From Zoogloea sp. (GTDB lineage: Bacteria; Pseudomonadota; Gammaproteobacteria; Burkholderiales; Rhodocyclaceae), in contig NZ_JAQVCN010000030.1 of the NCBI RefSeq assembly GCF_028689785.1, forward strand, positions 1 through 58,659: 58,659 bases of DNA, in the 5' to 3' direction. Position numbers and translations under genes: made by a program. The stretch's first letter is position 1. Each line of letters opens with the position of its first letter. Shown here piece by piece: positions 1-58,659 of this stretch. Under the pieces are notes generated by a model. That model was not told the DNA's origin, did no database searches, and saw only the letters and a program-made list of their open reading frames with translations.

Positions 1-212
1 CCTACGGCTGCATGATGAGAAAGGACGACCCGGGTTTCAAAAAGCTCGTCGATGCCGCCATCGCCAAAACCATGACCTCCGGCGAAGCCGAGGCCATCTA
101 CAAGAAGTGGTTCACCCAGCCCATCCCGCCCAAGGGCCTGAACCTCAACTTCCCCCCCTCAGACGCCATGCTCAAACTGTTCAAGGCGCCCAACGACAAG
201 GCCTTCGAATAA
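1..212 (+). CDS. gltI: Amino acid ABC transporter substrate-binding protein, C-terminal end (partial)
   Basis: The gene enters from outside the window; the reading frame begins at base 3 and stops with TAA at 210-212. The visible residues include YGCMMRKDDPGFKKLVD and an ending with KKWFTQPIPPKGLNLNFP, both typical of the C-terminal lobe of periplasmic glutamate/aspartate binding proteins (GltI family). It lies 27 bases before two permease genes and an ATPase gene, the usual order of such importers. The methionine at base 12 is internal and is not a start. Ligand specificity cannot be judged from this fragment. Confidence 0.85.
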   Translation, partial: YGCMMRKDDPGFKKLVDAAIAKTMTSGEAEAIYKKWFTQPIPPKGLNLNFPPSDAMLKLFKAPNDKAFE

Positions 213-239
213 GCCTGAGCCGCCCGGGGGCATGACACC

Positions 240-980
240 ATGAGCTACAACTGGAACTGGGGCATCTTCGGCAATCCCGTGCCCACGGGCGACACCACCT
301 ACTTGGGCTGGATGCTCTCCGGCCTGCAGACCACCGTGCTGCTGTCCCTGTCGGCCTGGGTCATCGCCCTGGCCTTGGGCAGCCTGATGGGCGTGCTGCG
401 CACCGTGCCCCACAAGGGCCTGTCTGGCATCGCCGCTGCCTACGTCGAAGTCTTCCGCAACATCCCGCTGTTGGTGCAGCTCTTCATCTGGTACTTCGTA
501 TTGCCCGAAGTGCTGCCCTTCGGCCTCGGCGAACGTTTCAAGCAGGATCTCGACCCCGTCACCCAGCAGTTCGTGTCGGCCATGGTGTGCCTGGGCTTCT
601 TCACCTCCGCCCGCGTCTGTGAACAGGTGCGCTCGGGCATCAACGCCCTGCCTCGCGGCCAGAAGAACGCCGGCCTCGCCCTGGGCTTCACCCTGCCCCA
701 GACATACCGCTACGTGCTCCTGCCCATGGCCTTCCGCCTGGTGGTGCCGCCGCTGACCTCCGAGTTCCTCAACATCTTCAAGAACTCCGCGGTGTGCTCC
801 ACCATCGGCCTGCTCGAACTCGCCGCCCAGGGCCGCCAGCTCGTGGATTACACCGCCCAGCCCTACGAATCCTTCATCGCCGTGACCGTGCTTTACCTCA
901 TCATCAATATCGTGGTGATGCTGCTGATGCGGGTGATCGAGACCCGCAGCCGCGTCCCCGGCTACATCGGCGGAAAGTGA
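240..980 (+). CDS. gltJ: Amino acid ABC transporter permease, GltJ type
   Basis: A 246-residue inner-membrane permease of the HisM/GltJ family. It has several hydrophobic segments and the conserved cytoplasmic loop that contacts the ATPase (around [19 protein letters not shown]). The [11 protein letters not shown] segment near residue 72 is also characteristic of polar amino acid permeases. It pairs with the next permease (gltK) as the membrane heterodimer of a glutamate/aspartate importer. The gene follows the binding protein and precedes gltK by 10 bases, so the four genes form one operon. Confidence 0.92.
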
Positions 981-990
981 GGATGTCGCT

Positions 991-1674
991 ATGAACTATG
1001 AATTCGATTGGTCCTCAATCCCCGGCGCGCTGCCCTTCCTTTGGGAGGGCATGAAGGTCTCTCTGGAGATCACCGTCATCGCAGTAATCTTCGGCATCGT
1101 CTGGGGCACCCTGCTGGCCATGATGCGGCTGTCTCCGGTGAAGCCTCTGGCGATGTTTGCCGCCGGCTATGTGAACCTCTTTCGGGCCATTCCGCTGGTG
1201 ATGGTGCTGCTGTGGTTCTTCCTGATCGTGCCCCAGGTCCTGCGCGGCGCCTTCAACCTCGACCCCAACACCGACGTGCGCCTCACCTCGGCCATGATCG
1301 GCTTCGCCCTGTTCGAGTCGGCCTACTACTCCGAGATCATCCGCGCCGGCATCCAGTCCGTCCCCAAGGGCCAGGTCTCCGCCGCCTCGGCCCTGGGCAT
1401 GAGTTACGCCCAGGCCATGCGCCTGGTGGTGCTGCCCCAGGCCTTCCGCAACATGGTCCCGCTGCTCCTCACCCAGGCCATCGTGCTCTTCCAGGACACC
1501 TCCCTGGTCTATGTCTCGGCCCTGGCCGACTTTTTCGGCGCCGCCTACAAGGTGGGTGACCGGGACGGCCGTCTGGTCGAGCTGCTGCTCTTTGCCGGTG
1601 CCGTGTATTTCGTGCTGTGCTTCAGCTTGTCCCAGGTAGTGCGCCGGTTACAGAAACGCATGGCGATGGTTTAA
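991..1674 (+). CDS. gltK: Amino acid ABC transporter permease, GltK type
   Basis: A 227-residue permease, the second membrane subunit of the importer. It shows the family hallmarks [16 protein letters not shown] and the ATPase-coupling loop [18 protein letters not shown]. The start is ATG at 991, with a GAGG ribosome binding site just upstream. It begins 10 bases after gltJ and ends 9 bases before gltL. GltJ and GltK are expected to form the channel for acidic amino acids or their amides. Confidence 0.92.
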
Positions 1675-1683
1675 GGATTAAAG

Positions 1684-2412
1684 ATGATCACGATAGAGAA
1701 GGTCTCCAAGCATTACGGCAGCTTTCAGGTTCTCACCGATTGCAGCACCCGGGTCGCCAAGGGCGAGGTGGTGGTGGTGTGCGGCCCCTCGGGCAGCGGC
1801 AAATCCACCCTCATCAAGTGCGTCAATGGCCTGGAACCCTTCCAGGCCGGCACCATCACCGTCAATGGCGTGTCGGTGGGCGATCCGAAGACCAACCTGT
1901 CCAAGCTGCGCAGCCACGTCGGCATGGTCTTCCAGCACTTCGAGCTCTTCCCCCACATGAGCATCACCGACAACCTCACCATCGCCCAGGAGAAGGTGCT
2001 CGGCCGCAACAAGGACGAAGCCCGCGACAAGGGCCTCAAGCTCCTCGACCGGGTCGGCCTCAAAGCCCACGCCGCCAAGTTCCCCGGCCAGCTCTCCGGC
2101 GGCCAGCAGCAGCGTGTCGCCATCGCCCGCGCCCTGGCCATGGACCCTATCTGCATGCTCTTCGACGAGCCCACCTCCGCCCTCGACCCGGAGATGATCA
2201 ACGAGGTGCTCGACGTGATGGTCGAACTCGCCCAGGAGGGCATGACCATGATGTGCGTCACCCACGAGATGGGCTTCGCCCGCAAGGTCGCCAACCGGGT
2301 GATCTTCATGGACAAGGGGCAGATCGTCGAGGACGACAGCAAGGACGCCTTCTTCGGAGCTCCACGCTCCGAGCGGGCACGCCAGTTCCTGGCCAAGATC
2401 CTGCAGCACTGA
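1684..2412 (+). CDS. gltL: Amino acid ABC transporter ATPase, GltL type
   Basis: A 242-residue ABC ATPase. Visible motifs are the Walker A GPSGSGKST (residues 34-42), the signature LSGGQQQR (from about 137), the Walker B CMLFDEP (about 157) and the switch histidine in VTHEMGFA. The N-terminal MITIEKVSKHYGSFQVL is typical of the GltL/GlnQ subfamily. An AAGGA ribosome binding site precedes the ATG. It supplies energy to the GltJK permease. The following asparaginase gene begins one base after its stop codon. Confidence 0.95.
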   Translation: MITIEKVSKHYGSFQVLTDCSTRVAKGEVVVVCGPSGSGKSTLIKCVNGLEPFQAGTITVNGVSVGDPKTNLSKLRSHVGMVFQHFELFPHMSITDNLTIAQEKVLGRNKDEARDKGLKLLDRVGLKAHAAKFPGQLSGGQQQRVAIARALAMDPICMLFDEPTSALDPEMINEVLDVMVELAQEGMTMMCVTHEMGFARKVANRVIFMDKGQIVEDDSKDAFFGAPRSERARQFLAKILQH

Positions 2413-2413
2413 G

Positions 2414-3355
2414 GTGGCCCTGCCGAAGATCCGCATTCTGGCCACCGGCGGGACCATCGCCGGTGAGGCCGACCCCGGCAACGATGGGGGCCGCTACCGG
2501 GCCGGTGTGCGCCCGGTGACCGCCTTGCTGGCTGCCGTCCCCGAGCTCGACGGGATCGCCCGCCTCGACGCCGAGCAGATCCTCGCCCTCGACAGCAAGG
2601 ACATGGGCCCGGACGGCTGGCTGTGCCTGCTGTCCGCCGCCCGCCGGGCCCTGGCCGATGCACAGGTGGATGGCCTGGTGATCCTCCACGGCACCGACAC
2701 CCTCGAAGAAAGTGCTTACTTCCTGCACTTGGCCCTCCCCGCCGGCAAGCCCGTGGTTCTCACTGGCGCCATGCGCCCGGCCGATCACCCCGAGGCGGAC
2801 GGCCCCGCCAACCTGCGGGCCGCAGTCTCACTGGCAGCCTCGGCTGGCGCTGCGGACAAGGGAGTGCTGGTGGTGATGAACGCCCAGGCCCATGGGGCTC
2901 GCGATCTCATCAAGGCACGAACAACGGGCCTGGACGCCTTTGAAGCCGGGCAGCCCTGGGCGACGTCTCGGCCCGACGGCCGCTTCGCCACACTGACGCC
3001 ATCGATACTACCCCGGGTGGACATCCTGCCCGGCTATGCCGGCGCGCCAGCCATGCTCATCGACGCCTGCGTGGCAGACGGCGCCCGAGGCCTGGTGCTG
3101 GCCCTCACCGGTCATGGCAGCGTGCCTAAAGCCTGGGAGCCGGCCCTGCTGCGGGCGCGGACACAGGGGGTCGCCATCCTCCGGGCCAGCCGCTGTTCCG
3201 GCCCCGTGATACGCAACGCCAATGCCGACGATGATGGCGCCGGCTGGCTCACCGCCGGCGACCTGCCTCCACCCAAAGCACGGGTGGCCCTGATGCTGGC
3301 CCTGGCTGCCGGCTGGGACGCCGACACCCTGCAGACACGCCTGCCAGGCTTCTGA
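2414..3355 (+). CDS. L-asparaginase (asparaginase/glutaminase family)
   Basis: A 313-residue enzyme hydrolysing asparagine (and possibly glutamine) to the acid plus ammonia. Both catalytic threonine motifs are visible: TGGTIAG near residue 12 and HGTDTLEE near residue 94. No signal peptide is seen, which argues for a cytoplasmic enzyme, although the first motif resembles the periplasmic class. The start is GTG at 2414, one base after the gltL stop, so it is probably co-translated with the importer. The context suggests uptake of asparagine/aspartate-type compounds followed by deamidation. Substrate preference is inference. Confidence 0.88.
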   Translation: MALPKIRILATGGTIAGEADPGNDGGRYRAGVRPVTALLAAVPELDGIARLDAEQILALDSKDMGPDGWLCLLSAARRALADAQVDGLVILHGTDTLEESAYFLHLALPAGKPVVLTGAMRPADHPEADGPANLRAAVSLAASAGAADKGVLVVMNAQAHGARDLIKARTTGLDAFEAGQPWATSRPDGRFATLTPSILPRVDILPGYAGAPAMLIDACVADGARGLVLALTGHGSVPKAWEPALLRARTQGVAILRASRCSGPVIRNANADDDGAGWLTAGDLPPPKARVALMLALAAGWDADTLQTRLPGF

Positions 3356-3356
3356 C

Positions 3357-5135
3357 TCAGCCTCCCCGGCCCTTGCGGGTGAACGCCACGCGGGCCTCCT
3401 CCAGCACCTGGGCCAGCTCCTCGCGGGCTTCAAGGGCAGACTGGATGAGCTTGCTCTCATCGAAGGATATCGCCTGCTGGCGAGCCAGCACTTCCGCATC
3501 ATGGCGGGCAAAGCGGTTGACCAACTGCTCGGCCAGGGCGGGAGGTTCGTGCAGCAGCTCCAGGGTCCACCGCGCCATCTCCAGACTCGCCGGCAAGGTC
3601 TCACGGATCTGCCGCTCGATGCCCAGATCCATCAGGCGACCGGCGTGGAAACGGTTGCGGGCCCGGGCCACGATCTGCACATGGGGAAAGTGCTTGCGCA
3701 CCAGCTCGGCAGTGCGCAACGACGCCTCCACGTCATCAATAGCCAGCACGAAGACCTTGGCCTTGTCGAGCTGGGCGGCATGCAGCAGATCCAGATGGGC
3801 GGCATCCCCATAGAACACTTTCAGGCCAAACCGCCGCATCGTATCCACCTGACCGGCGTCCGCGTCCAGCGCAGTGAAGCTGACCCCTCGTGCCAGCAGC
3901 AGGCGGCCGACGATCTGCCCGACCCGCCCGAAACCGGCAATCACCACTTCGCTTGAATGCGCCGGCAGATCGTCATAGTCACGCACCGGCTCCTTGCTCT
4001 GGGTAGCCCGGGCAATCCAGTCACCGAGCAGCAGCAGCAAAGGGGAAACCGCCATGGACAAGGCCACGACAAGGGTCAGGCGGTCGGCCTGAACCTCACC
4101 GAGCACCCGGAAGGACTGGGCGGCGTCGAACAGCACAAAAGCAAACTCGCCGCCCTGGGCCAGCGCCAGGGCCAGTGATCGGGCCTCCGGTGCCGGGCCG
4201 CCGACGATCCGGCGCAGGGCAAAGAGCACGATGAACTTGATGAAGATGAGGCCCAGAGTCAGCCCGAGAATCTGCAGGGGCTGATCCACCAGCAGACGCA
4301 GGTTGGTGGACATCCCCACTGCCATGAAGAACAGACCGAGGAGCAAACCCTGGAACGGGGCGATGGATGCCTCAAGCTCATGCCGGAACTCGGAATCGGC
4401 CAGCAGAACGCCGGCCACGAAGGCACCCAGGGACATGGACAGGCCCCCGGCCTGCATCAGCAGGGCCAGGCCCAGCACCGTCACCAAGGCTGCTGCGGTG
4501 AACATCTCCCGACTATTTACCCGGGCCACATGGCGGAACAGCGCGTCGAGCAAGGGCCGGCCAACGAAGGCGACCACCACCAGCAGGACAAGACCAACCC
4601 CCGGATGGGTCAGCGCCGTCGGCTTACCCGTGCCAAAGAGCGGAATCAGCGCCAGCAGCGGAATGACCGACAGATCCTGGAACAGCAGAATGGCAAAGGC
4701 TTCGCGACCGTGGCGGGTGGACAGCTCGCGCCTCTCGGCCAGCGTGGGCAGCACGAAGGCTGTGGACGACAGAGCCAGGATGATGCCCACCACGACAGCT
4801 GCCGACATCGACAAGCCCAGATAGCGCCCGGCCCCCGCCAGGGCCGCGGCCACGCCGAACAACTGCAGTGCCCCCAGACCGAACACGGAGCGGCGCAGGG
4901 CCCAAAGGCGCGAAGGCTTGAGCTCCAGGCCGATGACGAAGAGCAGCATGATCACCCCGAGCTCGGCGGTGTGCATGAGGTTATCGGGGTCACGTACCAG
5001 CTTGATCCCGGACGGCCCGATCAGCACTCCGACGGCCAGATAGCCGAGCACCGTTCCCAACCCGGCCCGCTTGAAAAGAGGCACGAACAGGACAGACGCC
5101 AGCAACAGGGCGGCAAAGGTGGTCAGGGATTGCAT
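3357..5135 (-). CDS. CPA2-family cation:proton antiporter with RCK domain (KefB/KefC-like)
   Basis: A 592-residue membrane protein. Residues 1-380 are a run of hydrophobic segments with the Na+/H+ exchanger fold motifs (GYLAVGVLIGPSGIKL, LLFVIGLELKP, LALAQGGEFAFVLF). A Rossmann-type RCK_N/TrkA-N domain follows from about residue 396 (IAGFGRVGQIVGRLL). The C-terminal tail is charged and coiled-coil-like. Family members exchange K+ for protons and are gated by nucleotide or glutathione adducts. It converges on the asparaginase gene with only one base between the stops. No ancillary KefF/KefG gene is adjacent, so glutathione gating is unproven. Confidence 0.88.
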   Translation of the reverse strand: MQSLTTFAALLLASVLFVPLFKRAGLGTVLGYLAVGVLIGPSGIKLVRDPDNLMHTAELGVIMLLFVIGLELKPSRLWALRRSVFGLGALQLFGVAAALAGAGRYLGLSMSAAVVVGIILALSSTAFVLPTLAERRELSTRHGREAFAILLFQDLSVIPLLALIPLFGTGKPTALTHPGVGLVLLVVVAFVGRPLLDALFRHVARVNSREMFTAAALVTVLGLALLMQAGGLSMSLGAFVAGVLLADSEFRHELEASIAPFQGLLLGLFFMAVGMSTNLRLLVDQPLQILGLTLGLIFIKFIVLFALRRIVGGPAPEARSLALALAQGGEFAFVLFDAAQSFRVLGEVQADRLTLVVALSMAVSPLLLLLGDWIARATQSKEPVRDYDDLPAHSSEVVIAGFGRVGQIVGRLLLARGVSFTALDADAGQVDTMRRFGLKVFYGDAAHLDLLHAAQLDKAKVFVLAIDDVEASLRTAELVRKHFPHVQIVARARNRFHAGRLMDLGIERQIRETLPASLEMARWTLELLHEPPALAEQLVNRFARHDAEVLARQQAISFDESKLIQSALEAREELAQVLEEARVAFTRKGRGG

Positions 5136-5343
5136 GAACGGGGAGAGGTGAGGAGCAATTCGGTATCCCGCAAGTCTCTCATAGTCCGGTGACGCAATTC
5201 GTGACCGAAGAATCTGGAAACACTCTTATGGTCCGTTTATTGCCCAAGGCTACGGCAGCCTTTCTCAGAGGCCTGATTTTGTCGGCGGGCTTTACACATC
5301 AGCAAACAGGTGCCTACCACACGCTTGGCAAATCACCTCAAAA

Positions 5344-5380
5344 TTGTCGGATTTTAACGTTATACGACAATAGCGTTAAA
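5344..5380. promoter_or_regulatory. Two interleaved inverted repeats, candidate activator site
   Basis: TTGTCG (5344-5349) pairs with CGACAA (5365-5370) across 15 bases. TTTAACG (5353-5359) pairs with CGTTAAA (5374-5380) across 14 bases. The arms interleave, and the second repeat ends two bases before the -24 element of the sigma-54 promoter. Each repeat has the geometry of a dimer-binding site. Known enhancer-binding activators usually sit further upstream, so this could instead bind a co-regulator or repressor. Confidence 0.4.
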
Positions 5381-5382
5381 TT

Positions 5383-5398
5383 TGGCACATTCGATGCT
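5383..5398 (+). promoter_or_regulatory. Sigma-54 (RpoN) promoter for the PEP-CTERM protein gene
   Basis: TGGCACATTCGATGCT matches the -24/-12 consensus TGGCACRNNNNTTGCW at all defined positions but one, with the required ten bases between GG (5384-5385) and GC (5396-5397). It lies 62 bases before the ATG at 5461. PEP-CTERM genes in floc-forming betaproteobacteria are known RpoN targets working with the PrsK/PrsR two-component system, so the site fits the gene it precedes. Confidence 0.75.
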
Positions 5399-5460
5399 GC
5401 TACTAATGGCAGGAAGACCCAACGATTGATTTCTCTGATGACAAAAAAGGGAGACGCACC

Positions 5461-6666
5461 ATGAAACTCCAGCCCCTGAGCCTCTTCGCTGCGATCGTAC
5501 TGACATCCGCAGGCGTTGCCACCAGTGCCAACGCCGCCAGTGCTCCCTTCACCTTCCTGCCCACGCCGGAGAACAACGCCTACGCGTCCTACGGCATGTA
5601 CAAGGACGGAACGGGCCAGCTGCGCGAAGCCATCATGATGAACGGCATCCCCATCGCCTTCAAATATGATGACGTATGGTCGTACTCGGCCAAGCTCCTT
5701 GATGCCATCCAGTCGGACACCAATCCGACCAACTTCATCCCCACCGCAACCTTCGGCACCTACGACTTCTCAACCGGAACCGGGACCATCGCCGTCAACC
5801 TGAGCTCCAATGCCGGCGGTGCCACCAACCTGGACCCGAACAACTCAGGGGTGAACTTCCAGGACCCGGTCAACTTGTCGAGCAACAACAACGTGATGGG
5901 CTGGACCTGTACCTGGGGCGGGCCGACCCAGTCGTGCACCAACTCCCCGACCGGCAACTACACCTACACCTCCCCCGCCGCCAACGAGCACGGCACATCG
6001 ACCGTCGGCAATATGCTGACCTACCTGCATACGCTGAACCCGAATGCCAACATTCCGGTCTTCTATGCCGACTACAACCAGACCGGCAGCGTGGACTCCC
6101 TGTGGTTCAGCGCAAAGTTCGAGGTGTGGGACAGCAGCATGACCACCCGCAAAGGCATGTGGGCACTTGACCAGACCAGCAACACGGAGTGGGACCAGAA
6201 CGCCCCAACCTTCAATTACGGGGTCGTCAACTTCTATGGCGATCAGGCCACCTGTGATGCCGCCGGCGCCTACAATGCGATCACCAACCCGACCGGCTGT
6301 GCCGGGGTCACCGCCAACGGGGACGAGTACACCAAGCTGGAACACAACAAGGGTTCGGGCCAACCCGACTTCCTTGCCTACGCACCGGACATGGACCTGA
6401 GCAAGTTCGACCCGACCGACCTGATCGTGATCACGATGAGCCTGGGTTGCGTCCAGGATGCCACCGGTACCTATATCGTCAATCCCCTTACCGGCGGCAC
6501 CCCGAGCACGCACAACAGCCTCGGGTGCAACACCAACGGTGGTGAGGAGTTCGGCATCGTCGGGGCACTGACGGTACCCAACCGCGTACCCGAGCCTTCA
6601 TCCCTGCTTCTCTCCGGCATCGCCCTGCTGGGTGCCAGCCGGGTACGGCGCCTGATGCAGGCCTGA
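5461..6666 (+). CDS. PEP-CTERM sorting domain exoprotein
   Basis: A 401-residue secreted protein. The N-terminal signal peptide is MKLQPLSLFAAIVLTSAG followed by an AxA-type cleavage site near residue 25. The C terminus has the full tripartite PEP-CTERM signal: VPEPSS, a hydrophobic helix (LLLSGIALLGA) and a basic tail (RVRR). Such proteins are cleaved by an exosortase, which is not in this window, and are usually part of the extracellular matrix or surface. The body is rich in Asn, Thr, Gly and Tyr with a few cysteines, and I recognise no enzyme domain. A GGGAG ribosome binding site precedes the ATG. Its precise role is unknown; matrix or floc formation is inference from the sorting class. 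Confidence 0.92.
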   Translation: MKLQPLSLFAAIVLTSAGVATSANAASAPFTFLPTPENNAYASYGMYKDGTGQLREAIMMNGIPIAFKYDDVWSYSAKLLDAIQSDTNPTNFIPTATFGTYDFSTGTGTIAVNLSSNAGGATNLDPNNSGVNFQDPVNLSSNNNVMGWTCTWGGPTQSCTNSPTGNYTYTSPAANEHGTSTVGNMLTYLHTLNPNANIPVFYADYNQTGSVDSLWFSAKFEVWDSSMTTRKGMWALDQTSNTEWDQNAPTFNYGVVNFYGDQATCDAAGAYNAITNPTGCAGVTANGDEYTKLEHNKGSGQPDFLAYAPDMDLSKFDPTDLIVITMSLGCVQDATGTYIVNPLTGGTPSTHNSLGCNTNGGEEFGIVGALTVPNRVPEPSSLLLSGIALLGASRVRRLMQA

Positions 6667-6683
6667 GCCAGCACGACAGCACC

Positions 6684-6720
6684 ACGGCGAGCCGGGGCCC
6701 CGCCCCGGCTCGCCGTGTTT
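6684..6720 (+). terminator. Rho-independent terminator after the PEP-CTERM gene
   Basis: A perfect 15-base-pair stem (6684-6698 with 6702-6716) with a three-base loop, followed by GTTT. It begins 18 bases after the stop codon. The stem is long and GC-rich and sits between convergent genes, so it may also stop transcripts from cysB. Confidence 0.85.
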
Positions 6721-6736
6721 ACTGAACACCACTCGC

Positions 6737-7678
6737 CTATAGCCCGGGATCTTCCCCGCCACCGGCAAGAGCCGCATCCACCACCCGGCGCGTCAGGTGC
6801 GGCGCAAAATACTCGATGAAGGCATAGACATAGCCCCTCAGCCAGGCATTGCGGCGCAGACCGATGCGTGTCGTGCTGGAAGCGAACAGATGGGCGGCGT
6901 CCACCATCCCGAGCTCCTTGTCCACCGCCGGGTCAAAGGCCATCTTGGCGACGATCCCCACCCCCAAGCCCATGGCCACGTAAGTCTTGATCACATCCGA
7001 ATCGATGGCGGTCAGCACCACGTTCGGCTTAAGCCCGCGCCCGATGAAAGCCTCGTTGATCTTGTTGCGACCGGTGAAGGCAAAGTCGTAGGTGACGATG
7101 GGGTAGCGGGCGATGGCGTCCAGGGTAAGGGGCTGGGTGCTGAGGATAGGATGCCGCACCGGAGCGATGATGCAGCGGTTCCACTGGTAACAGGGCAGCA
7201 TCACGATATCCTCGTGCTCGGCGATCGCCTCGGTGGCGATGGCGATGTCGGCCACCCCGGACAGGACGTACTCGCACACCTGGAGCGGATTGCCCTGGTG
7301 GAAGGACAGGCGCACATTAGGGTAGCGGGCCATGAAGCTGCGCACCACCGGGGGCAGTGCATAGCGGGCCTGGGTATGGGTGAAGGCGATCGACAGGCTG
7401 CCCGTCGCCTCGTTGCTGAATTCAGCGCCGACTTCCCGAAGGTTGTCCACTTCCTGCAAAATGCGCGCCGCGATCGCCAGAACCTGCTTGCCTGGTTCCG
7501 TGATATCCACAAGCCGCTTGCCGTGACGGACAAAAATCTCCACCGCCAACTCTTCCTCCAGCTGGCGGATCTGCTTGGACACCCCCGGTTGGGAGGTAAA
7601 CAACGCTTCCGCCGCCTCGGAGACGTTGAGCCGATGCCGGGCGACCTCAAAGACATAGCGCAGTTGCTGGATGTTCAC
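6737..7678 (-). CDS. cysB: LysR-family sulfur regulator CysB
   Basis: A 313-residue LysR-type regulator. The N-terminal helix-turn-helix spans roughly residues 15-40 (NVSEAAEALFTSQPGVSKQI) and an inducer-binding domain follows. The sequence MNIQQLRYVFEVARH at the start is typical of CysB/Cbl. CysB activates sulfate assimilation genes under sulfur limitation, with N-acetylserine as the usual inducer. I chose the GTG at 7678, preceded by AGGGGA, over an ATG 15 codons upstream because the family begins at this point. It is divergent from the cys operon it most likely controls. Confidence 0.9.
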   Translation of the reverse strand: MNIQQLRYVFEVARHRLNVSEAAEALFTSQPGVSKQIRQLEEELAVEIFVRHGKRLVDITEPGKQVLAIAARILQEVDNLREVGAEFSNEATGSLSIAFTHTQARYALPPVVRSFMARYPNVRLSFHQGNPLQVCEYVLSGVADIAIATEAIAEHEDIVMLPCYQWNRCIIAPVRHPILSTQPLTLDAIARYPIVTYDFAFTGRNKINEAFIGRGLKPNVVLTAIDSDVIKTYVAMGLGVGIVAKMAFDPAVDKELGMVDAAHLFASSTTRIGLRRNAWLRGYVYAFIEYFAPHLTRRVVDAALAGGGEDPGL

Positions 7679-7722
7679 CTCGTTTCCCCTCTCCGCTGGA
7701 AGCAACGCATTGGCAGGCGCCA

Positions 7723-7741
7723 ATAGAACTTATACTTCTAT
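7723..7741. promoter_or_regulatory. Inverted repeat in the cysB/tauE intergenic region, candidate operator
   Basis: ATAGAA (7723-7728) and TTCTAT (7736-7741) form a six-base inverted repeat separated by seven bases, in the 138-base gap between divergent cysB and the cys operon. LysR-family proteins commonly bind such imperfect dyads in divergent promoters. TATACT at 7731-7736 also resembles a -10 element. Assignment to CysB is inference. Confidence 0.4.
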
Positions 7742-7816
7742 CAGTCTAACCAAAAACCCCTTCTTGGATCTAACAACTCCCTCTACGATGCGCTGCACAA
7801 AGATCTTGGGCCTATC

Positions 7817-8596
7817 ATGAGCATCGCGTACACCATTGCCGGCTTTTCCGTGGGCGCCATCGTCGGTCTTACCGGCGTGGGCGGCGGGTCCCTGATGACC
7901 CCTCTCCTCGTCCTGCTGTTCGGCATCAACCCGTCCGTTGCCGTGGGCACCGACCTCCTCTACGCTGCCATCACCAAGGCCGGCGGCACCTTGGCCCATG
8001 GCATGAAGGGCACCGTCGACTGGGCCATCACCCGCCGCCTGGCCGCCGGCAGCATCCCTGCCGCCGCCCTGACCCTTCTGCTGGTCAGCCAGTTTGCCCC
8101 CGGCGGCATCGACGGCGCCGCAGCCCTCATCAAGACCTCCCTGGGCGTGGCCCTGCTGCTCACCGCCCTGGCCATCGTCTTCCGCAAGCAGATCCAGACC
8201 TACGCCCTGCGCCACACCGGTGGTCAGGAGAACCCCAGGCGCACCGCCATTCTCACCGTCATCACGGGCGCGGTGCTGGGCGTGCTGGTGTCGATTTCTT
8301 CGGTTGGCGCAGGTGCCCTCGGCGTCAGCGCCCTGTTCTTTCTTTACCCCCGCCTGCCCACTCTGCGCATCGTTGGCAGTGATATCGCTCACGCCGTTCC
8401 CCTCACGCTGGTGGCCGGCATCGGCCACTGGTTCCTGGGTAGCGTCGACTGGTCCCTGCTGGGCAGTCTTCTGATCGGCTCCCTGCCAGGCATCTGGCTG
8501 GGCAGCCATATTTCCACCCGGGTCCCCGACCGGGTGCTGCGTCCAATTCTGGCTACCATGCTGGTCTTGGTGGGCAGCAAGCTGATTGCGGCCTGA
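7817..8596 (+). CDS. TauE/SafE-family sulfite/organosulfur exporter
   Basis: A 259-residue polytopic inner-membrane protein. It has the duplicated TauE/SafE signature: VGLTGVGGGSLMTPLLVLLFG near residue 17, and a matching half around VSISSVGAGALGVSAL. Members export sulfite, sulfoacetate or similar anions. Here it opens the sulfate assimilation operon, 31 bases before cysI, so release of excess sulfite or uptake of a sulfur anion is likely. Substrate and direction cannot be read from sequence. Confidence 0.85.
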   Translation: MSIAYTIAGFSVGAIVGLTGVGGGSLMTPLLVLLFGINPSVAVGTDLLYAAITKAGGTLAHGMKGTVDWAITRRLAAGSIPAAALTLLLVSQFAPGGIDGAAALIKTSLGVALLLTALAIVFRKQIQTYALRHTGGQENPRRTAILTVITGAVLGVLVSISSVGAGALGVSALFFLYPRLPTLRIVGSDIAHAVPLTLVAGIGHWFLGSVDWSLLGSLLIGSLPGIWLGSHISTRVPDRVLRPILATMLVLVGSKLIAA

Positions 8597-8627
8597 CGGC
8601 CCCTGAGAGAATAACCAGGACTAACCC

Positions 8628-10310
8628 ATGTACCGTTACGACTCTTACGACCAGAAAATCGTCGACGAACGCGTCGCCCAGTTCCGCGATCAAACCCGCC
8701 GCTATCTGGCCGGCGAGCTGACCGAAGACGAATTCCGCCCCCTGCGTTTGCAGAATGGCCTCTATATCCAGCGCCACGCCCCCATGCTGCGGGTGGCGGT
8801 GCCTTACGGGCTGCTGTCATCGCGTCAGGTGCGCACCCTGGCCCACATCGCCCGCACCCACGACAAAGGCTACGCTCACATCACCACGCGCCAGAACTTC
8901 CAGTTCAACTGGCCCGAACTCAAGGTGGTGCCGGAGATCCTGGCCGAGCTGGCCCAGGTCGAGATGCACGCCATCCAGACTTCCGGCGCCTGCATCCGCA
9001 ATATCACCTCCGACCCCTTCGCCGGCGTGGCCGGTGACGAGTACATCGACCCCCGCCCCTGGTGCGAGGTACTGCGCCAGTGGAGCACCTTCCACCCCGA
9101 GTTCGCCTTCCTGCCCCGCAAGTTCAAGATGGCCGTCAATGGCGCCCACCAGGACCGGGCAGTGATCCAGTGTCACGATATCGGTCTCGAGCTCAAGCGC
9201 GATGCCGCTGGCGAGATCGGCTTCCGCGTGCTGGTGGGCGGTGGCCTCGGGCGCACCCCCATCATCGGTGAAGAGATCAGCGACTTCGTACCGTGGCAGC
9301 ACATCATCACTTACTGTGAGGCAGTACTGCGGGTCTATAACCGCTACGGTCGCCGCGACAACCTTTACAAGGCGCGCATCAAGATCCTCGTCAAGGCCCT
9401 GGGCATCGCCGAGTTCAAGCGCCAGGTCGAAGAAGAATGGGTCTTTGGCAAGAACGGCCCCAACACCCTGACAGAAGCCGAGGTGGCCCGCGTAGCAGCC
9501 CACTTCACCGCCCCCACCTACGTGCAACTGCCGGGCGATGACTCCAGCTATGTCGCCCAGCGTGCAGCCAACCCGGCCTTTGCCGCCTGGGCCAAGCGCA
9601 ACGTGCTGGCCCACAAGGTGCCGGGGTACGCCGTGGTGGTGCTGTCCCTGAAAGACCCGAAGCGCGCCCCTGGCGACATCACCGACGCTCAGCTCGACCT
9701 CGCGGCAGACCTGGCAGACGCCTACAGCTTCGGCGAGATCCGCACCACCCACGAGCAGAACCTGGTGCTGGCCGACGTCCGGCAATCCGACCTGTTCGCC
9801 GTCTGGGAAAAGGCCCGCGCTGCCGGCCTCGCGACCCCGACCTTCGGCCTGCTCAACGACATGATCTGCTGCCCGGGGGGCGACTTCTGCGCCCTGGCCA
9901 ACGCCAAGTCCATCCCCATCGCCAACGCCATCCAGGAGCGTTTCGAGGATCTGGACTACCTCTACGATATCGGCGACCTGGAGCTCAACATCTCCGGCTG
10001 CATGAACTCCTGCGGCCACCACCACGTGGGCCACATCGGCATCCTCGGCGTCGACAAGAACGGCTCCGAGTGGTACCAGGTCAGCCTCGGCGGCAGCCAG
10101 GGCAACAACACCTCCATCGGCAAGGTCATCGGCCGCTCTTTCGCCGCAGCCGAAATGCCGGACGTGATCACCAAGATCATCGACGTCTACCGGGCCCAGC
10201 GCCAGGGAGGCGAGCGCTTCATCGAAACCGTCCGCCGCATCGGCCTCGACCCGTTCAAGATTGGTGTGTATGGCGACGCCGCCATCATCGAAAGGAATCA
10301 GAATGCCTAA
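8628..10310 (+). CDS. cysI: Assimilatory sulfite reductase hemoprotein
   Basis: A 560-residue siroheme/[4Fe-4S] reductase of the nitrite/sulfite reductase family, converting sulfite to sulfide. The cluster and siroheme cysteines are seen as C-X5-C (CPGGDFC, C415 and C421) and C-X3-C (CMNSC, C458 and C462). Two ferredoxin-like half domains precede each catalytic half. No flavoprotein partner (cysJ) is in the operon and the next gene is a DUF934 protein, so electrons may come from ferredoxin or an unlinked partner. The start is ATG at 8628 with an AGGA ribosome binding site. Confidence 0.92.
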   Translation: MYRYDSYDQKIVDERVAQFRDQTRRYLAGELTEDEFRPLRLQNGLYIQRHAPMLRVAVPYGLLSSRQVRTLAHIARTHDKGYAHITTRQNFQFNWPELKVVPEILAELAQVEMHAIQTSGACIRNITSDPFAGVAGDEYIDPRPWCEVLRQWSTFHPEFAFLPRKFKMAVNGAHQDRAVIQCHDIGLELKRDAAGEIGFRVLVGGGLGRTPIIGEEISDFVPWQHIITYCEAVLRVYNRYGRRDNLYKARIKILVKALGIAEFKRQVEEEWVFGKNGPNTLTEAEVARVAAHFTAPTYVQLPGDDSSYVAQRAANPAFAAWAKRNVLAHKVPGYAVVVLSLKDPKRAPGDITDAQLDLAADLADAYSFGEIRTTHEQNLVLADVRQSDLFAVWEKARAAGLATPTFGLLNDMICCPGGDFCALANAKSIPIANAIQERFEDLDYLYDIGDLELNISGCMNSCGHHHVGHIGILGVDKNGSEWYQVSLGGSQGNNTSIGKVIGRSFAAAEMPDVITKIIDVYRAQRQGGERFIETVRRIGLDPFKIGVYGDAAIIERNQNA

Positions 10311-10827
10311 GCTCATCAAGAACGGCCTCGTGATCGACGACAGCGCAGAGATCCTCGTCCTGGACGAGACCCAGGCCCCCGAAGCCCTTAACCTGCCGGA
10401 GGGCCCGGTGTTCGTACCCCTGGCCGTATGGCAGGCCCACAAGGGTGTCCTGTCCGGCCGCCCCGGGCTGGGTGTCTGGCTGGACAGCCACGAGAGCGTG
10501 GACGATCTGGCTTCCGACCTGGACAGTCTCCAGGCCATCGCCCTCAACTTCCCGAAGTTCACCGATGGCCGAGCCTACTCTGGCGCCGCCCTGCTGCGCA
10601 GCCGTTACGGTTTCAAGGGCGAGATCCGTGCCATCGGCGACGTGCTGCGCGACCAGTTCTTCTTCATGCAACGCTGTGGCTTCGACGCCATCCAGCCCAA
10701 GGCCGGCAGATACTCCGATGCCCTGCTCGCTGACGCCTTAGCCAGCCTGCAAGACTTCTCCAGCCCCTACCAGGCCGCCATCGATCAGCCCGAACCTCTG
10801 TTCCGCCGCGCCGCGCGGGTCGCCTGA
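10303..10827 (+). CDS. DUF934-family protein linked to sulfite reduction
   Basis: A 174-residue protein starting MPKLIKNG at 10303, overlapping the cysI stop by eight bases with AAAGGAA upstream. Conserved-looking segments include LPEGPVFVPLAVWQAH, FPKFTDGRAYSGAALLRSRYGFKGEIRAIGDV and FFMQRCGFDA. DUF934 proteins are regularly found next to cysI in bacteria without CysJ and are annotated as probable sulfite-reduction accessory proteins. The biochemical role is not established. No signal peptide, membrane segment or cofactor motif is visible. Confidence 0.88.
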   Translation: MPKLIKNGLVIDDSAEILVLDETQAPEALNLPEGPVFVPLAVWQAHKGVLSGRPGLGVWLDSHESVDDLASDLDSLQAIALNFPKFTDGRAYSGAALLRSRYGFKGEIRAIGDVLRDQFFFMQRCGFDAIQPKAGRYSDALLADALASLQDFSSPYQAAIDQPEPLFRRAARVA

Positions 10828-10839
10828 GGAGGCCTCATC

Positions 10840-11565
10840 ATGCATCCCAACCAGAATCCCAAGCTCGACGACCCCGCCCTGCTGGCCAGCCTGGAAGCCA
10901 AGCTCGCCCAGCTCAAGGCCGACCTGGCCGCATGGGCCGCCGAACTGCCGGCCATCACCATGGCCAACAGCCTGGGCGCCGAGGACATGGTGCTCACCGA
11001 TGTGATCTGCACCAGCTGTCTGCCCATCGAGATTTTCTCCCTTGATACCGGCCGTCTGCCCTTGGAAACCTACGATCTGATGGCCAAGGTGCAGCAGCAC
11101 TACGGGCTCAAGCTGAAGTTCTTCTACCCGAACCAGACCGCCATCGAGAACTTCACTCGCGAGAACGGCATCAACGCCTTCTACGACAGCGTCGAGCTGC
11201 GCAAGGCCTGCTGCCACGCCCGCAAGGTCGAGCCCCTGGGCCGCGCTCTGGCCGGCAAACAGGCCTGGATCACCGGCCTGCGGGCCCAGCAATCCACCAC
11301 CCGCACCGACCTGCCCAAGCGTCAGTTCGATGAGGGTAATGGCCTGGTCAAGTTCAACCCCCTGTCCGAGTGGACCGAGAAGGAAGTGTGGGCCTACATC
11401 CGTCTCAACAAGGTTCCATACAACGCCCTGCACGACAAGTTCTACCCCAGCATCGGCTGTGCGCCCTGTACGCGCCCCGTCTCCATCGGCGAGGACGTGC
11501 GCGCCGGGCGCTGGTGGTGGGAAAATCCGGAAACCAAGGAATGTGGTCTGCACGTCAAGAAGTGA
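10840..11565 (+). CDS. cysH: APS-type (iron-sulfur) adenylylsulfate reductase, CysH family
   Basis: A 241-residue thioredoxin-dependent reductase giving sulfite. Besides the catalytic C-terminal ECGLH motif (C235), it has the CC...CXXC pairs C124-C125 and C207-C210. These bind a [4Fe-4S] cluster and mark reductases that prefer adenosine 5-phosphosulfate over PAPS. This agrees with the absence of cysC from the operon. A strong GAGGAGG ribosome binding site precedes the ATG at 10840. The substrate call rests on the cysteine pattern. Confidence 0.92.
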   Translation: MHPNQNPKLDDPALLASLEAKLAQLKADLAAWAAELPAITMANSLGAEDMVLTDVICTSCLPIEIFSLDTGRLPLETYDLMAKVQQHYGLKLKFFYPNQTAIENFTRENGINAFYDSVELRKACCHARKVEPLGRALAGKQAWITGLRAQQSTTRTDLPKRQFDEGNGLVKFNPLSEWTEKEVWAYIRLNKVPYNALHDKFYPSIGCAPCTRPVSIGEDVRAGRWWWENPETKECGLHVKK

Positions 11566-11598
11566 CGGACAGTCAAGAAACCTCTATCGAGTAAAGCA

Positions 11599-12534
11599 AT
11601 GTCGACGCTCACCAAGCAAACCCTGAGCCACCTGGACTGGCTCGAATCCGAAGCCATCCACATCATGCGTGAAGTGGCTGGTCAGTGCAGCAACCCGGTG
11701 CTGCTATTCTCCGGCGGCAAGGACTCCATCTGCATGCTGCGGATCGCCGAAAAGGCGTTCCGCCCGGGCAAATTCCCCTTCCCCCTGATGCACATCGACA
11801 CCGGCCACAACTATCAGGAAGTGGTCGCCTTCCGCGACAAGCGTGCCGCCGAACTGGGTGAACGCCTGATCGTGCGCTCGGTGGAAGACTCCATGAAGCG
11901 CGGCACCGTGGTGCTCAAGCACGAGAACGAGTCTCGCAACAAACACCAGTCTGTGACCCTGCTGGAGGCCATCGAAGAGTTCGGCTTCGACGCCTGCATC
12001 GGCGGCGCCCGTCGTGACGAGGAAAAGGCCCGCGCCAAGGAGCGCATCATGAGCTTCCGCGACGAATTCGGCCAATGGGACCCGAAGAACCAGCGCCCCG
12101 AGTTGTGGAACCTCTACAACGCCCGCAGCCACAAGGGCGAGAACATCCGCGCCTTCCCGATCTCCAACTGGACCGAGATGGACGTGTGGCAGTACATCGA
12201 GCGCGAAGGCCTCGAACTGCCCTCCATCTACTTCGCCCACACCCGCCCGGTGGTGATGCGCCAGGGCGCCATCGTGCCGGTCAACGTCCCGCTGACCAGT
12301 GGTGAGCTGACCAACCTGCCCAGGGCCGGTGAAGAGATCATCGACCTGCAGGTGCGTTTCCGCACCGTGGGTGACATTTCCTGCACCGCCCCCGTCGAGT
12401 CGGACGCCGACAGCGTCGAGAAGATCGTGCTGGAAACTGCCACCACTACCATTACCGAGCGCGGCGCCACCCGCCTGGACGACCAGACCAGCGACGCCTC
12501 CATGGAACAACGCAAGAAAGAGGGTTACTTCTGA
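11599..12534 (+). CDS. cysD: Sulfate adenylyltransferase small subunit
   Basis: A 311-residue ATP sulfurylase catalytic subunit. It carries the PP-loop SGGKDS near residue 37 (FSGGKDSICMLRIAEKAF) and the family segments DTGHNYQEVVAFRD and IGGARRDEEKARAKERIMSF. It makes APS from ATP and sulfate together with CysN. Its TGA overlaps the cysN ATG by one base, so the two subunits are translationally coupled. Confidence 0.95.
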   Translation: MSTLTKQTLSHLDWLESEAIHIMREVAGQCSNPVLLFSGGKDSICMLRIAEKAFRPGKFPFPLMHIDTGHNYQEVVAFRDKRAAELGERLIVRSVEDSMKRGTVVLKHENESRNKHQSVTLLEAIEEFGFDACIGGARRDEEKARAKERIMSFRDEFGQWDPKNQRPELWNLYNARSHKGENIRAFPISNWTEMDVWQYIEREGLELPSIYFAHTRPVVMRQGAIVPVNVPLTSGELTNLPRAGEEIIDLQVRFRTVGDISCTAPVESDADSVEKIVLETATTTITERGATRLDDQTSDASMEQRKKEGYF

Positions 12535-13805
12535 TGACCGCCCATGTTGAAGACCACGGACTGCTGCGCTTTCTGACCTGCGGCTCCGTGGATGACGGCA
12601 AAAGCACCCTGATCGGCCGCCTGCTGTTTGACACCAAGACCATCCTGGCCGACACCCTGACGGCCATTGAGCGCACCTCCACCAAGCGTGGCCTGACCGC
12701 CGTTGATCTATCCCTGCTGACCGATGGCCTGCAGGCCGAGCGCGAACAGGGCATTACCATCGACGTGGCCTACCGCTACTTCTCCACCGGCACGCGCAAG
12801 TACATCATCGCCGACGCGCCGGGTCACGAGCAGTACACCCGCAACATGGTCACCGCAGCCTCCACCGCCAACGTCGCCATCATCCTGATCGACGCGCGCA
12901 AGGGCGTGCTCACCCAGACCCGTCGCCACAGCTACCTGGCCAAGCTGGTGGGTATCCCCCACGTCATCGTGGCCGTCAACAAGATGGATCTGGTGGACTA
13001 CGACCAAGCCACCTACGATTCCATCGTGGCCGAGTACAAGGCCTTCGCCGAGCAGATCGGCCTTAAAGACGTGCGCTTCATCCCGCTGTCGGCCCTCGTC
13101 GGCGACATGATCGTGGACCGGGGCGAGCGCCTCGGCTGGTACCAGGGCCCGACCCTCATCGACATCCTCGAAGCCGCCCCCGCAGCCCACACAGAAAAGG
13201 CCGAGAGCTTCCGCTTCCCGGTGCAATACGTATGCCGCCCGCAGGCCTCCGACAACCCCGAGCTGCACGACTACCGGGGCTTCATGGGCCGGGTCGAGTC
13301 CGGCGAGGTCAAGGTGGGCGACAGCGTCACCGTGCTACCCAACGGCCTGAGCACCAAGGTCAAGGACATCCAGCTCTACGGCGAGTCCATCGGCAAGGCC
13401 ATCCACGAGCAGTCCGTGACCCTGCTGCTGGAAGACGAAATCGACATCTCCCGGGGCGACATGATCGTGAATAGCGACGAGCTGCCCAGCCAGACCAAGC
13501 AAGTGGATGCCATGGTGTGCTGGCTCTCCGAAACCCCGCTGTCGCCGGCCCGCACCTACTGGCTGCGCCACACCACCCGGGAAGTCAAAGCCAAGGTGGC
13601 CGTCATCGCCCATCGGGTAGACATCAACACCCTGGCCAACGAGGGCACCACCACCCTGGCGATGAACGACATTGCCCAGCTCACCCTCAAGCTGGCCCAG
13701 CCGATCTTTGCGGACAACTACACCGACTCCCGCGCCACGGGAGCCTTCATCCTGATCGATGAATCCAACAACAACACCGTCGGCGCCGGCATGATCGTGG
13801 GCTGA
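12534..13805 (+). CDS. cysN: Sulfate adenylyltransferase GTPase subunit
   Basis: A 423-residue EF-Tu-like GTPase that drives the CysD reaction by GTP hydrolysis. Visible motifs are GSVDDGKST (about 17-25), DAPGHEQYTRNM (from about 92) and NKMD (about 149). It is shorter than the 475-residue Escherichia coli CysN and has no APS kinase (CysC) fusion, consistent with an APS-reducing pathway. It is the last gene of the operon, and a terminator follows 31 bases downstream. Confidence 0.95.
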   Translation: MTAHVEDHGLLRFLTCGSVDDGKSTLIGRLLFDTKTILADTLTAIERTSTKRGLTAVDLSLLTDGLQAEREQGITIDVAYRYFSTGTRKYIIADAPGHEQYTRNMVTAASTANVAIILIDARKGVLTQTRRHSYLAKLVGIPHVIVAVNKMDLVDYDQATYDSIVAEYKAFAEQIGLKDVRFIPLSALVGDMIVDRGERLGWYQGPTLIDILEAAPAAHTEKAESFRFPVQYVCRPQASDNPELHDYRGFMGRVESGEVKVGDSVTVLPNGLSTKVKDIQLYGESIGKAIHEQSVTLLLEDEIDISRGDMIVNSDELPSQTKQVDAMVCWLSETPLSPARTYWLRHTTREVKAKVAVIAHRVDINTLANEGTTTLAMNDIAQLTLKLAQPIFADNYTDSRATGAFILIDESNNNTVGAGMIVG

Positions 13806-13836
13806 AGCCCGTATCTTCGCCACTCCAAACTTGCAA

Positions 13837-13860
13837 GGGCCGCATCTGCGGTCCTTTTTT
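13837..13860 (+). terminator. Rho-independent terminator of the cys operon
   Basis: GGGCCGC (13837-13843) pairs with GCGGTCC (13848-13854), with one G-T pair and a four-base loop. Six T residues follow directly (13855-13860). Confidence 0.85.
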
Positions 13861-13918
13861 CATTGCCAGGCCACTCCAAGATGACAGGCTCCCTCACTAC
13901 TTGGCCGCACCCTGAACC

Positions 13919-13950
13919 CAGAAAAAGAAATGGCCGCCCGAAGGCGGCCA
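13919..13950 (-). terminator. Rho-independent terminator of the mot-che operon
   Basis: On the minus strand, TGGCCGCC and GGCGGCCA form an eight-base stem with a TTCG tetraloop (13931-13950). A T-rich tract TTTCTTTTTC follows (13930 downward). It lies 31 bases after the cheA stop and closes the motA-to-cheA operon. Confidence 0.9.
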
Positions 13951-13981
13951 AAGTCCCGGATGGGACGAGCGAATCGATAAC

Positions 13982-16357
13982 TCAGGCGGCTGCCGGCATC
14001 ACCCTCCGGGCCATGCCCACGAGCATGGGGACGTCCAGGATCAGGGCCACACGCCCATCCCCCATGATGGTCGCCCCGGCCACACCAGGCACTCGCCGGT
14101 AGTTGGCCTCAAGGCTCTTGATTACGACCTGGTGTTGACCAATCAGCTGGTCGATGAACAGTGCGGCGCTCTGGCCATCGGCCTCAAGCACGACCATAAT
14201 GCCCTTCTGCCAGTCGGTGATCGCCCCCTGGATGCGAAAGACCTCATGGAGACAGATGACGGGAAGGTATTCGCCCCGCACCTGGATCAGGCGCTCGACG
14301 CCGGACACGCTCTTCATCATGCCCCGCTCGGGCTGCATGGACTCCATGACGTAACCGAGGGGGATGATGTAGGTCTCCGGCCCCACGCCGACGCTCATGC
14401 CATCGAGAATGGCCAGGGTCAGCGGCAGGCGCACAGTGATGCGGGTACCGACGCCCGGCATAGAATCGAGCTCGATCCGCCCCCCCATGGCCGAGATGTT
14501 CTTCTTCACCACATCCATGCCGACACCACGACCTGACACTTCCGTCACCTGGTCGGCCGTCGAGAAGCCTGGCTCCATGATGAGCTGCCACACCTCCTGA
14601 TCGCTCATGGTGTCACTGACGGCCATGCCACGCTCCTTCGCCTTGGCGAGGATTCGGGCACGGTTCAGGCCGGCGCCATCGTCCCCCACCTCAATGACGA
14701 TGTTGCCGCTTTGATGGTAGGCACTGAGGGTAATGGTGCCGGTTTCGGGCTTGCCCGCAGCCAGACGCTTGTCAGGCGTTTCCAGACCGTGGTCGAGGCT
14801 GTTGCGCACCAGATGAGTCAGAGGGTCGGTGATGCGCTCGACCAGACTCTTGTCCATCTCGGTCGTCTCCCCAATGGTCTTCAGCTCCACATGCTTTCCA
14901 AGCTTCTGGGAGAGATCACGGACCACCCGGGGGAAGCGGCTGAAAACGACGGAGATCGGCATCATCCGGATGGACATCACCGACTCCTGGATGTCGCGGG
15001 TGTTGCGTTCAAGCTGGGCCAGGCCGTTGATGAGACGTTCGAAGATGACCGGATCGGCGTTGCTGGCAGCCTGGGTGAGCATGGCCTGGGTAATCACCAG
15101 CTCCCCTACCAGGTTGATCATCTGGTCTACCTTCTCGACACTGACCCGAATCGAGCCACTATCTCCCGTCCCTGCAGCCTTCACGGGCGCCTTCCTGGCC
15201 GCAGTCGTGGTCGCCGCTGCGACAGGTGAGGGCGCTGTTGCTGCGGCCTCGGGCACCGCGACCACAGCGGCCGGCGGGGGTGCCGCCGCGGCCACCGGCA
15301 ACGGCTCGAACAGGCCGTAAGCGGTTTCCTGGGGCGCGGCAATGGCGGGCGGAGCGGGCTCATCGAACAGACCGTAGGCCGTCTCCACGGCTACCGTTGC
15401 GGCGGACTGCTCCAGGGCCGGGAGTTCGGTAAAGAAACCATAGGGCTCTGCTTCCCGTCGGGCCAGCAGGCTGGTCACTTCAGCATCGTCAAAGAAACCA
15501 TAGGCCTCTTGCGTTGCGGCAGGAGCAGACGGCACTTCGCCGAGCGGCTCGAAGAAACCGTAGGCGTCGTCACTCGTGCGCCAACTGTCGCCGGATGACG
15601 CCTCCAGATCATCGAAGAAACCATAGGCATCGCCATCCCCGCCCCGCCCCGAGAAGGGCTCGATCCGCAGCGACGCAGCATCCACGACAAAATCCAGGAC
15701 ACCTCGGAGCAACTCGGCATCCACGTCGGTAACGATACGCAGGTGACACTCACGCGTCCCACCACTGGGCGACTGGATGGACTCGACGGCACCAAAGCTG
15801 CCAAGCTCCCTGATCAGGTGTGCAAGACTCTCCCCATCCTCGACAGCCGCACCAGCCAGCACGAAATACAGGTCAAAGCCCATCCCAGGCGAAGTCGATA
15901 CCACAGCATCGCCAGGCTGCGCAGAGGGCGCCGGGATGACGGGAACGCTTGCCTCCTTCGGCTCGTCAAGCGCACGGCACAGGGCCTCCAAGCGATGGCA
16001 AATAGCCTCGGCGGCCTCCCGGTCGGCATCCTCCTCACCACGATGTGCGGCGAGCAGGTTCTTGAGCACATCACCGGCGACCAGTGACGCGTCCACCATG
16101 TCGTCGGTAAGTGGCGCCTCCCCCTTTCGCACCCGGTCGAGCATCGTCTCGAGGATATGGGTGACTTCCATCATGTCCTGGAAACCGAAGGTCCCGCTCG
16201 ATCCCTTGATCGAGTGGGCAGCCCTGAACAGGGCGTTAACCTCTTCCGGATCGGGGGCGCCGGGATCAATCGCCAGCAGCAACGCCTCCATGCTCGCCAA
16301 GTGTTCTGCAGCTTCCTCGAAGAACACCTGGTAGAACTGGCTCATGTCTATGGCCAT
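13982..16357 (-). CDS. cheA: Chemotaxis histidine kinase CheA with AYGFF motif array
   Basis: A 791-residue CheA. Domains in order: an Hpt domain with phosphoacceptor H48 (AAHSIKG); a P2-like domain about 158-237; a low-complexity Ala/Pro linker about 240-400; the dimerisation domain (NLVGELVITQ, from about 415); the kinase core with N box (HLVRNSLDHGLE), G1 (VGDDGAGLN) and the FSTADQVTEVSGRGVGMDVV region; and a CheW-like C-terminal domain. The linker holds six AYGFF/AYGLF motifs (separate entry), which is not standard. CheA phosphorylates CheY in response to receptor arrays. It is the last gene of the mot-che operon; cheW, cheR and cheB are not in this window. Confidence 0.95.
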   Translation of the reverse strand: MAIDMSQFYQVFFEEAAEHLASMEALLLAIDPGAPDPEEVNALFRAAHSIKGSSGTFGFQDMMEVTHILETMLDRVRKGEAPLTDDMVDASLVAGDVLKNLLAAHRGEEDADREAAEAICHRLEALCRALDEPKEASVPVIPAPSAQPGDAVVSTSPGMGFDLYFVLAGAAVEDGESLAHLIRELGSFGAVESIQSPSGGTRECHLRIVTDVDAELLRGVLDFVVDAASLRIEPFSGRGGDGDAYGFFDDLEASSGDSWRTSDDAYGFFEPLGEVPSAPAATQEAYGFFDDAEVTSLLARREAEPYGFFTELPALEQSAATVAVETAYGLFDEPAPPAIAAPQETAYGLFEPLPVAAAAPPPAAVVAVPEAAATAPSPVAAATTTAARKAPVKAAGTGDSGSIRVSVEKVDQMINLVGELVITQAMLTQAASNADPVIFERLINGLAQLERNTRDIQESVMSIRMMPISVVFSRFPRVVRDLSQKLGKHVELKTIGETTEMDKSLVERITDPLTHLVRNSLDHGLETPDKRLAAGKPETGTITLSAYHQSGNIVIEVGDDGAGLNRARILAKAKERGMAVSDTMSDQEVWQLIMEPGFSTADQVTEVSGRGVGMDVVKKNISAMGGRIELDSMPGVGTRITVRLPLTLAILDGMSVGVGPETYIIPLGYVMESMQPERGMMKSVSGVERLIQVRGEYLPVICLHEVFRIQGAITDWQKGIMVVLEADGQSAALFIDQLIGQHQVVIKSLEANYRRVPGVAGATIMGDGRVALILDVPMLVGMARRVMPAAA
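15302..15628 (-). repeat. Six-copy AYGFF[D/E] short motif array inside CheA
   Basis: In the CheA linker the following occur: AYGFFDD (244-250), AYGFFEP (265-271), AYGFFDD (285-291), PYGFFTE (305-311), AYGLFDE (327-333) and AYGLFEP (346-352). Starting points are 19-22 residues apart. The sequence between copies is not conserved and is rich in Ala, Pro, Ser and acidic residues, the pattern of disordered linkers carrying repeated binding motifs. The DNA of the copies also diverges, so this is not a recent tandem duplication. Confidence 0.85.
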
Positions 16358-16393
16358 GCCTGTCTCCCGTGATGCACGACGGCCGATGCGGCC

Positions 16394-16759
16394 TTAACCG
16401 ATCACCTTCTTGACGACCTCGATCAGTTTCTGGGGGTCGAAGGGCTTGACCAGCCAGCCGGTCGCGCCTGCCGCACGCCCTTGGGACTTCATCGTATCGG
16501 AGGACTCGGTGGTGAGCATGAGGATAGGCACGCTACGGTACTGGGGCATGGCCCGCAGGGACTTGATCAGAGACAGACCATCCATGCGCGGCATGTTCTG
16601 ATCGGTAAGCACGAGGTTGCAGGCTCTCGCCTTTGCCTTGTCAAGGCCGTCCATGCCATCGACAGCCTCGACCACCTCGTAGCCGGCACTTTTCAGAGTA
16701 AAGGACACCATCTGCCGGATGGAGGCAGAATCATCAACGGTGAGTACGGTCTTGGCCAT
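16394..16759 (-). CDS. cheY: Chemotaxis response regulator CheY
   Basis: A 121-residue single-domain receiver. Visible are the acidic pair D9-D10 (TVDDSAS), phosphoacceptor D53 (LTDQNMPRMDG), the switch threonines at 83-84 (MLTTES) and K105 (WLVKPF). Phospho-CheY binds the flagellar switch. I took the second ATG (16759), which is 6-7 bases from the AGGA; the first ATG (16765) is too close to it. It sits between the receptor-like gene and cheA in one operon. Confidence 0.95.
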   Translation of the reverse strand: MAKTVLTVDDSASIRQMVSFTLKSAGYEVVEAVDGMDGLDKAKARACNLVLTDQNMPRMDGLSLIKSLRAMPQYRSVPILMLTTESSDTMKSQGRAAGATGWLVKPFDPQKLIEVVKKVIG

Positions 16760-16782
16760 CGTCATTTCCTAGGGTTCTGTGA

Positions 16783-17982
16783 CTAAAACAAATCTATCTC
16801 GCCGTGCGAGACTTCCTGCTGACGCACCGGACGAGCCCCGGTCTTCTCTTCAAGTGCAGCAAGCTGCACCCGCATTTCTTCCACCACCCGTAGGAGCGGC
16901 GCCGCGTCCCCCGCTGTCGCCGCTTGCTGGATACAGCCCGACAAAGCATCAAACTGCCCCATCAACTGGGTCAGGCCATTCACGCGGCGTTCCACGTGGG
17001 CTATCAATTGGGACACAAGATCCTGAAACTGGAGCGCGGTCACAGCACGATTGACTTCGGCATCCATGACCTGAGCATGCTCGGCGAGATGACTGATGGC
17101 ATCGCCCCGCTGGCGGTTGAGCCCTTCCATGGAGATCAGGACCTGCTCCACTTGCTGTTTTGATTCAAGTGCAAAATTCATATCGGTGGAGGCCAGCTTC
17201 TCAATCGCCTCTTCCGTACCCCTCACGCCCTCCCGCATCCCCTGCATGACCACAGCAATCTGCTGGCTGCACTGGCTGGTGCGGGTAGACAGATCCCTGA
17301 CCTCATCCGCCACCACCGCAAACCCCCGTCCGGCCTCACCGGCTCGGGCGGCCTCTATGGCTGCATTGAGCGCCAGCAGGTTGGTCTGCTTGGCAATGCC
17401 GGAGATCTCGGTAAGGATCGACTCCACGTCCCTGGCCCGCTTCGAGATCCGGTCGGTCAACTCGACCAGTTCCATGCCGAGCTTGCTGTTCATGATCACG
17501 CTGTCCACCACGCGTTGCATGACACCACTGGTCTGGGCAACGAATTCATCCAGGCGCACGCCCTCATCGCCATCGGCATCGTCGCTGGCAAGGCTCACCG
17601 CGATCGCCTGCTGTGCGTTTGTGGCGGCAAGGATGCCGTGAAAACTCCCGGTGAGGGATGCAATGGCCTCGGAAAGCATCTGCTGCACCTGGTCGACCTC
17701 CTCCCGGATGCACTGATACTGATTGCACGAGCTCACCGAAGCATCGATCAACAGCGTTTCGACCGCTGCGTAAACCTCGCTCGACGAGACCTGCTGCTCG
17801 GCGGTCTTCTCGACCACCACCGGGGAAGGCACAGCCAGGACGAGGGCGATCCAGCCCGGAACCACACCAGCGAGTGCCAAAGCAACCGGCCAGCCTCCGC
17901 CCTGCAGGTAAACCACCACCCCCGCCACGAGGCCTGACCACAGCAAGCCCAGCAGGATGATCGTTGTACGGGTGAGCTTCAT
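16783..17982 (-). CDS. Methyl-accepting chemotaxis-type receptor without periplasmic domain
   Basis: A 399-residue protein. Two hydrophobic segments at about 6-25 and 30-50 are separated by only a few residues (LQGGGW), so there is no periplasmic sensor. No HAMP domain is obvious. The highly conserved receptor signalling tip is present around [20 protein letters not shown] and [14 protein letters not shown]. The C terminus ([12 protein letters not shown]) lacks a typical NWETF-like methylesterase tether. Its place between motB and cheY suggests a core, energy- or cytoplasm-sensing receptor. I start at ATG 17982 (MKLTRTT); an in-frame ATG lies nine codons further upstream. Confidence 0.85.
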
Positions 17983-18040
17983 AGTGGTTGGTTTATCTCG
18001 GATACACAAATAAACATATCGTCACTCAAGGGCGATTCCT

Positions 18041-19045
18041 TTAGTGACCGGGCGCCACAGGACGGGCCCCCGACTTCAGTCGAGCCTGGACCTCGCTGGC
18101 CTCAAGAGCGTTCTCGGCGCTGACTTCAAGCTTCCTCGAATCCCCCGCACGCATGGCCACCTCGGCCTGCTTGTTGAGTACGACGATACTGATGCGTCGA
18201 TTGATCGGAAGATTGGGGTTCTCTGGATCAAGGGGCAGCGTATCCGCCAACCCGACGACCCGGACCATCTTGCCCTCAGCCAGGCCTCCTGCGACCAGCT
18301 CACGCCGCGACGCATTGGCCCGATTCGCCGACAGCTCCCAGTTCGAGAAACCCCGCTCTCCACCGGCATAGCGGGTCGAGTCCGTATGCCCCGAGAGACT
18401 GACCCGGTTATCCACGCCATTCAGCGTGGCACCTATAGCCCGCAGCAACTCCTGCGTGTAAGGCTTCAGCGACGCACTCGACGAATCGAACATCGGCCTG
18501 TTCTGCTCGTCCACGATCTGGATGCGCAAGCCTTCGGTGGTGATGTCCAGCAACAACTGATTCTTGAAGGGCCGCAGGCTCGGACTTGCCTCGATGATGG
18601 CCTCAATCTGGCCCTTGAGATCCTCCAACCGCGCCCGCTCCTTGCGCTCCTCCGCCTTCTTGGCCGCCTCGGAGCCTTCGTCGCCCGTCGGCTTGGTTGC
18701 CCCCTTGGCCGATTCGATATTCATGGAGCGCTTTCCATCCACATCACCGCGCTTGACCTGTCCCACAGAACGGGTGAGATCCTGCCCGCCACCGGCAATC
18801 GGGCTCGTCGCATCACCCGCACCAGAGCCACCACTCATTGCCACCTTGAGCGGTGAATTGAAGAAATCGGAGATGCCCTGCAGATCACCCTGAGCCGTGG
18901 AGCCCAGAAGCCACATGAGCAGAAAGAAGGCCATCATTGCAGTCACGAAGTCGGCATAGGCGATCTTCCACGCCCCCCCGTGCGCGCCACCACCGCCCTT
19001 CTTGATCTTCTTGACGACAATCGGCTGCTGGGTATCGTCGCTCAT
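18041..19045 (-). CDS. motB: Flagellar motor stator protein MotB
   Basis: A 334-residue stator subunit. A short basic N terminus (KKIKKGGGG) precedes the single membrane helix with the proton-carrying D32 (YADFVTAMMAFFLLMWLLG). A linker and a C-terminal OmpA-like peptidoglycan-binding domain follow, with TEGLRIQIVDEQNRPMF and SLSGHTDSTRY. D32 falls at the same number as the essential Asp of Escherichia coli MotB. It follows motA by 52 bases and is co-transcribed. Confidence 0.95.
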   Translation of the reverse strand: MSDDTQQPIVVKKIKKGGGGAHGGAWKIAYADFVTAMMAFFLLMWLLGSTAQGDLQGISDFFNSPLKVAMSGGSGAGDATSPIAGGGQDLTRSVGQVKRGDVDGKRSMNIESAKGATKPTGDEGSEAAKKAEERKERARLEDLKGQIEAIIEASPSLRPFKNQLLLDITTEGLRIQIVDEQNRPMFDSSSASLKPYTQELLRAIGATLNGVDNRVSLSGHTDSTRYAGGERGFSNWELSANRANASRRELVAGGLAEGKMVRVVGLADTLPLDPENPNLPINRRISIVVLNKQAEVAMRAGDSRKLEVSAENALEASEVQARLKSGARPVAPGH

Positions 19046-19097
19046 GTAAAGCGCTCCTCACCCGTCGGCACTATGCAAGCAAGCCTCATGAAGAGCC

Positions 19098-19949
19098 TCA
19101 CTTCCGGCTCTTGATCGCTTCTTCAAGCTCGGCAAACCCGGGCCGGTCCGAGGAGAAAAGCACCTTTCGGCCGAACTCCACCGCCACCTGCGGTGCATAC
19201 CCGTTCATGCTCGCCAGCAGAACCGCCTTCATGCACTGGTAGATTTTTCCGCCCTCTTCCACCTTCTGCTCGAGTTGCCCGGCGACCGGCGCCACAAAAC
19301 CGTAGGAAATAAGAATACCCAGGAAGGTGCCCACCAACGCGCCACCGATCATCTTGCCAAGCACGGCAGGTGGCTGGCCGACCGAGCCCATCACGTTCAC
19401 AACGCCCATCACCGCCACGACGATACCGAATGCTGGGACAGCATCCCCCACCTTCGCCACCACGTGGGCAGGCGTATGCGCCTCCTGGTGATGGGTCTCC
19501 ATCTCGATATCCATCAGGTTTTCGATTTCGAAGGCATTCAGATTGCCACCGACCATCATGCGGAGGTAATCACAGAGAAAATCCACCGCGTGATGATCCG
19601 CCGTGAAAGCCGGATACTTGGAGAGAATCGGACTACCCTCCGGGTTCTCGATATCCCCTTCGATCGACATCAAACCTTCCTTGCGCACCTTGGCAAGAAT
19701 CTCATACAGCATGCACAGCAGGTCCACATAAAAGGCCTTGTTGTACGGGGACCCCTTGAAGATAGTGGGTAAGGCCGCAATGGTTCCCTTGATGGCCTTG
19801 GGCCCGTTGCCGGCGACGAAACCACCGATGGTCAGACCTACAATTGCGATGTACTCGGTGGGAACCCACAAGGCCGCCAGACTGCCGTGAACGGCATAGG
19901 TACCCAGGGATGCCGCCAAGATAATGACGTAGCCGATTATCAGAAACAT
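19098..19949 (-). CDS. motA: Flagellar motor stator protein MotA
   Basis: A 283-residue inner-membrane protein with four predicted membrane helices and a large cytoplasmic loop. The loop carries the charged torque residues near R89 and E97 (YEILAKVRKEGLMSIEGDIE). The conserved Pro before the third helix is seen in VGDAVPAFGIVVAVMG. Together with MotB it forms the proton-driven stator. It is the first gene of the mot-che operon, with a sigma-28 promoter 68 bases upstream (20017-20043). Confidence 0.95.
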   Translation of the reverse strand: MFLIIGYVIILAASLGTYAVHGSLAALWVPTEYIAIVGLTIGGFVAGNGPKAIKGTIAALPTIFKGSPYNKAFYVDLLCMLYEILAKVRKEGLMSIEGDIENPEGSPILSKYPAFTADHHAVDFLCDYLRMMVGGNLNAFEIENLMDIEMETHHQEAHTPAHVVAKVGDAVPAFGIVVAVMGVVNVMGSVGQPPAVLGKMIGGALVGTFLGILISYGFVAPVAGQLEQKVEEGGKIYQCMKAVLLASMNGYAPQVAVEFGRKVLFSSDRPGFAELEEAIKSRK

Positions 19950-20016
19950 CGCAGAAACCTCGTTCTGTAAATACGCCCCGGCAATACAACCCGCAGGGCT
20001 TGATTCTTCGGGTGGG

Positions 20017-20043
20017 ATATCGGCCCTGCCTGAAGAAACTTGA
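20017..20043 (-). promoter_or_regulatory. Sigma-28 (FliA) promoter of the motA-motB-mcp-cheY-cheA operon
   Basis: On the minus strand, TCAAGTTT (20043-20036), an 11-base spacer and GCCGATAT (20024-20017) match the sigma-28 consensus TAAAGTTT-N11-GCCGATAA at 7/8 and 7/8 positions. It lies between the flhC terminator and motA. Confidence 0.88.
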
Positions 20044-20078
20044 GCTCAAAAAGCAAGCCTGTCGTCACCCGACCAGAC

Positions 20079-20108
20079 TAAAAAAAACCGCCGATCAAAA
20101 GCCGGCGG
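20079..20108 (-). terminator. Rho-independent terminator of flhDC
   Basis: On the minus strand, CCGCCG and CGGCGG (20108-20103 and 20093-20088) form a stem with a nine-base loop, followed by eight T residues (20087-20080). It begins 26 bases after the flhC stop and separates flhDC from the motA operon. Confidence 0.85.
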
Positions 20109-20134
20109 CCAAGCTCTCAGAGTTCAGGGGCGCT

Positions 20135-20680
20135 TCACTGCGCTGTCGTTTCGAGGGGCTGGGAGGCCCGTCGGGTCTTGCCTGCCCGCGATGGCACATG
20201 GCACAGACCGCAGACATATTCATGGGTTGGGTCAAAGGCATGGGAGACGAACTCACCGCCGCAGCAAGTGCATTTCGCGGACTGGAGCAGTTTTGCATCG
20301 AGGAAGCGGATCAATGTCCAGGCACGGGTGAGGCTCAGCACCTGCTCCATCTCGAAAGATTCAATGTGTTCGTTGTAAAGCCGGTAGGCTTGCACGATTG
20401 CGTCCAGATCTTCCTGCTTAGCATGCAGACGCACGAACCTGTAAAAGGCCATGAACAACGACGCATGGATGTTGGGCTGCCATGACATGAACCAGTCAGT
20501 GGAAAACGGCAGCATGCCCTTGGGCGGCGACACCCCACGAACCTCTTTATAGAGCTTGAGCAGGCGCTCGCGACTGAGCGAGGTCTCCGCTTCAAGCATC
20601 TGCATGCGCGCACCCAGTTGGATCAGGTCTACCGCCTTCTGGATGTCCTGCGCCTCCTGCAATACGCTTTTGTTCCGCAT
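20135..20680 (-). CDS. flhC: Flagellar master regulator subunit FlhC
   Basis: A 181-residue protein, close to the 192 residues of the Escherichia coli protein. It shows the FlhC core (ELGARMQMLEAETSLSRERLLKLY is the matching region, here LIQLGARMQMLEAE...) and the zinc-binding cysteines CTCCGG and CGLCH near the C terminus. With FlhD it forms the hexameric activator of class II flagellar promoters. The start is ATG 20680 (MRNKSVLQEAQ) with GAGG upstream; upstream in-frame codons overlap flhD and were rejected. It begins 22 bases after flhD. Confidence 0.95.
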   Translation of the reverse strand: MRNKSVLQEAQDIQKAVDLIQLGARMQMLEAETSLSRERLLKLYKEVRGVSPPKGMLPFSTDWFMSWQPNIHASLFMAFYRFVRLHAKQEDLDAIVQAYRLYNEHIESFEMEQVLSLTRAWTLIRFLDAKLLQSAKCTCCGGEFVSHAFDPTHEYVCGLCHVPSRAGKTRRASQPLETTAQ

Positions 20681-20702
20681 GATGCCCTCTGGCCAGTGAC
20701 GG

Positions 20703-21020
20703 TCAGGCCAAGGTTTCCACCGGGCGTCCTGCAGCCAGAATCGCAGCGTGCAGGTGCGCAGTGCCTCGCTCCCGGCCATGGGAAGAGAGCAGATCCACCA
20801 ACAGGCTGTCATTGAACCGGAACTGGCAAAGCAGCATGTTTGAGCTTGCCATTCGCAAGACCTGTGCGGAGCTCAGACCTTCAAGCATCTCCGCCACATC
20901 CTCGCCGACTCCCAGTCGATAGATCGCGGCAGCACGATCCTCCCGCAACATTTGCTGGGCAAGCATCAGGTAGGCCAGATTGAGCTCCCGAATCTCGGCG
21001 TGCATATCGCTTGTGCGCAT
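20703..21020 (-). CDS. flhD: Flagellar master regulator subunit FlhD
   Basis: A 105-residue protein aligning well by eye with FlhD: ELNLAYLMLAQQML, the RLGVGEDVAEMLEGLSSAQ region, and CQFRFNDSLLVDLL. The start is ATG 21020 (MRTSDMHAE), preceded by AGGAGA. FlhD pairs with FlhC to activate flagellar genes. It is encoded upstream of the motility genes on the same strand and separated from them by a terminator. Confidence 0.95.
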   Translation of the reverse strand: MRTSDMHAEIRELNLAYLMLAQQMLREDRAAAIYRLGVGEDVAEMLEGLSSAQVLRMASSNMLLCQFRFNDSLLVDLLSSHGRERGTAHLHAAILAAGRPVETLA

Positions 21021-21218
21021 GATCTTATCTCCTCGGCAGTCCGCCTTTTTCATGCGGCAAATTCTGCCGATAAGCGGCAAACACCACTATCCGCAGGCTT
21101 CGGATTCTGGCGTAGGATCAATTACGTAAACGCGAGTAAGAAATTCGCCTACACGAGAACGGCCATAGAAGGCCTGCATGTCCGATCGGGGTACGTCGCA
21201 ATGCCGGACAGAGCGCAT
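21021..21218 (-). promoter_or_regulatory. flhDC upstream region with a direct repeat
   Basis: This 198-base leader must carry the flhDC promoter. GCGGCAAA occurs at 21054-21061 and again at 21074-21081, exactly 20 bases apart (two helical turns), 34 bases upstream of flhD. A six-base inverted repeat TGTCCG/CGGACA lies at 21179-21184 and 21205-21210. I could not place a convincing -35/-10 pair. The repeats are candidate regulator sites in the promoter or the untranslated leader. Confidence 0.35.
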
Positions 21219-23249
21219 TCAGCGCGGAGGAACGATAGGCCCAGGCCGCAGCGACTGAGCTGTCATGATGCGGTTGCGCCCCTTGTTTTTGGCCAGATAC
21301 AGCGCTTGATCAGCACGCTTGATCAGTGCCTCTGGCTCACTCATCACCGTGTCTCGCGTCGCTACGCCAATACTCACAGACATGTTAAGGGTTTGCCCTC
21401 CCTGCTCCAGAGAGGCGCTTTCTACCGCAAACCGGACACGCTCGGCGCAGGCCAGCGCCGCATCCAACCCTGTATCCGGACAGATGACGAGAAACTCATC
21501 GCCTCCGGTACGAGCGACAATATCCTGAGCGCGGAGCGCCCCCTTGACAGCCCCGGCTACCTGCTTCAGCACCGCGTCCCCCACATCGTGGCCGTAGGAA
21601 TCGTTGTAGGTCTTGAACATGTCCACATCGATCACCATGGTCGATAGCGGACGACGTGTCCGGGAAGAAACCAGCCACTCCTGCTGCCCACGTTCGATGG
21701 CGTAACGTCGATTAGGAAAGCCTGTCAGGGAGTCCGTCAGTGCAACCTCCTGGAGACGACGGTTGGACACCGCCAGTTCGGCGGCAAACCGGCGAATCTC
21801 CTCCCGGTCCCGATCAAGCTCCTGCTGCAGCCGGATCACCCGCTGCCCGGCCCGGAGTCGGGCAGCCAGGACACGGGGTTTGATCGGCTTGTTCATGAAA
21901 TCATCGACGCCGTTTTCAAAAGCTTCGATCAACCGGTCTTCATCCTCCAGACTCGTCATGATCAATATGTAGAGCCCGCGACCAATTTTGGTCTGGCGCA
22001 AAGCGCGAGTCAGCTCAATGCCCGACATCTCAGGCATTACCCAGTCAATGATCATCAACTGAGGCTGAAACTCCAGCGCCATTTCCATGCCGGCCAGACC
22101 ATCTGCAGCCTCAAGAACCTGATGCCCCACCGTTTCCAGCACCTTGCGGACAAGGGCACGCATGGAGGCATCATCATCGACGATCAAAACCCGCATCGGC
22201 TGCACACCGGGAGCAAGCCCCTGGATCTGCAAGCCGGCAAAGGCAGGAGCATTTTCCTGAACCACTCGCGGCGCTCCTGCAGACTCCAGCAACAAAGACT
22301 GGGCTGCAGCCAGCCCGGCCGCGATCTCCTCGCCCCGACTGGCAAGCTCACTGAAGGGCGGGATCTCGAGCGTTTCAAGCTCCAGCAGACTGCCCCAAGC
22401 CTGCCACTCGCGCACGACTCCGTCGCACAACTCGCTGATGGCCACCCGATCCAGGCCTAGCCGGGCACCAATCTCGAACAGACGCCCCATCAGGTTGGGT
22501 CGCTCGGCCTCTTCCGCCAGGCACACATCGGAGATGTAAGACGCAAGACTCAGCGAGTGGGCGATGACATATTCGCGGGAGTTCTCCGGATAGCCGGCCT
22601 CCTCTGGCGACTCAGCAAAAAAAGCCGGCTCGTGAAAGATCCTGGGCAGCCCCCAGTCAGCCAACATGGCCGCGCCGAGTTCGCGATGATTCAGTGCAAA
22701 CGCTCGTTGCTCCAGCGCAACCAACGGCACATCCCGGTACTCCAGCGTCTGCTGCAGCACCTTGCCGTACTCGAGAGGATAAAGCGTTGCCAGCGCCAAT
22801 TCGCCTATTCTCGCAAGCAGCCCCAGACAAAAGGTTTCCTCCGCTGCTGCCGCACGCGTGCGCTGGGTGATGGCCTGCATTCCGAGCGCATAGACCAGGC
22901 AACTCGTCCAGTAACGACCGTAATCGAAGCTCTTGCAGGCCCCATCCCGATAACTCGATAAAAGGGAGAAGCCCAGCGCCAACGTGCGTACCGCAGGCAA
23001 ACCCAAGACCATCAAGGCCTCCTGGACAGACGCGATTGCACGCCGGTTGTAGCCTGCCAGTCCGTTAGCTGCCTTGATCAGGCGACCGACAAACGCGGGG
23101 TCCGTCTTGATGATCCTCGCCAGATCCCCCATCGAACTGTCTTCCTGCTGAATCAACCGGATGATCGCCAACGCGACGCCTTTAGGCGAAGGTAGGTCTC
23201 CGGATGCTTTCAAGTGCTCAAACTTCGTGATGTCGATCGGCAAGGCCAT
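21219..23249 (-). CDS. HDOD-receiver-GGDEF diguanylate cyclase
   Basis: A 676-residue cytoplasmic signalling protein. An HDOD domain fills about residues 10-215. A receiver domain (from about 351, VLIVDDDASMRALV, with acceptor Asp in IIDWVMPE near 401) follows. A coiled coil leads into a C-terminal GGDEF domain with intact GGDEF at 582-586. An RxxD (RAQD) five residues before the motif is the usual product-inhibition site, so active, feedback-controlled c-di-GMP synthesis is predicted. I start at ATG 23249 (MALPIDITKFEHLK); an in-frame GTG lies 14 codons earlier. It sits just upstream of flhDC on the same strand. Confidence 0.88.
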   Translation of the reverse strand: MALPIDITKFEHLKASGDLPSPKGVALAIIRLIQQEDSSMGDLARIIKTDPAFVGRLIKAANGLAGYNRRAIASVQEALMVLGLPAVRTLALGFSLLSSYRDGACKSFDYGRYWTSCLVYALGMQAITQRTRAAAAEETFCLGLLARIGELALATLYPLEYGKVLQQTLEYRDVPLVALEQRAFALNHRELGAAMLADWGLPRIFHEPAFFAESPEEAGYPENSREYVIAHSLSLASYISDVCLAEEAERPNLMGRLFEIGARLGLDRVAISELCDGVVREWQAWGSLLELETLEIPPFSELASRGEEIAAGLAAAQSLLLESAGAPRVVQENAPAFAGLQIQGLAPGVQPMRVLIVDDDASMRALVRKVLETVGHQVLEAADGLAGMEMALEFQPQLMIIDWVMPEMSGIELTRALRQTKIGRGLYILIMTSLEDEDRLIEAFENGVDDFMNKPIKPRVLAARLRAGQRVIRLQQELDRDREEIRRFAAELAVSNRRLQEVALTDSLTGFPNRRYAIERGQQEWLVSSRTRRPLSTMVIDVDMFKTYNDSYGHDVGDAVLKQVAGAVKGALRAQDIVARTGGDEFLVICPDTGLDAALACAERVRFAVESASLEQGGQTLNMSVSIGVATRDTVMSEPEALIKRADQALYLAKNKGRNRIMTAQSLRPGPIVPPR

Positions 23250-23410
23250 GTCTGGTCCAATGAGGTTCTGCGGCCTAAAGCCACGCGTCACACATTATCG
23301 GACATGTGCCCACGGGTCTTTAGGAGATCCCGGCGAAAAACGCAAAGCCTGACGTCCACACCGGCACCTTGAATTAGAATCCGAAAGGTATCCATGCTTC
23401 CATCCGGCCA

Positions 23411-23962
23411 ATGAACTACTGCTCCCACTGCGGCGCCCAGGTGAGTCTCAGAATTCCAGCAGGCGACAGCCTTCCCCGGCATGTGTGCGACCAATGCGGC
23501 ACCATTCATTACCAGAACCCGAAGGTTGTAGTCGGAGCTCTGGTGGAATGGGAAGACAGGATTCTCATGTGCCGCAGGGCCATTGAACCTCGCTACGGTT
23601 TCTGGACACTTCCTGCCGGCTTCATGGAAAACAACGAGACATGCGGCGGTGCTGCACTGCGCGAGACCTTCGAGGAAGCAGGGGCACGCATCGCTCTCGG
23701 GCCAATGTTCTCTTTCGTCGACCTGCCCCACATCAGCCAGATCCACATCATCTACAGAGCCACACTGCTTGACCTGGATTTCCAACCGGGGGAAGAATCG
23801 CTGGAAGCCTGCCTGATGACGGAACAGGAGATCCCATGGCCAGAAATTGCATTCCGCTCTGTGGACTACACGCTGAAGTGCTTCTTTGAGGACCGCCGTC
23901 GAGGCCAGTTCGAGCTGCACACTACAAGCCTCGCCATCCCTGCCGGCAGCCTAGTCAAATGA
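23411..23962 (+). CDS. Nudix hydrolase with zinc ribbon
   Basis: A 183-residue protein. An N-terminal zinc ribbon (CSHCG, CDQCG) is followed by a Nudix domain with the full box: G-x5-E-x7-RETFEEAG in GFMENNETCGGAALRETFEE. The zinc ribbon plus Nudix arrangement resembles NudC-type NADH pyrophosphatases, but the protein is shorter and I see no clear NudC SQPWPFPQS signature. The substrate is therefore open (nucleoside diphosphate-X type). It converges with the TonB-like gene, 10 bases between stops. Confidence 0.88.
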   Translation: MNYCSHCGAQVSLRIPAGDSLPRHVCDQCGTIHYQNPKVVVGALVEWEDRILMCRRAIEPRYGFWTLPAGFMENNETCGGAALRETFEEAGARIALGPMFSFVDLPHISQIHIIYRATLLDLDFQPGEESLEACLMTEQEIPWPEIAFRSVDYTLKCFFEDRRRGQFELHTTSLAIPAGSLVK

Positions 23963-23972
23963 GTTCCCTCGA

Positions 23973-24620
23973 CTAAGGGCCTTCAGGCTCAAATACAACG
24001 GACAGCCTCACCCGGTCGCCCTGCCCCTGCCCCAGGGCAGGTGTCGCAACCCGCTCAACCGCACGCCGAACCATCTGCAGGGCAAGGGTATCTACAGCAT
24101 CCACACCACTGGAGTCGGCAAGTGAAACCAATGCCACTCTGGTGCCGCTGGTAACGCGGATATCCACAACCACAATCCCATTGAAGGCAAGCCCGCCGCT
24201 TTTCTGCGGGCGCGACTCCAGCACGGCCGACGCTACGGCAAACTTGTATGCCTGCAGGTCGGGCGGGGCACCCTCTCTGTCTTCGAGCATGGCCTCAGAC
24301 GGCGCCGCCTTCGCGACAACAGGCGAGGCTTGGTCTGAACCACGTCGCCCTGTTTGGCCAGCCGGCTGACTTTTGTGAGGACGATCCATACCGCCAGCGG
24401 GCTGCGGGGCCCCTTCTGAAGCCAAGTCGGGACGCCCCCCCTTACCGGATGGGCGCTCCGCAACATCGGCAAGCACAGGCCCCTCAAGTTTAGTTATATG
24501 CACGCGTAAACGCTTACTCGGCTCAGGCAAAACCACGCGCGGCAAAGGGAGGGGCCAGAAAACCACCAGATGCGCGCACAAAGACAGCAAGAGAATCTGC
24601 ATCAGCCGACGCCGGATCAT
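23973..24620 (-). CDS. TonB-like energy transducer protein
   Basis: A 215-residue protein. An N-terminal membrane anchor (MQILLLSLCAHLVVFWPL) is followed by a Pro/Gly/Ser-rich periplasmic spacer and a C-terminal domain resembling the TonB fold (GIVVVDIRVTSGTRVALVSL and a terminal strand). No exbB or exbD gene is adjacent. The spacer is short and lacks the Pro-Lys/Pro-Glu repeats of classical TonB, so it may be a TonB paralogue or another periplasm-spanning protein. Confidence 0.65.
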   Translation of the reverse strand: MIRRRLMQILLLSLCAHLVVFWPLPLPRVVLPEPSKRLRVHITKLEGPVLADVAERPSGKGGRPDLASEGAPQPAGGMDRPHKSQPAGQTGRRGSDQASPVVAKAAPSEAMLEDREGAPPDLQAYKFAVASAVLESRPQKSGGLAFNGIVVVDIRVTSGTRVALVSLADSSGVDAVDTLALQMVRRAVERVATPALGQGQGDRVRLSVVFEPEGP

Positions 24621-24926
24621 ATGACAATAACATCGATATATTTTGATCGTTCACACTAATGCGGCCTGCATCAAACTGGCAACCAGTCACTCGACAGTCA
24701 AACAACATACAGACTTGCCCCTCCCGGTTAACCAACACTGCGAGGAGATCGGCATGCAGGCCCGCTCGTGGCGGGGCGACACGAGCGAAAAGAACCGACG
24801 TGCGTCGGCCGGCCCAAGGGACAGCTACCCCAGTTCATTGATGATCAGCAGTCGGCTTTCCCCGGTTTCCATCACTGTGCGACACTGCACACGGTCTCCC
24901 CACCCCACTTTCATATTCATCCGGCA
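24621..24926. other. Divergent intergenic region tonB-like / small exported protein
   Basis: A 306-base region with an AT-rich end next to the tonB-like gene. It contains a seven-base inverted repeat GCTCGTG/CACGAGC (24764-24770 and 24780-24786, nine bases apart), a possible operator or hairpin. Short open frames cross it but lack ribosome binding sites and homology I can recognise. Promoters for both flanking genes presumably lie here. Confidence 0.4.
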
Positions 24927-25520
24927 ATGACCACTACACCCTCGCGCAGCCTGCTTGCCCTCGTCGCCTTGGTCAGCACCCTTGCCCTCAATGCGCCTGA
25001 CGCCGAAGCGCGGCGCTTTGGCGGTGGCCGCAGCATCGGCATGAGCCACAGCACCTCAAGCTCAACGCACGCCCCTCACCACGACACTACACCCGACATT
25101 GTCTACCGGCCGACGCCCCTGCCCCCCCTTCGCTACCAGGCCCCCCTGCCCTCGTCGGTACCAACGTCCAGCTTCCGTTCAAACAACTATGGCGGCGACA
25201 CGACGCGGGCAGTGGCACGTGCCGAAGCCGTGCTTCGGGCCGAATCCCTGGCCGCCCGCCGCCAGCGCGCCCAGCCGGGCGCGGCCGCATCGTCCGAACC
25301 CGGAGCCGAAGAGGACGCGGCCCGTTACCTCACGTCCCGCAATCAGGCCTCAGCCCAGCAGGACACCGCCCCGCAATATCAGCGGGTCGCCGACCCCCGC
25401 TTCGGCCGCATCACAGACAATGTTGCTCCGTCCCGCCCCTGCGAGTTCAAACCTGTGATGAGCGACGAGGACTACATCGTCTGCGGCGCCACGCCGCCGA
25501 GCTTCCCCGCCGGTCGCTGA
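24927..25520 (+). CDS. Exported protein of unknown function
   Basis: A 197-residue protein with a clear signal peptide (SLLALVALVSTLALNAPDAEA, cleavage after about residue 27). The mature start RRFGGGRSIGMSHS resembles the leader of Tim44-like secreted proteins, but no Tim44 domain follows. The middle is rich in Pro, Ser, Ala and Arg, and two cysteines lie near the C terminus. I start at ATG 24927 because upstream in-frame residues do not look like protein and the signal peptide begins there. Function is unknown. Confidence 0.65.
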   Translation: MTTTPSRSLLALVALVSTLALNAPDAEARRFGGGRSIGMSHSTSSSTHAPHHDTTPDIVYRPTPLPPLRYQAPLPSSVPTSSFRSNNYGGDTTRAVARAEAVLRAESLAARRQRAQPGAAASSEPGAEEDAARYLTSRNQASAQQDTAPQYQRVADPRFGRITDNVAPSRPCEFKPVMSDEDYIVCGATPPSFPAGR

Positions 25521-25593
25521 CGCACTTCCCTGGCGGAAATACCCCCCTTTCCCCCCCCTGTTCCGCCCTAAGCCCGGCCCCTGCCACGCATAA

Positions 25594-25625
25594 CATCGGC
25601 TCCATATTCCCCTGGAGCACCGATG
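25594..25625 (+). promoter_or_regulatory. Hairpin sequestering the rfbF ribosome binding site and start codon
   Basis: CATCGG (25594-25599) pairs with CCGATG (25620-25625), whose last three bases are the rfbF ATG. CTCCA (25600-25604) pairs with TGGAG (25613-25617), which is the Shine-Dalgarno sequence. There is an 8-base loop and a 2-base bulge (25618-25619). All eleven pairs are Watson-Crick. In the mRNA this would hide both initiation signals of the first gene of the glycan operon. Confidence 0.55.
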
Positions 25626-26393
25626 AAAGCCGTGATCCTCGCGGGTGGCCTGGGCACCCGCATCAGCGAAGAGACCGTCAACCGCCCGAAGCCGATGATC
25701 GGCATCGGCGGTCGTCCCATTCTCTGGCACATCATGAAGATCTATTCCAGCCACGGCATTCACGACTTCGTGATCTGCTGCGGCTACATGGGCTACGTGA
25801 TCAAGGAGTACTTCGCCAACTACTTCCTGCACATGTCGGACGTCACCTTCGACATGACCCACAACCGCATGGAGATCCACGAACGCCATGCCGAACCCTG
25901 GCGCGTGACCCTGGTGGATACCGGCGATAGCACCCAGACCGGTGGCCGCCTGGGCCGGGTGCGCCAGTACCTGGAAGACGAGGACGCCTTCTGCTTCACC
26001 TACGGAGACGGGGTGGCCGACATCGACATCGGCGCCGAACTGGCCTTCCATCGCAAGCATGGCAAGCTGGCCACCGTCGCCGCCGTCCAGCCCCCCGGGC
26101 GCTTCGGCTCCCTGGAACTGAAGGGCGACGCCGTCAGCGCCTTCGTCGAGAAGCCCCTCGGCGACGGCGGCTTCATCAACGGCGGCTTCTTCGTGCTCTC
26201 GCCCAAGGTGCTGGACCTCATCGACAGCGACCAGACCATCTTCGAGGGCCCCGTCCTTGGCGAACTCATCGCCAAGGACCAACTCGCAGCCTTCCAGCAC
26301 ACCGGCTTCTGGCGCCCCATGGACACCCTGCGTGACAAGACCGTGCTGGAAGACCTGTGGACCAGCGGCAACGCCCCATGGAAAACCTGGTGA
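25623..26393 (+). CDS. rfbF: Glucose-1-phosphate cytidylyltransferase
   Basis: A 256-residue sugar nucleotidyltransferase making CDP-glucose from CTP and glucose-1-phosphate, the first step to CDP-3,6-dideoxyhexoses. The N terminus MKAVILAGGLGTRISEET carries the nucleotide-binding loop, and NRPKPMIGIGGRPILWHIMK is characteristic of the RfbF/AscA subfamily. It opens a nine-gene operon; rfbG overlaps its end by 16 bases. Its start codon and GGAG ribosome binding site lie in a predicted hairpin. Confidence 0.95.
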   Translation: MKAVILAGGLGTRISEETVNRPKPMIGIGGRPILWHIMKIYSSHGIHDFVICCGYMGYVIKEYFANYFLHMSDVTFDMTHNRMEIHERHAEPWRVTLVDTGDSTQTGGRLGRVRQYLEDEDAFCFTYGDGVADIDIGAELAFHRKHGKLATVAAVQPPGRFGSLELKGDAVSAFVEKPLGDGGFINGGFFVLSPKVLDLIDSDQTIFEGPVLGELIAKDQLAAFQHTGFWRPMDTLRDKTVLEDLWTSGNAPWKTW

Positions 26394-27445
26394 ATCCGGC
26401 CTTCTGGCGAGGCCGGCGGGTCTTCCTCACCGGCCACACCGGTTTCAAAGGCAGTTGGCTGAGCCTGTGGCTGCAGTCCATGGGCGCGGAGGTACACGGC
26501 TACGCCCTCGCCCCCGACACCACCCCGGCCCTTTTCGAGATCGCCGACGTGGCCGGCGGCATGCATTCCACGCTGGGCGACGTCCGTGACGCCATCGCCC
26601 TGCACACCGCCCTGGCCGCCGCCCGGCCGGAGATCGTCCTCCACCTGGCGGCCCAGCCCCTGGTACCGCTTTCATATGAGGCGCCGGTGGACACCTTCGC
26701 CACCAACGTGATGGGCACGGTGCATCTGCTCGATGCCTGCCGCCAGGTTCCCGACATACTGGCCGTGGTGGTGGTGAGCAGCGACAAGTGCTACGAAAAC
26801 CGCGAGCAGCCACAGGGCTACAGGGAAGACGACCCCATGGGCGGTCACGACCCCTACTCCGCCAGCAAGGGCTGCACCGAGCTGGTGGTCGCCTCCTACC
26901 GCCGTGCCTTCCTGTCTGCCCAGGGCATCCCCGTGGCCAGCGCCCGCGCCGGCAACGTGATCGGCGGCGGCGACTGGACCCCCAGCCGGCTGGTGCCCGA
27001 CGTGCTGGCCGCCTTTGCCGCCGGCACCCCCGTCACCCTGCGCAACCCGGGCGCCATCCGCCCCTGGCAGCACGTTCTGGAACCCTTGTCCGGCTACCTG
27101 CTGCTCGCGCAGCGGCTTGTCGAAAGCGGCCCGGTCTTTGCCGAAGGCTGGAACTTCGGCCCTGACGACAGCGACGCCAAGACCGTCGCCTGGGTCGTCG
27201 AGCGCCTGGCCGAAGGCTGGGGCCCCGACGCCCGCTGGGCCGTGGCCGACACCCCCCAGGTGCACGAAGCCCACACCCTCAAGCTCGACTGCAGCAAGGC
27301 CCGCAACCGGCTGGGCTGGCAAGCCCGCTGGCACGCCGGTGAAGCCGTGGCGCGCAGCCTCGCCTGGCACCGGGCCTGGCAGGGCGGCGCCGACATGCAG
27401 CGCTACACCCTCGACGAAATCGCCGCCTTCGGAAGCCCCCCATGA
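26378..27445 (+). CDS. rfbG: CDP-glucose 4,6-dehydratase
   Basis: A 355-residue extended short-chain dehydrogenase. It has the Rossmann motif [10 protein letters not shown] near residue 15, a catalytic Tyr-x3-Lys in DPYSASKGC, and [10 protein letters not shown]. It converts CDP-glucose to CDP-4-keto-6-deoxyglucose. ATG 26378 ([14 protein letters not shown]) lies inside the end of rfbF; an in-frame ATG 21 bases earlier is possible but less typical. The end overlaps rfbH by four bases (ATGA). Confidence 0.95.
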
Positions 27446-28806
27446 GCCTGATCCGCAAAACCCTCACCCCCGGCGCCGACGGCCGCCTCCAGCTCGACCT
27501 GCCGGAGCTGGCCGGGCAGGAACTGGAGATCATCGTCCGCCCGGCCCGGGCCGCCGCATCGCCGCAGGCCTGGCGCCCCGGCATCGACGCCGTGCCGCCC
27601 TCCGGCAAGGTCGTGGGTGACCCCGAGAAGGACGCCATGATCGACGCGGCCCTCGACGCCTGGCTCACCACCGGGCGCTTCAACGACGCCTTCGAGGCGC
27701 GCCTGGCCGCCTTCGTCGGCGTGGCCCACGCCCTCACCGTCAACTCCGGCTCGTCGGCCAACCTGGTGGCCTTCTCGACCCTTACTTCACCCAAGCTCGG
27801 CGCCCGCGCCATCCAGCCCGGCGACGAGGTCATCACCGTGGCGGCGGGCTTCCCGACCACCGTCAATCCCATCCTCCAGAACGGTGCCGTGCCGGTCTTC
27901 GTGGACGCCAGCCTGCCGGGTTACAACATCGACGTGAGCCTGCTGGAGGCGGCCCTGTCGCCCCGCACCAAGGCCATCATGATTGCCCACACCCTGGGCA
28001 ACCCCTTCGACCTGGACGCCATCTGCGCCTTCGCCCAGGCCCACGGCCTGTGGCTGATCGAAGACTGCTGCGACGCCCTGGGCTCCACCTGGAAGGGCCG
28101 CAAGGTCGGCACCTTCGGCCATCTCGCCACCCTGTCCTTCTACCCCGCCCACCACATCACCATGGGCGAGGGCGGCGCGGTGCTCACCAACGACCCGACG
28201 CTGCGCCAGATCGCCGAATCCTTCCGCGACTGGGGCCGTGACTGCTGGTGCAAGCCGGGCTGCGACAACACCTGCGGCAAGCGCTTCGGCTGGCAGCTGG
28301 GCAGCCTGCCCCAGGGTTACGACCACAAGTACACCTACAGCCACATCGGCTACAACCTCAAGATCACCGACATGCAGGCCGCCTGCGGCCTGGCCCAGCT
28401 GGACCGGCTGGACGCCTTCATCGCCGCCCGTAAACGCAACTTCACCCATCTCAGCGCGGCGTTGGACGACGCCCAGGATTTCCTGGTTCTGCCCGAAGCC
28501 ACCCCGGGCAGCGACCCGTCCTGGTTCGGCTACCCCATCACCCTACGCCCCGAGGCCGGGGTCAACCGCGTCGACCTGCTCGAATACCTCGACCAGCACA
28601 AGGTCGGCACCCGCCTGCTGTTTGCCGGCAACCTGACCCGCCAGCCCTCCATGGCCGGACGCAACTTCCGCGTGGTGGGCGAGCTACCGGTGGCCGACCG
28701 GATCATGCATGACACCTTCTGGATCGGCCTGTGGCCGGGGCTCAGCGAGGCCCAGCTGGACTACAGCGCCGGACTGATCCGCCAGTTTGTCGGCGCAGGC
28801 TTCTGA
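27442..28806 (+). CDS. rfbH: CDP-4-keto-6-deoxyglucose 3-dehydrase (E1)
   Basis: A 454-residue pyridoxamine-phosphate and [2Fe-2S] enzyme that removes the C3 hydroxyl. The cluster cysteines fit C-X57-C-X-C-X7-C exactly (C210, C268, C270, C278). The usual PLP lysine is replaced by histidine (H237 in [12 protein letters not shown]), the hallmark of E1 enzymes. E1 normally needs an NADH-dependent reductase partner (E3, AscD), which is not in this operon. About 65 residues precede the core ([18 protein letters not shown]...), as in other RfbH proteins. Confidence 0.95.
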
Positions 28807-28820
28807 CGCCCCCAGCCGCC

Positions 28821-30017
28821 ATGCTCCCCGACCTCCATCGCCCCTGCCCCCTCTGCGGCAACCGAGAGCCGGAGGTGCTGGCGCAGCTCTCCCTGCCCCA
28901 ACCCAGCCACTCGCCGCTGCCCCCGGGCTATCGCCTGGTGGCCTGTACGGACTGTGACCTCGCCTACGCCGACACCCCCGCCAGCCAGGCCGACTACGAC
29001 CGCTACTACCAGCACCTCGCCAAGTACGGCGGCCCCACTGGCACCGGCGCCGGCCAGGACGCCGCGGACATGCGGCGCCTGGAGCAACTCGCCGATCGCC
29101 TGGAGGCCGGACTCCCGGGCAAGGACGCGGCGATTCTCGATATCGGCTGCGGCGCCGGCGGACTGCTGCAGGTGCTTGGCGCCCGGGGCTACACCCAGGC
29201 TGAAGGCCTCGACCCGGACCCAGCGGCCGTGGCCGCCGCCCGCGCCCATGGCCTCGCCGTGCGGGCCGGGCTGGCCAGCGAATCGCCAGGCCTTTACGCC
29301 GGCATCCGCTTCGATCTCATCGTACTGTCCCATGTAGCCGAACACCTGCGCGACCTGGACTGGCTGCCCCGGCTGTCGACCCTGCTGGCACCGGGCGGCC
29401 GCCTGTACATCGAAGTCCCCGACCCCCGCGGCTACCGCTGCGACCCGCGCCCGCCCTACTACTACTTTGACAGCGAGCACATCAACCACTTCAGCCCCCA
29501 CGCCCTGGGCAGACTCTTCGCCTCGGCCGGCCTCGCCCCAGAGGCCTTTCCCGACTGCACCCTGACCCTGTCCGACGGCTCGACCTACCCGGCCTTCGCT
29601 GGCATTGCCAGCATGGGCTCAACAGCCTGCCCGGCCCCGGCAGCAGCCATTCCTCAGCTGCGCAGCTACCTGAACAACTGCGCCGCCCGCGCCCACCAGG
29701 CCATTCAGATCCACCCCCCTCTGGCGGAAGACACCCCGCTGCTAGTGTGGGGAGCTGGCTCATGGGCGCAACGCCTCCTCGGCCAAAACGCCATTCCCCT
29801 AGCCCGGGTGGCGGCCTTTCTGGATGGAGCTCCAAACAAGCAGGGGCAGACTTTCGCTGGCAAGCCCATCGTAGCCCCCGCCGATGGACTAAGTCGTCAC
29901 CCGAATGCACAAGTTCTTGTCTGCGTCGCCGTAAACCCCCATCAAATCGGGGCCGAGATCGCCCGCCTGGAACCTGGCCACGCCCGTAGCCTGCACTTCA
30001 TCACCGAGCCCACATGA
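28821..30017 (+). CDS. SAM-dependent methyltransferase with N-terminal zinc motif (sugar C-methyltransferase-like)
   Basis: A 398-residue protein. An N-terminal CPLCG...CTDCD pair suggests a zinc-binding module. A class I SAM-binding core (ILDIGCGAGGLLQVLG, near residue 107) is followed by HVAEHLRDLDW and EVPDP. A C-terminal Rossmann-like segment (LLVWGAGSWAQRLLG) completes an arrangement like the sugar 3-C-methyltransferases. In this operon the substrate may be the CDP-deoxysugar or the transferred glycan. The start is ATG 28821, 14 bases after rfbH; the end overlaps the next gene by ATGA. Confidence 0.8.
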   Translation: MLPDLHRPCPLCGNREPEVLAQLSLPQPSHSPLPPGYRLVACTDCDLAYADTPASQADYDRYYQHLAKYGGPTGTGAGQDAADMRRLEQLADRLEAGLPGKDAAILDIGCGAGGLLQVLGARGYTQAEGLDPDPAAVAAARAHGLAVRAGLASESPGLYAGIRFDLIVLSHVAEHLRDLDWLPRLSTLLAPGGRLYIEVPDPRGYRCDPRPPYYYFDSEHINHFSPHALGRLFASAGLAPEAFPDCTLTLSDGSTYPAFAGIASMGSTACPAPAAAIPQLRSYLNNCAARAHQAIQIHPPLAEDTPLLVWGAGSWAQRLLGQNAIPLARVAAFLDGAPNKQGQTFAGKPIVAPADGLSRHPNAQVLVCVAVNPHQIGAEIARLEPGHARSLHFITEPT

Positions 30018-31813
30018 AAGTTTCCGAACGCATCGCCGACTGGCTGGCCGATCACGGCATCGAGCAGGTGTTCACCGTCACCGGCGGCGGCGCCATGTAC
30101 CTCAATCAGGCCCTGGCCAGCCACCCGCGCCTGAAATGCACCTTCATGCACCACGAGCAAGCCTGCGCCATGGCCGCCGAAGGCTACGCCCGGGTCGCCG
30201 GCAAGCCGGCGGTGGTGATGGTGACCACCGGCCCCGGCGGCATCAACGCCCTCAACGGCGTGTTCGGCGCCTTCACCGACTCGATCCCCATGCTGGTCAT
30301 CGGCGGGCAGGTCAAGCGCGCCACCTGCCTCGAATACACCCCCGTGCCGGGCCTGCGGCAGCTGGGCGACCAGGAAGGTCCAGTGGTCGCCATGGCCCGC
30401 CCCGTCACCAAGCTGGCCGAGAGCGTGGGCAGCCCCGAGGCCCTGGCCGAGCTCCTGCCCCGCGCCCTGGCCACCGCCATCGGCGGGCGCCCCGGCCCGG
30501 TATGGCTGGACGTTCCCCTCGACGTCCAATCGGCCGAATGCCCGCCCCTGCCGGCCTTCACCGCACCGTCCCACCAAGCTCCGGCCGATCTGGAAGACGC
30601 CTGTCGGCAGATCGTCGCAAAACTGCGCGGCGCCCACCGCCCCCTGATCATCGCCGGCACGGGCGTGCGCCTGGCCAGCGCTGGCAGTGCCCTGCTGGCC
30701 TTTGCCGAAGCCCATGGCATCCCGGTGGCCACAGCCTGGACCCACGACCTCATCGCCAGCGATCACCCCCTGTTCGCCGGCCGTCCGGGCACCATCGGCA
30801 CCCGCGCAGGCAACTTCTGCGCCCAGAACGCCGACTGCGCGATCGTCATCGGCTCGCGCCTCAACATCCGCCAGGTCAGCTACAACTGGGACAGCTTCGC
30901 CAAGGACGCCTTCATCGCCCAGGTGGACGTGGACCCGGCCGAGCTGGCCAAGCCCTTCGTTCAGCCCCATCTGCGCCTGGCCTGTGATGCCCGGCTGTTC
31001 ATCGATGCCCTCACCGCCGCCTGCGCCGACGGCCTGCCGGATGTCCGCCCCTGGTCCGCCTGGTGCCGCGACATCCGCGCCCGCTACCCCGTCGGCGGCG
31101 CCTCCACCGACAACCCGCAGCTCCACCCCTACGCCCTGGTGGAACGCATCTTCGACCAGCTTCGCGACGACGACATCGTGGTCTGTGGCAACGCCTCGGC
31201 CTGCATCCTCCCCTTCCAGGTGGGCCGCCTGAAGGCCGGCCAGCGCATGTTCAGCAACTCGGGTTCGGCCTCCATGGGCTACGACCTGCCCGCCGCCATC
31301 GGCGCCGCCCAGGCCGCCGGCAGCCGCCGGGTGGTGTGCTTCGCCGGCGACGGCAGCCTGCAGATGAACATCCAGGAACTGCAGACCCTCAAGACCCTGG
31401 GCCTGGACGTGCTGATCGTGCTGATCGACAACGGCGGCTACCTTTCCATCCGCCAGACCCACGAGAACTTCTTCGGCCGGATCGTTGGTGCCACCCCGGC
31501 ATCGGGGGTCGAGTTTCCCGACTTTGCCCGGGTCGCCACGGCCTACGGCCTGGATGCCGTCAACATCGCCACGCCTGCCGATCTGCCGGCCCTCGACGCC
31601 GCCCTGGCCCGCCGCGGCCCGACCCTCATCGCCGCCCGAGTAGACCCGGCCCCCGGCTTCGAGCCCCGGATCAAGTCCCGCGCCCTGCCCGAGGGGGGCT
31701 TCGCCACCCCCGAGCTGGACGACATGTTCCCCTTCCTGCCCCCGGCCGAGCTGGCCGCGGTGCGTGCAGAAGCCCGCCGCATCCGTGCCTGGACGGGTGG
31801 AGCCGGCGCGTGA
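30014..31813 (+). CDS. Thiamine-diphosphate-dependent enzyme, acetolactate synthase-like (YerE-like candidate)
   Basis: A 599-residue ThDP enzyme with three domains. The catalytic glutamate is in HHEQACAMAAEGYAR (near residue 48). The ThDP/Mg motif runs from GDGSLQMNIQELQTL to the NGGY about 27 residues later. Acetolactate synthase is the close fold relative, but biosynthetic isozymes rarely sit in sugar operons and no small subunit follows. Next to rfbFGH it recalls YerE, the flavo-ThDP enzyme of Yersinia that adds a two-carbon unit from pyruvate to C4 of CDP-4-keto-3,6-dideoxyglucose. That specific reaction is inference. Confidence 0.82.
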   Translation: MKVSERIADWLADHGIEQVFTVTGGGAMYLNQALASHPRLKCTFMHHEQACAMAAEGYARVAGKPAVVMVTTGPGGINALNGVFGAFTDSIPMLVIGGQVKRATCLEYTPVPGLRQLGDQEGPVVAMARPVTKLAESVGSPEALAELLPRALATAIGGRPGPVWLDVPLDVQSAECPPLPAFTAPSHQAPADLEDACRQIVAKLRGAHRPLIIAGTGVRLASAGSALLAFAEAHGIPVATAWTHDLIASDHPLFAGRPGTIGTRAGNFCAQNADCAIVIGSRLNIRQVSYNWDSFAKDAFIAQVDVDPAELAKPFVQPHLRLACDARLFIDALTAACADGLPDVRPWSAWCRDIRARYPVGGASTDNPQLHPYALVERIFDQLRDDDIVVCGNASACILPFQVGRLKAGQRMFSNSGSASMGYDLPAAIGAAQAAGSRRVVCFAGDGSLQMNIQELQTLKTLGLDVLIVLIDNGGYLSIRQTHENFFGRIVGATPASGVEFPDFARVATAYGLDAVNIATPADLPALDAALARRGPTLIAARVDPAPGFEPRIKSRALPEGGFATPELDDMFPFLPPAELAAVRAEARRIRAWTGGAGA

Positions 31814-32910
31814 GCAGCGCTCGCTTTCCCTCCCTTGACTTCGAGGACGTCAGCACCGCCCTGGCGGAGGCGCGCCGGGATGGCGTGCTGATCTTCGGCT
31901 GCGGCAGCTTCGGCCGGGATCTTCACGCCACCCTCGCCCGCATGGGCATCACGGTGCGCGGTTTTGTCGTTTCGCGCGGCGAAGCGTCCCGCCTTTCCGG
32001 CTGCCCGGTCGCCCCGCTCACGGCGCTCCCGACGGGCTGGGCTTCCCTGCCCCTGTGGATCGGCGTATTCAATCGCGAACCCGGCTCCGATCACGCAACC
32101 CTGGCTTCCGCCTGCGAAGCCGCTGGCTTTTCCCGCGTCCTGCTGCCCCAGCAATACTTCGAAGCCCTCGGCGGCAACATGGGCTGGCGTTACTGGCTGG
32201 ACGAGCGGCAGGGTTACGCCGCCCGCACGTCCGAACTGCACGACAGCTTCGCCCAGTTGGAAGACGAACCCAGCCGCGCCTTCCTCGCCGACATCCTGCG
32301 CTATCGGCTGGGCCAGATCCGGGGCATCCCCTCCGCTCCCGTCTGCGGCCCCCAGTACTTCCCCGACTTTCTCACCGGCCTCGCCCACGGCCCGCTGGGC
32401 TTCGTGGATGCGGGCGCCTACAACGGCGACACCCTGACCGAAGCGCAGCGACACCTCCCCTTGCGGGAGGCCTGGGCCTTCGAGCCCGACCCGGCCAACT
32501 TCCCACTTCTCTCCGAGCGGGCCCGAGGCCTGGGCGTACCGGTCACCTGCCTGCCCTGCGGCCTGTCCTCGGTGAATGCCAGCCTGGCATTTTCCGGCGG
32601 TCACGGTGAAGCCAGCACCCTGGGCGGAGAAGGCAACAGCCACATCCAGGTACTACGCCTCGACGACTGCCTGCCCAACGCCCGGGTGGACTACCTGAAG
32701 CTGGATGTGGAGGGCCACGAGATGGAGGCTCTGACTGGTTCCGAAGCCCTCATCCGCCGCAACCGCCCCGTCCTCGCCATTGCCGGCTATCACCGCCGTG
32801 ACGACCTGTGGCGCATCCCCGCCTGGATCGCCAGCCTCGATCTCGACTACCGGCTGCGTTTCCGGATCCACGCCCACAACTCCTTCGACGCGGTCTTCTA
32901 CGCTTACTGA
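31810..32910 (+). CDS. FkbM-family methyltransferase
   Basis: A 366-residue protein. Residues 1-100 form a small Rossmann-like domain (VLIFGCGSFGRDLHATL). The FkbM-type SAM domain starts near residue 195 (GFVDAGAYNGDTLTEA) and has LDDCLPNARVDYLKLDVEGHE near its end. FkbM enzymes O-methylate sugars and polyketides. The start is the GTG at 31810, overlapping the preceding stop as GTGA, the same coupling style as elsewhere in this operon. It may methylate the deoxysugar or the flagellin-bound glycan. Confidence 0.85.
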   Translation: MSSARFPSLDFEDVSTALAEARRDGVLIFGCGSFGRDLHATLARMGITVRGFVVSRGEASRLSGCPVAPLTALPTGWASLPLWIGVFNREPGSDHATLASACEAAGFSRVLLPQQYFEALGGNMGWRYWLDERQGYAARTSELHDSFAQLEDEPSRAFLADILRYRLGQIRGIPSAPVCGPQYFPDFLTGLAHGPLGFVDAGAYNGDTLTEAQRHLPLREAWAFEPDPANFPLLSERARGLGVPVTCLPCGLSSVNASLAFSGGHGEASTLGGEGNSHIQVLRLDDCLPNARVDYLKLDVEGHEMEALTGSEALIRRNRPVLAIAGYHRRDDLWRIPAWIASLDLDYRLRFRIHAHNSFDAVFYAY

Positions 32911-32918
32911 GGTCCATC

Positions 32919-34010
32919 ATGAGCAACGCCATCTTCGAAAACCTGTTCATCCTCGAACTCGCCAACAACCACTGGGGGCGCCTAGAGCGCGGGCTTCGCA
33001 TCGTCAATGACTTTGCCCAGGTGGTGCGCTTCAACAACGTGCGGGCGGCCATCAAGCTGCAGTTCCGCGAGGTGGACCACTTCATCCACAAGGATTTCCG
33101 CGGCCGTGAGGACATCCGCTACGTCAAGAAGACCGAAGCCACCCGGCTCAGCAAGGCCGAGTACCGGACCCTGGTGAAGGCCATCAAGGAGCGCAACTGC
33201 ATTCCCATGGCCACCGCCTTCGACGAGGCCTCGGTGGATCTGTGCGAAGAGCTGGATCTCCCCATCATCAAGATCGCCAGCTCCGACATCAACGACTGGT
33301 TCCTCATCGAACGCATCGCCGAGACGCGCAAGCCGGTCATCGTGTCCACCGGTGGCTCAACCCAGAAGGACATCGACGACATGGTGACCTTCTTCGCCAA
33401 CCGCAACATCCCGCTGGCAGTGAACCACTGTGTCTCCATCTACCCCAGCGAGGATGACGAGCTGGAGCTGAATCAGATCGACTTCCTGCGCCAGCGCTAT
33501 CCGAAGAACGTCATCGGCCTGTCCACCCACGAGTACCACGACTGGACGTCGTCGATGCTGCTCTCCTACGCCAAGGGCGCCCGCACCTGGGAGCGCCACA
33601 TCGACGTCGAGGAGGACGGCATCCCCGTATCGCCCTACTGCTCCCTGCCCCACCAGATCGACCAATGGTTCAAGGCCTTCCACAAGGCGGTAGAGATGTG
33701 TGGCGGCACCGGCACGGCCAAGCGCGTGCCCAAGAAGAAGGAAACCGAATACCTGGACGGACTGGTCCGCGGTGTATACGCCAAGCGCGACCTCCCCGCC
33801 GGCTACGAGCTGCACCACCAGAACCTGGAAGACGATTTCTACCTGGCCATCCCCCTGCAGAAGGGCCAGCTGTCCTGCCGCGAGACCATGAACGGCCTCA
33901 AGCTGACCCGCCCCGTCACCAAGGACTCGCCCCTGGAGATCGACGACGTGGACAGCCCGTATTCCCAAAACGAATCCCTGCGCAAGCTCATCTATAGCCG
34001 CGGCTTGTGA
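32919..34010 (+). CDS. NeuB-family (sialic acid synthase-like) protein with SAF domain
   Basis: A 363-residue protein. The N-terminal TIM barrel begins FILELANNHWGRLERGLRIV, a divergent form of the NeuB start, and includes IKLQFREVDHF, IIKIASSDINDWFLI, VIVSTGGST and GLSTHEYHD. A C-terminal SAF/antifreeze-like domain (RGVYAKRDLPAGYELH) follows. NeuB enzymes join phosphoenolpyruvate to a six-carbon sugar to give nine-carbon acids. No NeuC, Pse/Leg pathway or CMP-transferase gene is present, so the substrate is uncertain and may be a novel sugar. The start is ATG 32919 with a GAGG site upstream. Confidence 0.85.
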   Translation: MSNAIFENLFILELANNHWGRLERGLRIVNDFAQVVRFNNVRAAIKLQFREVDHFIHKDFRGREDIRYVKKTEATRLSKAEYRTLVKAIKERNCIPMATAFDEASVDLCEELDLPIIKIASSDINDWFLIERIAETRKPVIVSTGGSTQKDIDDMVTFFANRNIPLAVNHCVSIYPSEDDELELNQIDFLRQRYPKNVIGLSTHEYHDWTSSMLLSYAKGARTWERHIDVEEDGIPVSPYCSLPHQIDQWFKAFHKAVEMCGGTGTAKRVPKKKETEYLDGLVRGVYAKRDLPAGYELHHQNLEDDFYLAIPLQKGQLSCRETMNGLKLTRPVTKDSPLEIDDVDSPYSQNESLRKLIYSRGL

Positions 34011-35089
34011 GCCTTCGCAGCCCTGACGCCATGTCACGCCCCCTGCTCCCGTCCCCCGCCTGCCCTGCCGTCCACGGCCGGCTCGGGGCGCTGCTGGCTC
34101 ACCTGGACACCCGAAGCCTCCACGACCAGCGGATCTTCGTGACCGGGGGAACGGGCTTCTTCGGCTACTGGCTGCTGAGCCTGTTCGACCTGCTGCACCG
34201 CCAGGGCGTGGCGCTGAAGGTCTGCGTGCTGTCCCGCTCGCCCACCGCCTACCTGGCTCGCGCACCCTACTTCGCCGACGCCCCCTGGCTGCAATGGCTG
34301 CAGGGCGACATCAAGGACTTCGGCGCCATTCCGGCATCCAACCTGCTGATCCACGCCGCCACCGACACCGACGCCGACGCCCATCGCCACCCGCTGGCGA
34401 TCATGGACGACATCCTGCTCGGCACCCGCCACACCCTCGAACGGGCCCGGGAAGCCGGCGTGCGCCGCGCCCTCTACGTGAGCTCCGGTGCCGTGTATGG
34501 CCGACAGCCTGCCGACGTGGCGCAGATTCCCGAGGACGCGGCCTTTGCCTGCGACGCCCTGCACGCGGGCAGCGCCTACGGCGAAGCGAAGCGCGCCGCC
34601 GAGCAGTGGTGCCTGCAGTTCGGTCTGCAGCATGGCATCGCCATTCCTGTCGCCCGCTGTTTCGCCTTCGTCGGCGCCACCCTGCCCCTGGATGGCCACT
34701 TCGCCATCGGCAACTTCATCGGCGACGCCCTCGCCGGGCACGACATCCATGTCAGCGGCGACGGCAGCCCCCAGCGCAGCTACCTCTACGGCGCCGACCT
34801 GGCCATCTGGCTGCTGACCATCCTGCTCAGCGGGCAGCACGGCCGCGCCTACAACGTCGGCGCCGACCAGGGCATATCGATCGCCGAACTGGCTGGCCGG
34901 GTGCGCGACACCCTGGCTCCCGGCGCAGCCGTCCACATTGCCCGCGGCCAGGACGACAAGGCCGAACGCAACCGCTACATCCCCGCCATCGACCGGGCCC
35001 GCCATGAACTGGCGCTGGACGCCTGGACCCCCCTGGAGGAGGCCATCCGCCTGACGGCGGAATGTGCCTCTCCCGTATCGCAACCCTGA
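34007..35089 (+). CDS. NAD-dependent epimerase/dehydratase (extended SDR)
   Basis: A 360-residue (or 352-residue) sugar-nucleotide dehydrogenase. It has the cofactor motif VTGGTGFFGYWLLSL near residue 45 and the catalytic SSGAVYG...SAYGEAKRAAE triad. It could be the 4-ketoreductase or epimerase finishing the CDP-dideoxysugar (a YerF-like step) or an epimerase for a second sugar. The GTG at 34007 overlaps the previous stop as GTGA, matching other junctions here. An ATG at 34031 is the alternative start. Confidence 0.85.
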   Translation: MSLRSPDAMSRPLLPSPACPAVHGRLGALLAHLDTRSLHDQRIFVTGGTGFFGYWLLSLFDLLHRQGVALKVCVLSRSPTAYLARAPYFADAPWLQWLQGDIKDFGAIPASNLLIHAATDTDADAHRHPLAIMDDILLGTRHTLERAREAGVRRALYVSSGAVYGRQPADVAQIPEDAAFACDALHAGSAYGEAKRAAEQWCLQFGLQHGIAIPVARCFAFVGATLPLDGHFAIGNFIGDALAGHDIHVSGDGSPQRSYLYGADLAIWLLTILLSGQHGRAYNVGADQGISIAELAGRVRDTLAPGAAVHIARGQDDKAERNRYIPAIDRARHELALDAWTPLEEAIRLTAECASPVSQP

Positions 35090-35096
35090 GCCGTCG

Positions 35097-38000
35097 ATGA
35101 CCGCCATGCGCCAACTCTTTTCCGCCCCCCGCCGCCCGTACTACATCGACGCACCGGCCTATCGGCGCACGTCAGCGGGCATCCGGGTCCTGCACCTCCT
35201 GTGCCATGCCCTCAACAGCATCGGCGAGGAGGCCTATGTCTACCCGACCGAAACCAACCCGATCCTCAACACCCCGCTGGTCACGCCCGAGCTCATGGAA
35301 CGCCATAAGGCCACCGGCCGTGAGCCCATCGTCGTTTATCCAGAAGTTGTACCCGGCAACCCACGCAAGGCGGCCTCGGTGGTGCGCTACGTACTCAACC
35401 GGGCCGGGCTGCTGGGGGGAGACAGCGTCTATGCGGACACCGAGCTGATTTTCGGCTTCGGTCTCAATGCCCTGCCGGACGATGCAGACCCGCAGAACAT
35501 CCTGTTCCTGCCGCCCATCGATACCGCCATCTTCAACAACCTGAACAACCCCTTCGATAATCAGCGCAGCGGCGCCCTGCTCTACCCTGGTCGCCACCAG
35601 GCTGCGCTGGCCCAATATCCCCAATTGGCCACCGAGGCCACCCTGATCACCTACAGCTGGCCCGAAAGCCACGAGGCCCTGGCTGATCTGCTGCGCCGCA
35701 GTGAGGTGGTCTATTGTTTCGAATCCACAGCCATCGCCGCCGAAGCGGCCTTGTGCGGCTGCCCAGCGGTAATCCTCCCGTCCCCCTTCTTCAATGGTGT
35801 CGCCCTGAGCGAGGCCGAGATCGGCCGCAACGGGATCGCCCTGAACGATTCGCCGGAAGAAATCGCCTTTGCCCGCAGCAGCGTCGGAAAGATGTGGGAC
35901 GCCTACCAGGCGGCGGAGGCACGCTTCTGGAGCCAGCTGGATCACTTTGTCGCCACCACCCAGGCTATGCCGGTCAGCGACGTTTCCGCCCAGCCCGCCG
36001 AAGACCCCGCAGCCGCCGAAGCCCGTCAGACCTATGCGGTGTGGCGCAAACGCCAGAGTCTGCAGGAGATCGACGCCCAGCTCCTCGCCGAGCGCATGGT
36101 CCTCAAATGGACCCAGCGCCCCGGTCTACATCTGCTGCTGGCCTTGCACGCGGGGGAAGAAAGCCTCCTCGCCGACACCCTCGACAGTCTGGCCGCCCAA
36201 CTCTATCCCGAATGGATGCTGACGGTGGTCACCGTGCTGCCCACCCCGGAAGGCCTGGCCGACATCCCCAACCTGCAATGGCTGTCCGTACGCGATCCGG
36301 CTCATATCGATTACGTCATCGACGAGATGGCTGCCGCCTCGCCGGGCACCTGGCTGGCCCGCATCGAGCCGGGTGTCACCCTTGAGCCCCACGCCCTGCA
36401 GGTCATCGCCGACTACATCAACCACTGCCCCGACTGGCGCCTGATCTACTGCGACGAGGATACCCGCGACACGGACGGCAGCTTCAACCACCCCCTGTTC
36501 AAACCCGACTTCAATCTCGACCTGCTGCGCGCCCAGGCCTATTTCGGCTGCCTGGTATTCGTGGAGAAGCAGAGTTTCCTGGCCGCCGGCCGCTATGGCC
36601 AGCACGCTGGCGCCGAGAACTACGACCTCTCCCTGCGCACCCTCGAACTCGCTGGCGAAGCCGCCATCGGCCACATCAGCCAGATGCTGGCCCACCTGCC
36701 CCGCCAGTCAAGCCGCGCCATGGTACCCGAGGCCGAACGGGCAGCCCTGGCCGATCACCTGACACGCCTCGGCCTCAACGCCCTCATCCACGACGGCGCC
36801 CTGTTCGGCACCCGCCGCGTGGAATATCGCTGGAACGCGGCACCACTCGTCAGCATCATCATCCAGACCCGCGACCGGGAAGAGTACCTGCGCCCCCTGC
36901 TCGAGAGCATCGCCACGCGCACCCGCTACCCGAACTACGAGGTGGTGGTGGTAGACAACGACAGCACTGACCCGGATGCCCTCCAGTTCCTGGCGCAACT
37001 GGGCAGCACAGCGCCGTGGATCGAGCGGGCCCGCGTCATCGCCTGCCCCGGCACTTTCAGCTACGCCCTGGGCGCCAACACCGGAGCCGCAGCCGCCCGG
37101 GGCGACTACCTGTTCTTCCTCGACAACGACACCCATGTGGTGCAGGAGGACTGGCTGGACCGTTTGATGTCCCTGGCCTGCCGGCCCGACGTGGGCATCG
37201 TCGGGCCGCGCCTGACCTACCCCGAGACCGCCAAGGTGCAGCAAGCCGGCTGGATCCTAGGCCTGCGCGGCACAGCCGCCAGCGTCTGGAACAACGATGC
37301 GGAAATCACCGACCCAGGCTACATGGGTCGCGCCCTGTGCGATCAGAACGTCAGCGCAGTATGCGGCTCGGCCCTGCTGGTCCGGCGCAGCCTGTTCGAA
37401 CAGCTGGGGGGGATGGACGGTGAACGCTTCCCTCTCGCCCACAGCGCCCTGGATCTATGCCTGCGCGCCGCCGACACCGGGCTCAAGGTGCTGTGGACGC
37501 CCTACGCCATGCTGGTGCATTACGATGCCATCTCCCTCAAGGCACGCCAACGCAAACCGGAAGGCGCCCTGGCCGACCTGCTCGCGGCCCTCGAAGCCAA
37601 CGACCGGCTGCTCAAGCGCTGGCTGCCGCGCCTGGCCAACGACCCGGCCTACAACCGCAACCTGAGCCTGGTCGACGCCTTCAAGCCCGAGCACATCACC
37701 CCCGTCGACTGGGACACCCACTTCCACGACCGGCCGCGCATCCTCGGCGTGCCCCTCACCGGCGGAGCCGGCGAATACCGCCTGCGCGCGCCCCTGCGCG
37801 CCATCGGCCAGGCCGGCCTCGCCCAGACCATGATCTGCGAACCGCCTAAAGCCTTCTCGGTGCGCATCCTGTCGCCCATCGAACTGGCCCGCGCCGCGCC
37901 CGACTCGATCATCCTGCACCAGCCCCTCGACGATCCGCAGACCGACGCCCTTGAGGCCTATGCCCGCTACACCCCCCAGGTAAAGCGAATCATCACCATC

Positions 38001-38729
38001 GACGACCTGGTCACCGCTTTACCCAAAAAGAACTCCTTCTACAAGTCCGGCTTCAAGGATGCCCGGCCACGCCTGCGCCGCACCCTGGGCATGGCCGACC
38101 GGCTGGTGGTCAGCACCCGCCCCCTGGCAGACATCTGCGCCGACATGATCGGCGACATCCGGATCATGCCCAATTGCCTGGAAAGCAGCCTGTGGGGCGA
38201 CGTGGTGCCACCACGCCTGCCACGCAGGAAGCCGCGGGTCGGCTGGGCCGGCGCCCAGCAACATCTGGGCGACCTTGAACTCATCTACACCGTGGTCGAA
38301 GCCCTAACCGACGAAGTGGACTGGATATTCATGGGCATGTGCCCCGAGCCGCTGAAGCCCTTCGTGCGGGAATCCCACGGCTTCGTTCAGGATTTCCGCC
38401 TGTATCCCCAGGCCCTGGCCCGGCTCGACCTGGACCTCGCCATTGCCCCGCTGGAGATCCACAGCTTCAACGAATGCAAGAGCAATTTGCGCCTCCTCGA
38501 ATACGGCGCCATGGGCTGGCCGGTGATCTGCACCGACATCTACCCTTACCAGAACGCACCGGTCACCCGCCTGGCCAATGACCCTCAGAAGTGGATTTCC
38601 ACGATCCGCGAGCAGCTCGCCGAGCCCGATGCCCTGCGCGAAGCCGGCCTCATCCTGCAGCGCTGGGTCGCCGACGGCTTCATCCTCGAAAACCACGCCG
38701 CCAGCTGGTTCGCGGCCTACGGACCATGA
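35097..38729 (+). CDS. Large multidomain glycosyltransferase, candidate flagellin glycosyltransferase
   Basis: A 1210-residue protein with about four modules. Residues 10-280 resemble a degenerate GT-B domain (EVVYCFESTAIAAEAALCGC). At about 340-565 is a GT-A-like domain with YCDEDTRDTDG. At about 580-820 is a full GT2 domain (LVSIIIQTRDREEYL, FLDNDTH near 674). At about 880-1195 is a GT4-like domain (WAGAQQHLGD near 1050, then NECKSNLRLLEYGAMGWPVI). No membrane segment or signal peptide is seen, so it is cytoplasmic. It is the last gene of the glycan operon and lies 290 bases before fliC. Large, soluble multi-GT proteins next to fliC often glycosylate flagellin; here that is inference from position. 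Confidence 0.85.
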   Translation: MTAMRQLFSAPRRPYYIDAPAYRRTSAGIRVLHLLCHALNSIGEEAYVYPTETNPILNTPLVTPELMERHKATGREPIVVYPEVVPGNPRKAASVVRYVLNRAGLLGGDSVYADTELIFGFGLNALPDDADPQNILFLPPIDTAIFNNLNNPFDNQRSGALLYPGRHQAALAQYPQLATEATLITYSWPESHEALADLLRRSEVVYCFESTAIAAEAALCGCPAVILPSPFFNGVALSEAEIGRNGIALNDSPEEIAFARSSVGKMWDAYQAAEARFWSQLDHFVATTQAMPVSDVSAQPAEDPAAAEARQTYAVWRKRQSLQEIDAQLLAERMVLKWTQRPGLHLLLALHAGEESLLADTLDSLAAQLYPEWMLTVVTVLPTPEGLADIPNLQWLSVRDPAHIDYVIDEMAAASPGTWLARIEPGVTLEPHALQVIADYINHCPDWRLIYCDEDTRDTDGSFNHPLFKPDFNLDLLRAQAYFGCLVFVEKQSFLAAGRYGQHAGAENYDLSLRTLELAGEAAIGHISQMLAHLPRQSSRAMVPEAERAALADHLTRLGLNALIHDGALFGTRRVEYRWNAAPLVSIIIQTRDREEYLRPLLESIATRTRYPNYEVVVVDNDSTDPDALQFLAQLGSTAPWIERARVIACPGTFSYALGANTGAAAARGDYLFFLDNDTHVVQEDWLDRLMSLACRPDVGIVGPRLTYPETAKVQQAGWILGLRGTAASVWNNDAEITDPGYMGRALCDQNVSAVCGSALLVRRSLFEQLGGMDGERFPLAHSALDLCLRAADTGLKVLWTPYAMLVHYDAISLKARQRKPEGALADLLAALEANDRLLKRWLPRLANDPAYNRNLSLVDAFKPEHITPVDWDTHFHDRPRILGVPLTGGAGEYRLRAPLRAIGQAGLAQTMICEPPKAFSVRILSPIELARAAPDSIILHQPLDDPQTDALEAYARYTPQVKRIITIDDLVTALPKKNSFYKSGFKDARPRLRRTLGMADRLVVSTRPLADICADMIGDIRIMPNCLESSLWGDVVPPRLPRRKPRVGWAGAQQHLGDLELIYTVVEALTDEVDWIFMGMCPEPLKPFVRESHGFVQDFRLYPQALARLDLDLAIAPLEIHSFNECKSNLRLLEYGAMGWPVICTDIYPYQNAPVTRLANDPQKWISTIREQLAEPDALREAGLILQRWVADGFILENHAASWFAAYGP

Positions 38730-38766
38730 AGGCCATCGCCCTCAAGCCTGAAAGCATGTCGAAAAC

Positions 38767-38800
38767 CGGTCGCCCAGGGCAACCGTGTCACATCTTTTTT
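38767..38800 (+). terminator. Possible terminator after the glycan operon
   Basis: CGGTCGCC (38767-38774) and GGCAACCG (38778-38785) pair with one C-A mismatch and a three-base loop. Six T residues follow nine bases later (38795-38800). It is weaker than the other terminators in the window and lies just before the fliC promoter. Confidence 0.4.
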
Positions 38801-38803
38801 GGC

Positions 38804-38830
38804 TAAAGCTTTGTTTTTTGGGGCCGCTAT
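38804..38830 (+). promoter_or_regulatory. Sigma-28 (FliA) promoter of fliC
   Basis: TAAAGCTT (38804-38811), an 11-base spacer and GCCGCTAT (38823-38830) match TAAAGTTT-N11-GCCGATAA at 7/8 and 6/8 positions. Transcription would begin near 38838, leaving a leader of about 180 bases before the fliC ATG. That leader has an AAGGAG ribosome binding site; I found no other clear element in it. Confidence 0.85.
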
Positions 38831-39019
38831 CAAAGGCCAAGCGGTAATCCGCCGACACCCACCCTAAAAACAAAAAAATGAAAAAAGTCAACAATTTTCT
38901 AAAGTCCTTCCAGCGTCTCCCGTTAATGATTTCAACGGCGGTTGCCTTACACACACCGGGCAAGGCGAACCAAAGTTAAGCCTAAACGCTTATCTTGAAC
39001 GGACTTAAGGAGAACCAAA

Positions 39020-39844
39020 ATGGCTGCCACTATCAACACCAATGCGATGTCGCTCAATGCGCAACGCAACCTTTCCACCTCCCAGGCCAGCCTGGCGACT
39101 TCCGTGCAACGTCTGTCTTCCGGCCTTCGCGTCAATAGCGCAAAGGATGACGCCGCAGGCCTGGCAATTGCCGACCGCATGAACTCGCAAGCCAAGGGCT
39201 TCGACGTGGCAATCCGCAACGCCAACGACGGTATCTCCATGGCGCAGACCGCTGAAAGCGCGATGCAGGCCGTGACCGACAACCTCCAGCGGATGCGCGA
39301 ACTGGCCGTGCAGGCAGCCAACGGCACCTACTCCTCCGGCGACCAAGCCAACCTGGACACCGAATTCCAGCAACTGCAACAAGAAATCCAGCGTGTTATC
39401 GGCGGCACCACCTTCAACGGCCAGAACGTGCTGAGCCAGAGCGGTGCAGTCACCTTCCAGGTCGGCGCTGGCACCGCAACCACCGATACCATCACGGTGC
39501 AGGGCAGTGCGGTTTCCCTGACCGGCGTGTCCGCCGCGGTGACCGGCAGTGTGACCAGCGTCAGCGGCGCCACCGCAGCGATTGCGAGCATCGACACCCA
39601 GTTGAATAACCTGAACACCGCCCGGGCCACCTGGGGTGCCGTGCAAAACCGCTTCACCTCGGTTGTGCAGACCCTGCAGGTCGCGTCCGAGAACGCCAAC
39701 GCGTCGCGCGGCCGGATCATGGATGCCGACTTCGCGAAGGAAACCGCCAACATGACCCGCGGCCAGATCCTGCAACAGGCCGGCACCGCGATGGTGGCTC
39801 AGGCCAACAGCATGCCCAACAACGTGCTGTCCCTGCTGAGATAA
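39020..39844 (+). CDS. fliC: Flagellin
   Basis: A 274-residue flagellin. The N-terminal D0/D1 region ([37 protein letters not shown]) and C-terminal D1/D0 region ([20 protein letters not shown], ending NNVLSLLR) are intact. The central segment (about 140-195) is very short and rich in Thr, Ser, Gly and Val, with little or no D2/D3. Its exposed Ser/Thr residues are possible O-glycosylation sites, in line with the adjacent glycan operon. Expression is from the sigma-28 promoter at 38804-38830. The ATG has a strong AAGGAG site. Confidence 0.97.
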
Positions 39845-39863
39845 ACCGCCGCACAGCGAACGT

Positions 39864-39902
39864 GACAGGCGCCGCCGCCGCATAGCCGGTGCGACGCCTG
39901 TC
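39864..39902 (+). repeat. Inverted repeat between fliC and flaG
   Basis: GACAGGCG (39864-39871) and CGCCTGTC (39895-39902) are perfect complements 23 bases apart in the fliC-flaG gap. No T-run follows. It may stabilise the fliC mRNA 3 prime end or attenuate read-through into flaG. Confidence 0.45.
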
Positions 39903-39921
39903 GCAATAGTGGGAGATCATC

Positions 39922-40311
39922 ATGAGCATCCAGTCCGTCGGCGCGAGCAGCACGCAATACGCGCCTCCCGTACAGAATCCTGGGCAGAACCTGGGCACAG
40001 GCGCCGTACGTACGGTGGAGGCTACTCCCGAAGCAGGCCGCACCCAGGAAACGAACGCATCCAAGAGCACGCCCGGGACGCCACCGACAAGCGAACAGCT
40101 GAACCAAGCCGTCAAACAGATCCAGGACGTGATCAAGCAGACGGCCAACAGCCTTCAATTCTCCATCGACGAAGACATCGGCGTTACCGTCGTGAAAGTC
40201 ATCGATACGGAATCAAAGAAAGTCATCCGGCAGATTCCATCGGAAGAAGTCATGGATATCGCAAAAGCCCTCGACAAACTGCAGGGTCTGCTCGTCAAGC
40301 AGAAGGTTTGA
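39922..40311 (+). CDS. flaG: FlaG family protein
   Basis: A 129-residue protein with the conserved FlaG C-terminal domain: LQFSIDEDIGVTVVKVIDTESKKVIRQIPSEEVMDIAKAL. The N-terminal half is Pro/Gln/Thr-rich and probably disordered. FlaG affects filament length and is usually encoded between fliC and fliD, as here. No dedicated promoter is obvious, so it is probably read through from fliC. Confidence 0.92.
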   Translation: MSIQSVGASSTQYAPPVQNPGQNLGTGAVRTVEATPEAGRTQETNASKSTPGTPPTSEQLNQAVKQIQDVIKQTANSLQFSIDEDIGVTVVKVIDTESKKVIRQIPSEEVMDIAKALDKLQGLLVKQKV

Positions 40312-40349
40312 CCCCCTTTCCGTAGCCACCCCCTCCCCTGGCAACACTT

Positions 40350-40380
40350 ATCCCACCCTGGAGGTGGGATTTTCTTTTCC
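40350..40380 (+). terminator. Rho-independent terminator after flaG
   Basis: ATCCCACC (40350-40357) and GGTGGGAT (40363-40370) form an eight-base stem with a five-base loop, followed by TTTCTTTT. It ends the fliC-flaG transcript before the fliD promoters. Confidence 0.88.
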
Positions 40381-40458
40381 CGGACGAAACGCACGCTTAC
40401 GATGATTACCGCAGGAAGCGGTCAGACATGAGGTCATGCCGATGCAACCTTCGTGACC

Positions 40459-40474
40459 TGGCACAGTCCATGCT
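40459..40474 (+). promoter_or_regulatory. Sigma-54-like promoter upstream of fliD
   Basis: TGGCACAGTCCATGCT fits the -24/-12 consensus with a single mismatch and exactly ten bases between GG (40460-40461) and GC (40472-40473). It lies 91 bases before the fliD ATG and upstream of the sigma-28 promoter. Sigma-54 flagellar promoters are unusual in organisms that use FlhDC, so functional use needs proof. Confidence 0.5.
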
Positions 40475-40500
40475 GCATGAGTGCAGGATCGGCAAAGCAC

Positions 40501-40527
40501 TCAAGTTTGTGCAAGTAACGCCGTAAT
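40501..40527 (+). promoter_or_regulatory. Sigma-28 (FliA) promoter of fliD
   Basis: TCAAGTTT (40501-40508), an 11-base spacer and GCCGTAAT (40520-40527) match the sigma-28 consensus at 7/8 and 5/8 positions. The -35 octamer is identical to that of the motA promoter. It is 37 bases from the fliD ATG. Confidence 0.78.
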
Positions 40528-40564
40528 CGAAACCAGTAGTGACGAAGCAACACGGGGGTACATC

Positions 40565-41950
40565 ATGGCAAGCCTTTCTTCAGCCGGCATTGGTTCGGGT
40601 CTTCAGGTCGAGTCGATCATCAGCGGCCTGATGGCCATTGAAAAACAACCCCTTACCAAACTCCAGAGCCAGCAGACCAGCTACCAGTCGAAAATCTCCG
40701 CCCTCGGCACCCTGAAAAGCGGCATCTCTGCCCTGCAGACGGCCGCCAAGGCCCTGACACCGGCAATCGGCCAGAGCGCAACGGCAGCTTTTTCCGCTTA
40801 CAAGGCAAGCCTTGCCGATTCGACCATCGGCACCGTCACCGCCGGCAACACCGCCGTCCCCGGAACCTACTCCATCGAAGTCACGGCCCTCGCCACCAAC
40901 CAGCGCCTTGCCCTGGGCAAGACCTACGCAGCTGGCGATCCGGTGATTGATTTCGGCGCTGACAGCACCCGCACCCTGACCGTCACCAAGGGCGGAACGC
41001 CCGTCGACATCACCATCGAAAGCGGTCAGAACACCCTCGCGGGCGTCCGTGACGCCATCAACAAGGCCGAGGCTGGGGTCAATGCGACCATCGTGACGGA
41101 CACCAACGGAAAGCAGAATCTCCTGCTCACAGCCACAACCGGTGGCACCGCCGCCGCCGTCAGCCTGTCAGGCACGGCAACCTTCATCGACCCCGATGCA
41201 CCGGGCAGCCCCATTGCCGCTTCGAGTGCCTTCACCCAGACCCAGGCCGCCACGGATGCGGCGGTGAAGATCCAGGGCGTATCCATTGCCACCAAGGGCA
41301 ACACCATCACCGACGCAGTGGATGGCATCACCCTTCAGCTGACCAAGACAGGCTCGACCAGCCTGACCGTTACCCGTGACAACTCCGAGCTGAAGACCAA
41401 GGTCGAGAGCTTCATCAGCGCCTACAACAGCTTGAACGCCTCGGTGAAGAGTCTCGGTGCCTACAATGCCACCACCAAGACCAGCGCTGCCCTCAACGGC
41501 GACGCCTCCCTGCGCACCATCCAGGCCCAAGTCCGGGGTGCGATCACAAACACGCCGGACAGCCTGTCGACCAATGCGATCAAGACCCTGGCCGACATGG
41601 GCGTGTCCTTCCAGAGCGACGGCACACTGAAGCTCGATTCGACCAAGTTCGACAAGGCCGCCAGCACCAACTTCTCTGCAGTAGCCACGGCGCTCGGTGC
41701 CTACGGCGACGTGATGAAGACCACCACCACCAACCTGCTTGGCACGAGCGGGGTCATTGCAAGCCGCACGGAAGGCTTGAACTCCACCATCAAGAACCTC
41801 GACAAGCGGATCGACGCCCTCAACAACCGCCTGACGATGATAGAAAAAACATACCGGGCGCAATTCACCGCCCTGGATTCGACCATGACGAGCATGAGCA
41901 CGACCAGCAGCTACCTGACCCAGCAGTTGTCCATCCTCGCCAGCCTGTAA
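40565..41950 (+). CDS. fliD: Flagellar hook-associated protein 2 (filament cap)
   Basis: A 461-residue cap protein. It begins MASLSSAGIGSGLQVESIIS, the typical FliD start, with conserved N- and C-terminal helices (KTYRAQFTALDSTMTSMS near the end). The central part contains FliD adhesin-like domains (TVTAGNTAVPGTYSIEVTAL). FliD folds flagellin monomers at the growing filament tip. I start at ATG 40565 because upstream in-frame codons overlap the promoter. fliS follows after 18 bases. Confidence 0.95.
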   Translation: MASLSSAGIGSGLQVESIISGLMAIEKQPLTKLQSQQTSYQSKISALGTLKSGISALQTAAKALTPAIGQSATAAFSAYKASLADSTIGTVTAGNTAVPGTYSIEVTALATNQRLALGKTYAAGDPVIDFGADSTRTLTVTKGGTPVDITIESGQNTLAGVRDAINKAEAGVNATIVTDTNGKQNLLLTATTGGTAAAVSLSGTATFIDPDAPGSPIAASSAFTQTQAATDAAVKIQGVSIATKGNTITDAVDGITLQLTKTGSTSLTVTRDNSELKTKVESFISAYNSLNASVKSLGAYNATTKTSAALNGDASLRTIQAQVRGAITNTPDSLSTNAIKTLADMGVSFQSDGTLKLDSTKFDKAASTNFSAVATALGAYGDVMKTTTTNLLGTSGVIASRTEGLNSTIKNLDKRIDALNNRLTMIEKTYRAQFTALDSTMTSMSTTSSYLTQQLSILASL

Positions 41951-41968
41951 CCCCGACCGGAGAACAAG

Positions 41969-42382
41969 ATGTCGTTTGGCCTCGCCGCCCGTCGTGCTGC
42001 CTCAATCTATGCTGAAGTCGGCGTGGAAAGCGGCGTCTCCACCGCGGACCCCCACCAACTCATCCTGATGCTCTTCGAAGGCGCCCTGCTGCAAATCGGC
42101 ACGGCCGCCATCGCCATGGACAACAAGGACATTCCAACCAAGGGCGCCGCCACCTCCAAGGCCATCGAGATCATCACCAACGGACTCAAGGTCAGCCTCG
42201 ACTACGAAGCCGGCGGCGAACTGGCCGAGCGCCTTGGCGCCCTATACGACTACATGACGCAGCGTCTGCTGTACGCGAACCTGCACAACAGCCGGCCCGC
42301 CCTGGACGAGGTGGCCCGTTTGCTCAACGAACTGAAAGGCGCCTGGGAAGAAATCGGCACGTACGACCAGGCCAACCGCTAA
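41969..42382 (+). CDS. fliS: Flagellin export chaperone FliS
   Basis: A 137-residue helical chaperone. The conserved start (YAEVGVESGVSTADPHQLILMLFEG) and SLDYEAGGELAERLGALYDYM are visible. FliS binds the C terminus of flagellin before export. It sits in the usual fliD-fliS-fliT order with a GGAG ribosome binding site. Confidence 0.95.
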   Translation: MSFGLAARRAASIYAEVGVESGVSTADPHQLILMLFEGALLQIGTAAIAMDNKDIPTKGAATSKAIEIITNGLKVSLDYEAGGELAERLGALYDYMTQRLLYANLHNSRPALDEVARLLNELKGAWEEIGTYDQANR

Positions 42383-42401
42383 GACAGCCGGAGAAAATTG
42401 C

Positions 42402-42746
42402 ATGAGCTCCCTAGCCCTTCTGCAACAGATGAGCGCCTACTCCACCGAAATGGTGGACGCGGCACGGGCCAATGACTGGGATCGGCTAACCCGCCTCGAA
42501 CGCCAGGTCGCCTCCCTGCGTGACCGCCTTGGCGTGGAAGAAGCCCTGGGCTTCCCTGGCCGCCCGCGCCAGATGTCGGAAGACGAACGCAAGAAAAAGG
42601 TGGCCCTGATCCGGCGCATTCTTGACGACGACAAAGAGGTCCGTGTACACACCGAGCCGTGGATGGACAATGTGCGCCAGTTGCTCTCGGGCGGCGTACG
42701 CCAGCGCAATGTGCGCGCGGCCTACGGCGACCCCGAAATCGGCTGA
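42402..42746 (+). CDS. fliT: FliT-like flagellar chaperone
   Basis: A 114-residue mostly helical protein (YSTEMVDAARANDWDRLTRLERQ and a C-terminal helix) in the fliT position, 19 bases after fliS. FliT chaperones FliD and, in enterobacteria, inhibits FlhDC. Sequence conservation in this family is weak, so the call relies on size, predicted helicity and gene order. Confidence 0.8.
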   Translation: MSSLALLQQMSAYSTEMVDAARANDWDRLTRLERQVASLRDRLGVEEALGFPGRPRQMSEDERKKKVALIRRILDDDKEVRVHTEPWMDNVRQLLSGGVRQRNVRAAYGDPEIG

Positions 42747-42769
42747 GCGCCGCCCCGGGCGGGCAATCC

Positions 42770-43861
42770 ATGATTCCCGGTGATCTTGCCGCCCGCCTGC
42801 GGATGCTCACTGAAGCCAGTTTTTTTTCGGGCGAGCAGAACGTCGCACCCCTGGCCCGCACCCGGGCCATTCCCGCCGATCTGCCAAGCTTCACCCCTGG
42901 CGAACGCATCACCGCAACCCTGCAGAACATCAACAAGGACCAAACCGTCCAGGGCAGGGTCAATGGTCGCGACGTGGTGCTCTCCCTGCCCCAATCGGTC
43001 AAGGCCGGCGACACCCTCGAACTGATCGTCAGCGAGGTCACCCCCCGAGCGATCTTTGCCAGTCTGGCCAACCCTGCCCCACAGCCCTCCGACAAGCCCG
43101 CGCTCAGCCAGGCCGGCAAACTCATCAGTTTTCTCCTCACCGGCCAGCCATCCCCCGGCGCCGCCCGCCTCAATGGTGGTGAAGCCCTGGCTCCAGCACC
43201 CCCCCAAAGCGCGGCCGCCACCGCCCAACTGGCCGCCAGGCTGGGCACTGCGGTGAGCGAAAGCGGGCTGTTCTACGAGTCCCACCAGACCCGCTGGCTC
43301 GCCGGGCAGATGAGCACGGCAGCATTACAAAAGGAACCCCAAGGCCAGCTTGCCGCCCGCCACCAGGCAAGCGCAGGCCTCGTCGCCGCCAATGTGGCCG
43401 GTGCTGACGAAGCTGGCAGCACGAGCACCACGACGATGCAGGCCTCCGCCACATCCCGGGCCGCAGATTCAGCGCCGGTCGCCGAACGCCTGCTGCCACT
43501 GGTTCACCAGCAACTCGACACCCTGGCCACTCACCAGATTGTCTGGCAGGGGCAGATCTGGCCCGGGCAACAGATGGAATGGGAAATCGAAGATCCGGGC
43601 GCCCACGACGCATCCGACGACGATGCCCCCGAGCCCAACTGGAACACCACCCTGCGCCTGACCCTGCCTGGCCTGGGCGGCATCGAAGCACGCCTGCACC
43701 TCACCCCGGCCGGCGTTGCAGTGCGGCTGGTCGCTGGCGATGCACGCAGCCGCGACATTCTCACTGCCGGCCAACCTCGTCTGGCCGAGGCCCTGGATGC
43801 GGTCAACATACCACTCACCGGGATGGTGGCCGAACTGGCAGTACCAGATGAACAGCCCTGA
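42770..43861 (+). CDS. FliK-like flagellar hook-length control family protein
   Basis: A 363-residue protein. An N-terminal region (MIPGDLAARLRML, then RITATLQNINKDQTVQGRVNGRDVVLSLP) precedes an Ala/Gln/Thr-rich middle. The C-terminal domain (LPGLGGIEARLHLTPAGVAVRLVAGDARSRDIL) resembles the FliK Flg_hook domain. It is probably a second FliK-type substrate-switch protein rather than the main fliK. I start at ATG 42770; upstream in-frame codons run through fliT. Its last 14 bases overlap the next gene. Confidence 0.75.
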   Translation: MIPGDLAARLRMLTEASFFSGEQNVAPLARTRAIPADLPSFTPGERITATLQNINKDQTVQGRVNGRDVVLSLPQSVKAGDTLELIVSEVTPRAIFASLANPAPQPSDKPALSQAGKLISFLLTGQPSPGAARLNGGEALAPAPPQSAAATAQLAARLGTAVSESGLFYESHQTRWLAGQMSTAALQKEPQGQLAARHQASAGLVAANVAGADEAGSTSTTTMQASATSRAADSAPVAERLLPLVHQQLDTLATHQIVWQGQIWPGQQMEWEIEDPGAHDASDDDAPEPNWNTTLRLTLPGLGGIEARLHLTPAGVAVRLVAGDARSRDILTAGQPRLAEALDAVNIPLTGMVAELAVPDEQP

Positions 43862-44216
43862 ACACCCATCCGAACCCCGGGCCGAAGCCGTTGCCCTGGC
43901 CTACAACGCGGGCAACGCAGCCCCGACTGTAGTCGCCAAAGGCCGTGGCCTGATCGCTGCCGAGATCATCTCGCGAGCCCGGGAGGCCGGCGTCTATGTA
44001 CACGAGTCACCAGAGCTGGTCGCCCTGTTGATGCAGGTGGACCTGGATGCCCGCATCCCGCCTGAACTCTACATCGCCGTGGCCGAGTTGCTGGCCTGGC
44101 TGTACAGCCTGGAACAGGGCACCCAGACGGGCATGCCCGTAAAAATGGCCCCAAAATTTCCGGGGCCATCATCGGGCAAGGGGCAAGCGTCGAATCAGGA
44201 CGCTGGCGGCACGTAA
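43848..44216 (+). CDS. FlhB C-terminal-domain-like protein
   Basis: A 122-residue protein matching the cytoplasmic C-terminal domain of FlhB/Ysc[69 protein letters not shown]. The membrane part and the self-cleaving NPTH sequence are absent. Such free FlhB-like proteins (FlhB2/FhlB) occur beside a FliK-like gene in many betaproteobacteria and may work in export-gate switching. Its 3 prime end overlaps the convergent iron-trafficking gene by 22 bases. Confidence 0.85.
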
Positions 44217-44467
44217 CCACCAATCTGATCCGCACCGCCACCAAAAAAGTAGCGATCCATCTGCTCGGCCAGGTACTTGCGGGCCCGAGCGTCCATCAGG
44301 TTGAGGCGGTTTTCGTTGATCAGCATGGTCTGGTGCTTGACCCACTGCTGCCAGCCTTCCTTCGAGACGTTCTCGAAAACCTTCTTGCCGAGTTCGCCGG
44401 GAAGGGGCGGGAAATCCAGACCTTCGGCCTCACGACCGAGCTTCACACAATTCACCATCCGTGCCAT
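44195..44467 (-). CDS. Probable Fe(2+)-trafficking protein (YggX family)
   Basis: A 90-residue protein with the full family pattern: [17 protein letters not shown] (single conserved Cys near residue 7), [20 protein letters not shown] and [20 protein letters not shown]. YggX protects iron-sulfur clusters from oxidation and may carry iron. It overlaps the convergent flagellar gene by 22 bases. A diguanylate cyclase gene lies 76 bases upstream on the same strand. Confidence 0.95.
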
Positions 44468-44543
44468 TTTTCACCTCTAGAGTTGGGAACCCCGCGCCGC
44501 CTTTGGCTTGCAGCCTCAAGGCAGCCCGGGACACGACCGGATT

Positions 44544-46187
44544 CTAGCCTGCCGGAGAGGTACGATCCAGCCGCCCGGCCGCGGACTCGCGGGCGAATTC
44601 CCAGCAATTTCCTCCCAGGGCCTTGGCCACATACATGGCCCGATCGGCAGCACCGATCAGGTGCTCGCCATCGTTCTCGTGCCGCGGCCCCAGGGCAATG
44701 CCGATGCTCGCCGTCACCGCAACGGACTCCCCCGCGAAGGCAAAGCGCAGGCTACTGATACACACACACACCCGGCGCGCCAGCTCGGACAGTTCCTGGG
44801 CCGAAGCCGTCGGCACCAGAATCGCAAACTCGTCACCGCCCATGCGGAAAAACATTTCGTTGCGCCGGACCACCGCCCCCACCGCGCCGGCCAGCCCGAT
44901 GAGCACCTCGTCGCCAGCCTGGTGGCCATACAAATCATTGACCGGTTTGAACCCGTCCAGATCGATGGCCAACAGGCCCACCGACTCTCCATGACGGCGC
45001 CCGTCGGCCAGCATGCGTTCAAGCTCCTCATGAAAACGACGACGATTGAAGAGATTGGTCAGCGGATCACGCTCGGCCAGGCGCATCAGCTGGGCGGCCA
45101 CGCGGAGCTGCTCGGTGACATCCTCGAACACCCAGATCCGCCCGATCTCACCCACATCGTCAGGCCCGGGCACAACCCGCGAGAACTCCCGCACCACCCG
45201 ACCATCCTTGAAATGGATCTCGAAGGGCTCGCTCGGCTCCTGCTGCTGCTGCACGTCGGCCACATGACGCTGGTACGCGTCGGGATCGTCGATGAACTGG
45301 ATGATGTGCTGCTGCAGCACCACGTCACGCACCCCGACGAAGCCATCTCCCGGGGGCAAGCCCCAGATGCCATACAACGCCCGGTTACAAAACACCACCC
45401 GGCGGTCAGTATCCATAAACAGGATGCCCATCCGCACCACATCGAGCAGCGCTGACAAGCGCGAGCGCTCCTCGTTGCTGCGGCGCAGGTAATGCTCGGA
45501 CAAGGCCTGGGCCCGGCGCAGGGCCGCGACCGACTCCAGGAGCTTGTACTCGGCCTCTTTGCGGGCCTGCACATCGCTCATCGAAGCACGCAGGCCCAGC
45601 AGGCTGCCAGCTTCGTTTCGAATCGGCTGCCAGCGGCAGACCACCCACATCTGCCCTCCCGACTTGGTGGAAAGCCTCAGCTCCGACTCCGTCGCCACAC
45701 CTGTCTGCAACACTTGCCGGACCTGATCACGGCAATACCGGCGGTCCTTGTCATAGACCAGCAGTTCGATGAAATCACCGGCCAGCACCTCATCCGGGGT
45801 GTAGCCGGTGCAGGTTTCAACAGCCCGATTGACCCAATACAGCTTTCCAGCCGGGTTGATCCAACCCTCAATGCCGCCACCGGACTCCGCCGCAAGCCGG
45901 AAATAGCGATCCTGGCTGTCGCCTGCGTCCGTCAGCCCTCCTCCCAGTGACACCGCCTTGCCCTGCGGCATCGGCAAGCTCTCGCTCAGCTGGGCAATGC
46001 GCTGCCTCAGGTGCAACACATAGCCCCCCCCCGCCCGCCCCAGCATTACAGCGACACCAGCCACCGCGGTCACCACTGGCGAGGCCATGCTCTCGGGCAG
46101 CGCCGCCAGCGCGTGAGCAGCCGGGAACATCAGCCCCGACGCAGCCAACGGCAGGTGCACAGGAACGACTTTCGCTAGAGATTTCAC
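44544..46187 (-). CDS. PAS-PAS-GGDEF diguanylate cyclase
   Basis: A 547-residue protein. The N terminus has one or two hydrophobic segments (about 8-32 and 38-58). Two PAS domains lie at about 92-210 and 240-360 (VNRAVETCTGYTPDEVL, VFCNRALYGIWGLPPG). A GGDEF domain spans about 375-535 with an intact GGDEF at 450-454 (FRMGGDEFAILVP). The RxxD inhibition site is not seen at the expected position (RRNE instead). Its first bases overlap the argA stop by four bases, so it is probably translated with argA. Confidence 0.9.
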   Translation of the reverse strand: MKSLAKVVPVHLPLAASGLMFPAAHALAALPESMASPVVTAVAGVAVMLGRAGGGYVLHLRQRIAQLSESLPMPQGKAVSLGGGLTDAGDSQDRYFRLAAESGGGIEGWINPAGKLYWVNRAVETCTGYTPDEVLAGDFIELLVYDKDRRYCRDQVRQVLQTGVATESELRLSTKSGGQMWVVCRWQPIRNEAGSLLGLRASMSDVQARKEAEYKLLESVAALRRAQALSEHYLRRSNEERSRLSALLDVVRMGILFMDTDRRVVFCNRALYGIWGLPPGDGFVGVRDVVLQQHIIQFIDDPDAYQRHVADVQQQQEPSEPFEIHFKDGRVVREFSRVVPGPDDVGEIGRIWVFEDVTEQLRVAAQLMRLAERDPLTNLFNRRRFHEELERMLADGRRHGESVGLLAIDLDGFKPVNDLYGHQAGDEVLIGLAGAVGAVVRRNEMFFRMGGDEFAILVPTASAQELSELARRVCVCISSLRFAFAGESVAVTASIGIALGPRHENDGEHLIGAADRAMYVAKALGGNCWEFARESAAGRLDRTSPAG

Positions 46188-47575
46188 AGTGTCTTCATGA
46201 ACACCTTTGAACGCCTGCTCACATCGTACATCTCCCGCTTCTGGCGCGGCAGATCCTCCGGGGGAGCCTCCCGGAAACCCCGCTCCCGGAACCAGTCGGC
46301 GGTACGCGTGGTGAGCACGAACAGCCGCTCCACCCCCAGCGCTCGGGCACGCCTTTCCATGCGACGCAGGAGCATTTCGCCCAGCCCGGCACGGCGATGC
46401 TGGGGCACCACCGCCACGCAGGCCATCTCCGCCGCGCGCTCGTCGATAAAGGGGTACAGAGCCGCGCAGCCCACCAACACACCGTCGTATTCAACCACAG
46501 TGAAACGCTCGATCTCCTCCTCCAGACGCTCCCGGCTGCGCCGCACCAGGGTGCCGTCGGCCTCCATCGGGGCGATCACGCTGCCCAGCGCACCCACGTC
46601 CTCGATGGTCGCCTCACGCAGGCGGAACAGGGGGTCGCGAGTCAGCACGGTGCCTACGCCCTGGGGCGTGAAGAACTCCAGCAGCAGGCCGCCGTCCTTG
46701 TCCCGGTCGATCAGATGAGCACGCCCCACACCCTGGCGCACAGCGCGGATCGCGCAGGGCAGGTAGAGGTCCAGGTCCTCGGTCATCCCTTCGCCGGTCT
46801 TCAGCTTGGCCTCCGCATCGTCGGCGGTGATGGCCTCGATGAGGCCGCCCTTGCTGTCGAGCAGCCCCGGCGCATCGCACAGGTAGATGAGCTTCTCGGC
46901 CTTGAGGGCAATGGCCACGGCCTCGGCCACGGCCTCCATGCTCATGTTGAAGATCTCCCCCGCCGGGGACACGCCCAGGGGCGACATCAGCACCACGTTC
47001 TGCTGATCCAGATCGGCGGCGATCTCTTCGGCGATCACCTTGCGCACCGTGCCGGTAAAACCATAATCGACCCCATCGACGACCCCAACCGGCTTGGCTG
47101 TGACGAAATTGCCGCCGGTCACACGCATGAAGCTGCCGGCCATCGGGGTGTTGGGCAGGCCCTGGGAGAGCAGGGCCTCCACCTCGATGCGGGTCACTGC
47201 CATGGCCGCCTTGACGCACTCCAGTGCAGCGGCGTCGGTCACCCGCAGCCCCTTGTGATAGCGCGGCATCAACCCCCGGCGGGCCAACTCGGCCTCAATC
47301 TGCGGACGCGCACCATGCACCAGTACCAGGCGCACCCCCAGAGCGGCGAGCAGGTTGCAATCGTAGGCCAGGGTCTGGGCCAGCTCCCCTGCCGCCACTT
47401 CACCACCGAACCCGAGGACGAAGGTCTTGCCGCGAAAGGCATGGATATAGGGCGCAGCAGCCCGCACCCAGGCGACGAAACGCTGGGAGAGGTGATCGGC
47501 CTGCCCGGGGGCTGGCACAGTGGCAGAAGTCGTCACGCTGGTTTCCGGAATGGCCAAGTCGGCAGTGGTCTGCAT
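46184..47575 (-). CDS. argA: N-acetylglutamate synthase (arginine biosynthesis)
   Basis: A 463-residue ArgA. Residues up to about 310 are an amino acid kinase-like domain (KTFVLGFGGEVA, VRLVLVHGARPQIEAEL). A GNAT acetyltransferase domain follows from about 320 (REATIEDVGALGSVI, VPQHRRAGLGEMLLRRME). It makes N-acetylglutamate from glutamate and acetyl-CoA, the first step of arginine synthesis. It lies between a PPK2 gene and a GGDEF gene with no arginine genes nearby. The four-base overlap with the GGDEF gene is unusual for argA. Confidence 0.95.
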   Translation of the reverse strand: MQTTADLAIPETSVTTSATVPAPGQADHLSQRFVAWVRAAAPYIHAFRGKTFVLGFGGEVAAGELAQTLAYDCNLLAALGVRLVLVHGARPQIEAELARRGLMPRYHKGLRVTDAAALECVKAAMAVTRIEVEALLSQGLPNTPMAGSFMRVTGGNFVTAKPVGVVDGVDYGFTGTVRKVIAEEIAADLDQQNVVLMSPLGVSPAGEIFNMSMEAVAEAVAIALKAEKLIYLCDAPGLLDSKGGLIEAITADDAEAKLKTGEGMTEDLDLYLPCAIRAVRQGVGRAHLIDRDKDGGLLLEFFTPQGVGTVLTRDPLFRLREATIEDVGALGSVIAPMEADGTLVRRSRERLEEEIERFTVVEYDGVLVGCAALYPFIDERAAEMACVAVVPQHRRAGLGEMLLRRMERRARALGVERLFVLTTRTADWFRERGFREAPPEDLPRQKREMYDVSRRSKVFMKTL

Positions 47576-47593
47576 TTTAGGGTCAGTTGTCCT

Positions 47594-49081
47594 TCATTTT
47601 TTGATGGCGGTTTCAAGCTTTTCGACAAGCGTGTCCAGAATCTTGACCCGTGCGAAGTATTTGTTGTCGGCCTCGACCAGGGTCCAGCCGGCATTCTCGG
47701 TGCTTGTGCGGTCAATCATGTCGCATACGGCGGGTTCGTAGGCCGGCCACTTCTCCCGGTTGCGCCAGTCCTCTGCGGTGATTTTGTAGCGTTTGAAGGC
47801 CTCGGCCTCCCGATCCTTGAAGCGCTGGAGTTGCTCGTCGCCGCTCACCGACAGCCAGAACTTGACCACGATGGCGCCCGCCGACACCAGTTGATCCTCG
47901 AAATCGTTGATTTCCGCGTAGGCACGCATCCAGTCGGCCTCCGAGCAGAAGCCCTCAACCCGCTCGACCAGTACCCGGCCATACCAGGAACGATCAAAGA
48001 TGGCCACCTTGCCCTCCCTGGGCAGGCGCCGCCAAAAGCGCCACAAGTAAGGCTGGGCGCGCTCCTCGTCGCTTGGGGCGGCGATCGGGATCACCGTGTA
48101 CTGACGGGTATCCAGGGCCTGGGTGACGCGTCGGATGGCGCCGCCCTTGCCTGCTGCATCCATGCCCTCGAACACCAGGACCAGGCTCCGCCGGGCAAAG
48201 GCATCGCTGCGTACCGCCAGCGCCAGGCGCCCCTGCAGCTTCTCCAGTTGCTTATCATAAGTTTTCTTGTCCATGGGCTGGTTCAGCACAAGGGCATTGA
48301 GGAGATTGCGCTGGTCGACCTGAGTGGGTAATTGGGGAGCGGTAAGACGCGTCCGGTAGCCCTTGCCGAGGGCGTCCAGCTTGCGCTGCATACCGTCAAG
48401 CAAGGTCCGCCCCACGTGCGCCGCCCGGTAATCGGGGTCGGAGCCATCAACGATCACCCACGGTGCAATGCCGGTGCTGGTGCGGCGCAGCACGTGCTCG
48501 GCCACCTCACGATAACGGTCGTACTCCTCGTAGAACCGCCAGTCCGCCTCACGCACCCGCCAGCGGGTGTCGGGATTCGCCTCAAGGGCCTTGAGACGCT
48601 TCTTCTGCCCGCCTCGGGAGAGGTGGAACCAGAACTTCACAAGCAGCACGCCCTCCGCAGCGAGCATCGCCTCGAAGCGGTTGAACTCGGACAGGCGCTG
48701 ATCGAGGCGAGGCTTCTTGATGCGCCCGAAAGCCCGGTCACCGATCAACTCGGAATACCAGTTGCCGAACAGGATGCCGATCTTCCCCTTGGGGGGCAGA
48801 GCGCGCCAGAAGCGCCACAAGAAGGGGCGCTCACACTCCTCCTCGGTGGGACGGTCAAAAGCATGCACCTCGATGTGCCGCGGGTCCATCCACTCATTGA
48901 GGAGGTTCACCGTTTCGCCCCGCCCCGCGCCATCGATGCCATTGATCAGAATCACCGTGGCGAAGCCTTTTTTCTCGAGCAGCTCGAACTGAGCGTTGAG
49001 CAAGGCCGTGCGCAGTTGCGGCTCGATCTCGTCATACTCGGCTTTCGACAGTCGGTGGCCCAATTCCGCCGATTCAAACAT
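47594..49081 (-). CDS. Two-domain PPK2-family polyphosphate:AMP phosphotransferase
   Basis: A 495-residue protein made of two PPK2 domains. The second has a clear Walker A loop (GMDAAGKGGAIRRV, about 305-318) and the DRSWYGRVLVERVEGF lid. The first has a degenerate loop (GIDGAGRGETVNLL, about 48-61) and GNWYSELIGDRAFGRI. Two-domain (class II) PPK2 enzymes phosphorylate AMP to ADP with polyphosphate. ATG 49081 (MFESAELGHRLSKAE) overlaps the end of rsmE by eight bases. Confidence 0.92.
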   Translation of the reverse strand: MFESAELGHRLSKAEYDEIEPQLRTALLNAQFELLEKKGFATVILINGIDGAGRGETVNLLNEWMDPRHIEVHAFDRPTEEECERPFLWRFWRALPPKGKIGILFGNWYSELIGDRAFGRIKKPRLDQRLSEFNRFEAMLAAEGVLLVKFWFHLSRGGQKKRLKALEANPDTRWRVREADWRFYEEYDRYREVAEHVLRRTSTGIAPWVIVDGSDPDYRAAHVGRTLLDGMQRKLDALGKGYRTRLTAPQLPTQVDQRNLLNALVLNQPMDKKTYDKQLEKLQGRLALAVRSDAFARRSLVLVFEGMDAAGKGGAIRRVTQALDTRQYTVIPIAAPSDEERAQPYLWRFWRRLPREGKVAIFDRSWYGRVLVERVEGFCSEADWMRAYAEINDFEDQLVSAGAIVVKFWLSVSGDEQLQRFKDREAEAFKRYKITAEDWRNREKWPAYEPAVCDMIDRTSTENAGWTLVEADNKYFARVKILDTLVEKLETAIKK

Positions 49082-49817
49082 GCCCCTCTCCCGAAAAATC
49101 GCCCCACAGGGTTTGCAGGGCCGCCATCGCCGCCACGCCGGCCGTTTCAGTGCGCAGAACCCGCGGCCCGAGGGCCAGGGGCGCACAACCGGCTCGCTCC
49201 GCCAGGGCCAGTTCTGCCGTCGACCACCCCCCCTCCGGCCCGATCAGCACGGCCAGCGGCCCCTGGGGTGCAGCCTTGCGGGCCAGAGCGCCAGCGGCGC
49301 CGGGTGCCAGAATCAGGCGAGCGCCCTCGGCAGGCAGCGCCAAGTAGCGAGCCAGGCTGAGGATTTCGCCCACCACCGGCACCCGGTTGCGTCCCGACTG
49401 CTCGCAGGCCGCCACCGCGATCTGCCGCCAGTGCGCCACCCGCTTCTCAGCCCTATCGCCAGACAGCTTCAGCACCGAACGCTCCGCCGCCACCGGCTGG
49501 ATGGCCACTGCACCTAGCTCCACTGCCTTCTGCACGACCCAGTCCATCTTGTCCCCGCTGGCCAGCGCCTGCACCAGGGTGATCGCCAGCGGCGACTCCT
49601 GCTCGACCGGCAGGCGCGGCCCGAGCCGTGCCAGGGGGTGCTTGCCCAGGGCGGTCAGGGTGGCCGCAAACTCGCCACCACGCCCGTCAAAGAGGACCAC
49701 CGAATCACCCACAGCGAGGCGCAGAACACGCTCGGCGTGGTGCGCGACTGGCGCGGGCAGGGGAATTTCGCAATCGGGAACAAGCCCCTCGGGGCAGAAG
49801 AAGCGCGGATTCATCAT
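49074..49817 (-). CDS. rsmE: 16S rRNA (uracil-1498 N3) methyltransferase
   Basis: A 247-residue SPOUT methyltransferase. The SAM-binding trefoil knot motifs are visible: LIGPEGGWS and LGPRVLRTETA near the C terminus. KMDWVVQKAVELGAVAIQPV is also typical of RsmE. It methylates U1498 of 16S rRNA. Two adjacent ATG codons (49817, 49814) are possible starts. It is followed by the PPK2 gene with an eight-base overlap. Confidence 0.95.
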   Translation of the reverse strand: MMNPRFFCPEGLVPDCEIPLPAPVAHHAERVLRLAVGDSVVLFDGRGGEFAATLTALGKHPLARLGPRLPVEQESPLAITLVQALASGDKMDWVVQKAVELGAVAIQPVAAERSVLKLSGDRAEKRVAHWRQIAVAACEQSGRNRVPVVGEILSLARYLALPAEGARLILAPGAAGALARKAAPQGPLAVLIGPEGGWSTAELALAERAGCAPLALGPRVLRTETAGVAAMAALQTLWGDFSGEGHV

Positions 49818-49957
49818 GCTATTATCGCCAAAACCACGTTACTCAACGGGACTGAAACGCGGCTTGCGCCGGTCATGCCGGTGTTCCCGGCGCTTCAGCC
49901 CAGCCAGGCCCGGCCGTTAAGGTCGAGGTCTTTATACCTTTAGCCTCCCAGCACCCG

Positions 49958-50764
49958 ATGACCAGCGCCCAGCGCCTCGAATACGCCCGCACCCTGGCAG
50001 AGACGGTCCGCCGGATGGCCCACGAGACCATCCTGCCCCGCTATCTGCGTGCCGTGCGCGAACAGAAGGCCGACGGCAGTGTGCTTACCGAGGCCGACCT
50101 GGCCTCCCAGGCCGCCCTCGTGGAATGCCTGCCCGAGCTCATCATGGCACCGGTCCTGGGCGAGGAAATGACCGCCGAGGAACAAGGCCGCGTCTGGCAC
50201 GAAGGTGTCAACGGCCTGTGGGTCATCGACCCCATTGACGGCACCACCAATTTCGCCAACGGCATCCCTTTTTTCGGCGTCGCCGTAGCCTACCTGGTCA
50301 ATCACAAGACCCAGATCGGGGTGGTCTATAACCCGGTCACCGATGAAGCCTTCTACGCCGGCCGAGGTGCTGGAGCCTGGCTCAACGACATTCCGCTACC
50401 CATGCGCCAGCCCGCCAGCCATCTCAGGGAGGCCGTGGCCGGCGTGGACTTCAAGCGCATCAGTCATCACCTCGGCGACGAACTGGCAGTCCGCCCGCCC
50501 TATTACTCCCAGCGCAACTTCGGCTCCAGCGCCCTGGAATGGTGCTATGTGGCGGCTGGACGTCTCGACGTTTACCTCCACGGCGGCCAGATGCTGTGGG
50601 ACTACGCCGCCGGCCGCCTGATCCTCGAAGAAGCCGGGGGCAGCTACAGCACCCTTGGCGGCACGCCGCTCACAGCCGGGCCCGCCATCAAGCGTTCGGT
50701 CATCGCCGCGGCCAGCCCGGCCCTGTTCGAGCAGTGGCGCACCTGGCTGCACGCCCACTCCTGA
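49958..50764 (+). CDS. Inositol monophosphatase-family phosphatase
   Basis: A 268-residue Mg-dependent phosphatase. The metal-binding motifs are LGEEMT (67-72), WVIDPIDGTTNFANG (88-102) and LWDYAAG (from 213). The family includes inositol monophosphatases and some fructose-1,6-bisphosphatases. Its place 134 bases before phosphoribulokinase, as cbbF precedes cbbP in Calvin-cycle operons, makes a sugar-bisphosphatase role possible, but the sequence looks more like the inositol monophosphatase branch. Confidence 0.88.
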   Translation: MTSAQRLEYARTLAETVRRMAHETILPRYLRAVREQKADGSVLTEADLASQAALVECLPELIMAPVLGEEMTAEEQGRVWHEGVNGLWVIDPIDGTTNFANGIPFFGVAVAYLVNHKTQIGVVYNPVTDEAFYAGRGAGAWLNDIPLPMRQPASHLREAVAGVDFKRISHHLGDELAVRPPYYSQRNFGSSALEWCYVAAGRLDVYLHGGQMLWDYAAGRLILEEAGGSYSTLGGTPLTAGPAIKRSVIAAASPALFEQWRTWLHAHS

Positions 50765-50898
50765 GGGAGCGACAAGGCCGGCGGTCCGTTTTTTGCTAAA
50801 TCAGCCTTCCCGAGGCCGAAAACCCTGCGATCGAGTGCTTTTGGATCAGGCCATGCCTCGTGCCCTGCTCCAAGACTATTCACTTTCGGGAAGCAGTC

Positions 50899-51774
50899 AT
50901 GTCCATGAAGCACCCCATCATCGTGGTCACCGGCTCCTCAGGGGCTGGCACCACCACGGTAAAACACACGTTCGAAGGCATCTTCTGGCGCGAGAAGGTC
51001 AACGCGGCAATCATTGAAGGGGACAGCTTTCACCGCTACACCCGCGAAGAGATCCGCCGGCTGATCATCGAAGCCGAAAGCAAGGGGCAACGGGGCATCA
51101 GCCATTTTGGCCCGGAGGCCAACCTGCTCGAAGAACTCGAACAGCTGTTCCGCACCTACGGCGAATCAGGTGGTGGCAAGCGTCGCTACTATCTGCACCA
51201 TGCCGAGGAAGCCGCCCGGCGCGGCCTGCGCCAGGGCGACTTCACCCCTTGGGAAGACCTGCCCCAGGACACCGACTGCCTGTTCTACGAAGGCCTGCAT
51301 GGCGCCGTGATCACCGACAAGGTGAATACCTGTCGTCATGCCGACCTGCTGATCGGCGTAGTTCCCATCACCAACCTGGAATGGATCCAGAAGATCCATC
51401 GGGACACCAAGACCCGGGGCTATTCGCTTGAAGCGGTGCAGGAGACCATTCTGCGGCGCATGCACGACTACGTGCATTACATCGTGCCCCAGTTCTCCCA
51501 CACCCACATCAACTTCCAGCGGGTGCCCATGGTGGACACCTCCAACCCCTTCATCGCCCGGGACATCCCCACGGCCGACGAGTCCATGGTCATCATCCGT
51601 TTCCGCGACCCCCGCGGTGTCGACTTTCCTTACCTGCTGCGCATGATCCACGACAGCTTCATGAGCCGCGCCAACACTATCGTGGTGCCCGGCGGCAAGC
51701 TCGACCTGGCCATGCAACTGATCCTCACCCCGCTGATCTGGAAGCTCATGGAGCGCCGCCGGCAGTGGGTCTGA
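50899..51774 (+). CDS. prk: Phosphoribulokinase
   Basis: A 291-residue kinase of the octameric proteobacterial class. It has the P-loop GSSGAGTTTV (12-21), then EGDSFHRYTREEIRRLI, HFGPEANLLEELE, and YEGLHGAVITDKVN. It makes ribulose-1,5-bisphosphate from ribulose-5-phosphate, so RuBisCO is expected elsewhere in the genome. I start at ATG 50899 (MSMKHPIIVVTG). The two genes downstream on the opposite strand separate it from transketolase. Confidence 0.92.
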   Translation: MSMKHPIIVVTGSSGAGTTTVKHTFEGIFWREKVNAAIIEGDSFHRYTREEIRRLIIEAESKGQRGISHFGPEANLLEELEQLFRTYGESGGGKRRYYLHHAEEAARRGLRQGDFTPWEDLPQDTDCLFYEGLHGAVITDKVNTCRHADLLIGVVPITNLEWIQKIHRDTKTRGYSLEAVQETILRRMHDYVHYIVPQFSHTHINFQRVPMVDTSNPFIARDIPTADESMVIIRFRDPRGVDFPYLLRMIHDSFMSRANTIVVPGGKLDLAMQLILTPLIWKLMERRRQWV

Positions 51775-51792
51775 TGCACTGAAAGCCCAGCC

Positions 51793-51815
51793 CGGCCCCG
51801 CTCAGCGCGGGGCCG
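51793..51815. terminator. GC-rich hairpin between convergent prk and MORN gene
   Basis: CGGCCCCGC (51793-51801) and GCGGGGCCG (51807-51815) form a perfect nine-base stem with a five-base loop, overlapping the last codons of the minus-strand MORN gene. No T-run follows on either strand, so termination efficiency is uncertain. Confidence 0.35.
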
Positions 51816-53598
51816 CTGCGGCGATGTCTTTGCCCACGTCAGTCTTCAGATCGTCCCGGAATTCGCCTTCCCAGCCTTCGCCACTGGCCCAGAAGAGGCG
51901 CCCGAGTCCGTGCTTCTTGCCCAGCACCCAGGCACCTTCATAGCGGTTGCCGTTCTTCCAGGCGTAGGTGCCCTGACCGTGGAAGAGGCCCCGTGAGAAC
52001 TCACCCGTGTAACGATCACCAGAGGCAAACACGAGGGTGCCACGCCCGCCAGGCTCCTCATCCTGGACGGCCCCCTCATAGCGATTGCCCCCCGGAAACT
52101 GGATCACCCCGTAGCCCACGGCCCGGTCATCCACCCAGTCGCCCTCGTACCACTGCCCACCCACCCAATTGAAACGCCCCTTGCCCTGGCGCCGGCCCTT
52201 GACCAGCGTACCGGTGAATCGCTCGCCGTTGGCCCATTCAACCAACCCGGTGCCACTGACCTCGCCCGTCTCGGACACGATGGCGAAGGCACCCCGGTAG
52301 GTGGTGTCACCGGCAACCACCACCCCATCGGCAACAGGGGCTGCGCGGGGTTCAACGACTGGCGCATCCGCCGGCCGTGCGGGGATTGGCACGGGCTTGG
52401 GTGGCGCAGGGGTATTCACCGTCGCTGCAGCGGTCCGCGTGCCTGCCACCAGGGCGTTCCCCGGCGTTGCGATGGGGCCCGCGGCCCCCGAGGCCGTCGC
52501 CACCACCGGCGCCGGGCTTGCGCCGGTGGGCGGGCTGCCCACCCCGACAGGGCCCGGCGGCGGCAGCTTCTTGCTGCCGTACATCGCCATGGCCTGAGCC
52601 GGCAGCGGCGCACCACGCTCCCGGGCAAGCGCATCTGCATTGGTGCGGGCAAGGGTCTGGGGAACGCCCCGACAGGCGGTCGCAGCATCTCGCCAGCCCA
52701 CTTCGGCGCGGATGGAGAGTTGGTCCCGCTCGCCCGCTGACAGGTTGGCGCCATTGGTCTTGAGGCGCTGGGCCTGATCGGTGGCGGCATCCCACAGGGG
52801 GCCGCAGTGCTCGGCATTGTGGGCATCCACGTGGGTCTGCTCCGCCTTGCGCTGGGCCTGCTGCTGGCGGGTGCCGGAGCATTTGTCCGCAGCCCCTTCC
52901 CAGGCCATCGCTGCCTTGTCGTAGAGCATCGCCGCATCGTCCCAGCGCTTGTCCTTCCAGGCACCGCGGGCATAGTCCACCAGCGCCCCGGCGCTCTTCC
53001 AGGCGGCATCGCAGGCGGGCCCTGCGCTCAGCAGCTCGGCATTGGCGGCCCGCAGCCTCACCGTGGCGGCAAGGCTCTTCTCGGCCTTCTCCCGATGGGG
53101 CGACTGGCACAAGCCCACGGCCTCACGCCAAACCCCTTCGGCCTCGCCGAGAAGGCGTTCGACCTCCGCCGGGTCACCCTTGTCGTTGCGCGCCGCGGTT
53201 GCCCGCAGATCCAGATCAAGGGCTTTGTCGAGCCGCGGCAGGCATTCGGACTGATGGGACATGGCACGTTCCGCCAGCCTGAGCTCCGCCGTTGCCCGAT
53301 CGCCCTGACGATTGGCCTGAATGGCTACTGAAGGGCAGGCCGCCGCGACCTTGAGAAAGGCACTCCCGGCCTCCCGCAGCACGGGCGCCGCTTCTCTCCA
53401 GCGCCGCGCAGCCGACGCATGCGCCCCCCGCTCAAGGAGCACCTCGGCCTCCTGCAGCAGCACAGGGCAATCCACAGCGGCCACCGAAGATTCCGTCGGC
53501 ATGGCGGCAGCGGCATCCGGCTGCTGCGCTCTGGTGGAAGTGGCGATGGCGGACACACAGAACACAGCAAGGAAAAAGGAAGGCGTTTTCATCATCAC
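51802..53598 (-). CDS. Exported MORN-repeat protein
   Basis: A 598-residue protein with a signal peptide (SFFLAVFCVSAIATSTRA, cleaved near residue 24). The N-terminal 370 residues are helical and Ala-rich, with several units ending in W-x2-A-x3-C (for example VWREAVGLC, AWEGAADKC, GWRDAATAC), like Sel1/TPR-type helical hairpins. A Pro/Ala linker leads to six full and one partial MORN repeats (about 428-582; YEGDWVDDRAVGYGVIQFPG and similar, 23 residues each). MORN arrays often bind lipid or protein surfaces. Its start overlaps the upstream lipoprotein gene by four bases. Function is unknown. Confidence 0.85.
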   Translation of the reverse strand: MMMKTPSFFLAVFCVSAIATSTRAQQPDAAAAMPTESSVAAVDCPVLLQEAEVLLERGAHASAARRWREAAPVLREAGSAFLKVAAACPSVAIQANRQGDRATAELRLAERAMSHQSECLPRLDKALDLDLRATAARNDKGDPAEVERLLGEAEGVWREAVGLCQSPHREKAEKSLAATVRLRAANAELLSAGPACDAAWKSAGALVDYARGAWKDKRWDDAAMLYDKAAMAWEGAADKCSGTRQQQAQRKAEQTHVDAHNAEHCGPLWDAATDQAQRLKTNGANLSAGERDQLSIRAEVGWRDAATACRGVPQTLARTNADALARERGAPLPAQAMAMYGSKKLPPPGPVGVGSPPTGASPAPVVATASGAAGPIATPGNALVAGTRTAAATVNTPAPPKPVPIPARPADAPVVEPRAAPVADGVVVAGDTTYRGAFAIVSETGEVSGTGLVEWANGERFTGTLVKGRRQGKGRFNWVGGQWYEGDWVDDRAVGYGVIQFPGGNRYEGAVQDEEPGGRGTLVFASGDRYTGEFSRGLFHGQGTYAWKNGNRYEGAWVLGKKHGLGRLFWASGEGWEGEFRDDLKTDVGKDIAAAAPR

Positions 53599-54986
53599 TC
53601 GACCCCCGACTCCAGGGGCATCCTCAGCATTGCATCAATCAAGCCGCCACCGCCCTGCCCGGACGCCAGCATCGTGTCATCACTCTCGGCCCTCAAGGCG
53701 TGCTGACCGGCCTCCTCCGAGGCACTCGGCAGATCGGTCAGCCGGAGGGCAAACACCTCCAGAGATGCCCCCTTCAGCACGGCCGCCAACATCTCCTCCC
53801 GCTGGGTCTGCCGGGCCAGGGACGCAAAGCCCTGCAGGCGCTCCTCGTCGAACACGAAGGCGTTGTTAACCAGCCTCCGGTCCAGCAGTTTCTGGTGCAG
53901 CGTAGCGCCAGCCAGGGGGTCGCCCCCCACCGCCACGATACGGTCGTAGGCCCAGCGATCCGCGTAATCGAAGACTGTGGTGGCCACCCATGACAGGCTC
54001 GACACCGACAGGCCGACCCGCATCATGAAGGATTCGCGCAGCACGTTGCCGGCCTGCATCGCCACCACCTTGCCCACCTCTTCACCGACCTTCTGGGCGT
54101 ACTCACGGCTGGCCTGTTCGGCAATGCTGCGCGCGGCTTCCTGAAGGGCCTGCTTGGCCGCAGCTTCACTGGCCGATTTGGCCGCCGCAGTGGCCGCCGC
54201 CTGTGCAGCCTGGTTGGCGGCCACCTTGGCCGCCTGGGCCGCCGCGTTGACCCCTACCGCCAGGGAGGCGATGTCAAACAAAGTCGAGACGATTTCCTTG
54301 CTGTAGTGGTAGGTCTTCATGCGGGCGCCGCCCTCTTCCGACAGGCCCTGGGTCCACAGCACCATCCACAGGGCTTCATCCGGGGTGATCTGGGGCACGA
54401 AGAGCTCCAGCGGATGAATGCTCATCAGCCAGTGGAAGTCCTGGTAGGCCGGCGTCAGGGGCGGCGCCAGGCGGGTGTAGCCACGGCACACCTCGAAGGG
54501 CTTGACCATCACCGTGCGCCCCGCTGCCGTCTTCACCGGGAAGGGATCACCGTCATCACGCAGCTCGGCGAGTTCGAGGAGCATCTTGTTGGCGTCGTCC
54601 TTGCGGTAGCCCTTGAGCTCCACCAGCTTGTCACCGGGCTGCAGACCACTGTCCTGGGTGGCGGCGATAACGGTAAGGCGCTCGTCAACCTGCAACGCCC
54701 GCACCCACGCCACCCTGTCGTCCACCGGCCAATCGAAACTGGTGGCCACACTGAAGGGCAGCTCCCACTGGCGGCTGCACCCTGGGTCCTTCAAGCCCGC
54801 GGAGCGGACGATGGCCGGGCGCAGGGCGCGCTCGCCATGCCCCATCAGGCGCAGGTTGGCAAGCAGGGTTTCATTCACCTTGCGGCCATCATCCACGGTG
54901 TATTCCATGGTGCTGCACCCGCTGGTGAACAAGGTCGCCAGCAGGGCAAGCAGAAGAGCCAGTCTGGAAAGGACGAGGGGCGGCAC
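53595..54986 (-). CDS. Putative lipoprotein with PDZ-like segment
   Basis: A 463-residue protein if started at GTG 54986, which gives a short signal peptide ending LLATLFTSGC, a lipobox with Cys near residue 24. A DSGLQPGDKLVELKG stretch near residue 120 looks like a PDZ carboxylate-binding region. An Ala-rich helical segment about 245-310 is probably a coiled coil or helical bundle. A longer in-frame ATG at 55088 would place the signal peptide 34 residues in and is unlikely. The end overlaps the MORN gene (ATGA), so the two are one transcription unit. I recognise no family. Confidence 0.7.
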   Translation of the reverse strand: MPPLVLSRLALLLALLATLFTSGCSTMEYTVDDGRKVNETLLANLRLMGHGERALRPAIVRSAGLKDPGCSRQWELPFSVATSFDWPVDDRVAWVRALQVDERLTVIAATQDSGLQPGDKLVELKGYRKDDANKMLLELAELRDDGDPFPVKTAAGRTVMVKPFEVCRGYTRLAPPLTPAYQDFHWLMSIHPLELFVPQITPDEALWMVLWTQGLSEEGGARMKTYHYSKEIVSTLFDIASLAVGVNAAAQAAKVAANQAAQAAATAAAKSASEAAAKQALQEAARSIAEQASREYAQKVGEEVGKVVAMQAGNVLRESFMMRVGLSVSSLSWVATTVFDYADRWAYDRIVAVGGDPLAGATLHQKLLDRRLVNNAFVFDEERLQGFASLARQTQREEMLAAVLKGASLEVFALRLTDLPSASEEAGQHALRAESDDTMLASGQGGGGLIDAMLRMPLESGVE

Positions 54987-55161
54987 AGCGCGCTGTAAAA
55001 AAATGTAATTTCCGGAGCGAGCCGCGATTATGCCGGAGTTTGGACATGGCGGCCGCAAGTCCCCGCGCGCCCACAAATCCCCCGTCAAGGCTACCCAAGT
55101 GCCAGTAAATCAAAGATAATTGCGGTCTTTGCGCGCCGTTCCCCCGGCCCAAGGTTCTTCG

Positions 55162-57192
55162 ATGTCTTCTTCGCGTAACGTCAAGCCGCCCGTCTTCAAC
55201 TCCCTGACTGGCGCGATTCGCGCGCTGGCCATGGATGCCGTCCAGAAGGCCAACTCCGGTCACCCCGGCGCCCCCATGGGCATGGCCGAAATCGCTGAAG
55301 TTCTGTGGCGCCGCCATCTGCGCCACAACCCGGCCAATCCCCACTGGGCCGACCGAGACCGCTTCGTCCAGTCCAACGGCCACGGCTCGATGCTGATCTA
55401 CAGCCTGCTGCATCTCACCGGCTACGATCTGTCCATCGACGACCTGAAGAACTTCCGTCAGCTGCACAGCAAGACCCCGGGCCACCCCGAGGTCGGCTAC
55501 ACCCCCGGCGTCGAGACCACCACCGGCCCCCTGGGCCAAGGCATCACCAATGCCGTGGGCATGGCACTGGCCGAGAAGATCCTCGCCGACAGCTTCAATC
55601 GCCCCGGCCACGCCATCGTCGATCACCACACCTATGTGTTCCTGGGGGACGGCTGCCTGATGGAGGGCATCTCCCACGAAGCCTGCTCCCTGGCGGGTAC
55701 CTGGGGCCTGGGCAAGCTGATCGCCTTCTACGACGACAACAACATCTCCATCGACGGCCACGTTGAAGGCTGGTTCACCGACGACACCCCGAAACGCTTC
55801 GAAGCCTACGGCTGGCATGTCATCCGCGACGTCCAGGGCCACGACCCGGTCGAGATCGAGGCCGCCCTGAAGGCTGCGCAGGCCGAGACCGGCAAGCCCA
55901 CGCTGATCTGCTGCAAGACCATCATCGGCGCTGGCGCACCCAACAAGCAGGACAGCCACGACGTCCACGGTGCCCCGCTGGGCGCAGCCGAGATCGAAGC
56001 CACCCGTGCCCACATCGGCTGGTCCCACGCCCCCTTCGAGATCCCCGCCGACGTCTACGCCGCCTGGGACGCGAAGGCCAAGGGCGCCGCACTTGAGGCC
56101 GACTGGAACACCCGTTTCACTGCCTACGCCACGGAATTCCCCGAACTCGCCGCCGAGTTCACGCGCCGCATGGCCGGCGAGCTGCCCGCCGACTGGGCCG
56201 CCCATGTGGAGTCCGTGCTCGCCAAGGTCACCGAAAAGGGCGAGACCATCGCCACCCGCAAGGCCAGCCAGAACAGCATCGAAGCCTTCGCGCCCAAGCT
56301 GCCCGAGCTTCTCGGCGGTTCGGCCGACCTGGCAGGCTCCAACCTCACCCTGTGGTCCGGCGCCAAGGGCGTCAGCAAGACCACCGGCGGTAACTATGTG
56401 TATTACGGCGTACGCGAGTTCGGCATGGCCGCCATCGCCAACGGCATCGCCCTGCACGGCGGCCTGGTGCCCTACACCGCCACCTTCCTGATGTTCAGCG
56501 AATACGCCCGCAATGCCCTGCGCATGGCGGCACTGATGAAGGTGCGCCAGCTCTTCGTGTTCACCCACGACTCCATCGGCCTGGGCGAGGACGGTCCGAC
56601 CCACCAGCCTGTCGAGCAGACCGCCTCCCTGCGCCTGATTCCCAACATGGACGTGTGGCGCCCCTGCGACACCACCGAATCGGCCGTGGCCTGGGCCGCC
56701 TCCATCGAACGCCACGAAGGGCCCTCGTCCCTCGCGTTCTCCCGCCAGAACCTGCCCTTCCAGGTTCGCAGCGCCCAGCAGGTGGCCGATATTCGTCGTG
56801 GCGGCTACATCCTTTCTGAAGCCGGTATTGCTGCACAGCCGGCCGCCGCGCAAGCCGTTATCATCGCGACCGGATCGGAAGTCGCCCTGGCCGTGGCCGC
56901 CCAGAAGCAGCTGGCCGACGAGGGCATCGCCGTGCGTGTGGTGTCCATGCCCAGCACCAACGTCTTCGATCGCCAGGATGCCGCCTACCGCGCCGCCGTG
57001 CTGCCGGCCGGCCTGCCTCGCGTGGCTGTCGAAGCCGGCGTCACCGACGGCTGGTACAAGTACGTGGGCCTCGAAGGCATCGTGATCGGCCTCGACCGCT
57101 TCGGCGAATCGGCTCCGGCAGGCGAGCTGTTCAAGTATTTCGGCATCACCACCGAAGCTGTGGTCGCTGCCGTGAAAAAGGTTCTCGCCTGA
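55162..57192 (+). CDS. tkt: Transketolase
   Basis: A 676-residue ThDP enzyme. Visible are [18 protein letters not shown] near residue 30, [18 protein letters not shown] with DDNNISIDG, and the second-domain [18 protein letters not shown]. It moves two-carbon units in the pentose-phosphate and Calvin cycles. I start at ATG 55162 ([12 protein letters not shown]). It precedes gap and pgk, the common Rhodocyclales order. Confidence 0.96.
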
Positions 57193-57223
57193 GCGGGCGA
57201 CGAACCGTACACAACAACAGGGT

Positions 57224-57243
57224 CGGCACCCCACGGGGTGTCG
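57224..57243 (+). repeat. Hairpin between tkt and gap
   Basis: CGGCACCC (57224-57231) pairs with GGGTGTCG (57236-57243), including one G-T pair, around a four-base loop. No T-run follows directly, so this is more likely an mRNA processing or attenuation element than a terminator. Confidence 0.35.
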
Positions 57244-57292
57244 AATGCAACGTGATTTTGGTTTCGTGTATCTGAACTAGGGAGAAAAATCG

Positions 57293-58321
57293 ATGAGCAT
57301 CAAGGTCGCCATCAATGGTTTCGGTCGTATCGGTCGCTGTACGCTGCGCGCCATCTACGAGCAGGGTCTGCAGAACGAGTTTGAAGTGGTCGCCATCAAC
57401 GCCTCCGGCGATCTGGCCACCAACGCCCACCTGCTGAAGTACGACACCACCCACGGCCGCTTCGCCACCTCCGTGGAAACCGAAGGCGACAACGTCATCA
57501 TCATCGACGGCAAAAAGATCCCCTTCTACTCCACCAAAGACCCGAAGGGCGTCAACTGGGGCACCCACGGTGTGGACGTGCTGCTCGAATGCACCGGTGC
57601 TTACACCACCAAGGCAAAGGCCCAGGCCCTGCTCGACCAGGGTGCCAAGCGCGTGCTGATTTCCGCCCCCGGCGGCGACGATGTGGACACCACCATCGTC
57701 ATGGGCGTCAATGAAGAGGCTCTCAAGGCCGGCATGACCGTCGTCTCCAACGCCTCCTGCACCACCAACTGCCTGGCCCCGGTTGCCAAGATCCTGGCCG
57801 ACAGCGTTGGCATCAAGCAGGGCCTGATGACCACCATCCACGCCTACACCAACGACCAGGTGACCGTGGACGTCCGCCACAAGGATCTGCGCCGCGCCCG
57901 CGCCGCCGCCGCCAACATCATCCCGACCAAGACCGGTGCCGCCAAGGCCGTGGGCCTGGTGCTGCCGCAGCTGGTCGGCAAGGTGGACGGCTTTGCCCTG
58001 CGCGTGCCGACCATCAACGTGTCGCTGGTGGACCTGACCTTCACCGCCGACCGCGCCACCACCAAGGAAGAAATCAACGAGTTGATGACCGCTGCAGCCA
58101 ACGGCCCGCTGAAAGGCATCCTGGCCGTCAACACCGAGCCGCTGGTGTCCTCCGACTTCAACCACACCACCGTCTCCTCCACCTTCGACGCAACCCAAAC
58201 CCGCGTCATCAAGGGCGAAGACGGCTCCGTGCTGGTCAAGGTCCTGGCCTGGTACGACAACGAGTGGGGCTACTCCTGCCGCATGCTCGACGCGGCCCGT
58301 GCTTTCGTGAACGCCAAGTAA
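57293..58321 (+). CDS. gap: Glyceraldehyde-3-phosphate dehydrogenase (GapB-like cofactor loop)
   Basis: A 342-residue enzyme with the NAD(P)-binding GFGRIGR start, catalytic C156 in [10 protein letters not shown], and the HAYTNDQ loop. After the second beta strand it reads [21 protein letters not shown]. The Asp that selects NAD in glycolytic GapA (as in INDLTD) is replaced by Ala-Ser, as in Bacillus GapB, which prefers NADP. This suggests an anabolic or Calvin-cycle enzyme. Cofactor use is inference. It is followed by a terminator and then pgk. Confidence 0.95.
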
Positions 58322-58334
58322 TACCGCTGCGCCG

Positions 58335-58361
58335 ACGCCCCGCCCCGTGCGGGGCGTTTTT
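58335..58361 (+). terminator. Rho-independent terminator between gap and pgk
   Basis: ACGCCCCGC (58335-58343) and GCGGGGCGT (58349-58357) form a nine-base stem with a five-base loop, followed by TTTTT (58357-58361). Confidence 0.88.
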
Positions 58362-58388
58362 CATTCCGACGCTTCAAAGTACATCATC

Positions 58389-58659
58389 ATGCAAGTCAAG
58401 AAACTTACCGATCTCGACGTCAAGGGCAAGAAGGTCTTCATTCGTGCCGACCTGAACGTTCCCCAGGACGACGCCGGCAACATCACCGAAGACACCCGCA
58501 TCCGCGCCTCCATCCCGTCCATCAGGTTCGCTCTCGAAGGCGGCGCGGCGGTCATGGTCACCTCCCACCTGGGTCGCCCCACCGAAGGCGAGCTGAACGC
58601 CGACGACACCCTCGCCCCCGTGGCCGTGCGCCTGGGCCAGATGCTCGGCAAGCCGGTGC
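58389..58659 (+). CDS. pgk: Phosphoglycerate kinase, N-terminal part (partial)
   Basis: The first 90 residues of phosphoglycerate kinase, running off the window end. The conserved start [23 protein letters not shown] and [14 protein letters not shown] (substrate-binding Arg/His) are present. It makes or uses 1,3-bisphosphoglycerate and follows gap as in most Rhodocyclales. ATG 58389 follows the gap terminator by 27 bases. No Shine-Dalgarno sequence is strong. Confidence 0.93.

Follow-up and report, generated by a model that had tools for sequence, protein, structure and literature searches.

We argue, with moderate confidence, that the nine genes beside fliC in this Zoogloea genome form a flagellin glycosylation island, and that its sugar is a CDP-3,6-dideoxyhexose branched at C4 with a longer branch than that of yersiniose. 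The window, which is the whole stretch of DNA analysed, is 58,659 nucleotides long. Nine ORFs on the + strand are tightly packed from 25623 to 38729. Five of their eight junctions are overlaps (16, 4, 4, 4 and 4 bp) and three are gaps (14, 8 and 7 bp). fliC begins 290 bp past the stop of the last gene, a glycosyltransferase, so nucleotide-sugar genes and a glycosyltransferase directly adjoin the flagellin gene and the nine genes are co-directional. The initial annotation had described nine packed genes ending 290 bases before fliC, and the ORF positions agree; the start it gave, 25594, is 29 bp 5' of the rfbF ATG (25623). It did not recognise the exact combination, but a gene-neighbourhood survey finds that the combination is not rare. 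Matching sets of genes, with the order unchanged or almost so, occur in Curvibacter, Pseudomonas and further Zoogloea (e.g. L069, L074, L092 and L135), and some of these loci have no match to the MT1 or FkbM methyltransferases described below. Since the arrangement recurs in these records it is not the result of chance. Gene identities, conservation of catalytic residues, co-occurrence and synteny are all shown by the sequences.

The first three genes would make the acceptor sugar. RfbF, RfbG and RfbH were scored against the NCBIfam curated cut-offs and all three are well above them. rfbF (25623-26393, +, 256 aa) is a glucose-1-phosphate cytidylyltransferase (TIGR02623, 461.6 bits, cut-off 300.25). 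rfbG (26378-27445, +, 355 aa) is a CDP-glucose 4,6-dehydratase (TIGR02622, 478.6 bits, cut-off 278.45). rfbH (27442-28806, +, 454 aa) is a CDP-4-keto-6-deoxyglucose 3-dehydrase, or E1 (PRK15407, 721.6 bits, cut-off 423), with an intact Fe-S motif C-X57-C-X-C-X7-C at residue 210 and a His at the PLP-Lys site. The earlier naming of rfbFGH therefore stands, as three equivalogs that pass their cut-offs and together mark a CDP-3,6-dideoxyhexose pathway. They would convert glucose-1-phosphate to CDP-4-keto-3,6-dideoxyglucose, with electrons arriving via a reductase encoded elsewhere. The cassette contains no E3 reductase (DdhD/RfbI) for RfbH. The genome has 12 FAD_binding_6 matches, and none of the nine scanned could be resolved as E3.

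A probable YerE-like ThDP-dependent carboligase (30014-31813, +, 599 aa) shares the operon with these acceptor-sugar genes. It has three TPP_enzyme domains, a GDG motif at residue 445 and Glu48. Its best solved relative is 8rph at 335.9 bits; the next scores 238.5, or 97 bits lower. 8rph appears to be the YerE-like JanthE, going by its CDG motif. PMC12247030 describes pyruvate as the donor that the Yersinia enzyme YerE adds to CDP-4-keto-3,6-dideoxyglucose. The YerE-like ErwE acts on that sugar too and favours donors such as 4-hydroxy-2-oxo acids (PMC12247030). The ErwE preference counts for our proposal because a NeuB reaction would yield an acid of this class. The initial annotation had predicted a branched CDP-3,6-dideoxy sugar, and that prediction gains support from the RfbFGH equivalogs, the RfbH Fe-S motif and His, and the apparently YerE-like best solved relative of the ThDP enzyme.

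The donor would come from a NeuB-like synthase of a ThDP-associated subfamily (32919-34010, +, 363 aa; PF03102 scores 130.6 bits on the longer ORF 32808-34010). It was considered as a PseI or NeuB equivalog and rejected, with scores far below both cut-offs (116.4 bits against 340 for PseI, 114.9 against 400 for NeuB). Its best solved relative, over nearly its full length, is 3g8r, titled "probable spore coat polysaccharide biosynthesis protein E". We sampled the best 80 of at least 531 confirmed relatives, each a named genomic locus, so the pairing count applies to close relatives. A ThDP match is found in 73 of these best 80, at most 1.5 kb from the NeuB-like gene in 55 of them, and 4 of the 7 loci lacking one are contigs under 5 kb. 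None of 20 PseI/NeuB control loci has a ThDP carboligase. Three of the 38-40% relatives were examined; L012 has the ThDP enzyme and L011 and L013 do not. Matches to at least two of rfbF, rfbG and rfbH occur in 43 of the best 80 of at least 531. Since rfbFGH is not universal in NeuB-centred loci, the sugar acceptor must vary.

A CMP-nonulosonate synthetase (CTP_transf_3) is found in 1/85 related loci versus 18/20 controls, a control figure obtained with an HMM built in part from those controls. There is none among the window ORFs. From the 1/85 versus 18/20 contrast, the NeuB-like protein probably does not make a nonulosonic acid for CMP activation. It is likely still a working PEP-aldol enzyme, because the equivalents of NeuB E25, K53, Q55, K129, S132, Y186, H215 and H236, whose roles in NeuB we assume, are kept in 84/84 sequences. 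Where 19/20 controls carry SDHT, 84/84 NeuB-like sequences have S[TS]HE instead, and E134 has become D in 84/84. A HAD phosphatase gene lies within 89 bp of the NeuB-like gene in 15 of the best 80 of at least 531 loci, and a homologue is present anywhere in the stretch in 34/85 related loci versus 0/20 controls. A sugar phosphate as the product would predict this association; the window itself has no HAD phosphatase homologue. A mirror-tree comparison gives rho 0.50 for ThDP-NeuB versus 0.56 for ThDP-rfbH, which does not single out the former pair.

We infer every reaction from the NeuB-like step onward, and the linkage to flagellin. The NeuB-like enzyme seems to be a repurposed relative of sialic acid synthase that supplies the branch. 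It would use PEP and an aldehyde partner, possibly a sugar phosphate, to form a 4-hydroxy-2-oxo (3-deoxy) acid. The ThDP enzyme would decarboxylate this acid and couple the acyl anion to C4 of CDP-4-keto-3,6-dideoxyglucose. The pairing of the two genes recurs across many bacterial phyla. One can imagine a general route to higher-carbon and branched sugars in which the NeuB-like subfamily has given up sialic-type acids for CMP activation and supplies 2-oxo-3-deoxy acids, and its ThDP partner decarboxylates them and adds them to a sugar ketone. The pair would travel among many phyla and have reached the neighbourhood of flagellin genes more than once. We put this whole reading at about an even chance.

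Three more genes could finish the sugar. The initial annotation had listed two methyltransferases and an SDR enzyme, and all three ORFs are present with matching families. MT1 (28821-30017, +, 398 aa) is a probable nucleotide-sugar C-methyltransferase of the TcaB9/KijD1/MtmC fold. Its model has a pLDDT of 92 and shows the three-domain fold, and all of its top 18 PDB matches are chains of KijD1, TcaB9 or MtmC. H175, E219 and H220 are invariant in 31 aligned sequences and align to the active-site H181, E224 and H225 of TcaB9; TcaB9 Y222 is not conserved. An FkbM-family methyltransferase with an N-terminal extension (31810-32910, +, 366 aa; PF05050 and TIGR01444 match on the longer ORF 31063-32910) is matched by 2py6 over residues 198-366. 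The SDR of the NAD-dependent epimerase/dehydratase family (34007-35089, +, 360 aa, PF01370 106.8 bits) has a match in 45 of the best 80 of at least 531 NeuB-centred loci, and we propose it as the branch-ketone reductase. The SDR would reduce the new ketone, MT1 would add a C-methyl group and the FkbM enzyme an O-methyl group.

The last gene of the island encodes a multi-domain glycosyltransferase (35097-38729, +, 1210 aa, PF00535) whose model has GT-A and GT-B domains. We propose that it is the flagellin O-glycosyltransferase or chain builder, which would link the sugar, singly or as part of a short chain, to Ser/Thr residues in the core of flagellin ahead of its export. The glycosyltransferase is conserved beside flagellin in other genomes. 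Homologues lie at most 420 bp upstream of fliC on the same strand in 14 of the 20 relatives fetched, and flagellin is within the stretch in 18; the 2 loci that lack it come from contigs 10.6 kb and 6.1 kb long. The cassette, the glycosyltransferase and fliC recur together in Zoogloea, Pseudomonas and one genome of another family, which is the kind of synteny the initial annotation had suggested looking for in Rhodocyclales, and flagellin as the target is favoured by both results. fliC (39020-39844, +, 274 aa, PF00669 154.5 bits, PF00700 88.6 bits) is the proposed acceptor. It had been said to have a Ser/Thr-rich core, and indeed residues 141-190 hold 18/50 Ser/Thr versus 37/224 elsewhere. A sigma-28-like promoter candidate precedes it (38900-38926, +, two mismatches to TAAAG-N14-GCCGATAA); an equally good one starts at 38804, and the consensus scan also gave many chance-like matches elsewhere. 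After fliC come genes we take from their translations to be flaG-, fliD- and fliS-like (39922-42382, +), and such homologues are also 3' of fliC in related loci.

In several genera the sugar genes again turn up close to flagellin genes. fliC is inside 14 of the best 80 of at least 531 NeuB-centred loci, including Zoogloea, Pseudomonas, Xylophilus and Rhodoferax, on the opposite strand in the last two. The flagellin label requires at least 4 changes on the ThDP tree, so cassettes moved beside flagellin, or away from it, more than once. L009 has a similar cassette with no fliC in the stretch, and GtrA-like and GT2 genes come next. Cassettes away from flagellin likely have another use, LPS included, in other species. 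Wzx, Wzy, WaaL and an O-antigen exporter are absent among the 40 window ORFs scanned with Pfam. The single ABC transporter seen (240-2412) has BPD_transp_1 importer-type permeases.

One alternative is that the island makes a yersiniose-type sugar for flagellin, where the ThDP enzyme uses pyruvate for a two-carbon branch and the NeuB-like enzyme works separately, for example to form a further acidic residue of the glycan. Yersinia YerE does just this to the same CDP-keto sugar, and pyruvate requires no partner enzyme. However, the NeuB-like gene keeps company with the ThDP gene in those 73 of the best 80 loci, even where rfbFGH is not found, and an acidic sugar made independently would depend on a CMP-synthetase; none is found in 84/85 loci or in the window. 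We consider this scenario unlikely. Alternatively, the sugar could go mainly to LPS or some other surface polysaccharide, with the adjacency to fliC being incidental. The branched sugars of YerE-like enzymes are described as LPS sugars in PMC12247030, and L009 continues into GtrA-like and GT2 genes rather than fliC. Against this, the Zoogloea glycosyltransferase belongs to a flagellin-adjacent family (14/20 relatives), the scanned window ORFs include no O-antigen export or ligation genes and their single ABC transporter is importer-type, and the ThDP tree has its repeated changes of flagellin label. We consider this reading quite improbable.

It is also very doubtful that the product of the NeuB-like enzyme is a genuine nonulosonic acid, of the pseudaminic or legionaminic type, which a cytidylyltransferase encoded outside the cassette activates and which shares one flagellin glycan with the 3,6-dideoxy sugar. 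The NeuB fold and catalytic residues are conserved, the genome carries a CTP_transf_3 gene (C75:1313), and Shewanella SfmA is read as PseI-like, with a mutant that lacks flagellin modification, in the text of PMC3765264. But C75:1313 is 2.3 kb from a NeuB-family gene of its own (C75:4123), the window protein falls well short of the PseI cut-off (116 bits against 340), and both replacements, SDHT to S[TS]HE and E134 to D, occur throughout the aligned sequences of its subfamily (84/84 each).

If the long-branch proposal is true, sialic-acid-synthase-like and acetolactate-synthase-like genes jointly make a long donor for branched sugars. The NeuB-ThDP pair would then be a testable source of hydroxylated 2-oxo acid donors like those ErwE favours, it would correct annotations of nonulosonic acid capacity, and it would offer new enzymes for tertiary-alcohol synthesis.

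A close likeness by gene types is sfmABCDE of Shewanella oneidensis, which has a NeuB-domain protein, a TPP enzyme, an SDR of the 3-oxoacyl-ACP-reductase type and a SAM methyltransferase. As described in PMC3765264, each of the four is required for motility and flagellin modification, and the outer moiety of the flagellin glycan is apparently nitrogen-free and methylated. Unlike the Zoogloea island, that operon lacks rfbFGH and includes an ATP-grasp gene, with Maf genes close by. The 290-aa SfmA is read by its authors as PseI-like. When sfmA-D are deleted, flagellin moves to roughly the mass of the unmodified protein, and the authors report no further obvious orthologue of PseI (PMC3765264). 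This result suits SfmA as PseI-like rather than as a donor-maker, unless the glycan is completed before transfer, and the authors do suggest that it must be (PMC3765264). The ion formulae in the same paper give an unmethylated outer moiety of C9H16O7, the composition of a deoxynonose residue. By this composition the NeuB-ThDP reading might extend to SfmA and SfmB; that sfmA mutants lose the modification entirely counts against it.

MT1 shares its three-domain fold and active-site His/Glu/His with the sugar 3-C-methyltransferases TcaB9, KijD1 and MtmC (PDB 3ndi, 5t64 and 4rv9). Identity to these is 16-19%, and the PDB titles give dTDP sugars as the substrates of TcaB9 and KijD1. Yersiniose, erwiniose and caryophyllose resemble the proposed sugar in that a ThDP carboligase forms a tertiary alcohol, with CDP-4-keto-3,6-dideoxyglucose as the acceptor of YerE and ErwE, but they are described in LPS rather than flagellin in PMC12247030, whose main text has no words beginning NeuB, neuraminate or flagell. 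Flagellin islands with rfbFGH are already published, since a Clostridium flagellar island also has rfbF, rfbG and rfbH orthologues (PMC13317340), and enterobacterial FGI type 23 has CDP-4-keto-6-deoxyglucose genes in 4 strains (PMC4875605). Both products are predicted there to be paratose-like, and the main texts of these two papers contain neither thiamine nor acetolactate. Neither flagellin islands nor branched LPS sugars are novel in themselves. To judge by the matches listed in open-licence PMC papers, a branched sugar of the YerE type would be a new finding on flagellin.

The window takes in the whole of one contig from a 5.08-Mb genome in 128 contigs. It carries nine same-strand genes at 25623-38729 (+), in the order rfbF, rfbG, rfbH, a methyltransferase (MT1), a ThDP enzyme, an FkbM methyltransferase, a NeuB-like gene, an SDR and a 1210-residue glycosyltransferase. 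Neighbouring genes either overlap by 4-16 bp or stand 7-14 bp apart. The cassette ends 290 bp before fliC (39020-39844), and flaG-, fliD- and fliS-like genes come after fliC. Its wider surroundings are motility genes too. In a Pfam scan the minus strand shows CheA, MCP, MotB, MotA and FlhC between 13982 and 20812, a FliK-like gene lies at 42659-43861, and no Wzx, Wzy, WaaL or O-antigen exporter turned up among the 40 ORFs that the scan covered. One can imagine that the neighbourhood of fliC is incidental, but we reject this because the adjacency of the glycosyltransferase and fliC recurs in relatives. The initial annotation described a tightly packed candidate flagellin glycosylation island. 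The ORF coordinates bear out the packing, and the recurring adjacency supports the island. A consensus scan gave zero matches to a sigma-54 promoter and no sigma-28-like site in the 100 bp upstream of rfbF; it gave about 30 sigma-28-like sites across the window at up to 3 mismatches, many of them surely chance. Two GGDEF proteins (21219-23291 and 44544-46187, minus strand) lie on either side of the flagellar region. The window also encodes a sulfite/nitrite reductase, a PAPS reductase and an EF-Tu-type GTPase at 8628-13805, probably for sulfate assimilation. The minus strand also encodes a MORN-repeat protein at 51802-53598, and its long ORFs at 53595-55088 and 54889-57234 have no Pfam matches.

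RfbF, RfbG and RfbH widely exceed their curated cut-offs. The E1 dehydrase is marked by a four-cysteine motif and a His in place of the PLP lysine. RfbH keeps the motif as C-X57-C-X-C-X7-C and has His at the site of the PLP-transaminase Lys. CDP-4-keto-3,6-dideoxyglucose is therefore the expected pathway intermediate. The usual electron donor of RfbH is E3, and there is no E3 reductase gene within the cassette. The organism's own genome has 12 FAD_binding_6 matches; nine of these proteins were scanned and none scored as an E3 equivalog, though NCBIfam may hold no E3 model. The best solved relative of the ThDP enzyme is by far 8rph (335.9 bits, with the runner-up at 238.5 bits). The aligned motif of 8rph is CDG instead of GDG. 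Since the portion of PMC12247030 available describes JanthE, a YerE-like enzyme, with a CDG motif, 8rph is presumably JanthE. The window enzyme has an ordinary GDG and Glu48. The same portion of PMC12247030 has YerE joining pyruvate to CDP-4-keto-3,6-dideoxyglucose and ErwE joining longer hydroxylated 2-oxo acids to it. The initial annotation expected rfbFGH to give this intermediate, which the cut-off scores and the RfbH motif and His support. Its overall reading, a flagellin island making a branched CDP-3,6-dideoxy sugar, draws support from the rfbFGH scores, from 8rph as the ThDP relative and from the recurring glycosyltransferase-fliC adjacency.

The structure of MT1 was modelled from 31 sequences (pLDDT 92), and every one of its 18 highest-ranking PDB matches is a chain of KijD1, TcaB9 or MtmC, aligned along roughly 420 columns. 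These entries are labelled sugar 3-C-methyltransferases. H175, E219 and H220 of MT1 are invariant in 31/31 sequences and align in a profile search with H181, E224 and H225 of TcaB9, whose chain numbers were shifted by two for this matching. Y222 of TcaB9 is not conserved in the MT1 alignment. The fold matches and the aligned His/Glu/His make C-methylation the probable task of one of the two methyltransferases. YerF is the ketone reductase of the yersiniose pathway, and by analogy the SDR could plausibly reduce the branch ketone here. The N-terminal 290 or so residues of the glycosyltransferase are partly low-confidence in the model and hardly covered by structure comparison, so we claim no fold for them.

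The most interesting part of the finding is the partnership of the NeuB-like and ThDP enzymes. A scan of one genome per species across 84,980 species gave at least 531 confirmed relatives of the NeuB-like protein. The best 80 were kept (64-100% identity), many of which are MAGs. They span Pseudomonadota, Bacteroidota, Acidobacteriota, Planctomycetota, Verrucomicrobiota, Myxococcota, one cyanobacterium and others. The nearest loci are Zoogloea (L067-L069, 99-100% identity), and no relatives were found on plasmids at E 1e-40. Zoogloea oleivorans (L071) has the cassette as well. Among these best 80 of at least 531, the two genes lie within 60 bp of each other in 18 loci and within 1.5 kb in 55, and at least two of rfbF, rfbG and rfbH are matched in 43. 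A ThDP match (E 1e-10, 80 aa) is missed in seven: four are contigs of 3.1-4.8 kb, and the other three, L131, L134 and L144, lack it over 12.8-19.7 kb. Three distant relatives (38-40% identity) were examined, and the ThDP enzyme accompanies one (L012) and is absent from the other two, which speaks against generality. A mirror-tree comparison did not set the ThDP-NeuB pair apart, at rho 0.50 against 0.56 for ThDP-rfbH. It must be noted that NeuB-like, ThDP and RfbH-like genes also occur on the IMG/VR contigs L045 and L046, as phage cargo or mis-binned host DNA. A 3-dehydroquinate-synthase-like gene is present in 7/85 NeuB-ThDP loci (L010:2132-3316, L045:5140-6246, L101, L103, L108, L110 and L126), and its protein may take as substrate the 2-oxo-3-deoxy product proposed for the NeuB-like enzyme.

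The NeuB-like enzyme could instead make a true nonulosonic acid. The Shewanella sfm mutant results suit such a role in that organism; as far as PMC3765264 was available, its authors read the NeuB homologue there as PseI-like. We consider it improbable for the window, and the control loci and motifs disfavour it. The controls are 20 stretches fetched around PseI-model matches, of 32 listed; of these, 19 exceed the PseI threshold, and one comes from the organism's own genome. A ThDP match is found in 0/20 controls vs 73/80 of the best 80 of at least 531 relatives. CTP_transf_3 is found in 18/20 controls vs 1/85 NeuB-ThDP loci, by a profile that was made from own-genome and control proteins and is thus biased toward controls. 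The sole case is PseF-like and sits in L045, and the window has no match to the profile. The window protein scores 116 bits against a PseI cut-off of 340 and 115 bits against a NeuB cut-off of 400. What we take to be the equivalents of NeuB E25, K53, Q55, K129, S132, Y186, H215 and H236 (numbers and roles assumed, mapped via a sequence alignment) are invariant in 84/84 sequences. The SDHT of 19/20 controls is S[TS]HE in 84/84, and E134, which is E in 20/20 controls, is D in 84/84. The GPD motif (0/84 vs 11/20 controls) is a weaker diagnostic than hoped. A HAD phosphatase homologue, whose family was named from the Pfam match of one cluster member, lies anywhere in the stretch in 34/85 loci vs 0/20 controls. 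For 15 of the best 80 of at least 531, the gene is no more than 89 bp away from NeuB. The partnership is widespread and is separable from nonulosonate synthesis in the controls. The own genome holds a second NeuB-family gene at C75:4123, on another contig (293 bits on the PseI model, under the cut-off). In contrast to the window, it has its own CTP_transf_3 2.3 kb away (C75:1313-5094; L166, L168), and the organism may thus run a nonulosonate pathway elsewhere as well.

We favour, with moderate confidence, a flagellin island for a C4-branched CDP-3,6-dideoxyhexose in which the NeuB-like enzyme makes the donor for the ThDP carboligase. The NeuB reaction would join PEP and an aldehyde into a 4-hydroxy-2-oxo-3-deoxy acid. 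This is the donor class preferred by ErwE in the portion of PMC12247030 available. The carboligase would then consume the acid. For a reduced branch of n carbons, the calculated mass of the unmethylated sugar residue is 174.089 at n=2 (yersiniose type), 234.110 at n=4, 264.121 at n=5 and 294.131 at n=6. A synthase feeding a carboligase would fit the ThDP pairing, the lost CMP activation, the altered motifs with an intact catalytic set and the phosphatase in a subset of loci. With no HAD phosphatase homologue in the window, the aldehyde used here may carry no phosphate, or a housekeeping phosphatase could remove it. Loci without rfbFGH must require a different acceptor. In L090 a GHMP kinase, a family found in this locus alone, and an NTP transferase sit beside ThDP-methyltransferase-NeuB (L090:4217-6017), and neither rfbG nor rfbH was matched.

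The cassette need not always serve flagellin. Genome G068 has it in L009, where the next genes group with GtrA-like and GT2 proteins, and has the glycosyltransferase-fliC pair on a different contig (L048). A similar module therefore probably has a non-flagellin use in some species, perhaps a lipid-linked surface glycan. In genome G172 (L056/L157) a PseI cassette is upstream of the same glycosyltransferase family and flagellin, which suggests that sugar cassettes are swapped in front of it.

Flagellin islands with rfbFGH are already known, while a YerE-type sugar on flagellin was not met in the open-licence literature among the matches listed. That literature yielded no paper on yersiniose with flagellin glycosylation. 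Among the matches listed, no text joined a YerE-type pathway with flagellin or NeuB with YerE, no paper linked NeuB, acetolactate synthase and CDP sugars, and beyond the known flagellin-island papers nothing linked rfbFGH, ThDP or NeuB with flagellin. In the portions available, a Clostridium flagellin island has rfbFGH (PMC13317340), and four enterobacterial strains have CDP-4-keto-6-deoxyglucose genes in a flagellin island (PMC4875605). The closest parallel to the pairing is in S. oneidensis, where a NeuB-TPP-SDR-methyltransferase-ATP-grasp operon is required for flagellin modification. According to the available portion of PMC3765264, deleting any one of the operon's four leading genes leaves flagellin near its unmodified mass, and the authors found no other clear PseI orthologue. 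These facts count against extending the donor-making role to Shewanella. From the ion formulae in that portion, the outer unit is C11H20O7, apparently nitrogen-free, and minus two methyls it is C9H16O7, the composition of a deoxynonose residue and one common to many structures.
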